Assembly (NCBI GenBank): GCA_002786025.1
Contig: NHNW01000001.1
Coordinates: 930,001 to 994,000, forward strand
Direction of reading: 5' to 3'
Length of the DNA: 64,000 nucleotides
Origin: Zasmidium citrigriseum
Lineage: Eukaryota > Ascomycota > Dothideomycetes > Mycosphaerellales > Mycosphaerellaceae
Notes under the pieces: model-generated
What the model was told of the DNA's origin: nothing
What the model saw: only the letters and a program-made list of their open reading frames with translations
Databases searched by the model: none
Position numbers and translations under genes: made by a program
Shown: positions 1 through 64,000 of the stretch, one piece after another
Layout of the letters: each line of letters begins with the position of its first letter
Numbering within the stretch: position 1 is the stretch's first letter

Positions 1-2050
1 AGGCTATTACGGACGCTAGAGATTAGATCTCTCGAAGATACCCTTTACCTCTATATCGTATAGGTATCTAATAGCCTAGTCGATATACTAGCGGTCGATA
101 TCCTTACTTATAGTATCGTTATAGATATCTATTACGATCTTATCGATATCTAGCTACTTACTATAATCTAGTATATCCTTAGTTAAGCTACCCTCTAGAA
201 TATCTAGGTAGATACTAATAAAGGAGGTTATTATATTAAGTTACTAATTAATATTACTAATAATCTAGTTACGACGCTTCTACTAGCGGTTAAAGTTATC
301 GTATATAACGTAGATCCGCGGATTCTTACTAATCTTAGCTAGTCGCTTCTCTTATATATTAGCGTTCTTCGATAGTAGGCGCTAGATCGATTAATATAAG
401 CTATAGATACCTATATTATTAAGGACGGTAATTATACGACGCTTAACTCCGCTAGTTACCTATAAGATAAGAGTTAGTATAGTAATATAATAATAGATAA
501 GGGTTAAAGGTAATATACTAGGAAAACTCCAAGTGCCTTCTACTACTAAGAGGCCGAATTAGTCGCGATCGAGTTAATAATAATAGCCGTTAGCGTCGTT
601 ATACGCTTACGTATTATATCCCGCGTATTCTTAAACTAGTAGTTCTTCTACCTAGCTCGACGGTTAGGTAGTATCTTCTAGATTAAGTTATACTAGGTCG
701 GAGTATTAGTCTAGATAATATCGTCGATTTCGGTAAGATCCTTAGGCTTATCTATCTTACCTAGATAGTACTAGCTAAAGAACTTAATACTAATAAGACC
801 CTTAAGCTCTTATCGAACCTTACGTATAGATATAAACTTCTCGTCCTTAAATACGTAGTCCTAGATTATCTTAACTCGGCGATAGTATATCCTCGTCTTC
901 TTACGGTTCTTCTACTTCTTACTATCCTTAATAAAGCGACGTACGACCTCCTAGATTAGTATCTTATAGTAAGCTATAAGGCGTATAATCTTACGGAAGT
1001 TAGCGTCGTTCTACTCCTCGTTAGCCTCGATCTAGGCGTAGTCGAACTTATTAGTAGCTCTAGTAGCTATAGTATCTCTATTATTCTACTCCTCTTTACC
1101 GAGCTTATTATTACTAAGCTATTACTCTTCTTCGAGGTTAAACGTATCTTCGTTATACGTACTAAATAGGCTTATAGGTAGGTTATTATTATTATCGTTA
1201 CCCTCCTCGTTATCTTCCTCGTTATCTTCCTTATTAGGCTCGATAAAGGTAGTCTTCTTCTAGCTTAGATAGTAAGAGGTTCGAGTACCCTTAGGACTAA
1301 TCTAGAAGCTAAGGCCCTCTACTATTTCTAGACTAGTATTAGAGCGGAGATTAGGACGCTCTCTAGCCTTAGCTTAGTCTAATAGTATCGGCTCTAGCTA
1401 CTCTAGGTTAGGTTACTCTAGCTATCTAGAAGATAGTAGTAGTAATAAGCCTAACGAGGGCTACGGCTCCTTAGGCTACTTACCCTTTAACTTAGATATA
1501 ACTATAGGTTATAGGCGTATTTTAGCGTATTCGAGGTAGTATTTCGTAGCCTAATAGGGTCTTAATATCGTCGCTACTAGTTAGCTTTACTTTAAAAATT
1601 AGTTATAGGCTATATAGTATAGACTCGACTACGTTACTAGTAAAGAAAATAATCGTAGAGGGTGTTAGATAAAGCTCTAGGGGTTAGTCTATATAGAGCT
1701 CGAGTCGACCTCGTCGTCGCTTTACCTACTAGCGCTAGATTAGGCCTAAACGACGTCGAGCGATTTTTAGGACAACTATAGTTAAGTCTATAGAAGGTAA
1801 GAGAAGGGCCTCTAAGTATTAGATTATTAAAATAGAGAGGTTAATTTTTAATAATTATATAGCCTATAGTAAGCTAGCTAGGCTATAGGGGAGTCGTTAT
1901 ACGTAATCGCTTATTTCTTAACGGCGGCTCGTCGGATTTCGATTCTAAGAATAGGGATAATATTATAATTACCTACGCTATCGCCTTAAGGTATTTACTA
2001 AGTTATAAGTATAGTAGTTTAGGATTTAGTTTTCTAGGGTAATATAGTTA
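1..2050. repeat. RIP-degraded repeat (transposable element remnant)
   Basis: Over about 2 kb the dinucleotides CA and TG are nearly absent (I find only isolated cases, e.g. near 533, 1663 and 1773), while TA and CG are abundant. No open frame of useful length survives on either strand. This is the signature of repeat-induced point mutation acting on both strands with CpA as target. Normal composition resumes at about 2050-2090. On the minus strand around 660-1020 one frame reads through with stops almost only of TAA/TAG type, as expected if CAA/CAG codons were mutated, so the original element probably had a gene on that strand. I cannot assign it to a transposon class. Confidence 0.9.
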
Positions 2051-2305
2051 CATAGAGTATTCTTAGACTCTCGGGGATTAAAAGGATAGGGTGTGTTGTG
2101 ATTGGCTGGCGAAAAAAATCCACTAATCCGAAAACAGAAGAAGCTAGCTGAATCACGTGCGCAGCCCATCCAACGTTTTCAATCCCCAGTTGTCTGATTT
2201 AGGAGGTAGGCGACATATGATGCCCAAGAGAAACTCTGTGGTAGTCCTGAGAGTGAGGAAGGTGTGGAGAAGATTCTCCATTTTCTTAGAACGGTGGCAC
2301 CCACG

Positions 2306-3018
2306 ATGGACATACAAAAAGTGACGAAGGAAGGATTGCACCCAAACAACTCAATAGGGAAGGCTTTGAATACAACATCAGACTCCAACCGGAGATCATC
2401 CGTGCACGAGGCTCAGCCCATTGGTACGTTTATGATTCTTCCGCCACTTCATACTCCCGCTCTCTGTCGACTGAACATTGACATGGACATAGTTGAGCCT
2501 GCTGCTGGACGCGTTGAGCCGCATGTCATGGCTCTGAAGATGATGGCACTCGCGCGTCGCATTAATTATGCTCCCTTTCTGCAGCAGGGCAGGACAAATA
2601 CTTTCCCAGATTTGGTCGATGCCGCCATCTCCAAATTCGACTTCCTCGAGGAAACCTATTTCAAAATCAATGTTGTGATTCTCATAGGCGATCAGCGCGG
2701 CCGGACCGAATCCTGTCCAGTCACAATTCACACGACTGCACGAGAACTCGCAAGTGCTGTACACGCACGCATCGGTCAGCTGATGACGATGTGCCTCACT
2801 CTGGACGCGAAGTGTCTCTGGAATGGACGTTTCGCTAGCAATGACAGCAGCGTTGATGTTCCAATCAGTCAAGTAAGTGCATGTAGAAGCCCTGGAGGGT
2901 TCGTGTGCACTAACTTATCATCTTGTAGGCTGGAGTGCGCCAGGGGTCCGAGATTCATGTTACGCAAGCCAAATCGAACATCGGTATCCATGATATTGTT
3001 TTCTTTCTGCGCGAGTAG
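2306..3018 (+). CDS. Ubiquitin-like family member A (218 aa, 2 exons)
   Basis: Exons 2306-2872 and 2929-3018; the intron has a GTAAGT donor and ends TGTAG. The C-terminal half resembles a ubiquitin-like beta-grasp fold: a TTARELASAV strand/helix segment, then KCLWNGRF (about residues 171-178), then a last exon starting AGVRQGSEIHV, the counterpart of the final ubiquitin strand. The signature C-[LM]-W-N-G-x-F and the phase-0 intron just before 'AG' are shared with the genes at 3999, 8946 and 10369. The tail ends FFLRE with no diglycine, so processing and conjugation in the manner of ubiquitin are unlikely. The start is the first ATG in frame; a GTG lies 42 nt upstream. The N-terminal 60 residues are poorly conserved and the true start may be further in. 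It is the first gene after the RIP scar. The fold is inference from pattern only. Confidence 0.7.
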
Positions 3019-3998
3019 CGGAGAGATCCTTTGAAGGGCATGAAATTTCGGAATATGTTGAATGTGGGAGCAGGGTAGAGATACGCTCATTCTAATGTCT
3101 GCAACATAGTTAGCCTCTCGGTCACAGGTTGGAAATATCGTGCAGGAGAGTAGGCCTCTTCTACGCAAATACATCTCACGTATCGAAATCAGACCTTCGA
3201 GCTGCCTAGCAATAGCTTCGTGTGACACTTTTTGATCCATATGACGCGAGGTTCATGGTCGATGTCATAACATCTTGCTTTCATGTCGGCGTGACAAGTC
3301 CTCGCTCATAGGAACGCAAGCCATAGCTTTGCGGGCAGATGCTTGGCGCTGTTGCTAGCGTTTTGCTGCCTGACCAAAGCCTTGTGCAGGAGGTAACGAT
3401 CAGCGAGAAAGTGCCGATCATCTTTGCCGAGGCCCGTGTACGTCTCGAAATTTGCTAGTGAGCCGCTTCAGCCATTTTGATAGTACGCTCCGACTATGTG
3501 GAGTTCGACAAGGCTGACGAGGCCTTCTGCCTGACCACATCCACGCAAAATACAGCAATGACTACGGACATACTTCCTTTTCTGGCCTTGTCGTCCCATC
3601 CACTCTTTGCCCATATGACCTATCAACTCAATCAGTAACATATCATAAACAGCCATAACCACGCTAAAAGGCTCGGCTAGCTCAACACCCCTGCAACAAC
3701 CTTGCGCATTCAGCCTTACGACGAATGGCAGCCCCTGCAATCATGGCCTAGAAATGCAGCTCAGTGGACCTTGCAATCAAGTCATACCCTCGTTGAGGGC
3801 TCTCGGTGTCGCGTTGAGGCTAGCTGTTTACCAGGGTCAGACCCTCACGTCTGTATATTACAGTATATATACGCGTAGGCTTCTCGCACTCGCTGAAATC
3901 CAACGCCTTCTCTGGAATCAACTTCTATCATCAGTCTCGGCCTCGTTGCTCTCAACCTTCTTTCTACAGAGCCGTTCTACCTCTCACGCGAGCAGAAG
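3019..3998. other. Intergenic, promoter side of family member B
   Basis: About 980 bp with only short overlapping frames that lack splice signals or recognisable motifs. The last 140 bp contain a TATA element and a pyrimidine-rich leader for the gene starting at 3999. I see nothing else. Confidence 0.5.
3864..3871 (+). promoter_or_regulatory. TATA box upstream of family member B
   Basis: TATATATA lies 128 bp before the ATG at 3999 and is followed by a CT-rich leader. A matching TATATATG precedes family member C, so at least two paralogues keep a TATA-type promoter, which in fungi often goes with inducible expression. Confidence 0.5.
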
Positions 3999-5288
3999 AT
4001 GCAACAAGTCCAGTTGGACAAGTTCAGACCAGAAGCTGGCAAACTCTTCTTCGCCGAAGCCATCCAGGTGTTGCTGTGTGCCTATCTCTACTGTGTGTTT
4101 TGCAGAACCAAGCGACCCGAACTCGGCCATGGATTCTCGAGAGACAGTAGAGGCAAATATCAGGGACAAACCTATCGTTCCTGGATGTCCAACACGGAGA
4201 AATACGAGTACCACCCCGCCTATTCGAACGCCCAATTCATCGACAATGCCTACTCCATCGCGGCAGATCAAATTCATGGTCCCCTGCTTCAACAGCTCAA
4301 CACCATCCTGGTCATGATCATCCGACGAATGAAGAGCAGTGACCTGGACTGCGAGGACCTGATAAAGATTGCGGAGAGACAGAGCATCGACTGGAACACG
4401 TACAACGTTGTCAAAACAGTGTTTCGATATGATCCAGAGGACGTGGAAGGCTTCTGCAACATATTGGCGTTTCTGGGAAATCACTCACACAGCTCGATTG
4501 TGCAGAATTCTACAACAGCTCATCTCAGCGCAAATGCTGGTGCAGTGCAACAGGAACCATCAGCAAACACCGTAATGCCTGGTACAAGCCACGTCAACAC
4601 ACCCGCGAGGCCTGCAGAGAAGGATCTCGAAGTCATTGCAGATAGTCCGAGGGCTAGCAAGCGGCCGTGCTTGAGCAACTCTAGAGGTATGTTCATATTT
4701 TCGTGTTGTCATTGACATTTTACACTAAGCAATGATAGCTACTGAGTCGGTTCCGCTCTCTGTGTCCGGAGAGATCCTCAATGAGCCTGCTCGGAGAGTA
4801 GAAGTTCGCAATAACCTACAGCAACCATCTCAGGATGATGTCGTCCCCGGTTTGCATGCCGTGCAAGCCGGCCCTTCCAACGAGCCGCTTGACTCTCACC
4901 GTTTTCTCGTCAACGTTCGGAAGGGCAATGACAAGGGCTGTAGAAAGACTGCAAACATAAAAGTCACGAGACAGACTACTGCGAGGCACCTTATGTCGAT
5001 TGTGGAAAAACGCGTGCAAGCAATGAAGCCTGCTCGCCATTCCCTTCATTTCCAGGGGAAATGTCTCTGGAATGGTCGATTCTCATGGCGAGACGCTAAA
5101 GTTGATCGTCCAATCTTCAAGGTATCCTTGGCGAATCTTTAACACACGAGTGAATGCTGACACTTTCGTATCAGGCCGGGGTTTGCGATGGAGACACTAT
5201 CCATCTAAGTCGTGCCAATCCGGGCAACGAGATCTACGACAGCGCCAACGAACTTCATCAATGCACCGATGAGCCGATCGGATCATGA
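3999..5288 (+). CDS. Ubiquitin-like family member B (394 aa, 3 exons)
   Basis: Exons 3999-4686, 4739-5121 and 5175-5288. The first 230 residues form an extra N-terminal region not found in the shorter paralogues (hydrophilic, with a helical stretch around IAERQSIDWNTYNVV), followed by a Ser/Pro-rich linker. The C-terminal 115 residues carry the family domain: RQTTARHLMSIVEKR, then HSLHFQGKCLWNGRF, then DRPIFK at the splice site, then AGVCDGDTIHLSRA. This is the family member that most resembles ubiquitin, where LIFAGKQL and STLHLV occupy the same places. The last intron is at the identical phase-0 site as in the other members. The C-terminus ends DEPIGS; there is no diglycine. The exact start and the absence of an intron near 4077-4114 are not certain, because that stretch reads through in frame. 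Confidence 0.72.
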
Positions 5289-6190
5289 ACACGATCACGA
5301 GCAAGCATGAGAGTTGTCTCATGAGTAATGTTTCCCTTGACATTCTCAATACATGGCGTTCTTCGTGGTGGTGGTGTTGGCGGTCTGGAATAGACGAAAG
5401 GTCAAAGACACACTGAATTTCTTTCGCTCAAGAGTCGTGGATGAAGAGGCGATGCGTTCAGCACCGGCGAGGTCCTTCCTCTGTACGAGTGTCACGAGCG
5501 CTCGCGATCAAGTCGTCTGCCCCCTGTCAAGTCAGCTAGACGACCGCGAAGTCGTGAGCAAGAGGTAGATTTGGAAAGACGGCCAGGCTTCCTGTACAAA
5601 ACTCGCCAAGTGATTCTTCAAACACAACTTTCGGGTACTCTGATCCACTGTTTGATCGACAAAGCATGTGTTCCCGTCTCGCAATCTCCTTTCCAGAGCA
5701 AGAAACAGAGCATCCAATGGAAGGGCTGGTAGGCCCTGCGAGAACCACTCCTCTGGAAATACTCACCTTGTCCGATTGTTTTTCGCCATGACGCCTGTCA
5801 AGACATCGCTGAACTGACAGCTTGTGTAATCCTAGAGAGACTCAATCCGTTCTCGAGCCCCTTCCATTCGGCTTCAAGGATGTTGCTGTCTGCCATCTGC
5901 GGGGTCGATCGATATACCAGGATGGCGACAAGACAAGGCTATGCCTACCAATTGCAAGTGCTTATTCGTATGCTTTCAATGAATTAAACCTTGGATCCTT
6001 GATCGGATCAAGCCCATGGGGTATGTGATCGCTCATCAGATGGACGGGTCGGCTTTGTGATGGCACAGCAGTCCTGGTTCCGGGTGTTCACTGGCATGTT
6101 GTCGACTTCCTGGCCTGAAAGCCGAGGACCTCATAAAAGATTCGTCAAGTACCAGACGCACGAGAGCAACCACTACATCTACCATCGCTG
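5289..6190. other. Intergenic with possible coding remnants
   Basis: Short frames occur on both strands (for example plus-strand frames around 5540-5720 and 5822-6028), but none has convincing splice sites or a domain. It could be 3' sequence of the upstream gene plus relics of a decayed gene. Confidence 0.35.
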
Positions 6191-8126
6191 ATGACCGCAA
6201 TGCAGTCAGTAGACAATTCGAACTTATCTTTGGTACGGGGTTCGTCTACACCACCTCTCTGGAGAAAGACTGTCCTGGAAGTGTTGAAAGAAGTGGTCCG
6301 TCTTCAAGGATCACGCACCGCAGTCATCGTACCATGGCAGCAACATAGGAGCACTTTCGACGATCTCGATACCAGAAGCAGCATCGTTGCGAAAGCACTC
6401 CTTCGTCTGGGAATCAAACACGGACAGCATGTCGGGATCATGGCCGGGAATCGGTACGAGTACATCGATCTTTTCCTCGGGAGTGCAAGAACTGGATGTC
6501 CATTGGTTGTCTTGAACAATACCTATACAGTGGAAGAGCTCATCAATGCTGTTGACAAGACTCGTAAGTTGAATGCCCCTCATCATCATTTCGACCATCG
6601 GCTGAATCAAATCTTGACAGACTGTCACATTTTGTTCATTGCGGAACACGTTGGCCGCAAGGACATGTCAGATCACATCAAAGCGATGTCAAACCTTCGG
6701 AACAAGTCTACCGCGGCTCTCGACATCGTTGTTACACTGACGAATGCACGGGAAAATGCTCATGCAAGAGATAGTACCATAGCTTATCGTCAATTCATCG
6801 AGGGATGCGGGCCTGAGGTTACTTCCAATGAGGATCTGTTGGCCGCAGAGAGGAGGGTCAAGGCGGACGACGTGCTGACCATCCAGCTGACCTCCGGCAC
6901 CATTGGTACTCCGAAGGCTGCGATGCTTTCGAACTTGTGAGTATCTGCCCAAACGATCATCAGCTGCAAGTGTACTGCGTCTATATCTAAATGCTGATCA
7001 TGACTTCAGGTCCCTCGTGAACAACGGCTTTCTCGTCGGCAACAATCTGAGACTTACTCCGAAAGATGTGGTCTGTTGTCCACCGCCCCTGTTCCACTGC
7101 TTCGGTCTCGTCATGGGGTTCCTCGCTGCTTTGGCTCATGGCAGCGCAATCGTCTTCCCAAGCGATGTGTTTGATGCTGGCAGAGCTATGGATACGATCA
7201 TGCAAGAGAAGTGTACAGCTGTGCATGGCGTACCCACAATGCTCACTGCAATGCTCAACGAAGCACGGAGAAGGAAACTCAGCGTCAACACACTACGGAC
7301 TGGGCTCGCAGCAGGCACACTCGTCTCACCAGCTTTGATGCAGCAGATGGAGAAGCACCTTAATTGCGAAGGAATGCTGATAGCCTACGGCATGACGGAG
7401 ACTAGCCCGATAACTTTCATGACTACGCTGGACGATCCGATGCATCTACGCCACGCTTCAGTTGGCCGAGTCATGCCACATACAGGCGCCAAAGTAATCG
7501 ATGGCCGTGGACGAATCGTACCAAGAGGAGAGCGAGGAGAGTTGTGTACAAGTGGATATGCGCTGCAAGTCGGCTATTACCAGAATGGAACGAAGACAAA
7601 GGAAGCGATGGTAACGGACGAGGAGGGTGTACGATGGATAGGAACTGGCGATGTAGGCTACCTGGACAACAACGGTTATGCGTTCATCACAGGTCGTGTG
7701 AAGGATATCATCATTCGAGGCATGTCATTCCACCGTCAGGATGAAACGATTGCGGTATAACTGACTAAATGTGTTTTAGGCGGAGAGAATATCTACCCGG
7801 GCGAGATCGAAGACCGACTACTACTTCATCCACGAATTGCAGAGGCAAGCGTCGTGGCCATCAAAGACGACAAATATGGCGAAGTCGTCGGTGCATTTCT
7901 ACGTCCCTCAGATGGTAGTGGACACCCAAGTGACGATGGTGTTCGAAAATGGGTCATGGAGACCTTGAGAAGACACAAGGCTCCAACTTACTGCTTCTGG
8001 CTTGGCGACGCTGGCGTGCCGGCTGATTTCCCAAAGACTGGCAGTGGCAAGCACAAGAAACATGTGATGAGTGCCCTAGGCTCAAGTCTTGTGCGAGAGG
8101 AGAATGGCAAACAAGCCAAGATCTAG
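6191..8126 (+). CDS. AMP-dependent acyl-CoA synthetase/ligase (ANL superfamily)
   Basis: Four exons (6191-6563, 6621-6936, 7010-7719, 7780-8126) give a 581-aa protein, the usual length for medium/long-chain acyl-CoA synthetases. It should activate a carboxylic acid with ATP to an acyl-adenylate and then to a CoA thioester. Visible ANL motifs: the P-loop-like TSGTIGTPKAAMLSN (slightly unusual, with TIGTPK for TTGxPK), YGMTETSP, the hinge aspartate region GTGDVGYLD, GRVKDIIIRGGENIYPGEIE across the last junction, and the C-terminal lysine in PKTGSGKHKK. The first intron is 57 nt and in frame, so a naive ORF reads through it. The last intron is GC-AG (starts GCATGT, branch CTGAC, ends TTTTAG). 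The substrate cannot be told, and the C-terminus AKI is not a clear peroxisomal signal. Confidence 0.92.
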
Positions 8127-8945
8127 GTTCAAGTGATATGTCTAAGACTTTCTGTTGACTTCGAGGCCGTCGCCACCTGGACAAAACTTTCGTCATGGTT
8201 CGAACTGTGGCCTTCAGCCCAGCTCAGGGGCCTGTCAGTCGTGAATTGCAATCCCGATCGGATACGAAAGTACGAGCGATTTGTCATTACGACCTGCAAG
8301 TCATTTCGGGTTTCTTCGAGCCTGGAACCCAACCGTTGACTAAACAATATGCAGCGCTACACGTATTTCGCTCACTCACGTATGGTATGCTAGACACAAG
8401 TCCATCTCCTTTGACGAGGCGACTGAAACAACGGCACGGAAACAGCTTGCTCAACGCTTGAGCCAGGCTCTCTAGTTGAGAACAAGTTTTGCAGCGGATC
8501 ACTTGCCACGACTCAACTGATCATGGGCAACTCTTCGAAGGTCACATCCATATGGCGCACAGTCACTGAGTGTGTAGGTTGGGCTGGGGAGCATTCACTA
8601 AGGTGGTTCAGATTGTATCAGAAGGGCTCAGTCTAAAAGGTTGACCATGACTCCGCCATTCAAGAAATCTAGGTAAGCAGCTTTCATAGAACGACTGGAT
8701 TGAACCTGTATGGTTGACCTATGGCGATTGCGACCTGACCGTTGCTAGACTGCGGTCGTGAATGGCGAGAATGATTTAGAAGACACTGGAGAGCATGCAC
8801 GGGTGCATTGTGCAACCACAACTTCTTTCGGAAGGGACAAACTCAAACATGTTTGTCCATGCTGCTTGAGTCTATATATGGCCTTCGTTGGCACGCTTTC
8901 CTTCTGTGTTTTCTCATCTCAATCTCAGCCTAGCGCCCTTCCACC
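8127..8945. other. Intergenic between the acyl-CoA ligase and family member C
   Basis: No convincing gene. The right end holds the TATA element and CT-rich leader of the gene at 8946. Confidence 0.55.
8873..8880 (+). promoter_or_regulatory. TATA box upstream of family member C
   Basis: TATATATG lies 66 bp before the ATG, followed by a CT-rich leader ending CCACC at the start codon. It parallels the TATA of member B. Confidence 0.55.
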
Positions 8946-9441
8946 ATGACCGTCACAGTCTCCGTCGCGATCCCAGAGAAGCTTGCTCTTGCATTGACCA
9001 ACGGAAACCCTCTCGCGACTTCCGACACCGACGCCGCAATCGCTGCTCTCCTACAAGCCTTGGAGTCGGCTCTGTCGGAAACTCCAGTTACCTTCACCTT
9101 AGAACTCCTCGATCATACGAAGCAACCCTACCAGACCACGACCATTCAAGCTTTCCACAAAACTACGGCTAGAGAGCTCGCAGATATTGTCGAGCGAGCG
9201 ACTGGTGTGGAGGCCATGGAGCAGAGTTTGAGCACATCCCAAGGATGCTTGTGGAACGGCCACTTTCAGGCCGGAAATGATGCGGCGGATCGTGCGATCT
9301 TTAAGGTATCTGCACTTCAGAGCCACTACCCACTGGTCTTGGTATTTACTAACTTCATCATAGTCAAACGTTGAGGACGGACAGACCATTTACCTTTACA
9401 AGGCGGATTCGCTCAAGGAGATCACCTGGAAGGGCACGTGA
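8946..9441 (+). CDS. Ubiquitin-like family member C (145 aa, 2 exons)
   Basis: Exons 8946-9305 and 9364-9441. This compact member begins MTVTVSVAIPEKLALAL, a segment also recognisable at the starts of the genes at 10369 and 16255 (pattern V-x-[VL]-x-[IL]-P then leucines). After a variable linker comes the C-terminal domain: TTIQAFHKTTARELADIVE, GCLWNGHF, DRAIFK at the exon end, and the last exon SNVEDGQTIYLYKA. The intron has a GTATCT donor, ends CATAG and falls at the shared phase-0 site. The tail KEITWKGT lacks a diglycine. The protein has no signal peptide or membrane segment, so it is probably nucleocytoplasmic. The ATG has a good context and is the only sensible start. Confidence 0.8.
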
Positions 9442-9850
9442 AAAACGTCGGGAGGTATTGAATGTCCTCAGTATGTGAGAGATGTGTTGTCACAGGATCA
9501 GTGCCTATTCCTGACAGCTACAAGACTTTGAATGCATTGTCATGGAAGCATATTTCGGAAGGAATGGATGTTTCGCTGATGATGAGAGGGATTGGAACAT
9601 CTCTACTGCTTGAACAATTGCTCTGCATCTCGGAAGGAATGTAGAGGACTTATGGAATTCTTAAGGACGTGACGGGCGCTTTGTAAGTGTGCTCATATCC
9701 TACTTGCTGGTGCCTAACTTCCTTACTTCAATCTCCATTCCATGTCCTTCGACCGTGGCATTGAGACGCTTATCACGCCTTCGGACTAACTGAAAGTAGC
9801 ATAGGTATGACAAAAAGCTTGTTCAACAGATCTTCAGAGGCAAAAAGGTT
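9442..9850. other. Intergenic after family member C
   Basis: Contains the 3' flank of member C and an oligo-T stretch (minus strand) that would terminate the pol III gene beginning at 10086. Nothing else seen. Confidence 0.5.
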
Positions 9851-10086
9851 GACGCTACTACGAGTCGAACGTAGATCTTCTAGATGCAACATCTCGCCGA
9901 AGCAAGAGAAGCAATACAACCGGGTGCCTTGTGGTGAATGAATAAACAAACACACTAGGGTGGTCGCTCAGATGGCAACGCTCTATGAGAATCATTCCGT
10001 TAGCCCATCGTTGACATAATTTCCATTCGATTTCATACCCCACGCCCTCATATGTGCCAGACGTTCTACCATTGAACTACAGCGCC
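9851..10086 (-). tRNA. tRNA-like pol III gene with about 150-nt internal insertion
   Basis: On the minus strand the 5' part (GGCGCTG, then a D-arm with GTTC...GAAC and an A-box-like AATGGTAGA) and the 3' part (T-arm CTACG-TTCGACT-CGTAG, acceptor TAGCGTC) pair as in a tRNA, and TTTTT follows. Between them lies an insertion far longer than normal tRNA introns. After the D-arm, TCTGG can pair with CTAGA to form an anticodon stem, but the base after position 32 is not the usual U33 if the intron sits at the canonical 37/38 site. If the break were before the anticodon loop, the loop GTTGCAT would read UGC. The isotype is therefore uncertain. A close relative lies at 40104-40302. Confidence 0.5.
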
Positions 10087-10368
10087 GATTGGCCTCGTGA
10101 TTGGATAATGATCGTAGATTCTAAAGGCTCTTGCACATTCGAGAGATCGATCAATTGTACTGAAGAGCTCTTTTGCCAGAATCTACTTGATTGGCCGCAA
10201 ACATTCACGCAGCCGCGCTAGTGAACCTTAATTTGCCGCCGCATGTGCGAGCTTACTTCCGACGCCGACACCGACTTGAACACCACACCACGGCGCACTT
10301 CGCTTCGAAATATGTATGACGCTCAGATACCTTCGAGTCTCACCCGCTGACATTCATCAACAGCCACA

Positions 10369-10916
10369 ATGTCGGAGAAAGCTCCAATCACGGTCTACCT
10401 TCCCCACGACGTCCTCGCCCTGCTCCGCGACGACAAGTTGCGGTACCGTCCCGGCTCAGACGACGCATCCTCGGCCTTCTCGACGATTTTCGACGCCGTC
10501 GAGGAGGGCGCCAAGCTCTACTGCGCCAACGGCAAGAAGACCGCCGAGACTCGCTCCGCCCCAGCGCCTATCGCCTTCAGCGTCAAGGTCAAGGATCTGG
10601 AGAGTCTGGGAGCCATCTCGAGAGTCATCTCCGTCGATACCCACATGACTGTACGGCAATTCGCGGGGATGGTGAGCCAAGCATTCGGTCGGCCGATGTC
10701 GACTTTCAAGCTGAGTTACTCCGGCAGCTGCATGTGGAATGGAGATTTCCAGGCGCAAGAGCAAGCAGCAGACAAGCCGATTCATCGAGTACGTACCTGC
10801 GATAGAGTTCGAGGATATTCAAACACTGACTGTCACTTTCAAAGGCTGGACTGTGGCCAGAGCGCCAGGGTTCCGTCTTCCTCGGGGAGTCGGACAACTA
10901 CACGAAGCTGCAATGA
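10369..10916 (+). CDS. Ubiquitin-like family member D (163 aa, 2 exons)
   Basis: Exons 10369-10788 and 10845-10916. It begins MSEKAPITVYLPHDVLALL, matching the N-terminal pattern of members C and E. The central linker is rich in Ala/Ser. The C-terminal domain has MTVRQFAGMVSQAFG, then LSYSGSCMWNGDF, then DKPIHR at the splice site, then AGLWPERQGSVFLGES. The intron (GTACGT donor, branch CTGAC, ends CAAAG) is at the shared site. The last exon is more diverged than in the paralogues and ends NYTKLQ, again without diglycine. The ATG context CCACAATG is aligned with the lost start of the relic at 16255. Confidence 0.78.
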
Positions 10917-12320
10917 AGTGGGCGGCAAGGAAAGCAGCTTGTGGGGCTGATGAATCGGCTTTGGTGCAAGGCCGGAGACCTGAGGGCATATGGAGATGAG
11001 GTTTGTCTCAACAGCAGAGAAGTGGACAGAAAGTTTCCGCGAGAGCTTGGAATCTGTTAGCAGCACCTCTCACCAGATAGGTCCCCAATTCGAGACCACT
11101 TCGCAGTGACCAGATCGTTTCATCTTCTCTCTCAGTCTCATTTCCCCCATGTTTCCATGCATTCCATAGCAGCACTGCAGGGCAATGAATTTTGGATATC
11201 GACCTTCGAAGAAGAGACTCGATGTCAACACGAAGCTGGCAGTAGTTCCAATCTTGGTCCACAATCTCCGCAGCTTGTTCGACCACTGACCTTCTTTCAG
11301 CGGGCTCCATGCCTGGGCTGATGTATTTGCTGAAGTCATTTTGCTCTTTGCCTGTTGAACAGCAAGGTTGAAATCGTGTCAGCATACAAGAAGACAGACT
11401 GAGCATCGGGGATCGATATTGGATGGTCTCACCTCAACTCTCTCGACGAGGCGATAAAGGCGGTAATCTCTGTCACGTCAAGTGGTTCCAGCGTCGGCGC
11501 AATACAATGTATCTGCGGTCGTTGGGAAGGGAATCGAACAACGAAAAGGAGTAGTTGAAGCTGGAACATGGCTCATGGTATGCGCAGACAGACTGATCTC
11601 ATTCAAGAAAAGCTATGTGAAGACGACGTTGCTGAAAGATGTACATACCATCTCAATGTGCCGCGCCCCAATCCCCGCGCGACACCGTCGGTTTCGTCCA
11701 AGCTCGATAAACCGTCCGTTGAATACATCCACCGCGTCGCAAGGGCTAGCCGAGGCAGGCAACCAAGCTTAGTGATGGAGTCGCGGCGCAGGAGTCGACC
11801 ACAGTAGACAACAAGCGGTGCGCGGAGGAAAAGAGACGCATCGACAAAGGAAAACCGGGCTGGCCGCTCACCGGCGAGAAGGAAACGCATCGACAAAACA
11901 ATCCTCACGTCCCCAGCGCCAGCCAAGAGCAGGCGGCAAGATCGGTGGCGGGATTTACACCGGAGGATGCCCGAAGGGGAGAGTACGAAATACGAAAACT
12001 CGAAGTACAGGAGCCAGCCAGGGCTGGACATCAAGGACAACGAGGTAGCAAACAAGTGGTGTACACAGCCCCACCACGCTGGCGTACTGTCGGTTGACAA
12101 GTCTTCTAAAGAATTTCGTTCCTTGGATTGCTCGTTATTATGTGTCGAACGATCATAGACTCGTCGATGTAGAACATATTAAGAACCTCACCAACGACTT
12201 CGATCCCAAGACTGGAGGAATTCCTTTCTTTTTTTGCGGTAAAGTCCTCTTCATTTGTGGGTCTGGACAGATTGAATACTTATAAACAATTGACATCCCT
12301 CCAACCAATCAAATCAAAAT
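10917..12320. other. Intergenic; possible unresolved minus-strand gene about 11.0-11.5 kb
   Basis: On the minus strand a plausible 80-90-nt intron (donor GGTGAGACC near 11430, branch GCTGAC, acceptor TTCAACAG near 11360) joins frames around 11470 and 11360-11070, so a small unrecognised gene may exist, but I could not build a full-length reading frame. Two partial copies of an ACGCATCGACAAA motif lie at about 11840-11900. Nothing else seen. Confidence 0.3.
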
Positions 12321-12461
12321 GGGCGAGTAGTATAATGGTATTGCACTTTGTAGGGTGGGGTCCGTAAGTCCGCGTCGTCTTACTAGGCTGCCCCTACGAG
12401 ACCACACCAAACTGGCAGGGCCCGGCTGCAAAGAGATAGGGGTTCGACTCCCGTCTCGTCC
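12321..12461 (+). tRNA. tRNA-like pol III gene with internal insertion
   Basis: The 5' end GGGCGAG pairs with CTCGTCC at the 3' end, with a G-U at the third pair. A D-arm-like GTATAATGGTATTGC follows, CTTTG can pair with CAAAG as anticodon stem, and the T-arm region contains GGTTCGACTCC. TTTTTT follows within 10 nt. About 60-70 nt are inserted between the halves, and GTAGGG pairs with CCCTAC inside the insertion. As in the two other loci, the nucleotide expected to be U33 is not U, so the isotype cannot be read. Confidence 0.5.
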
Positions 12462-13460
12462 AATTCTTTTTTGTTCGATTCTTTTGCCTTGTTCCTTTTT
12501 TGCGTGGGCCTCCTCCTCAACACAGCCTGACTTGACGCCCAGCCAATCCCGGAGTCAGGTCCGTTGCTCGTGAGCCGAGCGCTCACCACACTTTCAACTC
12601 ACTTTTTGCCTTCTCTACATGCCCAAATATCCAAATTATGTGCGCGGTCTCATTATCAGGCATATATGCCAGATGGTGGCGTCCGTTGCCGTGGAAAGGT
12701 AGCGTATCGGGCGAGGCTCACTCAGATTATCGAGAAGTTGCATTTCGAAGGCATACTTTTTATTTCGCAGCTAGCTGTCTGCATTGGATCCGCACAGCCA
12801 CGCCCGTGGGTCAGTTCTCCGACCTGCAGATTTAGTGAACGCAACGTGCATGTTGGCTGCTGTGGCATTGGCACTTTCATGATGCGGAGAGGGCGTCTTG
12901 GAGGCCGCTCCTTCGATGGTTCGCCGGTGCTCGAGCTGGAAGATGTGTTCGAAGGACATTCATGTTGTTCTCAAGATAGTCGCGATGTTTGATTGGACGT
13001 TCAATTCCGACGTTGCTCCACGCTACGTGCCGAGCGGGACCTGAAACGTGCACGAGAAACACGAGCGATCTAGTGGCGTCGGTGGCTAACAGCACATGTC
13101 ATGTTCTATTTCGGGTTTGCATCGTACCTGCAGTGGTCTAGCTGGCACAGAAAGCGGCTAAAAGTGGTAGCTGTGACCGCAGCAAGTGCAAGCGCTATTG
13201 AGCGTGGTAAAACAAAAAACAATCGCTGCAATCGGCCACGTCGACCGACCGACAAAATCAGGGGCAGAAAGCTTGGCGGCAGGACCCTGGCTTTAAATAG
13301 TCCCAGCCCCAGCCTCAGCTTCAGCTCCATCTTCACTTCACTTCCTCCCACCAACACCACCCCCACAAGACTTCGCCGACACTTCTGCGCTTCACTCGTT
13401 GACTGCGAGCACCACGAGACCCACGATTGACGTTCATTGCCGTGCCGTGCGCCCAAAAAA
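12462..13460. other. Intergenic, gfa1 promoter region
   Basis: About 1 kb without a convincing gene. The right half contains a pyrimidine- and CA-rich 5' leader (13320-13420) of the gene that starts at 13461, and a TTTAAATAG TATA-like element near 13292. Confidence 0.5.
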
Positions 13461-15738
<2,278 letters not shown>

Positions 15739-16254
15739 AGAAAGAGCACGATGATTGGAATTGAGAACAGGATACAAAGGTTGCCCAGCTGGTTCTGTGC
15801 GTTGTCTTACTAGAATAGGTGTGATTGAGAAGCATTTAGAAAGCTCGACCGGGAGATATTTGGGGCATTCCTGGCGCTTGAACGGGCTCTTGGTTTTGTA
15901 CTCATATGACAGGCATACTCAGGAGACAGATTGAGTGCCATGAAGATGATGAATTGCATCTTGTTTAGACCAGCTATGCCTTTCTCTTTTCTTGCATTCT
16001 TCCCATTCTCCTTCATGAGAACCTATCTCCCACGTCCGAACTTCGCTACCTGAGACTTGGACCGTGAATTGACGAACATTCACTCATTGACTGGTGCGTG
16101 CGTAACTCTTCAACTGTCTCCGCCGGTAAAGTTCTCCTCCATGCATTTGCGCTCCCGCCTCCAGATCTTCACGCCCGTCACATTTACAGCAGGTGGCCAT
16201 CTGATAACAATTCCATAGCGCCATTGCTCCGCTGATCATTTCTCACCAGCCGCA
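15739..16254. other. Intergenic between gfa1 and the family relic
   Basis: 3' flank of gfa1 and the decayed promoter side of the relic at 16255. No gene seen. Confidence 0.55.
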
Positions 16255-16575
16255 GTGCCCGACAAGGCAAGGCTGACCGTCAATCTCCCAGTGGAGGCGT
16301 TAGTCGCCATACTCAACGGCGACATGCCAGCGACCGATGCTAGCACAGAGAGTTCGTCTCCTGAGATTCGCGAGATCATGAATGCAGTCAAGCAATGGGT
16401 CATGGCGGCCACCGACAGTGCCCTGACACTCACCACGCCACCCTCGAGCCTATTATTGTTAATGCAATGGGCCCGTCTTCTCTCAAATATATGTTTGATT
16501 GCAATGACGAGAGACTTTTATGATGAAGTCTATCAGCTGTTGCTTAAGCATCTTGACAGTATACTAGGACGCTGA
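16255..16575 (+). pseudogene. Decayed ubiquitin-like family member E
   Basis: The frame begins GTG CCC GAC AAG GCA in the same context (CAGCCGCA) where member D has CAGCCACA followed by ATG, so the start codon appears mutated ATG to GTG. The encoded KARLTVNLPVEALVAIL and NGDMPATDAST align with the N-terminal segments of members C and D (NGNPLATSDTD in C). After about residue 58 the similarity is lost, no CLWNG signature or last-exon segment follows, and the frame ends after 106 codons. I read it as a truncated duplicate, not an expressed gene. Non-AUG initiation cannot be excluded. Confidence 0.65.
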
Positions 16576-17260
16576 TGTTGACAAATCATGGTTAGGCTTT
16601 CACCTCATCGTTCGATTTTCCTTGCACCGCTATCGAGTCATTCATGCATGTGCACTATCTTGTAACAGATTCGCGTCTTGCTTCTCATCTTCCCATCGTT
16701 TGAAAGGCATTGCCCTGTCTTTCCATGCCACAACTACTCAGTATCAGCGCCTCGTCTCATCTCCGTGCCCTCGTACTTTCATCGTCGAGTTTCAATGGTT
16801 CTCCGATTGGTAGTGCATGAACGGCGCATGGGCAGGGTGAAAGAGAGAACGTTCTTGGAGTTGATTATGACCTCGAAGACTGACACAGGCAGTCATATTG
16901 TCGTTCTGAGATTTTCAACAGACAGTTCGTAGTTCTGAATCTTTGGTCGAAGTTTCTGCTGGTCGTGCATAGAGATGATGCTCCAGGAAGGAGAGCAGTG
17001 GAGTTACGATCTGGACTCGAGAAATTTGGCGGCTCCCTCCACAATGAGGACCCTGAAGTTGGGGTTTCTCAAGTGCTCGCTCCTCCGAGCCAGTCCAGTG
17101 GTGGTGATTCTGATCACATTTGCGCTCGACCAGACGCCAAGGTCAGCTTTGCCTCGAATGGAGTCGACGATGTCTTTAGTCTGAAAATCTCCATCGTCCC
17201 TGGCTGATTGCTCGCCTCTCGGACTATCGGTGTTGAATTAGAATCAGAGATTGTGGTGCC
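16576..17260. other. Intergenic after the relic
   Basis: Only short frames without splice context; nothing I can support. Confidence 0.45.
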
Positions 17261-18848
17261 TCATGATTGCCGTTCTTCGAAAGACTTCTGCCATCTGTTG
17301 CCTTCGTCCTGGTCTGCGGCTCGGCTGAAATGTCTAATGCGAAATCAGTTTCGTGTTGTCAATGAGGACTTGCCGATTTACTCACACTTGATTCTGTTCC
17401 TCGTTCTTTTCTTGTTCATATTCGTTCCGCAGCCTCGTTTCGTAGTCCAGGGCCAACACATGATTCAAATGGTTCGCTCAGTGATCGCAGGGTCACAAAG
17501 ATTGCCTCAATCGGCAAAGGTCGTTGCAATTTGGCTGCGGCTTGCTCGCTCTTGTTATGTCATGTTCAAATATTAGTGACACACTCAGATCGCTTGCTCG
17601 CGTTTCTCTGTCCAGGGCAGGCCTCCTGTAGCTTGTTTGGACTTGAATTTGAGGAGCACTTGGCTTCTCGTGGATCTCCGAAGGCGATCGAATACTTCTT
17701 GAGTGCAATTCTGGGTGTTTGTAGTTCGGCTGGGATGGGCTGGTGCTGGTCACTGTCATAAGACTGCGCAGAAGTCATGGCGAGTCCGTATGTTTCTCTG
17801 CCTTCACGCGTGCGCTTGTGGGTAAAATCTGTCTTGCAACGACAGTACAAGACGGTCATGTGGCACTTATCGCTCAGTTCGCCGCATTTTGAAGTCCATG
17901 CTTGTGGTTCGACCAGCCTCGATAAGTCAAGTCAAATTCTGCATGTAGAATGATGACTTTCGCCGGCTCGCACAAACACCCGTCATCATGATCCTGGTCT
18001 GGTCGAATAGCCCGAGAGCCCAGAGTTTTCGAAGTCCGGCTCCAGCGTGGCAGAAGGTGCCTTTGACGTCGTAGTCGGACGATGGCTTTTGCGGTCTGCC
18101 AACATTGTTCAACCACTTCAACGGCAAAGCGTAGACTTGTCCATGGATTTACGGATCTCAGGAAGACTGAGGCGCCTGACTGAAGTCCTCGCCCCTTGGT
18201 TCGGTTGAATGGCGGGCGTGTATGCCAGTTGCAGTACTTTCCATGCACTGATAACCTCCATCATGCAACTTTCGTGTGTCCCTAGATTGGAGTTCAGTCA
18301 AGCCCATCGAACAAAGGAGAGACGTAGGACCTACATATCTCACTGCTGGAGCTTGGCTAGCCGACATGCTTTGCTCACTCGTGAGAGCAATAAGAAGCCA
18401 GTTCCACTGTCCTGGTGTTGAGCACAATCAACAACACGCTATGGTCTTGCATTTTCTTCCGTTCAGCCCTGGTCTCGTTCTCGACTGAGAGTCGCTCCAC
18501 ATGGTATGGTTGCAGTTCTTGTGGTGTCTGAAGTACGCTGCCAACATGCCGGTGTCATAGTCGATCGTCAGCTGCATACCTCTGATTGAGTTGCAGAAGG
18601 CGCGCCGCTGAGGCTCTGGTGCATCGGGGGAGTAGGGTCTAGAGTATCGTTCTTGAAATAGAGTCCTTCGGAGATCGTACAGTTGCTGGTACCATGTACT
18701 TCGACGCCGGCGTGTCATCGACACTGATCACGAGTTGCTGATCATGGAATTTGTCGATGTTTCTTGGGTGCAATGTAGCTCCGTCCCACGCTACATGCTG
18801 TAACTGCCGTCGCCAGCTTTGCAGCTCCCATGCCGTAAGGCAACCCAA
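17261..18848 (-). CDS. Unrecognised multi-exon gene (structure not resolved)
   Basis: Several coding-like segments follow each other on the minus strand in different frames with introns between: one beginning MGCLTAWELQSWRRQL at 18848, one with RRTLFQERYSRPYSPDAPEP near 18650, one with FCHAGAGLRKLWALGLFDQ near 18040, one with PAELQTPRIALKKYS near 17720, and a final pair, LALDYETRLRNEYEQEKNEE followed by a GTGAGT donor and, after an intron ending TTTCAG, GNRWQKSFEERQS and a stop at 17261. The C-terminal part is charged and helical. Exon borders in the middle are uncertain and this may be two genes or a decaying one. I recognise no family. It lies downstream of, and on the same strand as, the Ulp1-like gene. 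Confidence 0.4.
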
Positions 18849-18941
18849 GTCATCGTACCTGTATCAACGTTAGCCAGTCTGAGCAACAGCAGATGTCAAG
18901 CTAGAATATTGAACTTGGCCAGACGACCTCAAACCTCTCCA

Positions 18942-21900
18942 TTAACGGCGCAGGTTGTATCTCCCGTGGCCCTTGTCAGGCACATGATCGCCTTGTGCTT
19001 CAAGAACTCGCGGCTGCAAGTTCCGCCGTCTGTCTTGCGCGACCACAATCTCCTCTGACTCGTCGGATCCGTCAGAACCCTCATCTACTTCATCCTGATC
19101 AGATACAAAGAGAGATTGGGAGGGCGCAATGTCCGTCGTCTCATGATCATCGCTTGGTCGAACGTCTTCCGAGTCGTCGTCTTCCGAGTCATCGTCTTCC
19201 GAGTCGTCGTCTTCGCCGTCACCATCCTCACTGCCATCCATGTCTGTTGCCTCATCAGACTCGGAGTCCGCGCCCTTCGATTCTGGCGAAATCCTCAAAT
19301 GGCGGATTCTGCATGACGGGTGAGTTCGTCGTGGGAGGCATCTCGCAATGTCTGGCCAGGTCAGACCCATGGACCTCAATGTTGTGAGAAGCTCGTCTTC
19401 CACTTGAGTCCATCTATCTTGCCCGTTCCCCCTCGCTAGAGTCTGCACCGTTCGGAGACGCTCGTACGTCGTCCGAAGGTTGTCCTCACTGTCACTTTCC
19501 AGCTGACCCACAACGTCGTCCCAATCGTGTCCCGCTTTGCTGCTGGACAGAAGCGTTTTCAGGTCATGCGACGTCAGGGATGGCTCTTTAGGCTCCTTGG
19601 GCTTCTTAGGCTTCTTAGGTGCCACCTTTACAAGCCGGGCGTAGCGTTTCCTGCAATTTCGGCCATTGCGACCAGGCAGTCTCTTCGCAATTTCAGGAAA
19701 CGAATCCGGTTGCGGCCGACGATTCCTCCCAGCCCTCAGCACTTCGTCTTCTGCGGCCGTCCAGGGCGCGCCCTGGGTCGATGTTTGCGCTGCTGTTGGA
19801 CTTGTGTTATTGATCCCTGATGATCGCGACACGGGGATTCGGGCCCTCTGGAGATACCTCTTCAATTGGTAGACTCGACCCCTGATGGACTTTTTCTGTA
19901 CCCCCGGGAAGAAGTGGCTGACGGTCGATATTGGCACCGCTGTGGCGTATTGCGGATCTCGCACAACGCTGATGAAGCCTGGAGGGTAAATAACGGCGTC
20001 AATTCCCAGATCCTGTGGTGTTGGATCTCTCGAATGCCAGTCGTGTTGCACGGGCACCTCTTTGAGCTTGTTCTTTGCCCACCATGTCTCAAAACCAGCG
20101 GTGGCGAGCTTCGTCCTCACCTGTTTAATCCGAGCCTTCAGTGTCGAATCCTCGAGGCCGTCAGGGAAGCACTTCATAAGCCTCTGGTGTGCCATGTTGC
20201 CCTTGGCAGTCAGCAGCAAGTTGATGAACGACTGAGGGTAGATCGCTGAGTCCATCCCCAAAGCCTCTGGTGTGGCGCCTTGCTCGATTGGCAAGTGCTC
20301 CAATTCCTCATCTTCTTGTAGACTTATAGTCTGCGGTGGTCTTGTACAATCATCGCAAATGAGGTCGGCCCGCTGCTCTCGATCACGACGCCACTCTTCT
20401 CCCGTTGTAGTGGACTCACATTCCCGACATGCCTTGTCGATATCAAGCTTGGGAATGAAAGTGTGCCGATGCAGGCCATTCATCAACGCATGGCCGATGG
20501 GAAATGCCTCCGAACGATTGGGAAGGTCCTCATAGTCCTCAACAAGGGCCGGTAGTCGCTCTTCCTTCCAGTCCGACACCTCGCGCATGAGATGCACAAG
20601 AGCCATTTGATCCTTGCGGACCCGCTGAATCTTTGCCTTTGGATTCTTGATGACCTCGTCGTAGATCTCTGAAGTCAGGTCCAGATCGAAGTGCGCCCAG
20701 GCGATGCCATCGGAGATATGTCGACGATGCTTTCTCTCCTTGAATACCGCAACTCCTTCCACGCAGCTCACTGGCATCGCTATGGTCATTCGAAATCTGA
20801 GCCAGCTGTACATCTTGACCATTCTCAAGATGCTTGGAGCGTCCGTGGTCCAGGCATCCAAGCCGACGACCAGGAATGTTACCAGCGCTGCCGCGCCTCT
20901 CTCTTCTGCGATCCGGTTTGCATCTTCCAGGATCTCCTTGACATTCTGGTCTGCTTCTGTCACCTTGCCCGAGTCGTCTTCAAAGACTTCAGAATGACTC
21001 TTGCGGATCTTCATGTTGTAAATGTGACACATGGCCAGGTCATCGGCCTCCATCTCATTGGCTTTGTTGATCAATCTCGCTGGCTCGGCACGGCCACCGA
21101 ACACTAGGTCCCACATGTCAACGCTCTTCGTGGCAGCGTCTTTGAGCATCTGCTCCTCGTCACCTTCTCGCTTGTGACTGAACCTTACTGGCACAATCAT
21201 CAGGTATGGCCGGGTCTGTATGTCGTCGGCCATGTCGATGTAATGAGGATACTCTTTCTGCGTCTCCTTGCCGTACCAATCCGCCGCAGAGTCGCTTGCA
21301 TACAAGTTTTTCATCTCGTGGTCCTTCAGACGAAACTTGCCAGTCTCACGGTCCTCAATGACAATCGCGCCATTCTTGCGCTTGTTCACAACATTAAGCA
21401 GGCCATATCTGTATCTCTGCTTGTTGGGAATCCCATGCATGTGATTGAACGAAGTGTATCGCTTGACAAGCTCTTCAAAGGTCAGACCTTCTTGAGGGAC
21501 ATCAAGCAGCAACTTGACCACGATTTGCCGATAGCTGAGCATCTGCGCGGGGTGCTTCCGGCCGCTCTTGTCGAGCACAGCATTGAACAGATCTGGAGCT
21601 GGTCCTGTCGCTGTCTGGCCTTGAGCCACCATTTCAAAACTGTCGTTAACAGAAATAGTGGCATTGGACGACTCGACCTCCTGGCTTGCCGCCACTGCAC
21701 TCGCTGGCGGACCGGCCTTCCACTGTTCATGCAGCTCATCTTCCAGTGCGTCCTCGTCGCCGCAGACGCCAATGCCTCTCATCCATCGCCCAAGCCGCAT
21801 GATGATGCGTAGACGAAGAGTAGAGGCGTCGTGAAAGGCCTTGATCCCATCATCTCGGTACAATGCATCCATGAAGTTCTGGTATGCATGGACACCACAA

Positions 21901-24686
21901 TCAAAGCCGGTCCTCTGCTTGTAGGTGCCTTCGACCCAGATGAACCTCCAGTTGCCTTTGTGCATGCTCCATTCCTCTGGGGCGATTTCGCCGTAATGGT
22001 CGATGAGAGTGTCAATAAGACGCCGCATCTTGTCCTCAGCCTTGGCGCGGTACTCTGGATCGCCGTGCAGGGAGTCAATCATTTTCACGACTCCTCGATC
22101 TCGTCTGATGTAGAAGGCGTAATAATGATATCCGCAATGGTTGACGACACCATACACCCGGCGAACGTTGTCCAAGGGCTCGAAGGGTGGCCGGAAAGCA
22201 CCAATATCCGAAGTCAAATCCTCTTGCGATCGCGTGTTGTACAAGCTGTCCATAGACTGAGCGTCTGCAACGTTGACCGGCATAGACTCAGCGTCCGCAA
22301 CCTGCGCTGGTGGGTTATTGCCCTCCGCATCGCAATGAGTGGCCACAAGAGCTTCGATAACTCTGTTTGTGAGCATACGGCCCTCACGCAGAGAAAGCAC
22401 GTCCTCAACCGCCAGCTCCTTTTCGGCGACCTTCTTCTTACGTTTGCCGCCGTTTCGGCCGCCAAAAAACTCGTCGATCATCGACTTTAGGTTGACTTCA
22501 ATCATGGAAGGAGGCCCGGTCGGAAAGAAATTCGCCTTCTCCCAATGCCGGTAGACTTCATCGATATCGCGCTGCACTCCTGCGTTCAGACGTTTGAAAG
22601 CGTCCTGAGCTTGTGCCTTGGCTGGTCTCGTCGACGTGCTCATGCCAAAACCTGCATCGGTGACGACCTCTCCGCCGAATAGGGCCGAAATATCGTCAGG
22701 AGACTCGACTTGCGGCTTCTTGCCCTTCTTGTTCTTCTTGTCATCGAGAGGTCGAATGGAATCTCTGGGATAGTCCACTCCCATTCGTGCACTCATATCC
22801 TTCAGATACCGGAGACGGAGCTCGTTACATTGGGCAGTCAACTCCTTCCTGTCTGGCCAAACGGGCATTTCTCCAATCAGGAGGCCCAGGCTGATCGCAG
22901 TAGCCATTGTGCCGCAGTGGACAACGCCCTTCTGGGCCGTGGTCGGCTTCTTGTGGAAAGACCATCCCTTTTGTTGCCAATCGTTGCATGGATGCACGGA
23001 AAGCAGATTTGCAAAGACTGTCAAGACATTGCGACTCGTCTCATCGTGATCGTCCGATGGCAAAGTATCCCAGATCGATATCGAACCGACGCGCTCGCCA
23101 ACGTTCGACTCCAAGTCAGGCTCGATCTTCGCAGTGATCCAGTGCCAGCCAACGTTGAATGGTACAATCACGAAGGTGGCGTCGCCGTCGAGCACAGGTA
23201 GGTCCTTGAAGAATCCCTTCTGCCATGCGCCATTGGGTGGTGGCTGCGATACTGCCTCACGCATTGCGGTCAAGGCTCTTTGCTTGTCACCGCCGATGTC
23301 CAACCAGTGCTGCAGTTGAGAGGGGTTGGCGAGCTTTCCCTTTCCAGAATACTGGTCTCTGTACAGGAGAAGAATGTTGCCAATGATGGTGTCACCGTAC
23401 CAGAATGCTATCATGTCCTCGGGATTTGCGGGTGATGGGCGCATCGCCGACCAGTGGTTCAAGTCCATGTGGTCAAATTCCTCATCTGGTACGAGTAGGA
23501 CGTCGTAAGGATCATTCCATAGATGGTTGTCATCCACTTTCCCCTGGTAAAGCTTCACGACGTCGACCAGGATTCGGGCGAACTCCGTGCCGTTGTCAGC
23601 CTCCAATTCGAGTGCGGTGAGAAGGCCAGCAACTTCGTTGCGATTGGCTTCAGCCTTCCTCAGGGCGTCAGTGTTCTTGTCCGAATCTCCGCTGGTGAAG
23701 TAGCTTTCCCGCCAGTTGTCGTCGTCGTCTATTACCATGGCCGAGTCGATCGAAGACCCTGCGAGCTCGTCTGCAGGAGCAGATGAGGCAGGCTGCTCTT
23801 GACCGGTCGGGCTTTCCTGTGCTTGCTCAGCCTTGCCTGCCACTTGTGGCACGTCCTTCTCCTTCTTGATCGACACCGGAGACGGCAGCTTAGGCCTTTC
23901 AGGCTCGCCATGTTCCAAGGTCTTTGATGGCGGATCGATCACTTCGGCGGATCCCTCTGGTACTCCGTCGTCGTCCGCCTCTTTCACGATCTCCGGAAGT
24001 TGGGCTTCGATGTCCAGACGCGGCTTCTTCGAGCTGTCTTCAGCCTCGTTCTCGCGAGGTCGTTTCTCGCCAACGTTGTGTTCGACGTTTGGAACTGGGG
24101 ATTGCGAGACAGGAGGCTGTTCTGGATCCAGGACTGCCGGTTGGACCGCATGAGCACACTGGGGCTCCGAAGCTTGACCGTCGTCGATGTCGGTCGCCTT
24201 TCGATGTGAGCGATCGAGCACAGTCTTCTTCCCTCCCTTGCCGCGCGTGGACCGGCCCTTGGGCAGAACGTTCATCCCAAACGATTTGAACCCGTTTTGA
24301 GAAATGGTTTCGGCGAGACTTGAGGTCTGACGAGTTCCGCCGACTGGATCTCGTCCAATTGAACTCTCATTGCCGTTCAATCGGGCCTGTCCTGTGTCTC
24401 GACCGCGCACGACTGGTCGCCTGTCAGAAGGCTGAGGCTCGTATCCTCCATGTCGACCTCCTGGGCCGGGCAAGCTTGATCGTCCGCTGGCTTGCGGTTC
24501 ATGATTGCCTCCACTTTGGCGTAGGGGCTGTCCGGCGGCCTGATACCCACGACCGGCACCGTCTACCGGACGTGATGGGCCACTTGGTCGTGGAGCTGAC
24601 CCACGTTCGGTGGCCCTGTGATTCGGACCAGCCGCTGGGGCCCAACGCTGATCACGCTGGAAGCGGTCATTTGGCAGATGTGCCAT
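18942..24686 (-). CDS. Giant protein with two Ulp1/C48 peptidase domains and Myb-type repeats (1914 aa)
   Basis: A single exon. Residues 1-420 are disordered and charged. Domain 1 (about 430-620) has the Ulp1 order: GWHWI (His515), ISIWDTL (Asp540), and Cys591 in VVHCGTM with a Gln just before. Domain 2 (about 800-960) has GYHYYAFYI (His854), MIDSL (Asp871), and Cys930 in TGFDCGVHAY, again with a Gln before. Both triads look complete, so both could cut isopeptide or Ubl-precursor bonds as deSUMOylases do. A winged-helix-like stretch (about 1020-1110), a CxEC...CDDC pair (about 1480-1530) and two Myb/SANT-like repeats (WTAAEDEVL, Trp1642; WTQVEDEL, Trp1759) follow, then an acidic tail of repeated DDDSE units. 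This suggests a nuclear, DNA- or chromatin-bound Ubl protease. Two copies of a hairpin repeat sit 12 nt upstream of the ATG. Confidence 0.85.
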   Translation of the reverse strand: MAHLPNDRFQRDQRWAPAAGPNHRATERGSAPRPSGPSRPVDGAGRGYQAAGQPLRQSGGNHEPQASGRSSLPGPGGRHGGYEPQPSDRRPVVRGRDTGQARLNGNESSIGRDPVGGTRQTSSLAETISQNGFKSFGMNVLPKGRSTRGKGGKKTVLDRSHRKATDIDDGQASEPQCAHAVQPAVLDPEQPPVSQSPVPNVEHNVGEKRPRENEAEDSSKKPRLDIEAQLPEIVKEADDDGVPEGSAEVIDPPSKTLEHGEPERPKLPSPVSIKKEKDVPQVAGKAEQAQESPTGQEQPASSAPADELAGSSIDSAMVIDDDDNWRESYFTSGDSDKNTDALRKAEANRNEVAGLLTALELEADNGTEFARILVDVVKLYQGKVDDNHLWNDPYDVLLVPDEEFDHMDLNHWSAMRPSPANPEDMIAFWYGDTIIGNILLLYRDQYSGKGKLANPSQLQHWLDIGGDKQRALTAMREAVSQPPPNGAWQKGFFKDLPVLDGDATFVIVPFNVGWHWITAKIEPDLESNVGERVGSISIWDTLPSDDHDETSRNVLTVFANLLSVHPCNDWQQKGWSFHKKPTTAQKGVVHCGTMATAISLGLLIGEMPVWPDRKELTAQCNELRLRYLKDMSARMGVDYPRDSIRPLDDKKNKKGKKPQVESPDDISALFGGEVVTDAGFGMSTSTRPAKAQAQDAFKRLNAGVQRDIDEVYRHWEKANFFPTGPPSMIEVNLKSMIDEFFGGRNGGKRKKKVAEKELAVEDVLSLREGRMLTNRVIEALVATHCDAEGNNPPAQVADAESMPVNVADAQSMDSLYNTRSQEDLTSDIGAFRPPFEPLDNVRRVYGVVNHCGYHYYAFYIRRDRGVVKMIDSLHGDPEYRAKAEDKMRRLIDTLIDHYGEIAPEEWSMHKGNWRFIWVEGTYKQRTGFDCGVHAYQNFMDALYRDDGIKAFHDASTLRLRIIMRLGRWMRGIGVCGDEDALEDELHEQWKAGPPASAVAASQEVESSNATISVNDSFEMVAQGQTATGPAPDLFNAVLDKSGRKHPAQMLSYRQIVVKLLLDVPQEGLTFEELVKRYTSFNHMHGIPNKQRYRYGLLNVVNKRKNGAIVIEDRETGKFRLKDHEMKNLYASDSAADWYGKETQKEYPHYIDMADDIQTRPYLMIVPVRFSHKREGDEEQMLKDAATKSVDMWDLVFGGRAEPARLINKANEMEADDLAMCHIYNMKIRKSHSEVFEDDSGKVTEADQNVKEILEDANRIAEERGAAALVTFLVVGLDAWTTDAPSILRMVKMYSWLRFRMTIAMPVSCVEGVAVFKERKHRRHISDGIAWAHFDLDLTSEIYDEVIKNPKAKIQRVRKDQMALVHLMREVSDWKEERLPALVEDYEDLPNRSEAFPIGHALMNGLHRHTFIPKLDIDKACRECESTTTGEEWRRDREQRADLICDDCTRPPQTISLQEDEELEHLPIEQGATPEALGMDSAIYPQSFINLLLTAKGNMAHQRLMKCFPDGLEDSTLKARIKQVRTKLATAGFETWWAKNKLKEVPVQHDWHSRDPTPQDLGIDAVIYPPGFISVVRDPQYATAVPISTVSHFFPGVQKKSIRGRVYQLKRYLQRARIPVSRSSGINNTSPTAAQTSTQGAPWTAAEDEVLRAGRNRRPQPDSFPEIAKRLPGRNGRNCRKRYARLVKVAPKKPKKPKEPKEPSLTSHDLKTLLSSSKAGHDWDDVVGQLESDSEDNLRTTYERLRTVQTLARGNGQDRWTQVEDELLTTLRSMGLTWPDIARCLPRRTHPSCRIRHLRISPESKGADSESDEATDMDGSEDGDGEDDDSEDDDSEDDDSEDVRPSDDHETTDIAPSQSLFVSDQDEVDEGSDGSDESEEIVVAQDRRRNLQPRVLEAQGDHVPDKGHGRYNLRR

Positions 24687-24698
24687 TTTGATATTAAA

Positions 24699-24790
24699 GG
24701 GAGCAACACCCGAAAGGGTGGCTCAAAGACTCCGAAGAGTTGGGTTTTGGGAGCGACACCCGAAAGGGTGGCTCAAGGTCTCCGAAGAGA
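24699..24790 (-). repeat. Two tandem copies of a 50-bp double-hairpin module in the Ulp1-like gene leader
   Basis: Copies begin at 24699 and 24749. Read on the mRNA strand, each has a small hairpin with a UUCG loop (UCUC-UUCG-GAGA in one, ACUC-UUCG-GAGU in the other) followed by a two-tier hairpin: outer stem GAGC/GCUC, inner stem CACCC-UUUC-GGGUG. The copy nearest the gene ends 12 nt before the AUG. The same module occurs before the helicase gene at 32137. Stem bases change in pairs between copies, which supports a folded RNA. Confidence 0.8.
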
Positions 24791-25415
24791 AGTCGATGGC
24801 GGCAGCGGAAACGCTGCGAACAAGAGTACGATGACGAGAACACCGCACGAACAAGTGTGGCCTATACCACCGCTGAAGAGAGAAGAAGAAGAGAAGAAAG
24901 AAGCTCGGCGTGCGCGTCTCGATATCGCGTCACCGCCATTCGGTTGTAGTTTGGGAAGTCGCCAGGCTGCCCAGCTTCGCTCCTTCCATCTTGCCTCGTG
25001 AGGACCCATCCCAAGCCCCACACCACGTGGTGATCCTGGAATCAATCTTGTCGCGCCGTATCTGCTGGACTTCCATCATTGTTCAAAATGTGCAGTATTG
25101 GCTGCGAGTATATTGTGTTGTGGCTGGCAGCTGGCTTGACCAAGGGGTTTGGTGGGCGGCCAAACTTCGCGACTGTCCGATTTGTTCTGTGACCAGCTTT
25201 CAGTGTCCTTCCTTGATGCAACGACCTCAACGACATTACTTGTTGCTCTTGAATTGAATGCTATCGGCTCCAGCATTGCTTCGTATTCATCTCTCCCGTC
25301 TAGCAGTTGGTGGCAGCTCTGCAGTAGACAGTGTCAGCTTTTTGAGGTCCTGTATGAGTGGTATCGCTGTTGGACTCCGGTCTGTTCATTGACCTACAAA
25401 TGCAATTCCACCCAC
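24791..25415. other. Upstream region of the Ulp1-like gene
   Basis: Purine-rich stretch (24870-24910) then unique sequence. No gene seen; it should contain the promoter and any remaining 5' leader of the Ulp1-like gene. Confidence 0.5.
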
Positions 25416-26173
25416 TTATTCAGGACCGTGTCTAGCACCGACTTTTCTACAACCTCCTCGCCATCGCTGCTCCGCTGGTTTTGCTTGTGCACTTACCTGC
25501 GCATGCCGCTCTCTTGACGTCTTGAACAGTCCGCGCCATCGGAAGTGCCTTCCAGGAGAGAGGTTGTCAGCAAGAGTTGGGATCGACTGAACTTCAGAAA
25601 ATGCTTCTGTTCCCTCGCTACGGCGCTCAGCATGCTGGTACAAGATTTGGCCCGTCAGTCATTGCATTCTGATCATTGCGACTATGGTTGCATGACATAC
25701 TGAGTGATCCTCCAGGATGCTCATCTGGTTGCTGGCAACGCTAACACAAAGACTGTAAACAATCAATGTCTGGTCGTCGTCTGTAATCGCTGTTGTGAAG
25801 ATCAATATGATCTTATCAGCCCTGGTTGCAAAGACGTCAGCAAGCGATTGTTTGTGTGCCTTCATTCGTTCCACCGACATTGAATCCATCCTCCTTGCAA
25901 TGATAGAACCTTGGAATTGACTTCGTTTTCTCGGAGGGATACTATACCCAACGCCGCCCTCGTTCCATAGAAGATAGCCGCCAGAGTAATACTCACGCGG
26001 CGGACGGAGTTGGCGGATTTCATCACGCTCTTATGAGTTGCTACCTCTTCTGCCGTCGAAAGATGTTTGGAAGCTTCTGCAGTTCTACACTCGGTATCAG
26101 TGGGAGCCTCATTCTCGATTATACGACAGACCTCTTCAACTTTGCTGGTCCATCTTTGTGTGGCGACTGCCAT
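25416..26173 (-). CDS. Unrecognised small multi-exon gene
   Basis: The first exon, 26173 to 25997, starts with a good ATG and encodes MAVATQRWTSKVEEVCRII and further charged helical sequence ending SVRR at a GTGAGT donor. An acceptor GGGTATAG follows at about 25942. Downstream coding-like segments are MKAHKQSLADVFATRADKI (about 25860-25700) and SIPTLADNLSPGRHFRWRG (about 25600-25500), separated by introns with GTATGT and GTAAGT donors. The phase from exon 1 to the next segment does not fit without a stop, so either one border is wrong or the gene is damaged. No family recognised. It is on the same strand as the helicase and Ulp1-like genes. Confidence 0.4.
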
Positions 26174-26910
26174 GTTTCCAGCCGATCGCAGAAGTCTGGG
26201 AATTGTGAAGGATGTTCATTCCCCGTGGCGCAGCCAATTGAACGTGGTACTTGGAAATCGGCCATAGGCTCACGTAGGTTGATTTTATCCGAGGTCAATG
26301 CTGCGTGGGTTGCGTACGACTCAAGCTGGGCTAGATCGAATGTTAGGTTGACCAGTACTTTCGGTGCGTGGAAGTACTCAGTATTCCGGAACAGTGGTAT
26401 GAGCGAGAGAACGACGTCCGCGAAGATTAGCCAGCCTTTGACATTGCTACCACATGAGCACCTCTCCCCTCCACCACTCGAAGTTTCGACAGAGTCCCTC
26501 TGCAGCGCCAGCAGCGTCCCATAAACCTCATGCCCATGTCCATTCCTCTGCTCATCAACTCATCACCTCATTACCGCCACCCGTGTCTCTTTGCCAGCTT
26601 CCTCGGTGTCATCAGCAATCATCTCCAGACCTCTCTCTTGCTAGCCATCGCGGCCACATCGGAACGGCTCGTGCTCGTGAGGTCCTCGCCATCGTACAGG
26701 TTGGTCTCCGTGTAGGTCTAGAATGCCCATCAGTCAGTTCCTGTCTTCATCAAGTTGCAAATGAACTTGTACTGCTTACCGAGTCTGCAAGTTCTTGAGG
26801 CCATGATGGACAGCATCGCTGAGTCTCTTTGGACCATGGTTATCTCGGTGTGAGGCCAGACTATGCTGATTCTGACTACCAGTTGTGGTGATGATGGTGG
26901 ACCCATGTTG
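26174..26910. other. Region between the unknown gene and the F-box gene
   Basis: On the minus strand, 26910-26650 continues the F-box reading frame after one stop, with a plausible intron (GTAAGC donor, CTGAC branch, TTCTAG acceptor) and a coding-like end ENLYDGEDL-type segment in a shifted frame (TETNLYDGEDLTSTSR). This looks like the eroded 3' half of the F-box gene. No other gene seen. Confidence 0.4.
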
Positions 26911-27298
26911 TTACGGGAGTCGCGCAGGCTTTCCACATTTGATTGGTGTCTTTCCCTTTGGCGAGTAGTAGTGGAGGGGCTCGGTCGGAATGGGCTTGAA
27001 CAACAGCGCCTGCTGGATCGGCGTCGAGCCTTCGATGACGGCTTGCCATTTGCGACAAACTCGCTGGGCACTGACGAGGAGGTTCTGGGCTGGCATCTCC
27101 AAGAAGATGGCTTCGAGGAGCTCAGTGGTGGCGAAGACGCGGTCAGAGACAGAGGGATCCGCGGTAGCGTCCTGTTTGACATCAGTGGAGTGAAACCCAT
27201 ATCTTGAGTGCACGACATACCTCATCTGCCTCCCCCTCCATGTTGCTGGTCATCGGTGTGGTGAGTGGCTCGGATGCTGTTGTTGACGTGGATTCCAT
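26911..27298 (-). CDS. F-box protein, short and probably truncated (112 aa)
   Basis: Exon 1 is 27298-27221 (MESTSTTASEPLTTPMTSN...), exon 2 is 27171-26911, with a 49-nt intron (GTATGT donor, CTGAT branch, ACAG). Exon 2 carries the F-box: VFATTELLEAIFLEMPAQNL followed by LLVSAQRVCRKWQAVIEGS and QQALLFKP, typical of the large F-box-only families of Dothideomycetes, which act as substrate adaptors in SCF ubiquitin ligases through Skp1. Family members usually continue for 150 or more residues; here TAA follows at codon 113, and coding-like sequence resumes after it with frame changes. The remaining N-terminal domain could still bind Skp1, but I consider the locus a likely pseudogene. Confidence 0.6.
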
Positions 27299-27689
27299 CT
27301 TCGAAGGGCGTTCGTAGTAGTTGGATGGCCAATCTGATCGCCTCGTTGTGTTCAGGCACGTTGAGAGGGTGATACAGACAGTATTTGGGCCACTCAATGT
27401 CATCGCATTGGTGTTCAATCGAATGGCGCTCTGTCTGGACAGTCTGCGGAAGAGGTTGCGGAACAGCGTGTGGGAGACCGTATGTGAGAGCTTGTTACGG
27501 AAGAGCTTTTCGATCGATGCTCGCCCTCTGCAGAATGCGAGTGCTGGACCGTTGGTGCCATTCAGTGAAGTCGCCGGTCCGCTTGTCGATAGTGAAGGCT
27601 CGGTGTTGGAGGCATTCAATTGCAACCAAAGGTTGGAATTCGGGTCTTGTGAGAGTTTGTCGAGGTGGAAGCTTCACGCTTCGTCTCTG
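27299..27689. other. Upstream region of the F-box gene
   Basis: Overlapping short frames on both strands; none has a domain or splice support. Probably the promoter of the F-box gene. Confidence 0.4.
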
Positions 27690-28196
27690 CTATTGCGAGA
27701 GCCTGCTTTGGATCCAGAGCTCTTGAGCACTAGCTTCATGTAGGTCGTTGGAAGGTGGATAGTCTCGAAGCAAGCTTTGGGGCGGTTTGCGGTTCATTGT
27801 TTGTTGAGCGTGCAGTTCCGTTGCTGCCCGGCGTTAGACTTCCGCGTGTGCAATACGTACAGGCGATAACATACCAAATTTGTGGGGCCTTTTCGATTGA
27901 ATGATGAGACTCAGGCCGTACTGATCTTCCACGTCACTGTCTTCAACCTCATTGAGGTGGGCGAGAGAAGACAGCTGCTTGGTCGCGTCTCGTAGTTGAT
28001 CGGCCATCAGGCGTAGAAGATGGAGTGAGGGTTTCGGTTTGGCAGTCTTCGGAGGTTCAGATTTCACGGCTTGGCTGGCGATAAGCCTTTCGATGTTTAA
28101 AAACGGTGCTCCTCCATCGCACCGAATCGTAGTGCACTCCGACAACGTCGTGTCCTTCAGCACTCCCGGGAGTTTGTTCGAAGCGATAACTCCTAA
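27690..28196 (-). CDS. Unrecognised coding segment, possibly the C-terminal end of a broken gene
   Basis: Two segments join well: 28196-27875, containing KRLGVIASNKLPGVLKD and, further on, LRLMADQLRDATKQLSSLAH, and 27823-27690, ending ASAQELWIQSRLSQ and a stop. The intron between has a GTATGT donor, CTAAC branch and GGGCAG acceptor. No ATG lies at the head of the frame; upstream is an acceptor-like GGTGTAG right behind the helicase stop codon. It may be a separate small gene with an unseen first exon or a relic. The sequence is helical and charged; no family recognised. Confidence 0.4.
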
Positions 28197-28241
28197 ACGC
28201 TTCTACACCCATGTCAGCAAGAAAGGATCAGACACTTACAT

Positions 28242-31200
28242 TCAAGTGCCACCACGTCCACCACGAGGACCACGAGGAGCCCCACGGTTGTTGCCAGGAC
28301 CCCCACGGTTGTTGCCTGGACCCCCACGGTTGTTGCCAGGACCGCCACGAGGAGTACCACCGCGACCACCGAGGCCGCGCTGGAGGTTCTGGCGGTGGCG
28401 GCCCTGGTTGCGAGAGTTGCGGTTCTCTTCCACCGAGTAGTTGTCCACCGTAGGGTTGGCCAGGGCTCGACCCTGCATGGCGTTTCGACCATCTCCACGG
28501 CCACGACCCCGGGTGCTCTGTTGCTGGTTGGCGGGAGGCTGTGTCAGCAACGAATCCCATTCGCTACGCACGTTCAAGCTGGGTTGGCCAGCAGTCGTGC
28601 GCAGCCCACGGCCGAAGTCTCCATACGACATGAAGTCCTTGTGATCCTTGATGTCGTAGAGCATCTGGCCAAACTTGTGGTATCTGCCGTTGGACCAGAC
28701 GAGTCGGTCATCGCCGTCGAGAAACGCTTGCCACCACTTCAAAAAGTTGCCAAAGAGGACCAGAGACTGCTTGCAACGAGAAAGGCCAACGTTAAGTCCA
28801 TGCGACTCATAGACGAACCCCAGATCCAGAGGCTTGCCAGCTATATTCCTCGTCATGGAAACAAGGACGATCTTGGCCTCGGCACCCTGGATCGCTCGCG
28901 TACTGGACACAGTGATGCGGTGTCCGGGCTTGCTCAGCTTGCGCTTGACGAGTCGCTCCTTGATGTAATTGACTTGCGCCTTGTAAGGTGCCAAGATCAA
29001 GAAGTCCTTCTGCGTGAGCTTGACGCCGTCCTTGGGGGCTTCTTCCTTGAGTGCCGCTTCGACGAGATCGCAGATGGCTTCGGCTTCCGTCTTGTTGATG
29101 TAGGAAGTACCGAGCTTCTCAGACTGGACTTGATCGCCGCTAACGTCCACGGCGACGCGACGGCGACCGTTCCAAGCGGGACCAAAGCGAGAAAGGACTT
29201 GCTTCCACGTTGTCCACTCAGGCGTGACCTCGCTGGTCTTCGGGTGATCCTTCAGCGGGTTGGCCTTGTACCAGAGCTTCGAGATCATCGCGGAGAGCTC
29301 AGGATGCATGCGATGCTGAACGTTGAGTTGCACCATGGCATCGGTCAGCTCACCAGATCTGCTCAGTAGGCCGAACAAAGACTTCTCCAGGACAGCAGCA
29401 TACTCGTTGGCTCCCTTGGATGGAACCATTGGCTTCAACTGCTGCTCGTCGCCAGCCAGAATCAAGAGCTCGAGATCTTGGAGGAAAGCGCCGACAGGAG
29501 TGAGCGCATCTGGCAGAGACGTGATGGCAGCCTCATCGCCGACGACGACCTTCGGGCGGTAGTGCCTCCTCAGCAAGCCGTGGGCAGAAGAGCTGTTCGT
29601 GCAGAAGACTACATCGACGCAGTTCTGGAGGTAGTACTTGCTCAAATCATCCTCGAGCTCAGCGCGGCGCAGATTGAGCTCCTTCTTCCGGTCCTTCTGG
29701 AGGCCGGTCTGCTTGAGCTCATTGACGATTCGCTTAAACTCAAGCGCCTTGTCGTTCATGGCGTGTCCACGGTCTCCAGCCCAGAGGTCGATCTTGGCGC
29801 CTCGCTTACGATAGAAGCCGTACTCCGGGTTCTCAGGATCTTCGAGATGACCCTCTTCGTCGACAAGCTCCCAGAGCAGCTCCCTGGACTCATCAGCCGC
29901 TGCAGTTGCTGCGTCGGTAGCTGTCTCGTTTCCGCCCATCGAGACATCGCCGTCCGAGTCGGTCTTGCGAGCGGGACCAAGGAAGCTGCCACGGTACCGG
30001 ATAATCTCCAGTCGGGCCTTGCGATCGCCGACGCCCTTGTCGAATCCCTTGAGAAGCTCGTCGACGGCGGTGTTGGAGGGCGCGCAGACGAGGACCTGGC
30101 GACGACGGGATTCCTTCTCAGCTTCCAACAGCTTGCCGATCTCGATCAGCGCCTCGATGATGGCCGCGAGGGTGGTGCTCTTGCCGGTGCCAGGAGGTCC
30201 GACCAGGAGAAAGATTCCGTGGAGTGCCTGCCGAAGTGCCTTGAAAAGGGCCGTAGCCTGCATCTCGTTGAGGCCATGACCGAAAGTCTTGACTTTGGGC
30301 TCAATCGGCGTCCAGTGCTTCTCCTGGATCTCGTTGGCCAGGCTGCCGGCGTTTCGAGTGGTCGGAGGTGCGTGGAAGACCAAGTTGCCGATGTCCACGC
30401 CCTCACGAAAGCCGCCGCCTCGCTCAGGAATGAGACCACGCTGGATGGTCTCGATGGTGGCGCGGTGTCGAGAAGATGGAGTGACATCGTCCTTGAGCTC
30501 AACCTTGACCGCGATTTGGATGGAGTTCTGGCCGTCCGGAATGGTCAGCGGAGGACCCAACGCAGTACAGACAACTTCAGCGCCAGAGTTCCGGTGGTCG
30601 TTGATGGTGTAGCCATTGAACTCCAGAGCTCGACGATCGCCGCTGGCCATGATGGTGACACGCTTGTCGACTTCTACCTGCACGTCTGTCCCGGACAGGA
30701 CGTTCTCGGGCATCTTCAACTCGACAATGTAGCAGTTCTTCTGCCGGGGGTGCGGAATGAACTTGCCAGTCATCTGCTCGATGCCGGCGAAAGCAGCTCG
30801 GATGATCTTCGACTGATACTCGCGATCACGAGCAATGGACATGCGATATTCGAAGGCCATGGTCTCGACATCCGGGAAGCATTCTTCGACACCGGCGTAG
30901 GGGAAAGATGCCCATGAGTGAGGAGTTGGAGCCCCCATGACGGTACCGTCTTCCTCGACGAAGACGCGCCACTTCTTGACCAGCCAGCGCGGAACAGCGA
31001 GTTCCCATATCTGGCAGTATGCCGAGTCGATGTTGGGCTCGCCTTGGGGGATCTGGAGCCTATAGAACCAGTTGTTGCCGTGCAGAGCGCAAGCGTCAAA
31101 GGCGCACTTGACGTAATTCCAGAACGCATCAACGCACTTGAAGCCTCCGTCCGGGAACATGCGGTAGACACTGAAGTCATTCGTATCAAGCAGGCCGAGT

Positions 31201-32126
31201 ATCAACTCCTCTTCCTCGCTCAGGCAGTCCGGATCCTCTTTCTGGTACTGGCGCCACTTGGCCAGCAAAGTCTGGTCGACTCCCGTGAGCCGCGGACGAG
31301 TGGGCTGTGCACCTCGAGGAGTCGTGAACACCTCGGCGCCGAAAAGCTCGAAGCGGAATTCGAGAAGCTGGTTCTTCTTGTAGTGCTCTGAGAGCTCTGC
31401 GGCCTTCTCGCCGAGTTGGGGCAAGGTTTGCGCCAACTGACACCCAGCGCCGCCGATCTGCCAGCGGGAATGACCACTCTCCTCCCTAGCCACGCTGTTA
31501 GGGAAGACATGGATGATGGCCTCCTTCTTGTCGTCCTTTGTGCCGAGATACCAGACGTGGATGCGGACCGAGGGATGCTGGGAGTGCAGGTTCCAGCTGA
31601 GCTTGACCCTAGGATCGCGATCAGAGTTGCCCTTGCCCGCCAGACCATGGCCGAAAGCTTTCTTGTCCTGGTTCAGGACGTCGTAAAGCTTCTCGTCGTG
31701 AAACACGACCATGGCATTGGCCTTCTGGTCGACCCGCATGTTCACCTGCGGGTGCTTGAATGTCGCCCGCTCTGGGCCGTCTGCTCCACGGTAGTGCTGG
31801 TGGAGAATTGCGAGCTTCTCATACGCCTCCGAGCTGCCCTCCTGCTTGAAGACGGCTTCCCGAAAGGCGTGGCCGTACTCGAACAGAGCTTGCGCGCCGA
31901 TGACCTGTTCGCCGGTCGCGATGGTCTCCTCCATCATCTCTTCATCGACGTCCTCGCCGCCGCCCTGAGTCTCGGCGTTGACCTTCAGGCTGAGGTCTTC
32001 TTCCTCCTCTCCGCTCTGGAAGGTCAGAGCGCGGACTTGTTCTGCAATGTCCTTCTGACCAGGCATTGCGACGGCTGGACCGCTTGCGCTCTGGGGCGCG
32101 GGAGCAGGGACAGATGCGTCAGACAT
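28242..32126 (-). CDS. Upf1-like SF1 RNA/DNA helicase with RGG tail (1294 aa)
   Basis: A single exon. The start is the ATG at 32126 (MSDASVPAP); a GTG further upstream falls inside a hairpin repeat. Residues 1-620 are a lineage-specific region (motifs GNNWFYRLQIPQGEPNI, FEYRMSIARDREYQ) that is shared with the truncated copy at 38455. The helicase core follows: Walker A GPPGTGKST (Lys649), APSNTAVDELL, Walker B GDEAA (Glu865), motif III GDEQQL, QHRMHPELS, SSTRAIQGAEA, and motif VI NVGLSRCKQ. The order and spacing are those of the Upf1/Sen1-type SF1B family, 5'-3' helicases that remodel RNA and RNA-protein complexes. The C-terminus has RGG-type repeats (GPGNNRG three times, then RGGRGG), which bind RNA and are arginine-methylation sites in other proteins. 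Three hairpin modules precede the ATG. Confidence 0.9.
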   Translation of the reverse strand: MSDASVPAPAPQSASGPAVAMPGQKDIAEQVRALTFQSGEEEEDLSLKVNAETQGGGEDVDEEMMEETIATGEQVIGAQALFEYGHAFREAVFKQEGSSEAYEKLAILHQHYRGADGPERATFKHPQVNMRVDQKANAMVVFHDEKLYDVLNQDKKAFGHGLAGKGNSDRDPRVKLSWNLHSQHPSVRIHVWYLGTKDDKKEAIIHVFPNSVAREESGHSRWQIGGAGCQLAQTLPQLGEKAAELSEHYKKNQLLEFRFELFGAEVFTTPRGAQPTRPRLTGVDQTLLAKWRQYQKEDPDCLSEEEELILGLLDTNDFSVYRMFPDGGFKCVDAFWNYVKCAFDACALHGNNWFYRLQIPQGEPNIDSAYCQIWELAVPRWLVKKWRVFVEEDGTVMGAPTPHSWASFPYAGVEECFPDVETMAFEYRMSIARDREYQSKIIRAAFAGIEQMTGKFIPHPRQKNCYIVELKMPENVLSGTDVQVEVDKRVTIMASGDRRALEFNGYTINDHRNSGAEVVCTALGPPLTIPDGQNSIQIAVKVELKDDVTPSSRHRATIETIQRGLIPERGGGFREGVDIGNLVFHAPPTTRNAGSLANEIQEKHWTPIEPKVKTFGHGLNEMQATALFKALRQALHGIFLLVGPPGTGKSTTLAAIIEALIEIGKLLEAEKESRRRQVLVCAPSNTAVDELLKGFDKGVGDRKARLEIIRYRGSFLGPARKTDSDGDVSMGGNETATDAATAAADESRELLWELVDEEGHLEDPENPEYGFYRKRGAKIDLWAGDRGHAMNDKALEFKRIVNELKQTGLQKDRKKELNLRRAELEDDLSKYYLQNCVDVVFCTNSSSAHGLLRRHYRPKVVVGDEAAITSLPDALTPVGAFLQDLELLILAGDEQQLKPMVPSKGANEYAAVLEKSLFGLLSRSGELTDAMVQLNVQHRMHPELSAMISKLWYKANPLKDHPKTSEVTPEWTTWKQVLSRFGPAWNGRRRVAVDVSGDQVQSEKLGTSYINKTEAEAICDLVEAALKEEAPKDGVKLTQKDFLILAPYKAQVNYIKERLVKRKLSKPGHRITVSSTRAIQGAEAKIVLVSMTRNIAGKPLDLGFVYESHGLNVGLSRCKQSLVLFGNFLKWWQAFLDGDDRLVWSNGRYHKFGQMLYDIKDHKDFMSYGDFGRGLRTTAGQPSLNVRSEWDSLLTQPPANQQQSTRGRGRGDGRNAMQGRALANPTVDNYSVEENRNSRNQGRHRQNLQRGLGGRGGTPRGGPGNNRGGPGNNRGGPGNNRGAPRGPRGGRGGT

Positions 32127-32136
32127 CGTTAAAAAA

Positions 32137-32262
32137 GGGAGCGACACCCGAAAGGGTGGCTCGAAATCTCTAAAGAGAGGTAGAAAGGGAGCGACACCCG
32201 AAAGGGTGGCTCAAGATCTCCGAAGAGATGTGGAATGGGAGCGACTCCCGAAAGGGAGGCTC
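32137..32262 (-). repeat. Three tandem copies of the double-hairpin module in the helicase leader
   Basis: Copies start at 32137, 32187 and 32237, an exact 50-bp period. On the mRNA strand, the inner stem is CACCC-UUUC-GGGUG in the two copies nearest the ATG and CUCCC-UUUC-GGGAG in the distal one, a paired A-U to U-A change that keeps the stem. The small hairpin is UCUC-UUUA-GAGA in the first copy and AUCUC-UUCG-GAGAU in the second; the distal copy lacks it. The module ends 10 nt before the AUG at 32126. It is the same element as at 24699-24790. Confidence 0.82.
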
Positions 32263-33422
32263 GAAAGAGGGCAGGGGGGAAGGGCAGGAGCCCAGAACCG
32301 CGAAGTCGACGAGGCGCAAGACTGCGCGAGAGCGAAGGTACCTACGACGAGCGCAGGCAGAAACGAGGGAGGGATGGGTGTGGTGGAGGAGAAGGAAGAC
32401 GGCGGCCAGCTTTGAAATTTCGCCAAACGGTGCGACCAGCGGCGGCACCAGCCGTCGGCAAGCTAGCCGACAACAACAACAACAAACGTCTAGATGTGCA
32501 GCCGCAGCAGCAGCGTGGAACCTGTCAGTCAGTTTGAAAGGTATTCCATTTCTCTCTTCAACAGCACATTGTCCGATCTCTTTATTTGCATCATCGTATC
32601 CTAGTCGGCTCCATCGTCTTTCACTTATCAATCGAATATCTCTTCACCTGCCTCTAACGCAATGGAATGAGTTCTTTCATGCATGCCTGTCCCTACCTTC
32701 ATGAGTTCTCTTGCACAGGGTATACCAGGCCTGCCATCATTCCCGCGGCGCAACATGCATCCTCTGCGCGATACCTCTCCCCACGCTCTCAAGATTACTA
32801 CCTCTTCAAGAAACCGAAGAACATGCCAGCGCATCCCACAGTAGAGTTGTTTGTATGCATTCTGGAACGCAACGGAAACCAAGGGTCGGCGCTGCGGATG
32901 GCTGCATTGTTCTCCGTGCGGGAAAGCATCGCGGCGTTGGCGACCGGTGTCGCCTGGCATTTGAGCTCATCGAGACGTGGTTTCGTGGATGGCGCCTGGG
33001 GTGAGCGATTGTGAAGTTTGTCGTTGTGCTGGACAATGACAATAGTGGTGAAAGAGGAGGTGAAGTCGGCCATATCCGATCTCAGCGCCGATGCACACAA
33101 GAATAGATAACGCTAGAAGGCAAGTGGGCCAGGGCTGGTGAGCTTGGCAGGCAGGTACAATGGTACCACGGTACTTCGAGGACGACACCTCTCTTCAATG
33201 CAAAGCACTCTGGTTTGCTGGTAAAGCGTCTCTACGATTCCAATTGGCCAATTCTCAATCAACTGCACAAGCCAGAGACGCTGGGAACATTCAAGATGAG
33301 TTGAGGGATGAAGAGAGGAGTTCTCTGGAAGCACATTCGGATTTCAGAGCAATCAAGCGACTACAATACTCAAGCTAGCAGAAGATGCCGGCTCCTCCTC
33401 AGCGTCATCACGTCGAGCCCCC
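32263..33422. other. Intergenic, helicase promoter side and downstream of the E2 fusion
   Basis: Purine-rich near the helicase leader, with a short CAACAACAACAAC run at about 32471 and CAGCAGCAG at about 32505. The rest is unique sequence without a supported gene. Confidence 0.5.
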
Positions 33423-35634
33423 CTACTCATGCTCATTCTCCGCGTCACCCACGAGCTCCCCCTTCCACTGCTCTCGCGTCTCGTTCACGTGCCGCCGCAT
33501 ATGAGCCCGCGCCTCGTCCGCGAACTCCGCCTCGTCGTGATGGAATCCAAGCGTAGTCATGACACTGACAAGATCAGAGGGTCTCAGCCTGCAAGAGCAA
33601 ACCGAACACCGTGTCGAGAATGGCGGTCATCGACGTATCACTGGTCCAGTCGCGGCCGGTGAGAAGAGAATGGCACACACGACCATGCGCTGAGATGTTC
33701 GGATGCATGATCTTGCTCACGAATCGAACTTCCGGTGGCTGGGATGGGTAGTCTTCGCCGGCGGACATGTACAGCATGAAGACGCCGGCTGAGTATGGCG
33801 ACTCATCCGGGCCCTGCATGACGATGCGCCAGAAGGAGATGTCGGAGGTGGAGACGTAGATGTCGTACTTGGGGTGAGAGCCGCCGGCAGCGATTCGCTT
33901 CATCTCGTTCATGAGGCGGGGAATGCGCTTGTTGGATCGACGAGCATCAGAGCTGCTCGAGCTCACCGGGCCAGTAGAAGCGGCAGTGAGCTCCACGACC
34001 TCGTCTCGCAAATTTCGATGCTGCTTGCCCTCTGGGTACTCATCGGCCGTGACGACAGTCGGTAGCGTGAGACGCCGAGAGTAAGAGAAGTGATTGATGA
34101 ATTGCGGGCGGTTGCGAGGGAGATCACGAGTCGCGGTAATGGAGGGCCGATGGGTGATGGACAAGAATGGTTCCATCTCGCAAATTGCCAATGCGTTTGC
34201 AAGCGAAGTCGGATGGAAGCGGTAGCAGCCAAGAACGTGTGAGAGGGTCTTCAGGTCCTTGTCCGGCTCGGAGCCGATGGAGATGCTGTCAACGACAATG
34301 CCACTCTGGAACATTCCCCAAGCGATATCGTGGCTCGTGCCAGAGGAGCTGGTATCGACTCCATCGCTGAGAACGATGATTCGCTTGCGGGCATCTGGAT
34401 ACTTCTCGGCGTACTCCAGCAGTTGATCCTTGGCAAGAGCAAGCCCGTCCCAAAGCTTAGTGTCGCCACTTGCTCTCATGTCGTTGGTCGCTCGTCGAAA
34501 GTTCTCCAAGGTTGGCGATGGTCTCATCTGGACGCGGCAGTTGGACTCGAAGGTCAGCAGGCCCACGTGAGTCTTGAACTGGTATGCAATCAAGCGGTTG
34601 ATCAGAGCATCAAACATTTGCTTGAGGACATCAAGGCGGCTGAGTCTGGAGGTATCTTCGGAATCGTCACGACGTCGCTTGCAAATCTGGACCTTGAGAA
34701 CCAGTGGCTGGTCGTTGTCTTCGTCATCGGCCTCTTCATCATCGGCATCTCCCTGCGTATCACGGAAGACTTTCTCATCGGTAAGCTTTCCGAAGCAATG
34801 AATAGGTGTGAGGAGGCCAGATAGCTGTTGGCTTGGATCATCGCAAGGAAACCCCACACCCCACCCGTCGCCGGCGTAGGACAGATCAGTCCATATGACT
34901 TGCTCATCCTGGAGCAAGATGGAATACTTGTTGAAGTAAGCCCTCCAGAACTTCCAGAGGATCGAGCCCTTGGTCTTCGTGGTGTTGCGTGGCATCCAGT
35001 AGCCAAACAGCGGTCGATCATGACCAAGGTATACCTTGATAAGAGCCTGCTCATCGGTAGTTGACGATGATGATGCGCCTGTCGCTGAAACCGCCATGGC
35101 ATCGTCGTCTGCCAGGCGAACGATCACCTCGTCGCCGTTCCGGAAGCCGACGAAGGAAAGGGTCATGAATGACGGACGAATCGTCTCAGAGTCGCGGACC
35201 AGCTCGAAGGCAATGTAACGAGCCTTGAGCCCGCGGAAAACAAGCTGATAGAGCTCGTTGACGGTCATGGAGGAAGGCACCTTACGCTCGAACTGGCCAA
35301 TTCTACTGGAGAACGTCAACGTAACGGTGCGCCGGCCATTCCCAAGATCTTGACCTTGGACCCATTGGGCAACAGCGGTCAAAACCTCTTCGTTTGCCTC
35401 CAGAGACGAATCCTGCGGTGGAAGACCGTGTATCGGCGACGACAGGCGTACCGCAAACCACTGTGCGATGCCCTGTCGAGAATACGTGAATCCGTCCGCA
35501 GCTTTGACAGCATCTTCCATCAGTGCATGTGAGACCGGGCACTTCAACTCGTGTGGCACATTCGTGATCGTCTCCGGAAGCGAAGGCAGAGTGTGACGAG
35601 CTCCAGACGGCACGGCCTCCCCTGGAGTCCACAT
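33423..35634 (-). CDS. U-box / Ubl-like / vWA / E2 (UBC) fusion protein, with a frameshift near the E2 C-terminus
   Basis: The uninterrupted frame runs 35634 to 33574 (686 codons). Order: U-box (about residues 25-75; VPHELKCPVSHALMEDAV, DGFTYSRQGIAQW), an E3-type domain that recruits E2; a Ubl-like stretch (about 100-175; MTVNELYQLVFRG, FRNGDEVIVRL); a vWA-like domain (about 300-470; GLLTFESN, IIVLSDGVDTSS) with a degenerate metal site; and a UBC/E2 fold (about 535 on) with PSQPPEVRFVSKIMHPNI and Cys654 in GRVCHSLL, the catalytic position. After FGLLLQ the frame stops, but the next frame continues at once with RPSDLVSVM, then FADEARAHMRRHVNE to a stop at 33423, an obvious E2 C-terminal helix region. 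So a one-base shift lies at about 33577-33591. E2 and E3 in one chain suggests a self-contained ubiquitin or Ubl ligase. Confidence 0.85.
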
Positions 35635-35872
35635 TCAGCTCGAACCCACGCCATGTGTTGCATTGGCTCGGTGTACCATGAAATCGCTGAGGGCCTCTTC
35701 ATTCCGTTTCATACTAGCCTTGAGGGCCATCTATCTATCCGACCACGATCGTGACTCCGTTCTTCGAAACCCCCATCCCAAGTCTCGTCGAGCCTCGAGG
35801 GAGGCACGCTTCTTCATGATCTCTCTGCCCACTTGGTGTCGCAGTAGACCGAGGACTTTGATGGCGACCAAT

Positions 35873-37933
35873 CTATCGAGAATAGATCTGAGCCTTGATA
35901 TCCGTCTCGTCGTCCACGGCAAGATCCTCCATGGTCTCTTCTTCCTCAACCTCACGACCCTTGATCTGCAGTGCAACACTCCCACGAAGACCACGTATGT
36001 CTAAGAAGGCATCAATCTCTTCCATGAGTTTTGCGACCGCCATTTGGCGGGGAACGAATTGCTTCAGGATCCCATCGATTTCGCCGTAGCTCTTTGAAAC
36101 CACTCGATACTTGACTGTGATGACGACTCCCTCCACCTTAGGCCCTCCGTGGACGTCAAACACAGCCGATCCATCCTCTTCGTATTCTGCGATGATGGGC
36201 TCGATGATCTTCTTCAGGTTGCTCACGTCGATGGTCTCGGTACCTAAAGGAACGTCAGCAGCCGTACAAGCCATGTGGTGAGGATTGGAATGTTTACCAT
36301 GCTTTGGACGAAAGATCTCCGTGCGATAGTCCTGTATTGGTTTCCATTGCTCGCCCTTGTAGACTGCAAGATGTCCCTCCTCGTCGAGACAGACGCAGTA
36401 CTCTTCACCATACGGGTCGAGCTGATTGGGCTTGTGTACCCCCAGCCCATTTCGGCGGCACATATCGGCCAGCTGGTGAAGATCTCGAAGCTCGCTGTTC
36501 TCGAGAACAGCATCAGCATCTCCGCCATCAGCATAGGCGTAGGGACCCTCGAGATGGAGACGCAACCGGGAGAAAATGGTGACCTTAGTACTGCCATAAG
36601 GAGAGCAGAGCAGGGTCGTCCGCTGGATCAGGGGATCAATCTCACTCTCCCATATCCGCGTCTTCGGGTGAGAGTTGCTCGCAATGCTCATGTCGGAGAG
36701 GGCGTCTTGGAGGGACTTCTCTTCAGGACCTTCTTGGGTGAAAGGGACGCTCAACATGCGCCGTGCCTCATCGTGATCGCTGATATCGACTTCGAAAAAG
36801 GACGACCAGTAAGGAATGCTCTCCTGGATCTTAGAGAGTCTCGCGCTCACTTTGCGCGCTGACTCAAGGACGAAGCCAAAGAACAATCTCGTTCCCTCGA
36901 AGCGTCTCGAGTGACCTTGCTTACCCACGATTTCGGCTGGGATGAAGTCGATAGCCTCATATATTGCGTGAGAGAGAGCCGCACTCGCCACAACCGTAGG
37001 TTTCTTATCCTTGACTGAGACGTGCAATGCACGAAGTGCTGGCGGAAAGCGGGTGAGGAGATCGAACGTGTGATAGAAGGCATCTACGTCTTCGGGAGAC
37101 ATTCCGAGAACGAGAGCGTCGACCACCCGGAGCGTCGACAAGAATGTGGCCATACCACGGTCAGATTGCTTCACCTCCGGCTCCCAATGATAGCCGTATC
37201 GACATGCTTCCTCGGACGGGCCAGGTGCGTCAGATATCGCACGATGGACGGCGTAGATGTTGATGATACCATCCTCCTGCACGAGTCCCGAATCCACCAG
37301 AGTGACATCCTCACTGTCGCGGCTGATGGGGTGTTCATGTGTGTGCAAGTCCCAGATCCGGGTGAGAATTATATCGTCCTTGTCGGGTCGAACTCTGGCG
37401 TGAGGAGGAATGTGGCTAAGTGCACCTGGGCGATCCAGATGCTTAGTCACCTTGAGGTGAAGATCCTTGATCGTAGCGGTAGGCGGGAGTGTGATGGGTT
37501 CAATCTCGCTCTTGTCTTTCTTGGCCAACGCTGGTGTGATGACCCTCACAGCGATACTCTGGTCCTCCATGGAGACGCCGGGTGCCTGTCGAAAGTCAGT
37601 AGGTGAAAGACCAATTGGGATGAGAAGATTGCATACCGCCACTGATTCGAGCTCTCTGTTCTTGAAGATGGCAAAGAGTTTGTCTTTCTCCGCATCGACG
37701 ACATCTTCTAGTATGTCCTCCGAGTCAACGATGGCGCCGTTCTCGCTGTCGAGATGGAGAGTCGCGATGTGGGTGTCCGGCGCGAGAGGAACGGCCAGCT
37801 TCTGGATACGCTTCCAGAGGTCGGTGATGAAGGCAGAGACGAGGGCTGAAGGCTCGAATGGTACGGCCAGGACAGGGTTTGGCTGGCTGGGAGTGCCAGG
37901 TGACACGACAGTGACGGTGTATTTCGTCGGCAT
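35873..37933 (-). CDS. Protein with three ubiquitin-like segments (651 aa, 3 exons)
   Basis: Exons 37933-37637, 37585-36298 and 36243-35873. Both introns (51 and 54 nt; CTGAC branch sites; end ACAG and TTTAG) are in frame and read through in a plain ORF. The ATG at 37933 (MPTKYTVTVVSPG) is preferred to the proline-rich upstream frame, which has no ATG. Ubl-like segments: residues 1-95 (TVTVVSP..., DKLFAIFKNRE), a second after the first intron (PTATIKDLHLKVTKHL ... GIINIYAVHRA), and a C-terminal one (FVPRQMAVAKLMEEID, GSVALQIKGREVEEEE, DIKAQIYSR). The middle 300 residues are helical with no known domain. No C-terminal diglycine. It lies 239 bp upstream of the E2 fusion on the same strand and could be its partner or scaffold; that is inference. 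Confidence 0.7.
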   Translation of the reverse strand: MPTKYTVTVVSPGTPSQPNPVLAVPFEPSALVSAFITDLWKRIQKLAVPLAPDTHIATLHLDSENGAIVDSEDILEDVVDAEKDKLFAIFKNRELESVAVCNLLIPIGLSPTDFRQAPGVSMEDQSIAVRVITPALAKKDKSEIEPITLPPTATIKDLHLKVTKHLDRPGALSHIPPHARVRPDKDDIILTRIWDLHTHEHPISRDSEDVTLVDSGLVQEDGIINIYAVHRAISDAPGPSEEACRYGYHWEPEVKQSDRGMATFLSTLRVVDALVLGMSPEDVDAFYHTFDLLTRFPPALRALHVSVKDKKPTVVASAALSHAIYEAIDFIPAEIVGKQGHSRRFEGTRLFFGFVLESARKVSARLSKIQESIPYWSSFFEVDISDHDEARRMLSVPFTQEGPEEKSLQDALSDMSIASNSHPKTRIWESEIDPLIQRTTLLCSPYGSTKVTIFSRLRLHLEGPYAYADGGDADAVLENSELRDLHQLADMCRRNGLGVHKPNQLDPYGEEYCVCLDEEGHLAVYKGEQWKPIQDYRTEIFRPKHGKHSNPHHMACTAADVPLGTETIDVSNLKKIIEPIIAEYEEDGSAVFDVHGGPKVEGVVITVKYRVVSKSYGEIDGILKQFVPRQMAVAKLMEEIDAFLDIRGLRGSVALQIKGREVEEEETMEDLAVDDETDIKAQIYSR

Positions 37934-38454
37934 CGTGTGTGGTAGTGAGCGACTGTGTCGGCGATCTGGTGTCGAGCTTGAAGTGGGTGCAACGGAGAAA
38001 TGAAGGTAGGAAGGTTGCTGGTGATTGCGAAGCAAATGGGAGGCCGCTGGAAGTGGTGAGGATGGGGGCGGGCTGGCGGGCGAGCGGGCAGAGGGCGCAG
38101 GCGGCGGTGGTGGTGGTTGATGGTGGGTTGTGGGTTGCAAGAGAAATGGAGAGTGGCGTTTTGAGAGGGCACATGCGTGGATGCCTTAATGCCTGGCGGG
38201 GCTTCGCTAAGCGCGTTTGCATATGACTGCACTTGCATGGACTCACGTGTGCCCCTCAATATCTCACATCGAAATGAGCCGAGATTCGATACACATGATT
38301 GTTCCAACATGTGAAATGATGTGGACAGGGAGTCATTCATCAGATTTTCCTTCACTCTGGCTTCAATTCCACAAGGATAGTACGTCTCGAAAGCATTCTG
38401 AAGGCGGCTCGCTGCCCTCAGTCTCTCTATATCCGACAGAGATCCTTGCAGCAA
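37934..38454. other. Divergent intergenic region
   Basis: Separates the three-Ubl gene (minus) from the helicase relic (plus). Holds the proline-codon-rich 5' leader of the former; no gene seen. Confidence 0.5.
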
Positions 38455-39985
38455 ATGTCAAATCCAATAGTCTCGTCCGTCGACCTGAAGGATCGAGGTC
38501 TCCTTTTCCACAAGGAGCTCTATACTGGCGCATATACCAGAGCAGAGGTCCTGTATCGACACTATCGAGATACGGACGGAGCATGTTTTCGCCATCCCAG
38601 CAGATTGAAACACGAGCTTGGAGGCCCAATCGCCGCCGTGGTCGCATTCCATGATCTGGGGATCGAGCGACCATTTGGGCAGCTTCTTGGACAAGAGGCG
38701 GTTCGAATAAAAGGGCAGACCCAGAGCAAATACCCTTCGTGCTCAATCCATGTGTTCTTTGGAGGCGAAGAGGATAGGCGAGAGAGCATATTCAGGATAT
38801 TTCCTGAGGGCCTTGAACGAGGGCTTGGTGGCGCTCTCCGCTGGGGTATTGGTGGAGTAGAACATGCCGTTGAGCTCTTGCCCAGAGACGATGTTCTCGA
38901 GCAGCTCTACGAGAATGATGAGCTGTTGGAGTCCTACTTGGATCTGGTCGGCCAGTGTGCCTCGACTCGTTTACAGTTGGCCGGTGTGATGGCCCGGGAG
39001 CTGGAGGACTGGAGATGGTAATCACCTCGACAGTCCCTTCAATGCTCGACAGGCAGCAATTGCGCATCCTGAGCCTCCTCGATACCTGTGAGCCGATTTT
39101 GTATCGCCATTGGCCAACCGCAGAACAGAAAGTCATCGACGAGTTCTACAAATGGACGAATAATGCGTGGAACATGTGCGCAGACCATGGGAATAATTGG
39201 TTCTACAGCCTCCAGATCCCAGAAGGCCAGCCACAAATCTCTTCTCCCAATTGTGGACTCGAGGACCTCGCTCGTCCACGCTGGCTGATCCAAGAATGGA
39301 AGATCATCATAGAATCTGGCGGTAGCATCAAGCAAGAGCCCATACCACAAAAATGGGCGACCTTCCCGGAGATCAACGGGAAGGCAAGCTTCCTCGACGC
39401 CGAGACTGTAGGATTCGAGTACCGCATGGCCATTGCGAGGGATGGTAACTTTGCCCAATCTCTTCGTCGTCGAGCCACTACCGAGACCATCCAGCATGGC
39501 GTACCTGTGCTTAGGCAGGGGATCGACATCGTCAATTTGATCCTCCATGCACCACCCACTATTGATGACACTGGCAGCATCTCCCACCAGTTTGACTCAG
39601 CCCAACACTCTGAGATACTCCACAGCAGCATGGACGAAAATGGTCTGAGCGAGAGACAGTCAGAGGCCCTGCAGAAGACTTGCTGTGAGACATCACCTGG
39701 AATCATCGCCACAACTGGTCCTCCCGGCACCGGTAAGAGCAGGGCTGTGGCGGCGATCATTGGGGCTCATGCGGCAATCGGCGACGGCATCCTCCCGTGG
39801 CCTCCTGGATGTCTCAGTCGCTCAATCGCTCTGGCAACGAGGGTCGCATTCTTGTTTTGTATCATTGATTTGGGGCGTTCAATGGAGAATGGTTCGGTGG
39901 ATATCGTAGAGTAAGCGTCGTACGAGTTGGAGTGCATCCCTTGGCGTGTCCCAAATTTACGCACGGACCATTAAGTGAATGTTCG
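38455..39985 (+). pseudogene. Truncated inverted paralogue of the SF1 helicase
   Basis: Two frames, 38455-39021 and about 38955-39914, are clearly related to the N-terminal 650 residues of the helicase at 28242: for example RHYRDTDGACFRHPS against HYRGADGPERATFKHP, GNNWFYSLQIPEGQP against GNNWFYRLQIPQGEP, FEYRMAIARDGN against FEYRMSIARDRE. A break at about 39020 can be bridged by a 35-nt GT-AG segment, which is shorter than a normal fungal intron, so a frameshift is as likely. Walker A GPPGTGKSR remains, but similarity ends about 20 residues later and no Walker B or later motif follows; a short helicase-like piece persists to about 39985. It cannot make a helicase. An expressed N-terminal domain alone is possible. 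Confidence 0.75.
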
Positions 39986-40103
39986 TCGCCCCATCACATC
40001 TGGAAGGATCTGATCCTACCACATGACGCTCTCCGAGACTGAGTGGATTTTCCAACCGTATATATTGTAATACGATGAAGCATCAACCAATCAGAGCTCA
40101 TCA

Positions 40104-40302
40104 GGCGCTATGGTTCAATGGTAGAACGTCTGGGATAGATGTGAGGGAATATGCCCGGGTAAGCTTTCCGTCAAACCAAAATCGTTGAACAACCTACTAA
40201 CGTTTCCTTAGTTCGCCGGTACCATTTCTCTCTACTATGTTTGCCTCGCTTCGGCGTGCTGCGTTGCATCCAGGAGATCTACGTTCGACTCGTAGTAGCA
40301 CC
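40104..40302 (+). tRNA. tRNA-like pol III gene with about 115-120-nt insertion
   Basis: Same design as the minus-strand locus at 9851-10086: GGCGCTA, D-arm GTTC/GAAC with AATGGTAGA, stem TCTGG with CCAGG, T-arm CTACG-TTCGACT-CGTAG, acceptor TAGCACC, then TTTTT. The acceptor stem has one C-A mismatch. The two loci also share sequence at the end of the insertion (GCTTCGGCG, then GTTGCATC) and a TGAGGG stretch at its start, so they are true paralogues. U33 is absent if the intron is placed canonically. Isotype uncertain. Confidence 0.5.
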
Positions 40303-41179
40303 AATTCTTCCTTTTTGTCGCAGCTTTCGCCTTGGCCATATTTTTTGGCTTTTTGCTATGCTTTTACCAACCTTTCTGGCGGATGTACATGAGCATACCG
40401 AGAACTAGCTAGCCTCTTGTTCCGAAATCGACCCTTCAAGGAGGAAACTCTTGTAGGTCAAATATCTTTCCAGCGATGGCATGTTGTGATGTCCGAAAGG
40501 TAAGACGAATGACCTAGAGCTTCATCAACTCCATCGAGACAGCTCTTTCTGTCACCCAGCGACAGGAAAGCACGTTTTTGGCATGTCATCGAAAAGTCGC
40601 AGAAGACGCTGAGAGGGTATCGTCGAATCTGGCGAGATGTCGTTGATATGGGGAAGCCGAACGCCGAAAAGAAGGAGACCCGAATTTGCCAAGGGGTCAT
40701 CCCCCGGATCTTATTTAAGCTCCCGCCTCAAATCTAAAAGCTGTTCGGCAATCTGGTCGATCACAAACGGGCGAGATAAGGTCGGAGGAGGAACAAGGTG
40801 TGTCTGGGGAATGACAGAGATTCGGAGAAATGCTGGAAACAGGAGTCAAGTGAAGCATAGCGACGGGTTGAATCATATTCCAATAGTTTCGTCATCTAGT
40901 ATACAAAAAAGAGCGTGAATTGTTGAAGCCACATGAAGAGCCAGGAGATTTGTGTCGCTGTTCGGTGGGTTGCGGTAGAGCCGAGTGGCGATGTGTCCCC
41001 TTTACGGATCGTCGCTGGTTCGGAGAGCGAGAGAGATGCGAGCTGATGCAACATGAGATTTCGGTATTGCATAGCTTCTCAGTCCCTGCAGTCGCGGCAG
41101 ATGTCATTGAACATCGACTGAGGGTGTTGAATTCGTCATGGGTGGCGAGTTGAGTAGTCCAGACGGATCATCAAGGTCT
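40303..41179. other. Intergenic
   Basis: No supported gene. Marks the end of the lineage-specific block before the conserved genes begin. Confidence 0.5.
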
Positions 41180-41575
41180 TCAGTTCGACAGGAAGGCAGC
41201 ACCAATACCGCCCATGCGACTCACGGCCACCTCTCTACGCTCCACACTCGGTGCGGCGAGGAAAGCTGGTGCCCTTGTCGAGACGTTTGACGAAACCGAT
41301 GAATTGCGCGAGACGGAAGAGTGGTTGCTGAGGTATCGCTCCGGCTTGTCCGCAATAGAGAGCTCGTTCAAGTCGATTGGGCTGGCGTTTTCCGCCTTGA
41401 GCGATGGCGAAGGCAGCGGCGAGGCGGTGGGAGTGAGCTGAAGATATTTGTTTGGGTTGCAGCTTGGAGATGCCTCTGGCGACAATTGCAGCCAAGTGCC
41501 GGCAACCATGCCTGGTCTCTCCATTGGGACAACGAGCTTCTGAGGTTTTGGTGCCCAGAGCTGAGAGGTGAACAT
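41180..41575 (-). CDS. Small hypothetical protein (131 aa)
   Basis: A single ORF with a good ATG (MFTSQLWAPKPQKLVVPMER), followed by Ser/Pro-rich sequence with a hydrophobic VAGTWLQLSPEA patch, a SLKAENASPIDLNELSIADK stretch and a glycine-containing C-terminus. No signal peptide or membrane segment is clear. The composition is that of a disordered regulatory protein. I do not recognise a family, and coding status rests on the intact frame and biased composition. Confidence 0.45.
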   Translation of the reverse strand: MFTSQLWAPKPQKLVVPMERPGMVAGTWLQLSPEASPSCNPNKYLQLTPTASPLPSPSLKAENASPIDLNELSIADKPERYLSNHSSVSRNSSVSSNVSTRAPAFLAAPSVERREVAVSRMGGIGAAFLSN

Positions 41576-42720
41576 CTTGTTGGTTTATGTGTGTTGTGGA
41601 GTGACCTTGGTGGAAGTCGAAGTGGGTGCGTTGAGCTGGCGGTGGAGTGGGTGTGTGGAGGTGATTGGTAAAGCTGCAGTGTAATGGTTGGAGATGGAGC
41701 TCTAGGAAGACTGCGGGAGGATGGGATGCTTTAAGTACTTTTTCCCACCTATGGCGAGGCAATCTGCACCACCAGTCACATCCCGCGCCTCCGCGATTAC
41801 AAGGCACATGAAAATGGGATGGGTAGCGCCAAGATCCGTTTCAATACTGTTTGATGAGGCCGAGACGAGCATGTGACCTCGACGGCTGCGGGAGCTTGGG
41901 GAAGCTGGGGCGCGCCGACAAGACCGTTGGTGAAAAAGGGATGCCGAGCCAATGCAGGGAAGGACCCGAAGATAGAGCGTTGCCAAACCGCACTCAAGAG
42001 TTTTAGCCAAGGCGGCTATGCAAATCTCATTCTTGCGTCTTCTTGTTTGCTCGCGGCTTCGGTGTTTAGAAACCTTCCGTTGGCCAGACGCGATGATCTT
42101 TGGCGGAGAGCGAGCGACCAAGGCCCTGGACGGACTCTTGGCAGTGTACACGCATGCAACATCTCCTTGGTAATGTACAATCTTCCATCATCGGCCGTCG
42201 TGTGAGGACATGCATGTATCATTGGTCGAGTTTCTTGGAGCCCGCCGGATAGTTGCAGCCATGTCCAGTTGTGCAGCCAAGTACCCCACGTCCTGCACGC
42301 CAGCAACAGCTCTGTCTGAGTTGGCAGAGTCGTGCACCATCCACGATCGTCCGGGATCCAGATAATGCGTCGCAGCTCGCCTTCTTGGCCATCCAGGTAT
42401 GTGAAGCTCCGCTGACAGCCAAGCGATTAATGATTCGACTGATGTAAGCCCAGAAAGTATTGTGTCAGTGTCAGACGAAACCTATGGAACACATCTCCTG
42501 CATAGCCACCGGAACGCGCAACAGTCCACGGTATGTCGGAAGTTCGTGGTAATGATCGGTCGGAGGGTCGTTCGAAAATGCGTTCGTACGAAGCTATCCC
42601 ACGCCGTATGCTCCCGTACGATGATGTCTTCCCAAACGTCCACCCACCAGCGCCTTCGCTAATCGCTGCAAGTTCATGATGATAAAGCAAGCCATCCGTA
42701 TCTTCCGCCGTCATTTGTGA
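41576..42720. other. Intergenic
   Basis: About 1.1 kb with overlapping short frames only. No domain, tRNA or repeat seen. Confidence 0.5.
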
Positions 42721-43364
42721 TCACTTCTCCGGTGCGTCGGGGAGACGCTCGATCACGTACTTTCCTCTTGCCACACTGACGATAGGCACACCCGGTATCT
42801 TCCTTACCCGCCTCTTCAAGTCCCGATCGTTGGTTGCGACGAGATACACCCTCTGCTTCATGACACGATCCACGATGCAATCGTCAGCGTACGTGCCCTT
42901 GTGGTCGCACTGTAGCCTCTCGAACCGTTCATCTCTTGCGATTTGCAGTGCAATGCGATACTTCGGTCCCAGCTTCTCCAACTCAGCCATGACGCAGCTC
43001 GTGATGATCGGTGTGCAGGTTGCATAGAGGGTGTCCATAAGAGTAGGTAGGAGGGGCAGTTTGTGGTGCACCGTGTGGGAGAGGAAGTTGGTATCGACGA
43101 GAACATTGTACGGCGGTTGGAGGGCGGTGTTGTGTTGGAAGAACATGCTGCTGGGCACTTGAGGGCTGTCCAAGAAATCAGTACACCATCCAAGTACAAT
43201 CTTGTGTGCAAAACTTACATCTCCCTCTTCACCTCATCGCCCTTGTCCTTCTTCTTCTTGTCCTCGGCTTCATTCTTGAGAATGTTCTTCTTGAGGCGGG
43301 CATCGCGCTGTCCGATGACTCGTTTGACGGCGGCGAACTTGCGCGTCTTCTTCTGGACTCCCAT
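42721..43364 (-). CDS. fcf1: rRNA-processing protein Fcf1/Utp24 (PIN endonuclease)
   Basis: Exon 1 is 43364-43219, exon 2 is 43165-42721, 196 aa, matching the family length. The basic N-terminus MGVQKKTRKFAAVKRVIGQR leads into IPQVPSSMFFQHN and the PIN domain: NVLVDTNFLSH with the metal-binding Asp, VMAELEKLGPKYRIAL, HKGTYADDCIVDRV and VATNDRDLKRR. In yeast Fcf1 is the SSU-processome nuclease needed for cleavage of pre-rRNA at A1 and A2 in the nucleolus; all acidic residues needed for catalysis are visible here. The intron starts GTAAGT and ends GGACAG, with the junction making the Ile of IPQV. Essential housekeeping gene. Confidence 0.96.
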
Positions 43365-43899
43365 CTTTCAAAAGAGGTATGTGCGAGAAGAAGAGATGAA
43401 GTGGTGTTTAACGTAGAGGATCTTCCGTCTTCGCCCGACCTTGACTTGGCGGGCGCGATTTTCTTCAAACATTTAGACTTCCGGCTGCTGCCGAGAACGG
43501 AATCAGCCCCGCTCCAACACGCTTGCACGCGACTTCACTCGTGCCAATTGCTCCAAGAGCAGATGTATCATTATGACGAGGAATAAAGTGCATAAAGTGC
43601 CGAACGACCTCTCTGTAATGTCCTAAATCAGTCCTTGTCTCGTCCTCAAGAGTAAAGAAACATGATTGTAGAAGACGAACGATCATATACTCAACGATGA
43701 CTTTCATACACTAGCATTACCACGCGATAAAGCTATCTGGGCTCTCTGTCGACTACTAATAAACCATCATGCCGTCTGGGCTCCTGTGAAGCGCCGCTCG
43801 TGAACCTGTTCCCAAATTTCAGACAATGCGAATCGTAAATCGCTAAACGCACAAAACTTTCGTCAGATGCACCACTTCCTCCTTTCATCCCGTTCTCCA
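43365..43899. other. Intergenic, fcf1 promoter and 3' flank of the Csi2-like gene
   Basis: No gene or repeat seen. Confidence 0.55.
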
Positions 43900-45168
43900 T
43901 TAAAATCTTTCGCGCGGCCCACTGCCGTGATTCTCCAACAGATCTGAAAAGACTGCACTTGGTGCTCTCTGGCCACCAAGATACTCGTTGCTACCCGAAT
44001 TGCCACCTCCTGTACCCACTGCCAGGGATGAAGTGCTGGGGTGCATGTATACATTGCTGTTGCGCTGTACGCCATATCCATCCCGGCTGGACGCACGAAC
44101 GTTTTCCCGCGAAGGTGATCGAAGGCCATCTCTTGATGAGTAGTCGCCTCCACCGTAGTAGTTGGCTGTGCTGCGCGAGTTGGGCAAGCTGGGTGAACCG
44201 GGAGGCGAAGGCGACGGATTTATGGCGCTGTGCCTTGCGTACGGTGCAAGTGAGCCGCCAATCGTGGTCGAGTTTCTGCCTCCAGCTGGCTCCGCTGCCG
44301 ATGGTGATGCGTAGTATCCCGCAGGCAAGTATCCGGAGGCGCGAGAATCCAATCCACCGACAGAGCTTGCGCGATTCGAGACTTGAGCTGTTGGCGAAAA
44401 GAACAAGCCAGCCGGTGGCGCAGAAGACTGCCTCTTGTCGTCATGCATGTGTATATGCGAGTTTCTGATGTTCTTGCCAGTACTCGTCAAAGCATCCAAA
44501 GACATGCTGCTACCAGTCTCGTATTCTTTGTAGTACGCGCTCTTGTGACCACCACCACCCCAGGCCGAGGAGCCTTTCCCAGATCCCCCAAGAGATGCAA
44601 GGGCGGCACGCTTGACAGATCGGTTGATGCTCCAAGCGACCAGTCCACGCCAGAGCAAGACACAGGCTCCAAGGAATGCGAGGACTGCGCCAACCGCAAT
44701 GAAGACGGTCCCCTCTGGCATGGTCGATTTCTGCATGAAGGGCGCATTTGCGGTGTAGGGGACGATCATGGTGGGAATACCTGCACCCTGGATGGTAGGA
44801 AGGCCAGTGAGTGAGAAAGGGGTGCCTGTAGCGGAGCTGGTGCTCGTGGCATCAGGGAAAGTAGCCGTGGTCGTTGCTTCCGAGTCCGTCGACTCTGCAG
44901 AGGATGTGGTGCCGTCCGTCGCCGAGGTAGTCTCGTCGCCGGTGGTAGTGGCCCTTGTGCTCTCAGCGCTCGTGGCAGTAGTATCCCCAGTAGTGGCAGA
45001 GTCTGTGGTTTGTCCAGTCGTCTCAGCTGTCGTCGTAGCATCGTTGCCAGTCTCGGTCGCCTGCGTAGCCGTACTGAGATCGGGCAGGTCGTTTTGCGCA
45101 TGCACGGGTGTCGCTGCCAGCAGCGCAAAGAGCCCGAGGGCGCGAACGAGTCTCATACTGCGCACCAT
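43900..45168 (-). CDS. Csi2-like mucin-type membrane protein (422 aa)
   Basis: A single exon. An N-terminal signal peptide (LVRALGLFALLAATPVHAQ) is followed by about 90 residues of Thr/Ser/Ala-rich, probably O-glycosylated sequence, then the conserved block LPTIQGAGIPTMIVPYTANA and APFMQKSTMPEGTVFIAVGA, leading directly into one transmembrane helix (about residues 155-178). The cytosolic tail is Gly/Ser/Tyr-rich and disordered. This layout and the PFMQ...PEGTVF block are those of the fungal Csi2 family, linked in yeast to chitin synthase localisation. The family name is from memory of the motif and is less certain than the topology. Confidence 0.7.
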   Translation of the reverse strand: MVRSMRLVRALGLFALLAATPVHAQNDLPDLSTATQATETGNDATTTAETTGQTTDSATTGDTTATSAESTRATTTGDETTSATDGTTSSAESTDSEATTTATFPDATSTSSATGTPFSLTGLPTIQGAGIPTMIVPYTANAPFMQKSTMPEGTVFIAVGAVLAFLGACVLLWRGLVAWSINRSVKRAALASLGGSGKGSSAWGGGGHKSAYYKEYETGSSMSLDALTSTGKNIRNSHIHMHDDKRQSSAPPAGLFFSPTAQVSNRASSVGGLDSRASGYLPAGYYASPSAAEPAGGRNSTTIGGSLAPYARHSAINPSPSPPGSPSLPNSRSTANYYGGGDYSSRDGLRSPSRENVRASSRDGYGVQRNSNVYMHPSTSSLAVGTGGGNSGSNEYLGGQRAPSAVFSDLLENHGSGPRERF

Positions 45169-46206
45169 GATTGTGTCACAGCAGGTGGGTGAACGATAGT
45201 GATGCCCAGTTTATGAATGCGCGATGGGCTGCTGTGCCAACAGAGCCTTCCAGGATGCCTTTCTTTGAACGCCTCAGCCTCTTTCTCCCGTGCTCCTTGA
45301 TCCTGCTGGGCCCCCTTTTTCGCGGTCGCTGCCGGGCGGCCGGCTCGTTGGGTGAGGATCGAATTAATGTTCGGTATAGACAGCTGCTCGAGCGAAGGAC
45401 GGTAGCGAATGTATGGACGTCGCACAAAGATGTGGATGGACGTCGGCGGACTGTGAGATGCAGGCGCAAAGCAGGGTTGCGAGTTGTTTAGCGTCTGCCA
45501 GTCCAAAAATGGAAGCGGCAACACGCACGTTGGCTGGGCAGGCGCGCCGCGGAAGGATCTAGCCGCAACTCTATCTCAGAGCAAGACCTCGCCTTGCGAA
45601 AGAAGACTTCGATGTTCACATCAACATTAACTACGCCCATCATCATTGTGCAGATGATCCAGCGAGACATCAGCGCCCTAGTCGCACAGCATCACGACCC
45701 TCGCACCGCAGCCGCTCAAAGACGCAACACTTGGCTGGACCGACGACAGCAATGCGCGATACGCTTGGCCGATGTCTCAGAGTCTTCGGTGACATCTTGC
45801 ACAAGAAAGAATGCATCTCCAACAAGCTATCTTCCACTGAAGGCCGCTGGAAGACTTTGATGACGTGGACCATGATGTATGACTGAAGAGATCTTGTTGC
45901 CCGAGCACATACGCTGCCAGCTCATGTGCAATGACAGTCCACGCCCACCTGTTGGCCGTACTTCCCCGCCTGGGGTACAGGACGCCCTATCTCCTCACTT
46001 ATCGCTGCCGCTATCATCAACCTACGCATCTTGTCTGGCTGTGGATACCAGACAAACATTCGCTTGATGATATCTCAGCAACTCGCTTGGCACTGATAGG
46101 CGATCCCGCCGTTAAACTCCGTAAGCACCTATCCTAAGTATCGCCTTTTCGTCTTCACGGTTCAAACTACTATTCTTCCTTTCATCCCTCGCGGTATAAT
46201 CCGATC
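45169..46206. other. Divergent promoter region of the Csi2-like and MFS genes
   Basis: About 1 kb without a supported gene; short frames only. Confidence 0.5.
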
Positions 46207-47838
46207 ATGGACGACGAGAAGGCATTGCCACCCGGCACCGTGCGCCTCATCGATGTGGACGGCAACCTTCTCGCAAAACATGCTGGAGGCTCACAGAAAG
46301 ATGTCGTTCTTCATCCACGACCTTCGGAAGACCCAGAGGATCCGCTGAACTGGTCATCCAAACGAAAGATGCTCGCCACATCTTGTGTGTTGATGTATAC
46401 GCTTATGGTGGCCATTCCATCGGGGTCCGTCTATTCCGTTGTCAAGCCGATCGAAAATGCTACAGGTCTTCAGTTAAACGATCTCAACACTGGGACTGGT
46501 GTCATGTTCCTTGCCTACGGCTGGGCCTGTGTGATCTGGCAGCCACTGGCTCTCCAATACGGCAAGCGACCGGCATACCTCTTCTCTATGGCCGCCTCCA
46601 TTGCTATCATGGGCACAGCTCCACTCTGCACGAGACGCAGCACATACCTGGCAAACAAAGTGCTCCAAGGATTCTTCGGCGCTCCAGTTGAAGCTCTATG
46701 CGAGATCAGCATCACCGACATTTGGTTCGCACACGAACGACCCAAGTATCTTGCCTGGTACGGATTCTCGTTGTCCGTGACTGGAAAGCTTGCGCCAATG
46801 CTGGCAGGCTTCATCAACGACGGCCAAGGATGGAAATGGACTCTCTGGTGGACTGCCATCTGGATCGGGATCGCATTCGTCTACTGCTTCTTCCTGATGG
46901 AAGAGACCAATTACGACCGCGTCCTTCCACATCACCCAGAACCCGTCCCAACTACATCCGGCATGTCAACTCCAGAGGAAACCACGCCCGATGCAGAGAA
47001 GTCTGGCAAAGAGCCCACGACCATGACCACCGCACCCGACCTCGAACTTGGTCAAACGACCTACCCCCGCAAAACCTACCTCCAAAAACTCTCCCTAACC
47101 GACAACCCGCGCCCAAACCGGATGCTCGAAATCTTCCTCGCCCCCTTCAAAGGCTTCACCTACCCCGTCATAGTCTACGCAGGTCTAATGTACGGCGCCA
47201 ACGCCCTCGTCTGGTCCGGCGTGCAAAACGCAACCACAGGCACAGTCTACACAACCTTCTACGGATTCTCCACGACAGCAATCGCAGCCGCCTACTCCGG
47301 GGGTATAGTCGGTGCCTGCATAGGAGCATACTACTGCGGCAAAGCCGGTAGGATGCTCACGATAAAGCTCGCGAGACGGAATGGCGGGATTTCTGAGCCG
47401 GAACATACACTGTACATGTTCGTCGCGAGCATGATCCTCGTGCCCTTCTCGATGCTGCTGTATGGACTGGGGGTGACGTACCACGTCCACTGGTTCGCGC
47501 TGGTGTTCAGTCAAGCTACGCTTGCTGTCTCGAATAGTTTGTGTGTGGCAGGGGCGATTGGGTATGCGATCAGTAGTTATCATGCTCTGAGTGGGGAGTT
47601 GGTGACGACTTTGATTCTGATCAGGAATACGTTGTCCTTTGCGGTGAATTATGGGATTACTCCTTGGTTGAATGCGCTTGGGTATCGGGATACGTTTATC
47701 ATGGTCGCTGTGATTGGGTTCTTTTGGAATGCGAGCTTGTTTGTGATGGTGAAGATTGGGCCAAGGTTGAGGAAGAGCAGTGCCGAGAGGTATTGGAGAG
47801 ATGTTGAGAAGGCGAGGGCGAAGGGGTTGGGGCATTGA
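46207..47838 (+). CDS. MFS transporter, fungal DHA1-type (543 aa)
   Basis: A single exon. The cytosolic N-terminus ends in DPEDPLNWSSKRKM, the usual lead-in of fungal DHA1 drug/polyamine antiporters (Hol1/Flr1-like). Twelve hydrophobic helices are visible in two sets of six, with a long charged central loop (about residues 235-305, HHPEPVPTTSGMSTPEETT). The motif after helix 2 is QYGKRPAYL, a variant of the MFS loop motif. It should move a small cationic or xenobiotic molecule across the plasma membrane using the proton gradient; the substrate cannot be told. Codon use shifts towards G at third positions in the last 400 bp without breaking the frame. Confidence 0.92.
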   Translation: MDDEKALPPGTVRLIDVDGNLLAKHAGGSQKDVVLHPRPSEDPEDPLNWSSKRKMLATSCVLMYTLMVAIPSGSVYSVVKPIENATGLQLNDLNTGTGVMFLAYGWACVIWQPLALQYGKRPAYLFSMAASIAIMGTAPLCTRRSTYLANKVLQGFFGAPVEALCEISITDIWFAHERPKYLAWYGFSLSVTGKLAPMLAGFINDGQGWKWTLWWTAIWIGIAFVYCFFLMEETNYDRVLPHHPEPVPTTSGMSTPEETTPDAEKSGKEPTTMTTAPDLELGQTTYPRKTYLQKLSLTDNPRPNRMLEIFLAPFKGFTYPVIVYAGLMYGANALVWSGVQNATTGTVYTTFYGFSTTAIAAAYSGGIVGACIGAYYCGKAGRMLTIKLARRNGGISEPEHTLYMFVASMILVPFSMLLYGLGVTYHVHWFALVFSQATLAVSNSLCVAGAIGYAISSYHALSGELVTTLILIRNTLSFAVNYGITPWLNALGYRDTFIMVAVIGFFWNASLFVMVKIGPRLRKSSAERYWRDVEKARAKGLGH

Positions 47839-47951
47839 GGTGGCTGGAAAAAAAGGCTTTGTAGCGAGGAGCTGGTTTGCTATACACATAGACTGTAGGG
47901 TATCGAACAAGCTAAAAGGCTTCAAGAAAAGTCATGCGAAAGCAATGCCGC

Positions 47952-50900
47952 TCAAAGCTGTTCAAGGCCAGCCACCAGATGCTGGAGACTCAACTCATCG
48001 CCGCTTTGAATGAGCTTGCCAATGGCCTTTGACAGATAGTTCATGCGTCGCTTGGTCTCTTCCTCTTCCATGGCCTTGCTGCGTCTGCTGGCCTCCTCGA
48101 GCAGAGATTTCGGCAGACCAGCCAGTCGAGCGACGTTCAGTCCATAGCTCCTATGTGCCACGCCTTCACCAACCTCGTACAAGAAGGTGATATCCTTCTC
48201 GCCGTCTGCCGTCGCACTGTCTTGCTCATTGAAACGCATGTGCACATTCTTCAATTCTCCACCAGGGAACTGGTCCGCCATACGAGCCAGGCTCTGGTAG
48301 TGAGTGATGAAAAGTGTCAAGCTCTTCAGCTGACTGACGACATGCTCAAGGACTGCCTGAGCAATGGCAACTCCATCGTGAGTGCTCGTGCCGCGACCCA
48401 ACTCGTCCAGGATGACCAGACTACGCGGCGTTGCTTGCTTGAGAATATCGCTTGTCTCGCCCAGCTCGACCATAAAGGTACTCTCGCCCTTGAGCATATT
48501 GTCGAAAGCCCCCATGCGAGTGAAGACGGCGTCCAGAAGTCCAAGCTCTGCGGAATCTGCAGGAACATATGATCCGATTTGAGCCATGATGGCAATGAGG
48601 GCAACTGATCGCACGTACGACGACTTGCCGCCCATGTTGGGTCCAGTGATGAGCAGGGCACGAGTATCATCAGACGAGAGATTGACATCGTTCGGTACGA
48701 AGGAGTCGAGAAGCAGCTGTTCAACCATTGGATGCCGGCCGGCGGAGATCGAGATTCCCGGTTTCTCAGAGAATGTGGGCTTGCAGTAGCCAGGCTGTTG
48801 AGCGACCTCGGCCAAAGACAGAAGGCAGTCCAGCAATGCCAGAGACTGGATGCAGTCCCTGAAAGCCTGATATTTGGATCCAATCTCTTTGAGAAGGTCA
48901 ATGAAAGCCGCATCACAAGCATTGGAAAGGGCTTCCTTGTGCTGGTCTCGCTCACGGATCAACTTCACCACCTCAGGCGCATGATATCGAGAGACTTTCT
49001 TTGTACCACTGATTTTGATCCAAGAGGCGGGCACATTCTTCAGCTGAGTGTTCTCAAGCTCAATGAGGTAGTCGATCTCCGCCGAAGTCACGTAGTTGAC
49101 GTACTTGCGTTTGAGAATGTTGGCAGCTGTCGTTTTGAACTCGTTGAGATCATGCTCAACTGCCACGATCCCGCATTTATGGTCGGTCATATCTTCTGTC
49201 TCATACTCATCACGGAAGAAGTTGTACTTGTCGTCTGTCCTCGCCGCTTCACCATTGATGCGGTTCAGATATTCCAGGACATCACCAGAGATGACCGGCA
49301 GCGATGCTATGGCCTCGTTGAGCATCTTCGACTCGAAACCAGCGTCAGCGACGGAAGTGACATGGGCATAGTCTTGTGCGATCATTTGCAGCGTCTGTAG
49401 CAGCGACAGAAGCTCCGAACGACTGCACTTCTTGTAGTATATCCGAATGAGTGTCCTCTCCAGGTCGTTCCTGATCTTGCTCAGTAGAAGTCGAAGCCGC
49501 TCAACGGACTTCGAGCTATATCCATCCTTAAGCTCCTCGATGGCATTGACTCGCTCGTCCAGTGAAGTGCGATCAAGCAGAGGTCTGCCAACCCATTTGC
49601 GCAGCAGACGAGGACCGAACTTGGTCTTCGTGTGGTTCAGCGTCCAGAACAAGCTGCCGCGTTGAGTTTGGTCGGTCTGGTTTCGATAGATCTCCAGACT
49701 CGTCAAAGTGTTACCGTTGAGGAGCATGTGAGATCTGGCGCTGAAAGATTGAAAGTATTTGGTGAGATCGAAAACGTGCTGTAGGCCGTAATCAGTGAGG
49801 TGTTTTATCATGGCAGATAGGCAGATCGTGGCGTTTTCGGATAGCTTGTGAACTTTGTCCAGAAGAGTTCCAGTCTCCTGCGATGACTCCACTTGAGACG
49901 AAGACGGCTCGCCATCTTTCATCTTGTCGGCGTAGAATTTGGTGATGTGGCTGTATGCTTCGGCAGCCATCGTCTTGGGCTTGTCGACACGCTCCACTCG
50001 AGCATCATCACCGCCAGACAAATGCTGCACCAGCTTCTCTGTGGCCTTCGACATGTCGCCTACGAGTAGAAACTCGCACGGAGAAATGTGGAGCAGTCGG
50101 GTCTCAAGCTCGCTCCTCATCCAGCCATCTTCGAAATCGTCGTAGATGATGTCTCCGGTCGATGGCTGCACGGCGACCAAACCAATCTGCACCTTCTCAT
50201 CGGATCCAATACCTTTTGGATAACTCTCGGTCAGGCAAAGCAGATGCCCCGTGGCAGGAGCTCCTCCTCCGACTCCACCGAGCTCCAGGCCTTCTTGATC
50301 ATCGATATACGTGCCCTTGGTGTAGAGATTCGTCAACCCGCGCTCGAAAAGTCCGCCACGATTGCTCCCCGCTGCTTTCAACGCAGCAGTCTCCAGTTGC
50401 CTCACAATTCCGACTTTGTGCCCAGCAGAGACCAGCCTTTTGACATGTACATGTAGTCGATGGGTTGGGAAGCTTGCAGACGCAAATTTGTCCATATGTG
50501 CCTCTGAGGGATGCTCGTCAAATCTCATCTTCCCAGGAATGCACATAATGGCCAGCACTTTGGCAGCAACACGAGCATCTTCGCCGAAGATGCGATACTT
50601 GTAGCCGACCTCGACTATCAGCAACGTATCTTTGTGCTTGCGTTTGAGATCCACAACACTCTGCTCCAGAGGTGTGAGCTTCTTGCTCTTCTTCGCGGCT
50701 GGTTTCTTCCCCTTCTTTGGAGGTGGCTCGGGCTCTTCCTCGTCTTCATCCTCTCCGCCATCCTCGTCCGCTCCAGTGTCCTGATTGATGAGTCCATTGC
50801 GCCTCTTGATCTCCGCAATGCTATCAGGCCGACCCAGCTTCTTCACGAACTTCTGATGCAATCGCTCCTTGATTTTGCGGACATTCTCGTCGTCCTCCTC

Positions 50901-51275
50901 GTTCTCGTTCAAAGGCTCGTCGACGGAGCTTGAAAATGCATACTTAGAAGTCCTCGCTGTGGCGTTCGCTTTGCTCCCGCTGATACTGTTCACGGAGATC
51001 TCGGAGGGCTCGTTGCTTTCTCGTGGTCGTTTCGAGGGTGGTGATCGATCTTCCGTGTCGTGCGCAGGGCGTTTCGATCCTCGCCGTTGTCGACCCTCAT
51101 CGTCACTATTTCCGTTCACGAACAATCCATTGCTCCCGGATTCTCCTTCGGATGATTGACGATGTAAACTCGAGGAGGGCAGAATGTCCTTGACCTTAGG
51201 CTTGGGTTGGCTCGGTTTGGGCGTGAAGAAGCTCGAGATGGAGGGCTGCTTCTTCTGCGAGGATTGCGAGGCCAT
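47952..51275 (-). CDS. msh3: DNA mismatch repair protein Msh3
   Basis: A single exon, 1107 aa from the ATG at 51275 ([20 protein letters not shown]). The N-terminus holds a PCNA-interacting box (QPSISSFF), the mark of Msh3 and Msh6. After an acidic/basic linker come the mismatch-binding domain ([16 protein letters not shown] region; without the Phe-x-Glu of Msh6, as usual in Msh3), the lever and clamp domains, and the ABC ATPase: Walker [11 protein letters not shown] (about residue 884), [23 protein letters not shown] and FITHY. With Msh2 it forms MutS-beta, which repairs insertion/deletion loops. Convergent with the MFS gene, 113 bp apart. Confidence 0.97.
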
Positions 51276-51615
51276 TATCGTCTTGTCTCTACATCGCAAT
51301 TCAAAAAGTTGGAAGTGTCTCGATCAGCAGCAGTTGGGAGCAGGAGCACTGGTGGACGTCATCGCGAACTTCTCGCGCTAGTGAAACTCAATTTACGCGT
51401 ACCGCGACGAGGAAGGACGGCCTCATTTGAACATCTTTTCTCCTGATGATAGGTATTTTCCCATCAAGTCTACAACAATAGGGGTGCTATGTGCGCCTCT
51501 CAGTACTGGTAGCCAAAACTTCCTTAGACTACCACAGGAAAAAGGACCAAACTGTCTGACCATTCAATTGCAAACCCCTTGTCTAATAATATTCTCGATC
51601 GCTGTCGATATACAT
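51276..51615. other. Intergenic, msh3 promoter
   Basis: Short spacer between two minus-strand genes; nothing else seen. Confidence 0.55.
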
Positions 51616-53951
51616 CTACTTCCTCTTCAACTCCTCATTCACCTGCTCCTTCAAGACACTCTCATCTCCTCCATTCGCCACATACCACTTCGGATCGATG
51701 TTCTTAAGATTCAAATACGGCGAGCAGTCCGCACCACCCTCCGCGGTAATCCGATTCTCCACCGTCCAGCCCATGCCGAGACACGCCCAGGGGTTCTTCT
51801 CGAAATACTCGATTTCCATATCCTCGTAGCGCGGCGTTTCAATCACCTGCTGGTAGTGCATCGAGGAGCCTGGCCAGACGGCTAAGGGAAGAAGGTTAGC
51901 AAGCTTAGAATAAGAGGCTGAGGGGAGAATTTACCGTTCACACGCCCGGTCTCGTTGTTCTTGTACCAAGAGCGGCAGTCCTCTTTCCAGACGGTGTGTT
52001 TGATCCACTCCTGAACGTGATCATTGAACTTGTCTGTTATATCTTGTTTTGGAGCCCAGCTCTTGATGTTCTCGTTCTGCATCTTCTTGATGATCTGGAT
52101 GGCGTAGTCTGCGACTGTCTGCAGAGGGCCCATTACGCTTCCTGTGAGAATGTCAGCAAATCTCACCATATCAACGACTTGAAGTGAGCCGTGCCATTTT
52201 CCACCGGCCATGTAGGTCCAACAAAAGTCATAAAGTTGGGGAAATCCGGAATACCCAACCCCAAATACGACTCTGGACAGATCTTCCACTTCTCCTGTTC
52301 CATCATCAGCACACCATCCATCCCATTCCTCTTCTCCAACATACCTTCAAATCCACACCACCCTTCCCAACAAGCGGAAACCTCGGCCGATAACTAACAT
52401 CAAACCCAGTAGCGCAAACAATCGTATCGACCTTCCTCTCCTCACCATCCTCACCCACAACTCCATCCTCAGTTACACTTTTGACCGCCGTGAAATGCAC
52501 ATCAACGTTCGGCTCCTGGATCGCCAGCATGTAAGGGTCTCCGGGTGTGATTCTTCGGCAGCCAACGCCGAACTTGGGCGTAAAGCCTTCGAGGAGGCGC
52601 TTGTCTTTGATGAATTCGGCCATCCGCGCTTTGAACATTTCTTGGCCCATCATTTGGGCTTCGGTGCCGGAGTAGAAGGCGCCCTGGAGGAGGGAGGGTC
52701 AGTGGCGTGGAGAGTTGTGGGGAAGGGGAAAACGTACCCATAGGCCGTTGACCTGATCTTCTATGTCCTTTGAGAGATGTTAGCCGATGTCAGAGATGTG
52801 ATGGTCTAGGGACTTTCCTTTGCGTGAGCAACAAGTGCCTTGGGGTTATGCCGGAATTCATCCCTTTCCTCCGGGTCATATTCCTTGTTCTGTCCATAGT
52901 TGTTCGCAATTTGAACGAACCAGACTCTTTTGAACTCATCAGCATTCCTGAATCCCATCCTCATGTACGGTCCAATCTCACCCAGTCCTGACAAAAACAT
53001 CCAAATGCTTCACATGCGGCTGCATAGTCGGCACAGTCTGAATCGAAGACGCCCCAGATCCTATTACAGCAACCTTCTCATTCTTCCACTGCTCCGGTTG
53101 ATAATCATTCGGCCAGCGAGCAGTATGCATGACCTTCCCCTTGAACTTGTCGCGCAAGCCAGGAATATCGGGCCACTTCCAGTTGTTCAAAATGCCGGTG
53201 CCATGCAGTAAGAGATCACAATGCTCTTCAAACTCCCTTGGTTCTTCATCAGGCTTGCTCTGTCGAAGCTTCACCCTCCATTGTCCCTTGTCGTCTTCCC
53301 AGTAGCAGCCGATGACCTCTGTGTTGAAGGTCATGTATTTCCGCAAGTCGAAGGTGTTGCAGACTTTGTCGAGGTACTTCCAGATGTCTGGTGAGTAGGA
53401 GAAGAAGCGTGGCCAGTCGGGGTTGAGCTATTGCAGCCATTAGCATCCTTTCAAGACGAAAGACATCGTCGACGTACCGCCCAGCAGTATGTATAAGCAT
53501 GACTGGGAATGTCGCATGCGCATCCGGGGTATCTGTGTTGAATTAGACTTTGACATGTGCTGGGTTTGAGAGACATGCCTGTTCTCGAGCCTGGATAGGA
53601 AGGAGCGAATTAGCGCCCTGCCCTGGAAATCAAACTCTGCCTCGCATTCTTGCTCTTACCATGTGCCGCCAATGTCTGCATTCTTCTCGTAGATGACATG
53701 TTCCACGTTCTCACACAGCTTTTGGATCTGATATGCCATCAAGATGCCGGTAACTCCGCCACCGATGGTGAGGACCTTCATTCGGCGGTTCTTGGGATCG
53801 CTAGGTTCTGTCAGTCTCTATGCCTAAACGGGGAGTGCTTCTCTTCTACGGACTTCCATGTGAGATCTGGATTGATCGCATATCCAGAAGATCCAGGTTG
53901 AGAGTAGTCAAACTTGCCGCCAGCGGCGACTGCGTTCAGATCTGGCGCCAT
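51616..53951 (-). CDS. Baeyer-Villiger-type flavin monooxygenase, multi-exon
   Basis: Starts [20 protein letters not shown] at 53951 and ends NEELKRK at 51616, in at least seven exons; some borders are approximate. Seen in order: FAD-binding [41 protein letters not shown], the BVMO fingerprint [12 protein letters not shown] (F-x-G-x-x-x-H-x-x-x-W-P), the NADPH-binding [20 protein letters not shown] and [11 protein letters not shown]. Such enzymes insert oxygen next to a ketone to make an ester or lactone, or act on related substrates, often in secondary metabolism or ketone catabolism. The intron before RYPGCAC begins GCATGT (GC-AG type). No other biosynthetic genes are adjacent. Confidence 0.9.
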
Positions 53952-54619
53952 TGTAACTCGTAAGGGCGGAAGTGAGGAAGTGGAAGCGAAGGTGAGGAAA
54001 GAGTGAAGAGGAGCTAAGGTAATTCGTTCCTACCTCAAGATCGAAGCTGATGGCCCTATTCATCCTATGCCACTTCGGTTCCTCGGGTGCGCCAGCAGCA
54101 CTTAGGTTCCCACGCAACACGCGGGGAACGACATGTAATCAGTAAGTGCGAAGGCTCACAAAGTGGGCCTGTTGTGACCATTGATGCGGACTCTCAATCT
54201 TTGCCGCTTGCGTTCAATCCTCCTCTGGGCAACTGCTGTACTCGGCCGTAGACTGGATAAATCTTGCCCTTGGTCCGCGAAACGAGTCGGATGCCTTGAC
54301 TAGACAACCGCCGGCAAGTCGACATGATTAGCGAGAGGGCGCGATGTCCTCTGAAGATGGTCATACGGCCCAAAGCGGGGCAATCCAAGTGGCATGCGAG
54401 CGTGGTGGGGTAGGGCCCTCATACCTCTGCCCTCTTCGAGATCCGCAGCTTGTGAATGTCGGCGGCAAATCGACTTCGCATCCAGTGCTTGGTGCAGGCT
54501 TATCTTTTGAGCCGCGACGTGCAGCAGGATCTAGTAGGGCCGTGGCATGTCAGCCTCAAGTAAGTCTCCTCCACGTGCACGGTATTCGCTTCGGGATCAA
54601 GAGACAGTTGCGACCCGCC
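53952..54619. other. Intergenic between the BVMO and dph6
   Basis: No supported gene; contains the BVMO promoter and dph6 3' flank. Confidence 0.55.
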
Positions 54620-56539
54620 CTAATCCGCTAGGATGCGATCTCGAAAGGTGTACAGTAAGCAATGTAGGTGCGGTGGGACCATATTATCGTTGTGCCCAAC
54701 CGTCTTACCAAAGCCGATCCATTCGACTTCTGCGTTTCGTGGTAGGCTGTCGACAGAGATGATGACCAGAGGCGGCACTCCTGTCGGACGAACATCGTCC
54801 ATGTTTTCGGCGTCGTTCGAGCTCTGCATGAGCCATGGTCTATTACCTGCTCCATGTTGCTGATGCCAGACGTCGAAATTCTCATCATCTTCTTGAGGAT
54901 CCTCGGCTGGCTCTGGTGTGTGGAAAGCTTTCCAAGCACGTCGGACCATGACCGTCTTGGCCTTCAGACCACCGCTCTCATCTTCCACGCATGCAATGAG
55001 TGCGATTCCGTAATGGTACTGCCTCACCTTCATCACTCGGGCAATTCGATCCAGGTGCTGCAGAGCCAGGGTTGCCTGCATTGCCAACTCGTCAGCGCTA
55101 GAAGGATCCGAAGTTGCAGGCAGCTCCATGGTAGCAGGCACGAGTGGGATCTGGCCGGCGATGAAGACAGAACCGCGTAGCATCTCAGGTGTAGCAGTAT
55201 CGGGGAACTTAACCGCTTGTGAGTAAGGACCAATGTTGGCTGGAGCCCAGTACGACCTTGATTGGACGTGGAGTCCTTCACGTGGGATCTTGGAGCTGGT
55301 GACGCTGATTGAGAGGAGCGCATCGGATGAGAAGACGCTTGCGCAGGCTATTGTGGCTCGTGCAGGTGGGTTCGGATTGACGAAGTAGGCTCCATAAACG
55401 GCGTTGACAGCGGCGAAGTCCTCCATGTTCCGCAGAATGATTACAGTGTAGGCAATGTCATCTGGACCGTGGCCACTGGAGGTAAGCTGCACCATAATCC
55501 CATCCATGATAGAGCGCGTCTGCTCGGCGGGAGTCCTTCCGGCACCTGTCAAGTTCGAAAGTAGCAGAACGTTTTTCAGTTCCCGGCTGGGTACAGAATG
55601 GGGGTCAATTGGCGTCGAGAGCGTTTGATCTGGCTCCGGCTCCTGGGCCAGAAGAGTCTCGTAGAGCTTCTTGAACCTTTGCTCAAGGACTTCTGGCTTT
55701 CGCACCTCAGCCGACGACGTGACGTGCTCCTTGAGCTTGACGGATGGCTGGCTGATCTGGACAGAGGCGCTCCCAGCATCTCCAGAGACCGTGCGCACTC
55801 CTTCCGGCGGGACAATGATCTCTCCTTTCCACAAGAGGCCAGGTCCGCCGACAGCCAATGTCTCGTACTCGCCTCCCTCGCCCAGGACAGCACCATCTCC
55901 AGGAGAGCCGAAGCGCTCGGCGGCCTTGGTCAGTCGTGCCATCGTGCGCCGGTCGGCCACATTCTGCCACAAGAAGCTCTCATCCAAACCTCCAGAGGCG
56001 ACCTTGACAATACGCGAGTCCTGACCCACAGCGGCCATGTCCTCGAGAAGAGAAGCTGGAGTGTGAGGAGGGAGTGATGGCCATTGCCATAGGTAGGATA
56101 GAGGCGTAAGGCCGAGGCGTAGAGCCACAGACTCAACTCTCGTGCGTTGGTAGTCTGAGAGGATGGCACCAGTGCTCACGGCGTTGATCTCGGGATGGGC
56201 TGCGAGTACCTTGCGCAGGAGTGGAAGGAGAGACTCCGTCTCGTCCTGCTGGATGCCAGAGGTGACGCCATAGCTTTTGTTCTGGTTGACGGCAGCACCT
56301 GTAATCTCCTGGCGATAGAGAGGTAGTCCGAGAGCTTGCTCATAGAGGGGAATGACAGAGTGACCGATGGTCTGGTACATGTAGCTCTCCAGATCATCGG
56401 CTTGTCCGGTGCCTTTCTCGAGTGGAGGATGCAAGTTTGCTAGTGCTACCACATTGTGACCGTTCGCCTGGCAGTGGAGAATGGAGAAGAGCGAGTCTTT
56501 GCCGCCAGATATGAGTGCGACGACATTTAATGAACTCAT
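54620..56539 (-). CDS. dph6: Diphthine-ammonia ligase (Dph6)
   Basis: A single exon, 639 aa from the ATG at 56539 (MSSLNVVALISGGKDS). The N-terminal adenine-nucleotide alpha-hydrolase domain has the SGGKDS pyrophosphate loop, SYGVTSGIQQDE, VSTGAILSDYQRTRVE and LGEGGEYETLA, the signatures of the ATP_bind_4 family. Two YjgF/Rid-type domains follow (about residues 310-430 and 450-620), as in yeast Dph6. The enzyme amidates diphthine on translation elongation factor 2, the last step of diphthamide synthesis, in the cytosol. Housekeeping gene. The length and two Rid domains match the fungal form. Confidence 0.95.
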   Translation of the reverse strand: MSSLNVVALISGGKDSLFSILHCQANGHNVVALANLHPPLEKGTGQADDLESYMYQTIGHSVIPLYEQALGLPLYRQEITGAAVNQNKSYGVTSGIQQDETESLLPLLRKVLAAHPEINAVSTGAILSDYQRTRVESVALRLGLTPLSYLWQWPSLPPHTPASLLEDMAAVGQDSRIVKVASGGLDESFLWQNVADRRTMARLTKAAERFGSPGDGAVLGEGGEYETLAVGGPGLLWKGEIIVPPEGVRTVSGDAGSASVQISQPSVKLKEHVTSSAEVRKPEVLEQRFKKLYETLLAQEPEPDQTLSTPIDPHSVPSRELKNVLLLSNLTGAGRTPAEQTRSIMDGIMVQLTSSGHGPDDIAYTVIILRNMEDFAAVNAVYGAYFVNPNPPARATIACASVFSSDALLSISVTSSKIPREGLHVQSRSYWAPANIGPYSQAVKFPDTATPEMLRGSVFIAGQIPLVPATMELPATSDPSSADELAMQATLALQHLDRIARVMKVRQYHYGIALIACVEDESGGLKAKTVMVRRAWKAFHTPEPAEDPQEDDENFDVWHQQHGAGNRPWLMQSSNDAENMDDVRPTGVPPLVIISVDSLPRNAEVEWIGFGKTVGHNDNMVPPHLHCLLYTFRDRILAD

Positions 56540-57575
56540 TGTGACCTTAGGCAAGCGGCTGAGAGAGACATGAAGGATTGAGCTAGCGAGCAGTCCCTCT
56601 TTCAGGATGGAGCGCGCGAGCCTAAAGCATGCAGACCGGGAGTTTAGAGAGGGGCAAGCACCTACGAGAGGTCAGACGGATGCCGAACCGGTTTGGCGAG
56701 ATGATAGATACGCGGAAAAAGATGTTCGGTTGTCAACGCGCCAACAAGGCCATGCAGAGGAGGCAGTCGAGTCGGAGGTGGCTGGCAAAACCAATTGTGC
56801 AATATGTTCGTTCTTGGACGCGATAGACGCAGCAAGTATCACCACGGAGCAGGGTGTATGCGCAACTTGGGAAACTGTTTTCTGATCGCGGCCGCCGCAC
56901 GAAGAAGAAAGGAAGTCTGATGCCCGCTCGAAATTTCGTCTTGTAGGCGGATGCTAGCGCCGCGCACGTGCCTTCTGCGGGCCGGTCCTCTGTCAGCCAA
57001 TGACAAGAGGGAAGCCAGCCCCACACGCTCCTTCCACTTCACCTCCCTCCACAGCAACACTCCAACTTCGCGGGACACACTCTCTCGCTATCCAAGTCTT
57101 CGTTTTCGACGGATTGCACGGACCGGACAATCGATACGCCTACCGCGTGAGTTGCTTCACGAGGCCACTGTGACCACGGGAAGGCGACCGATTGCATGTT
57201 TGACCCCGCTTTCAATCTTCCTTGCCCATGCACTCTACAGATTTCTCATCAACTTCCTAGCGTCTCATGCATCATCGGCCTTTGAGTTGTTATATTATAT
57301 ACAGCCGGCATCTGGCGGATGCTGGTGGACACTGCGGATGCCCACTCTCGTCGGCATCTTCTCCAGGTACTCCGCAAAGATCAACAGGCACATCTCTCAA
57401 AACAGCCACGCGAGCTTCATTTTGGCAGTATTCGTGCAGATGCGGCAGCATCATCCGGCGATTGAATTCTTTGCGGGGTGTGATGTTACATCAATGGGTC
57501 GTGTGTTGGTAAAGTATAAACATTGATGACCGCACTTCATGAGGCAGGGTGTTTTCTCTGAACTACATCTCAAAT
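56540..57575. other. Divergent promoter region of dph6 and the GH79 gene
   Basis: A 191-codon plus-strand frame at 56951-57526 crosses it, but it has no domain and odd composition, so I treat it as chance. A TATATACA element lies near 57297. Nothing else seen. Confidence 0.45.
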
Positions 57576-59310
57576 ATGGCTCTTCGCAAGTCCCTGAGCG
57601 TGGTCCTGCCACTGATACTGATCACAAAAGCATCTCCTCATTCCTCAAGTGGGGGAAAACATGGTCGACCTCCAATATCAGTCCCTCAGGCACCGCCCTC
57701 TGCCGCTGGAATTCCATTCGAAAGCTTCGTCTCATACTCAATCGAGTTCAGCTCTTTCGTCGACTTTGCGGGGAACACTTCAAACCCGAACACGTTCTCC
57801 GACAATCTCTTGAACAACATTGGCAGAATTGCCGGAACCAAGCCTCACATCAGGGTGGGCGGAAACACCCAAGACTTCGCCATCTTCAACAAATCCCAGG
57901 AAGAGGCCATTATTGGCATTGTCGATCCGGCTATCTCCCCAGACTACCCCACTACGATTACGATTGGGCCTGCTTTCTTCGATTCCTACCACACGTGGCC
58001 GAATACTCAATACGTACATGGCTTCAACCTGGGAGCAAACAGCACAGTGGCAAGACAAGGTCTCGTCGACTCTGCCCCATACGCTTGCAAAGCTCTCCAA
58101 GACGGACGGCTGTTATACTGGGAACTTGGCAACGAACCCGATCTCTTCATCGAGTTCGGAAAGAGACCACCCACCTGGGACGAACAGGACTACGTAGACG
58201 AATGGCTCAAATACAGCCGCGAGATTCGCTCTGCAATGGCAAAAGCTTGCCCGAATCTCGCGACCGATGCGGCTTATAAGTATTATGCTCCATCATTCGC
58301 TGGCACTGGAACCAACAGCCTGGATCCAATCATAACATGGCAAGACGGTCTGGACACTGACAAAGACATCGCCATCATCAGCTCGCACAATTACATTTCA
58401 GGTGCCAAATCGCCTGGCGTCACTCTGCAAGGTACATTGATGAACCATTCCTCCACAGTCGCTTCCATCGCCAAGCAACTGAACGAGTCCCGACACCTCG
58501 CTGCCCTCCCAGACAACATCAACCCGAACCTCCCCTTCATCCTAGGCGAAACCAACTCCCTGTACAACCAAGGCCGTCCAGGCCTATCCAATACCTTCGG
58601 AGCCGCTCTCTGGGGAGTGGACTTCAACCTCTGGTGCGCCACGAACAACATTCAGCGCGTACATATGCACATGGGCACGAACTATAGGTACCAAAGCTGG
58701 CAGCCCATTGACACCGACCTAGCTACCAAAGGGACGAAAGCACCATATTACGGCAATATCGCAGTCGCAGCGTTCCTGGGCGATATCGCGAAATCCGTGC
58801 CTAAAATCATTAATCTGCCGCTCCAGAAGGAAGAGGAGGCTGCATACGCCGCGTACAACAACGGAAAACTCTCACGGCTCATCGTCATCAATATGCAGGT
58901 ACGTCATCACTTCCTTCCCTTCAGCATCCACCCAAAGCACTTATCTGACTTGATTGTAGTCCTACAACGCAACCGACTACAACACCGAGTATATCAACAA
59001 CTACCCACGCCCAGTCGAAGACTACACCTTCCAACTCCCCTCCTCCTTTCAGGGCAAATTCAGTCTCCACCGTCTCATGGCGAACGGAAGCGATGCCATC
59101 TCAGGCGTGACGTTTGATGGGTATAGCTACAACTACGAGCTGGAGAACGGGAAGCCGGTGCTTTTGAGGAATGTCACCCGGGGCGAGGAAGTCAATGTTT
59201 GGAAGGGAAAGTTGAGCGTGGGTGTACCGAGGAGTAGTGCTGTGGTTGTGGACTTTGAGGGCGAGGGAGGGCGTGGGCATCATGGGGGTTGGGGAGGATG
59301 GGGTTGGTAA
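57576..59310 (+). CDS. Secreted glycoside hydrolase family 79 (beta-glucuronidase-like)
   Basis: Exons 57576-58898 and 58960-59310, 557 aa. The start is the first ATG (MALRKSLSVVLPLILITKAS), giving a signal peptide. The TIM-barrel shows the GH79 layout: PFESFVSYSIEFSSFVDFAG, KPHIRVGGNTQD, the acid/base glutamate in YWELGNEPDLF, the nucleophile glutamate in FILGETNSLYNQG, and VHMHMGTNYRYQSW. A C-terminal beta domain follows, ending in a Gly/His/Trp-rich tail (GRGHHGGWGGWGW). Fungal GH79 enzymes release glucuronic acid or its 4-O-methyl ether from plant arabinogalactan. The intron has donor GTACGT, branch CTGAC and acceptor TTGTAG. Confidence 0.93.
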
Positions 59311-59405
59311 AGGGTATCTTAATTGAGTACAGGGTTCGCTCAAAGGGTATGCTATTGAAATAGTATGCACAATGCCCATTTTGTACGCCGAAAGAAGCCC
59401 ACGCA

Positions 59406-62400
59406 TTACACCTCCGTCTCAATACCCGGCTCCCTGGTATGGCGTCGAAAGATCCCACTGAACTTCGACTCCACCCGTCCGGCCTTATGCGCCGCCCAGT
59501 CCAGGTTTCGAGGGAGCTGTCGATCAATCAGTATCATCACTCTCCAATCATCATCCAAGCGGACTCACCTTATACTGCATAACCCCCCGATGCCTCCGAT
59601 GCTTCTGCTTCGCATCCTTCCGATAATCAATCGCCTTCTCAAAAATATTCTGCTTCCCATCATCCTTATTCTCCTCCTTTCCCTCCTCCTCATCAGAACT
59701 ATCCCCACTCCCATCATCACTATCACTATCAGAATCATCCCCATCACCCTCAACAATACCCACCTCAGCCTCCCGCTTCATACTCTCATAATTATCCCTC
59801 GCGACATCAAGCACCTCCATAACATTCTGCATATCCGGGTCTTTACTCGCCCATTTCTGATGCGCGTTACCTAGACCCGCCCAGAATGTTATCTTGAGCG
59901 TGACAGAACCGACTTTCTCGCCGGGGGACTCGAGACAAGAGGCTACGGCGCGCGCGTAGTCGCCTTTCCAGACAGGGAGGGTGAGTTCTTGCTCGTCTTC
60001 GTCGGGGATATCTTTCAGCCAGAGTACGGCGAACGCGGCGGTTTTGTCTTTGAGCATGCCGTGGTGTTTGAAGCGGAGGGCGAGGTTAGTCGCATATCGT
60101 CGATGGACGGGGAGGAAGATGCTGCGATCTTTTCGGGGCTTCCATTCTTGACCGTGGGGGTACATCTTGCCGCTGCTGAGGTTGGTGTGGAATTTGATCT
60201 TCAGATTTGAGATGTCGGAGGGGAGGTCGGAGGCTGTGATGCTGGGTTTGATTTCTACGGTTCCGTAGTCCCAGCCGAGTGCTTGAGGGGGTGCTTGGAG
60301 TTGCACGCTGCGCCAGACCATGGAGATTCGTACACGCCCGTGGCCTACGCCGCCCATTAATGGGTAGAAGCCATTGATTTGGGCGCGTTCTTGGAAGATC
60401 TCGCCGAGTGGGAGGTGGACGATGCCCAGGAGGGCGTCTTGTTCGTCTACGCGGGCGTCTCGGACGGATACGTAGACTTCCGCGTTTCGCCAGTCTTTGA
60501 CAAATTTCTCCGTGCCGGCGTTGTAGAAGGGTTTGCTGTTCTTGGGCTTCGTGCGGGTCTTGAAGACTTTCTTGTGGTTGATGATCACAGTGCAATACGC
60601 ACTTGGTAGATCGTCATCGTCCTCGGCCTCTTCCTCGTGGTTCTCGTACTTCTCCACCTGGCTCTTGCTCTGCTTCTCCAGCTCCAAGCCGGTAATTTGA
60701 TGGATCTGGATGCTGAAGATGCCACTTGGATAGCCCTCTGGCGGCGGCGCAGAGATGATCAGTGCATCCTCCAGAGTCTTGCGCTCCTGTTCTTTCTGCT
60801 GCTCCAGCTCGTCCGCATCCTTTGAATGACGCCCCTTCTTGATCATTGCCTCTCGCAATTTGCGCTGGCAAGTCTCTTCGACCTTCTTCTCGAGATCGTC
60901 TCTCGATCGGATCTCCTTGTCGAAGCTCTGCGCCTCAAACTGGCAGGCCTGGAGTCGGGTTTTGGAGAAATAGCCAACGGACCATTCGAGCTTGCCGGGC
61001 ATAGTCTCTCCCGCCTTCAAAGCTCGGAAGCCGTCCGTACGATCACACATCTTGCCGTTGGTGTCCTCACCTCTCATTATGTTCTTCAAGTCGACCTCAA
61101 TGCGTCCAAGATCGTCGTCGGCAGTAAAGCGATCGCTGTCCCAGAGCTGCAATCTCATCCGCTCGTCAACATTCAGCTCTTCTGGCGTGACAAGCAAGAC
61201 AGCCCTCTCATGCCAGTAGGGCTCCATCTCGTTGATGAGGACCCTCGTGCTGAACATTGGCTTGCCAAACTTGGCCCATCCAACAGAAACGTAGGGATCA
61301 GAGCTGCCTTCAGATATGATCGGGATGGAAGCATCTCCCATCTTGAAGTCGTACCCACGCTTGATGTCCACGACAATAACGCCACGAGCAGCCGTGTCTT
61401 TCTTGAAGTCGTCGCCGGCCAGCATATCCTTGAGATCGAGGGTGAGAGACTTGGGTGCGACGTACTCGGCCATAGCAGCATCGACGGAGCCCTGAACGAA
61501 GTTGCTGATGAGGGGGAGATCCATGATGTTGAGGCCGTGCTTGACAATCGGAATACACTTGATGTCGACTTTTGGTTGTCCGAGGAACGTCATCGTCATT
61601 AGTTGGAAGAATGGTGGATCGGGTGCCAGCTGAAGCCGCAGTCTCACGATACCGACAATGCCTTTGACGTCCACCCACACTGGAATCTTGATCTTACCAG
61701 GCAGCCAGAAAGCCAGGAACATATGCACATCCTTCGTTCGCTCTTTGAAAGACTGCGACTTGCGAGCTCGGTAGGCGAATGCGACCTCCAGGTTGATGAA
61801 GTCGCCCTCTTCCGCTTCCATACCCTCTGCAACCGCGGCTTTCTCGGTACCGTCTTCTGACTTGTTCTTGTCTGACCCTTTATCGTCACCGTTCTCGTCT
61901 TCGCCGACGTTTTGATCGACTTCTCCTTCGCCAGAGACTTTGCGATCGCTGTTGCCCTTCTTGCTCTCTGCTACCGACTCAAGCTGGCCGTCTTGGCCTA
62001 CCGAGCGAGCAGCAGCGCCAGTTGGTAGCCACCTAATACCCAAGATCCGCAAGCTCTCGCTGCCTTGGCCAATGTCCTCAACACTCACCATCTGCACCAA
62101 GCTCGGCAGAGAAGCCTGCATGACATCCTCCAGGGTGTCTGCTAAGGAGGTGAAGAGGTCAGGATTTACCAGTGGCCACACAGAGCTCAGTAACGAGTTC
62201 AGCCAGGAGACCGATTCCGTTTCGTGGGCTTTGGCTTGCTGCTTCTTTGCTTGGAGGTTCGCCTCCCAGACTTGATCCTCCCATGTGTCGTCTATTCGGT
62301 TAGCCATCCAAGCGCGTACGCCTGCGATCAAGTACCAAATGCCAGCCAGACTGGCTAGAGCGACAAGGGGCCAGGTTCCCAGCCTGAAGACCCACTGCTT

Positions 62401-63180
62401 CTTGACTCCTGTGTAATGTGCGAGCGTCTCCGGGCTCAGAATTCGCTCCACGCCGACCGCTACTATCATAATGAGCACAGAACCAGCGAGACCGACAGAA
62501 ATGCCAATCTTGTTGATGCTGATGAGGTCCCTTCGAATGACATCGAAATTTGGCGGAGGGAATTGTGCAATCATGGAGCCCTGTCCCCGTTGCATCTCCT
62601 CGACCTCATTGTGAAGGTCTCTCCCCGTCTTGTTCTTATTGCTCATTCCCGTCGATGTCCGCACCGTGCTGCCAAATCGAGGCGGATTCTCCTCCACCTG
62701 CTTCAGGGACTCTGTCGTGAAATCGTAGATCTTGACTGGCAAGTGTGTGATTGGATCCGTCACCTCTCGTTCAGCTCGCTCTTCCTTGTTCTTGCCTTTC
62801 CTCCTCTTCTTGGGATCTGCAATTGGTGTCGCTTCTGAAGTGTCGACCGCAGCCTGTGCTTCATTCTCGTCTTCCTCGTCCACGTCGCCGTCTCCATCGA
62901 CATCCAAGCCGTCCTCGTTGGCTCCCTCATCTTGCTGCTTCTGATCTCCATTCTCTTCTTTCTTACCGTCACCCGCCCAATAGCTTCGCCAGCCCTCTTT
63001 TGCTCGCTGCGTTCGGGACTGCTCCAAATCGGCCCCATCGTCAATGCCCTCACTGGCAGCCTCGGCCTTCCGCGCCTCTTTCTCTTCTCGGTACTTGGCA
63101 ATGGTAGGGATCGGGTGCTTTGCAGTATAAGGGGCCTTGTAGCGTCTCCGCGCGTCATCTGCATCCTCGTGTCCCGACAT
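59406..63180 (-). CDS. Mug190-type SMP/C2 membrane-contact-site protein (1240 aa, 2 exons)
   Basis: Exon 1 is 63180-59569, exon 2 is 59516-59406; the intron (GTGAGT donor, CGACAG acceptor) removes a false stop, and the true C-terminus ends REPGIETEV. The N-terminus is acidic and disordered, followed by two closely spaced membrane helices (about 235-310), an SMP-like lipid-transfer domain (about 325-590; INLEVAFAYRA, WVDVKGIVGIVRLRLQLAPD), a C2 domain (about 620-750; GVIVVDIKRGYDF, SDPYVSVGWAK, LQLWDSDRFTADDDLG), a charged helix, and a second C2 domain (about 850-990; IFSIQIHQITGLEL, AYCTVIINHKKVF). This is the arrangement of tricalbins and of fission yeast Mug190, which tether ER to plasma membrane and move lipids. 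Convergent with GH79. Confidence 0.9.
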
Positions 63181-64000
63181 TTTTGGTAGCACAGAGCTTC
63201 TCCCTTCACCGGAGAGGTAGCCTTTGAACCGGCGGTAGTCGCGACCGCTTAGCGAGGCGGTGGGTTCCTTCCTGCTTTGGTCTCAAGATGTCACATGCAT
63301 AGCCCGGTGAGTGTTGAAGACCGGTGTGTTGAGTATGCAGGTGCGACGGAGGGGAAGAGTTGGTCCCAGGAGGGGTTGTCAGGTCATCAGAGAGTGACAA
63401 GAAAGTCACAATTGAACACGTAAAAGTTGAAAGTGTGTTTACCTACGTCATAAGCAGTAAGAGGATGCTATTTGTTTCGAGACAGGTGAGGATGTTGGGT
63501 TGAATGCCACGATGTGGCAGAAGCTTGCTCTGTGCGGAGCTGCGAACGTCATTACGCGTACCGACAACCGCTTGGCCCTGTTCTGGTCGTTTGGCAGTCG
63601 AGTGAGTGTCTTCGTCCTCTCGATTGAGTCGCACTGGTGTGAGGCATGTCAGCTGCCAGGGAAGTGATGCGAGCGAACGTGGGACAGAGAGCACAGAATC
63701 AAAGATCCGAGGTCCTCCTGCCAAGCTCCTCTCACCGGAGCCAGCAGTCAGATGGACGACGATATGCAGCCGGCCAGCAGGGCGGACTGACCTTTGTCTG
63801 GGAAGGGTAAGCAGGAGGGAAGTGCATGCAGCGACATCCACGTCTGGTCGGGCGGCCTCACATCGCCCACTGATGCAGCATGTATCAGCGTTGGTGTCGC
63901 CACAGAGCTCGCTCGCTTGACGCCCGCTGCTGGCGGCGTGCAGCACTGAGCCACCTCGAGCGCCAGCATGCCGAACCCGCCCACTCGTCTGCATCGCCAT
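63181..64000. other. Promoter side of the Mug190-type gene to window end
   Basis: A 185-codon minus-strand frame reaches the window edge, but it lacks any motif and has the skewed composition of a chance frame. No gene supported. Confidence 0.45.

Follow-up and report, generated by a model that had tools for sequence, protein, structure and literature searches.

The question raised by this locus is why two neighbouring genes of Zasmidium citrigriseum carry the same tandem array of palindromes directly before their start codons, and whether these arrays act as RNA, act as DNA or are functionless. We addressed it computationally in a window of 64,000 nucleotides, which is the whole stretch of DNA analysed (contig NHNW01000001.1, positions 930,001 to 994,000), and, where indicated, in the genome assembly. 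The answer that we favour, to which we give an even chance, is that the arrays form a shared 5'-leader RNA fold that would restrain scanning or initiation on both mRNAs.

Results

Two tandem arrays adjoin the start codons of unrelated genes

Five units of 50 bp are arranged in two arrays, array A with units starting at 24699 and 24749 and array B with units starting at 32137, 32187 and 32237; a re-check of the sequence bore out these coordinates, the exact 50-bp period and the copy number of five, all of which had been given in the first-pass annotation. The distances to the start codons reported there hold as well, these being 12 nt for array A (first base of the array at 24699, end of the ATG at 24686) and 10 nt for array B (array start at 32137, end of the ATG at 32126). 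Both arrays have the same orientation relative to their own minus-strand gene and are alike over a 101-bp block (83%, BLAST); Tandem Repeats Finder detects array B only. With up to two mismatches, CACCCGAAAGGGTG occurs five times in the window against 0.38 expected, a count reached in none of 100 shuffles. The upstream in-frame stops of both ORFs are located within the arrays, which are therefore non-coding for these two ORFs. The features of the locus, with sequences given for the mRNA strand, are the following:

18942..24686, minus strand: gene downstream of array A, for a Ulp1-like protein (Peptidase_C48) of 1914 aa that has two Myb-like domains
24687..24698, minus strand: spacer of 12 nt that separates array A from the Ulp1-like start codon
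24699..24724, minus strand: core hairpin H1 of array A, GAGC-CACCC-UUUC-GGGUG-UU-GCUC, -12.6 kcal/mol
24729..24740, minus strand: short palindrome h1 of array A, ACUC-UUCG-GAGU
24749..24774, minus strand: core hairpin H2 of array A
24779..24790, minus strand: short palindrome h2 of array A, UCUC-UUCG-GAGA
24802..24817, minus strand: hairpin H3 of array A, newly found, GCAGCG-UUUC-CGCUGC
28242..32126, minus strand: SF1 RNA-helicase-like protein (AAA_11/AAA_12) with an RGG-rich tail, 1294 aa, downstream of array B
32127..32136, minus strand: spacer of 10 nt that separates array B from the helicase start codon
32137..32162, minus strand: core hairpin H1 of array B
32167..32178, minus strand: short palindrome h1 of array B, with loop UUUA in place of UUCG
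32187..32212, minus strand: core hairpin H2 of array B
32217..32228, minus strand: short palindrome h2 of array B, UCUC-UUCG-GAGA
32237..32262, minus strand: core hairpin H3 of array B, in which an A/T-swapped pair gives CUCCC/GGGAG; no short palindrome lies upstream of it

A short stem had been ascribed to every copy; it is present in four of the five and absent from the fifth, at 32237. The Ulp1-like/Myb gene and the UPF1/SEN1-like helicase gene are unrelated neighbours with the same leader array, UPF1 and SEN1 being the relatives of the helicase-like protein in the PDB. Pieces of a helicase paralog lie at 38500-39782 of the window, where the covariance model finds no module. TATA or intron signals were sought in both leaders. 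The Ulp1 leader has just a CT-rich tract at -217; the helicase leader has two such tracts, at -273 and -158, and a single branch-point-like motif at -407, and none of these is decisive. Depletion of upstream ATGs, taken as a sign that the leaders are transcribed, is not significant, either in 250 nt (0 against 1.1 expected, P = 0.29) or over 400 nt (0 against 1.4, P = 0.20).

A sixth hairpin and a common plan

Array A is followed on its upstream side by a sixth hairpin (24802-24817), missed in the first-pass annotation, which on the mRNA strand has the UUUC loop of the repeats on an unrelated 6-bp stem. It begins within 1 nt of the expected outer-stem start of a third unit, with its loop 4 nt away from the loop position of a repeat unit. 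In 100,000 shuffles of its 50-nt stretch, which was picked post hoc, a hairpin with a GAAA loop and a stem of 6 bp or more arose 4 times, and one with a stem of 5 bp or more 26 times. As an 18-mer it has one exact place in the assembly, at this locus, and three elsewhere at 2 mismatches. Because this hairpin fills approximately the third long-hairpin place of array A, both leaders follow one plan, with three long hairpins, a short palindrome in each of the two intervals between them, and then the AUG. In a survey of 186,389 bases, comprising the window and 29 of 60 loci from the same genome, two perfect tetraloop hairpins with the same loop (at least 5 bp) within 120 nt occur in these two leaders only.

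The arrays are confined to one locus

In the 44,446,153-base assembly the 26-mer core has five places at up to 3 mismatches, as against none for the reversed control pattern, such counts from pattern search being lower bounds. BLAST with array B against the assembly returned array B itself and array A, nothing more, and no further sequence copy of the 50-bp unit was found in these 44.4 Mb. Many dispersed copies are not seen: all five assembly copies stand at these two start codons, and the arrays are restricted to two leaders on a 1.85-Mb contig.

Shorter or looser patterns behave as background genome-wide, both for the short palindrome at 3 mismatches (103 and 86 places; reversed control, 89 and 94) and for the loop-and-outer-stem pattern at 1 mismatch (21 and 18, against 21 and 24), whose five exact places in the genome are the known copies. 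The 14-mer CNCCCGAAAGGGNG has eight places in the genome against three for its control, and in each of the three outside this locus one stem pair is broken. In other collections the core pattern gave one viral-contig match and three bacterial MAG matches, one match each; two of these four, the viral contig and one MAG, were inspected by eye and are single hairpins, no arrays.

Conservation is concentrated in the core

Among the four full units only 1 of the 26 core columns varies, as against 14 of the 24 tail columns (Fisher p = 2.7e-5, with the core/tail boundary drawn from the same sequences), and 10 of 12 spacer columns are variable. This unevenness of the substitutions, together with the sixth hairpin that holds the loop on an unrelated stem, supports the earlier opinion that the arrays are not a plain minisatellite. 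On the other hand, the accompanying argument that stem bases change in pairs between copies is correct for two pairs, and exactly these two pairs, in five sequences, are its basis. Covariation, from which a selected RNA fold had been read, is thin: 2 of 13 pairs changed on both sides, and this does not clearly exceed chance, values as high being obtained in 38 of 500 shuffles of the columns. Both covarying pairs are A/T swaps, which could equally come from template switching, a single event of which could, according to PMC8794818, give paired swaps within a stem. The sequence of the core is kept nearly as well as its pairing; therefore, recognition of the core as a sequence would be as likely as a role of pure stability.

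Predicted fold of the leaders

On the mRNA strand each repeat core hairpin is predicted at -12.6 to -12.8 kcal/mol and the whole arrays at -42.9 and -48.5 kcal/mol. The 140-nt folds of the two leaders have z-scores of -4.4 and -4.9 (40 shuffles each), and among the 914 segments of a grid laid over the window, 2 and 1, respectively, have values as low or lower on this strand; by this folding model both leaders are among its most structured 140-nt segments. Array A taken without H3 (24687-24810, mRNA strand) gave a modest z of -2.2, and a fold as good was reached by 6 of 200 shuffles. On the mRNA strand the long hairpins have predicted mean probabilities of 0.85-0.99 in both leaders. Local C(UUCG)G hairpins, described previously for most copies, do not dominate the prediction for this strand, where their pair probability is 0.01-0.35; instead, the short palindromes are predicted to form mainly a helix with one another that encloses the middle hairpin.

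Discussion

The repeats, their confinement to this locus, the common architecture, the greater conservation of core over spacers and the predicted fold were all computed here. From them we infer that both mRNA leaders include the arrays, that translation is restrained by them and that they are bound by a protein. The two arrays would then be one cis-element common to two genes, whose leader fold would consist of three UUUC-loop stem-loops (H3, H2 and H1) and two short palindromes (h2 and h1), the latter either pairing mutually around H2 or folding locally. Stable hairpins are predicted 10-12 nt before the ATG; with H1 ending at that distance, a scanning 43S complex would have to melt the stack on its way to the AUG, and the default effect would therefore be that initiation is held down on both mRNAs together. 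That the core hardly varies and the UUUC loop is retained suggests that a protein may also read the element and tighten or relieve the block. Counting against this reading are the non-significant depletion of upstream ATGs, the thin covariation, the modest structure signal of array A when H3 is left out, and an opposite strand that is at least as stable in energy. It is tempting to speculate further on a miniature fungal post-transcriptional operon, in which the three-stem UUUC-loop leader would be read by an RNA-binding protein of its own, perhaps the helicase with the RGG tail that one of the two mRNAs encodes, so that the translation of the helicase and the SUMO-protease-like protein would be set together. 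The two short palindromes would then alternate between folding locally and forming a long-range helix around the middle stem. We regard so specific a scheme as quite improbable.

The arrays could also work as DNA, the inverted repeats then being tandem dyad sites of a promoter element through which a dimeric transcription factor would co-regulate both genes. We consider this unlikely, while acknowledging that the core is conserved as a sequence, beyond its pairing, that the symmetric change from CACCC/GGGTG to CTCCC/GGGAG also fits a dimer and that the element is common to two neighbouring genes. The arrays, however, end just 10-12 bp from the ATG, and promoter sites so placed would require mRNAs with next to no leader, or else would lie beyond the point where transcription starts. 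Moreover, in the sixth hairpin the entire stem is replaced and just the loop retained. A binding site in duplex DNA is not expected to withstand such a change, which is hard to reconcile with recognition by a transcription factor. An equally doubtful account dispenses with function altogether: a slippage-prone palindrome would have been duplicated in tandem, a leader segment would have passed once to the neighbouring gene, and template switching would keep the stems perfect in a neutral minisatellite. The exact 50-bp period, the 101-bp block at 83% similarity, the restriction to a single locus and the within-stem A/T swaps at both covarying pairs, possible in one template-switching event (PMC8794818), are consistent with such a history, but the strongly uneven substitutions, the different stem at about the same place in the third hairpin of array A and the position of each array directly at an ATG argue against it.

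Very unlikely, in our judgement, is a functional RNA from the plus strand, that is, an antisense or divergent transcript whose tetraloop hairpins would cross each promoter. There the invariant loop is GAAA in all six long hairpins, which we take to be a GNRA loop; the arrays are at least as stable in energy as on the mRNA strand, the z-scores are -4.9 and -5.0 for array B and -3.8 for array A, and the local short hairpin h2 is better favoured (predicted probability 0.60-0.75). Against this, the predicted probability of H1 and H2 drops to 0.31-0.47 in array A, whose local fold is lost, and to 0.62-0.90 in array B; four plus-strand frames tested between the genes lack a Pfam match, and the position of the arrays is tied to minus-strand ATGs. 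The compact units with two hairpins each also recall the mitochondrial double-hairpin elements, compact two-hairpin units that are mobile and dispersed in mitochondrial DNA. A nuclear relative of these is, nonetheless, extremely improbable: mobile elements would be expected to disperse, yet all five copies belong to two leaders on the 1.85-Mb contig and none was found elsewhere.

The restraint of translation by leader hairpins that we favour has engineered counterparts. In S. cerevisiae, a GC stem-loop of -4.4 kcal/mol engineered beside the AUG is reported to abolish about 50% of expression and one of -15.8 kcal/mol more than 99% (PMC3765126), and a yeast hairpin library placed 15 bases upstream of the start codon showed tetraloops repressing beyond the prediction from their energy (PMC7445769). 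Like these synthetic modules, as those two sources describe them, the arrays consist of short GC-rich hairpins near an AUG, with energies in the range that represses by 50 to more than 99%; those modules are engineered and their repression was measured, whereas the arrays are natural, tandem, of invariant loop, shared by two genes and known from sequence. AUG-adjacent stem-loops are strong translational dimmers when engineered in yeast, and a natural tandem version in two genes was not found in searches of the open-licence literature. Likewise, in agreement with the earlier remark that no fungal element of this form is known to have been described, these searches turned up no fungal tandem-hairpin or tandem stem-loop leader and no conserved fungal leader RNA of such form. 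Structured RNA occurs in the fungal 5' leaders of RPL12 and lysyl-tRNA synthetase, for which autoregulation by the encoded protein has been proposed (PMC8216456); those structures are known, according to that source, from Pezizomycotina and with covarying pairs, whereas the arrays are repeats in two genes of one genome, and its main text contains neither the word "tandem" nor the word "helicase". If the favoured reading is right, the presence of one natural array in two leaders would offer a compact and testable example of fungal co-regulation by leader RNA structure, and the conserved core and loop would give a lead to an RNA-binding protein.

Rfam 15 gave no match above the gathering cut-off over the window, the best sub-threshold matches being group-II-D1D4-7 (21.5 of 34 bits) and sbrA (22.2 of 45 bits), and none of the 7 and 11 matches listed with E no higher than 10 is to a histone family. 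The histone mRNA 3' stem-loop, bound by SLBP, has a UUUC tetraloop. The arrays resemble it in having stems with this tetraloop and differ from it in that they stand at 5' ends, are repeated, belong to genes other than histones and have different stems. The UUUC loop also prompted a search for an SLBP link in this genome, where the SLBP domain PF15247 is matched once, over positions 20-63 of 70 and with a score of 27.1-27.3 bits, the cut-off being 27. This marginal and partial match falls on an ORF that overlaps the end of an F-box ORF in antisense and that has no PDB match to E = 10; it was therefore set aside as probably due to chance.

The two leaders have one plan

In both leaders, three long hairpins with a UUUC loop are interleaved with two short palindromes, and the AUG follows. 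The whole finding concerns one assembly (44.4 Mb in 148 contigs, the window being a 64-kb piece of contig NHNW01000001.1) and the two genes listed here:

Genes preceded by the hairpin arrays
18942-24686, minus strand: P0001, 1914 aa, in which Pfam finds Peptidase_C48 (Ulp1) and a pair of Myb-like domains
28242-32126, minus strand: P0002, 1294 aa, with AAA_11 and AAA_12 domains; its PDB matches are SEN1/UPF1-type helicases

The five repeat units start where the first-pass annotation had placed them, at 24699 and 24749 (array A, before P0001) and at 32137, 32187 and 32237 (array B, before P0002), and the claimed 50-bp period is exact, as are the gaps of 12 and 10 nt that separate arrays A and B from the respective ORF starts. 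In + strand letters, the most frequent form of the unit is GGGAGCGACACCCGAAAGGGTGGCTC, followed by a tail containing TCTCCGAAGAGA; on the minus strand, sense for both genes, its core is GAGC-CACCC-UUUC-GGGUG-UC-GCUC and its short palindrome UCUC-UUCG-GAGA. The fifth unit (32237) lacks the palindrome. The arrays are noncoding for P0001 and P0002, since the upstream in-frame stops of both ORFs fall within them (taken from stop to stop, the frames extend only to 24722 and 32210). The description of the genes as unrelated agrees with Pfam, which finds no domain common to the two proteins.

A perfect-stem scan revealed a sixth hairpin, GCAGCG-GAAA-CGCTGC (+ letters), at 24802-24817, adjoining the second unit of array A. 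The loop is identical to that of the core, but the stem sequence shows no relation to it. The hairpin starts at column 54, within 1 nt of the column (53) at which a third unit would open its outer stem; because its stem is shorter, its loop is displaced by 4 nt relative to that of such a unit. The sixth hairpin thus supplies the third long hairpin of array A, giving both leaders the same plan. Among the 57 perfect hairpins of the window (at least 5 bp, 4-nt loop) a GAAA loop occurs in six, namely the five cores and the sixth hairpin, and a TTTC loop on the + strand in none. In a test devised after this hairpin had been noticed, dinucleotide shuffles of 24799-24848 gave a GAAA-loop hairpin of at least 5 bp in 26 of 100,000 cases, and of at least 6 bp in 4 of 100,000.

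Constraint on the core and the case for a selected fold

Genome-wide, the 26-mer core with up to three mismatches was found at five places, all at these arrays (reversed control, 0), and a pattern leaving the variable stem pair and the bulge open returned the same five (control, 2 and 3 on the two strands); with looser patterns the counts drop to background, all such counts being lower bounds from a search that may have passed over some stretches. The dispersed copies contemplated as a counter-argument in the first-pass annotation were not found in the assembly. BLAST of array B yielded, up to E = 10, no hit other than the query and array A, the latter aligned over 101 bp at 83%; the suggested covariance model, built from the five units, regained them in the window at 59.5-76 bits, the best score elsewhere in the window being 9.5 bits. 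No Rfam family matched the window at its cut-off; the sub-threshold matches, far below the cut-offs, were mostly to bacterial, CRISPR-repeat or group II intron models, with one plant-virus and one mammalian model.

Neutral tandem duplication, the plain minisatellite, predicts that all parts of the unit diverge alike. Counted over the four full units, the fifth being excluded for its missing palindrome, variable columns amount to 1/26 in the core (3/26 with the fifth unit added), 4/12 in the short palindrome and 10/12 in the spacers; core and tail differ at Fisher p = 2.7e-5 and palindrome and spacer at p = 0.036, with boundaries defined on the same sequences as those tested. Spacers so far apart around a nearly frozen core speak against a plain minisatellite, in line with the first-pass annotation, and suggest that something keeps the core unchanged. 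Because the stems too have kept almost all their letters, any selection on the core would act on its sequence as well as on pairing. Covariation had been advanced as the pointer to a selected fold. Two pairs, and just two, do change on both sides (in + strand alignment letters, the inner stem of 32237 has U-A in place of A-U, and the short stem of 24699 has A-U in place of U-A), but this pointer is weaker than claimed: 38 of 500 column shuffles attain the observed covariation values, and a single template-switch event could produce such symmetric swaps (PMC8794818). When the partners are shifted against each other, pairing drops from 93.8% to 24.6-43.1%, as expected with any palindrome. A stronger case for a selected fold comes from the sixth hairpin.

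Predicted pairing and possible action on translation

On both strands, each repeat core hairpin has a predicted energy of roughly -12.6 to -12.9 kcal/mol. Against 40 shuffles each, 140-nt folds of the mRNA strand gave z = -4.4 (array A) and -4.9 (array B), with scores as low or lower in 2 and 1 of the 914 segments of the grid (457 places on both strands); the + strand gave -3.8 (4/914) and -5.0 (1/914), so that energy alone cannot pick the strand. When the segment cuts the sixth hairpin (24687-24810), z is only -2.2 (mRNA strand) and -2.4 (+ strand), and equally good folds arise in 6 and 2 of 200 shuffles; the structure signal of array A thus leans on that hairpin. Local pairing is predicted to favour the mRNA strand to some degree: mean pair probabilities of the long hairpins (H1 nearest the AUG) are all 0.85-0.99 there, against 0.31-0.47 for H1/H2 of array A and 0.62-0.90 for H1/H2 of array B on the + strand, where the sixth hairpin alone keeps its level (0.97-0.99). 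Counter to this preference, the short hairpin h2 has its higher probability on the + strand (0.60-0.75). The short stems ascribed to the units, mostly with a UUCG loop, exist as palindromes in four of them, but their local form is predicted to be minor on the mRNA strand (0.01-0.35). There h1 and h2 would pair mainly together, enclosing H2, in a fold predicted for both leaders; the local beads-on-a-string alternative is predicted to be less stable by 3 to 5 kcal/mol (-39.9 vs -42.9; -43.6 vs -48.5). The strongest grid z-score lies at 59781-59920, inside a Mug190-like gene (-5.5 on +, -3.5 on -).

In S. cerevisiae, according to PMC3765126, a stem-loop beside the AUG lowers expression roughly twofold at -4.4 kcal/mol and by >99% at -15.8 kcal/mol, and mRNA levels are little changed. 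Three such hairpins in line would repress strongly, provided that they lie within the mRNA. Near-invariance of the core and loop further suggests a reader protein binding the leader hairpins, and it can be speculated that the P0002 helicase acts on its own leader. Upstream ATGs are absent before both start codons, an absence that is not significant. Leader hairpins as such are already known; a fungal survey (PMC8216456) presents leader structures for RPL12 and lysyl-tRNA synthetase, and the word 'tandem' does not occur in its main text. We class the arrays as putative natural leader hairpins, in tandem and common to two genes.

Neighbourhood of the two genes

By eye, the P0001 protein has two protease-like segments (about residues 400-620 and 837-937) ahead of its Myb-like domains, Pfam matching the second one only; genome matches included no full paralog, just two Myb-region matches. 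P0002 ends in C-terminal RGG-type repeats encoded by a 21-bp tandem DNA repeat (28275-28349). Diverged pieces of a helicase paralog, which looks truncated, lie about 6 kb away on the opposite strand (38500-39782, +), with 34-45% identity to P0002 within residues 91-664 only; the hairpin module was not found at these pieces. The next ORF upstream of P0002 (33574-35634, -; 686 aa) is an unusual fusion of U-box, von Willebrand A and ubiquitin-conjugating enzyme domains, and forms with the Ulp1-like gene a small ubiquitin/SUMO-flavoured neighbourhood. Between P0001 and P0002, the 3.4 kb at 24830-28240 contain no long ORF (longest enclosed stop-to-stop frame, 205 aa) and no Pfam match in the nine frames tested, and are therefore possibly a multi-exon or decayed gene. 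Elsewhere in the window Pfam matches include MutS, Mug190-like and other eukaryotic-type domains, and positions 1-2000 are AT-rich (36% G+C vs 49-59% per 2 kb in the remainder).
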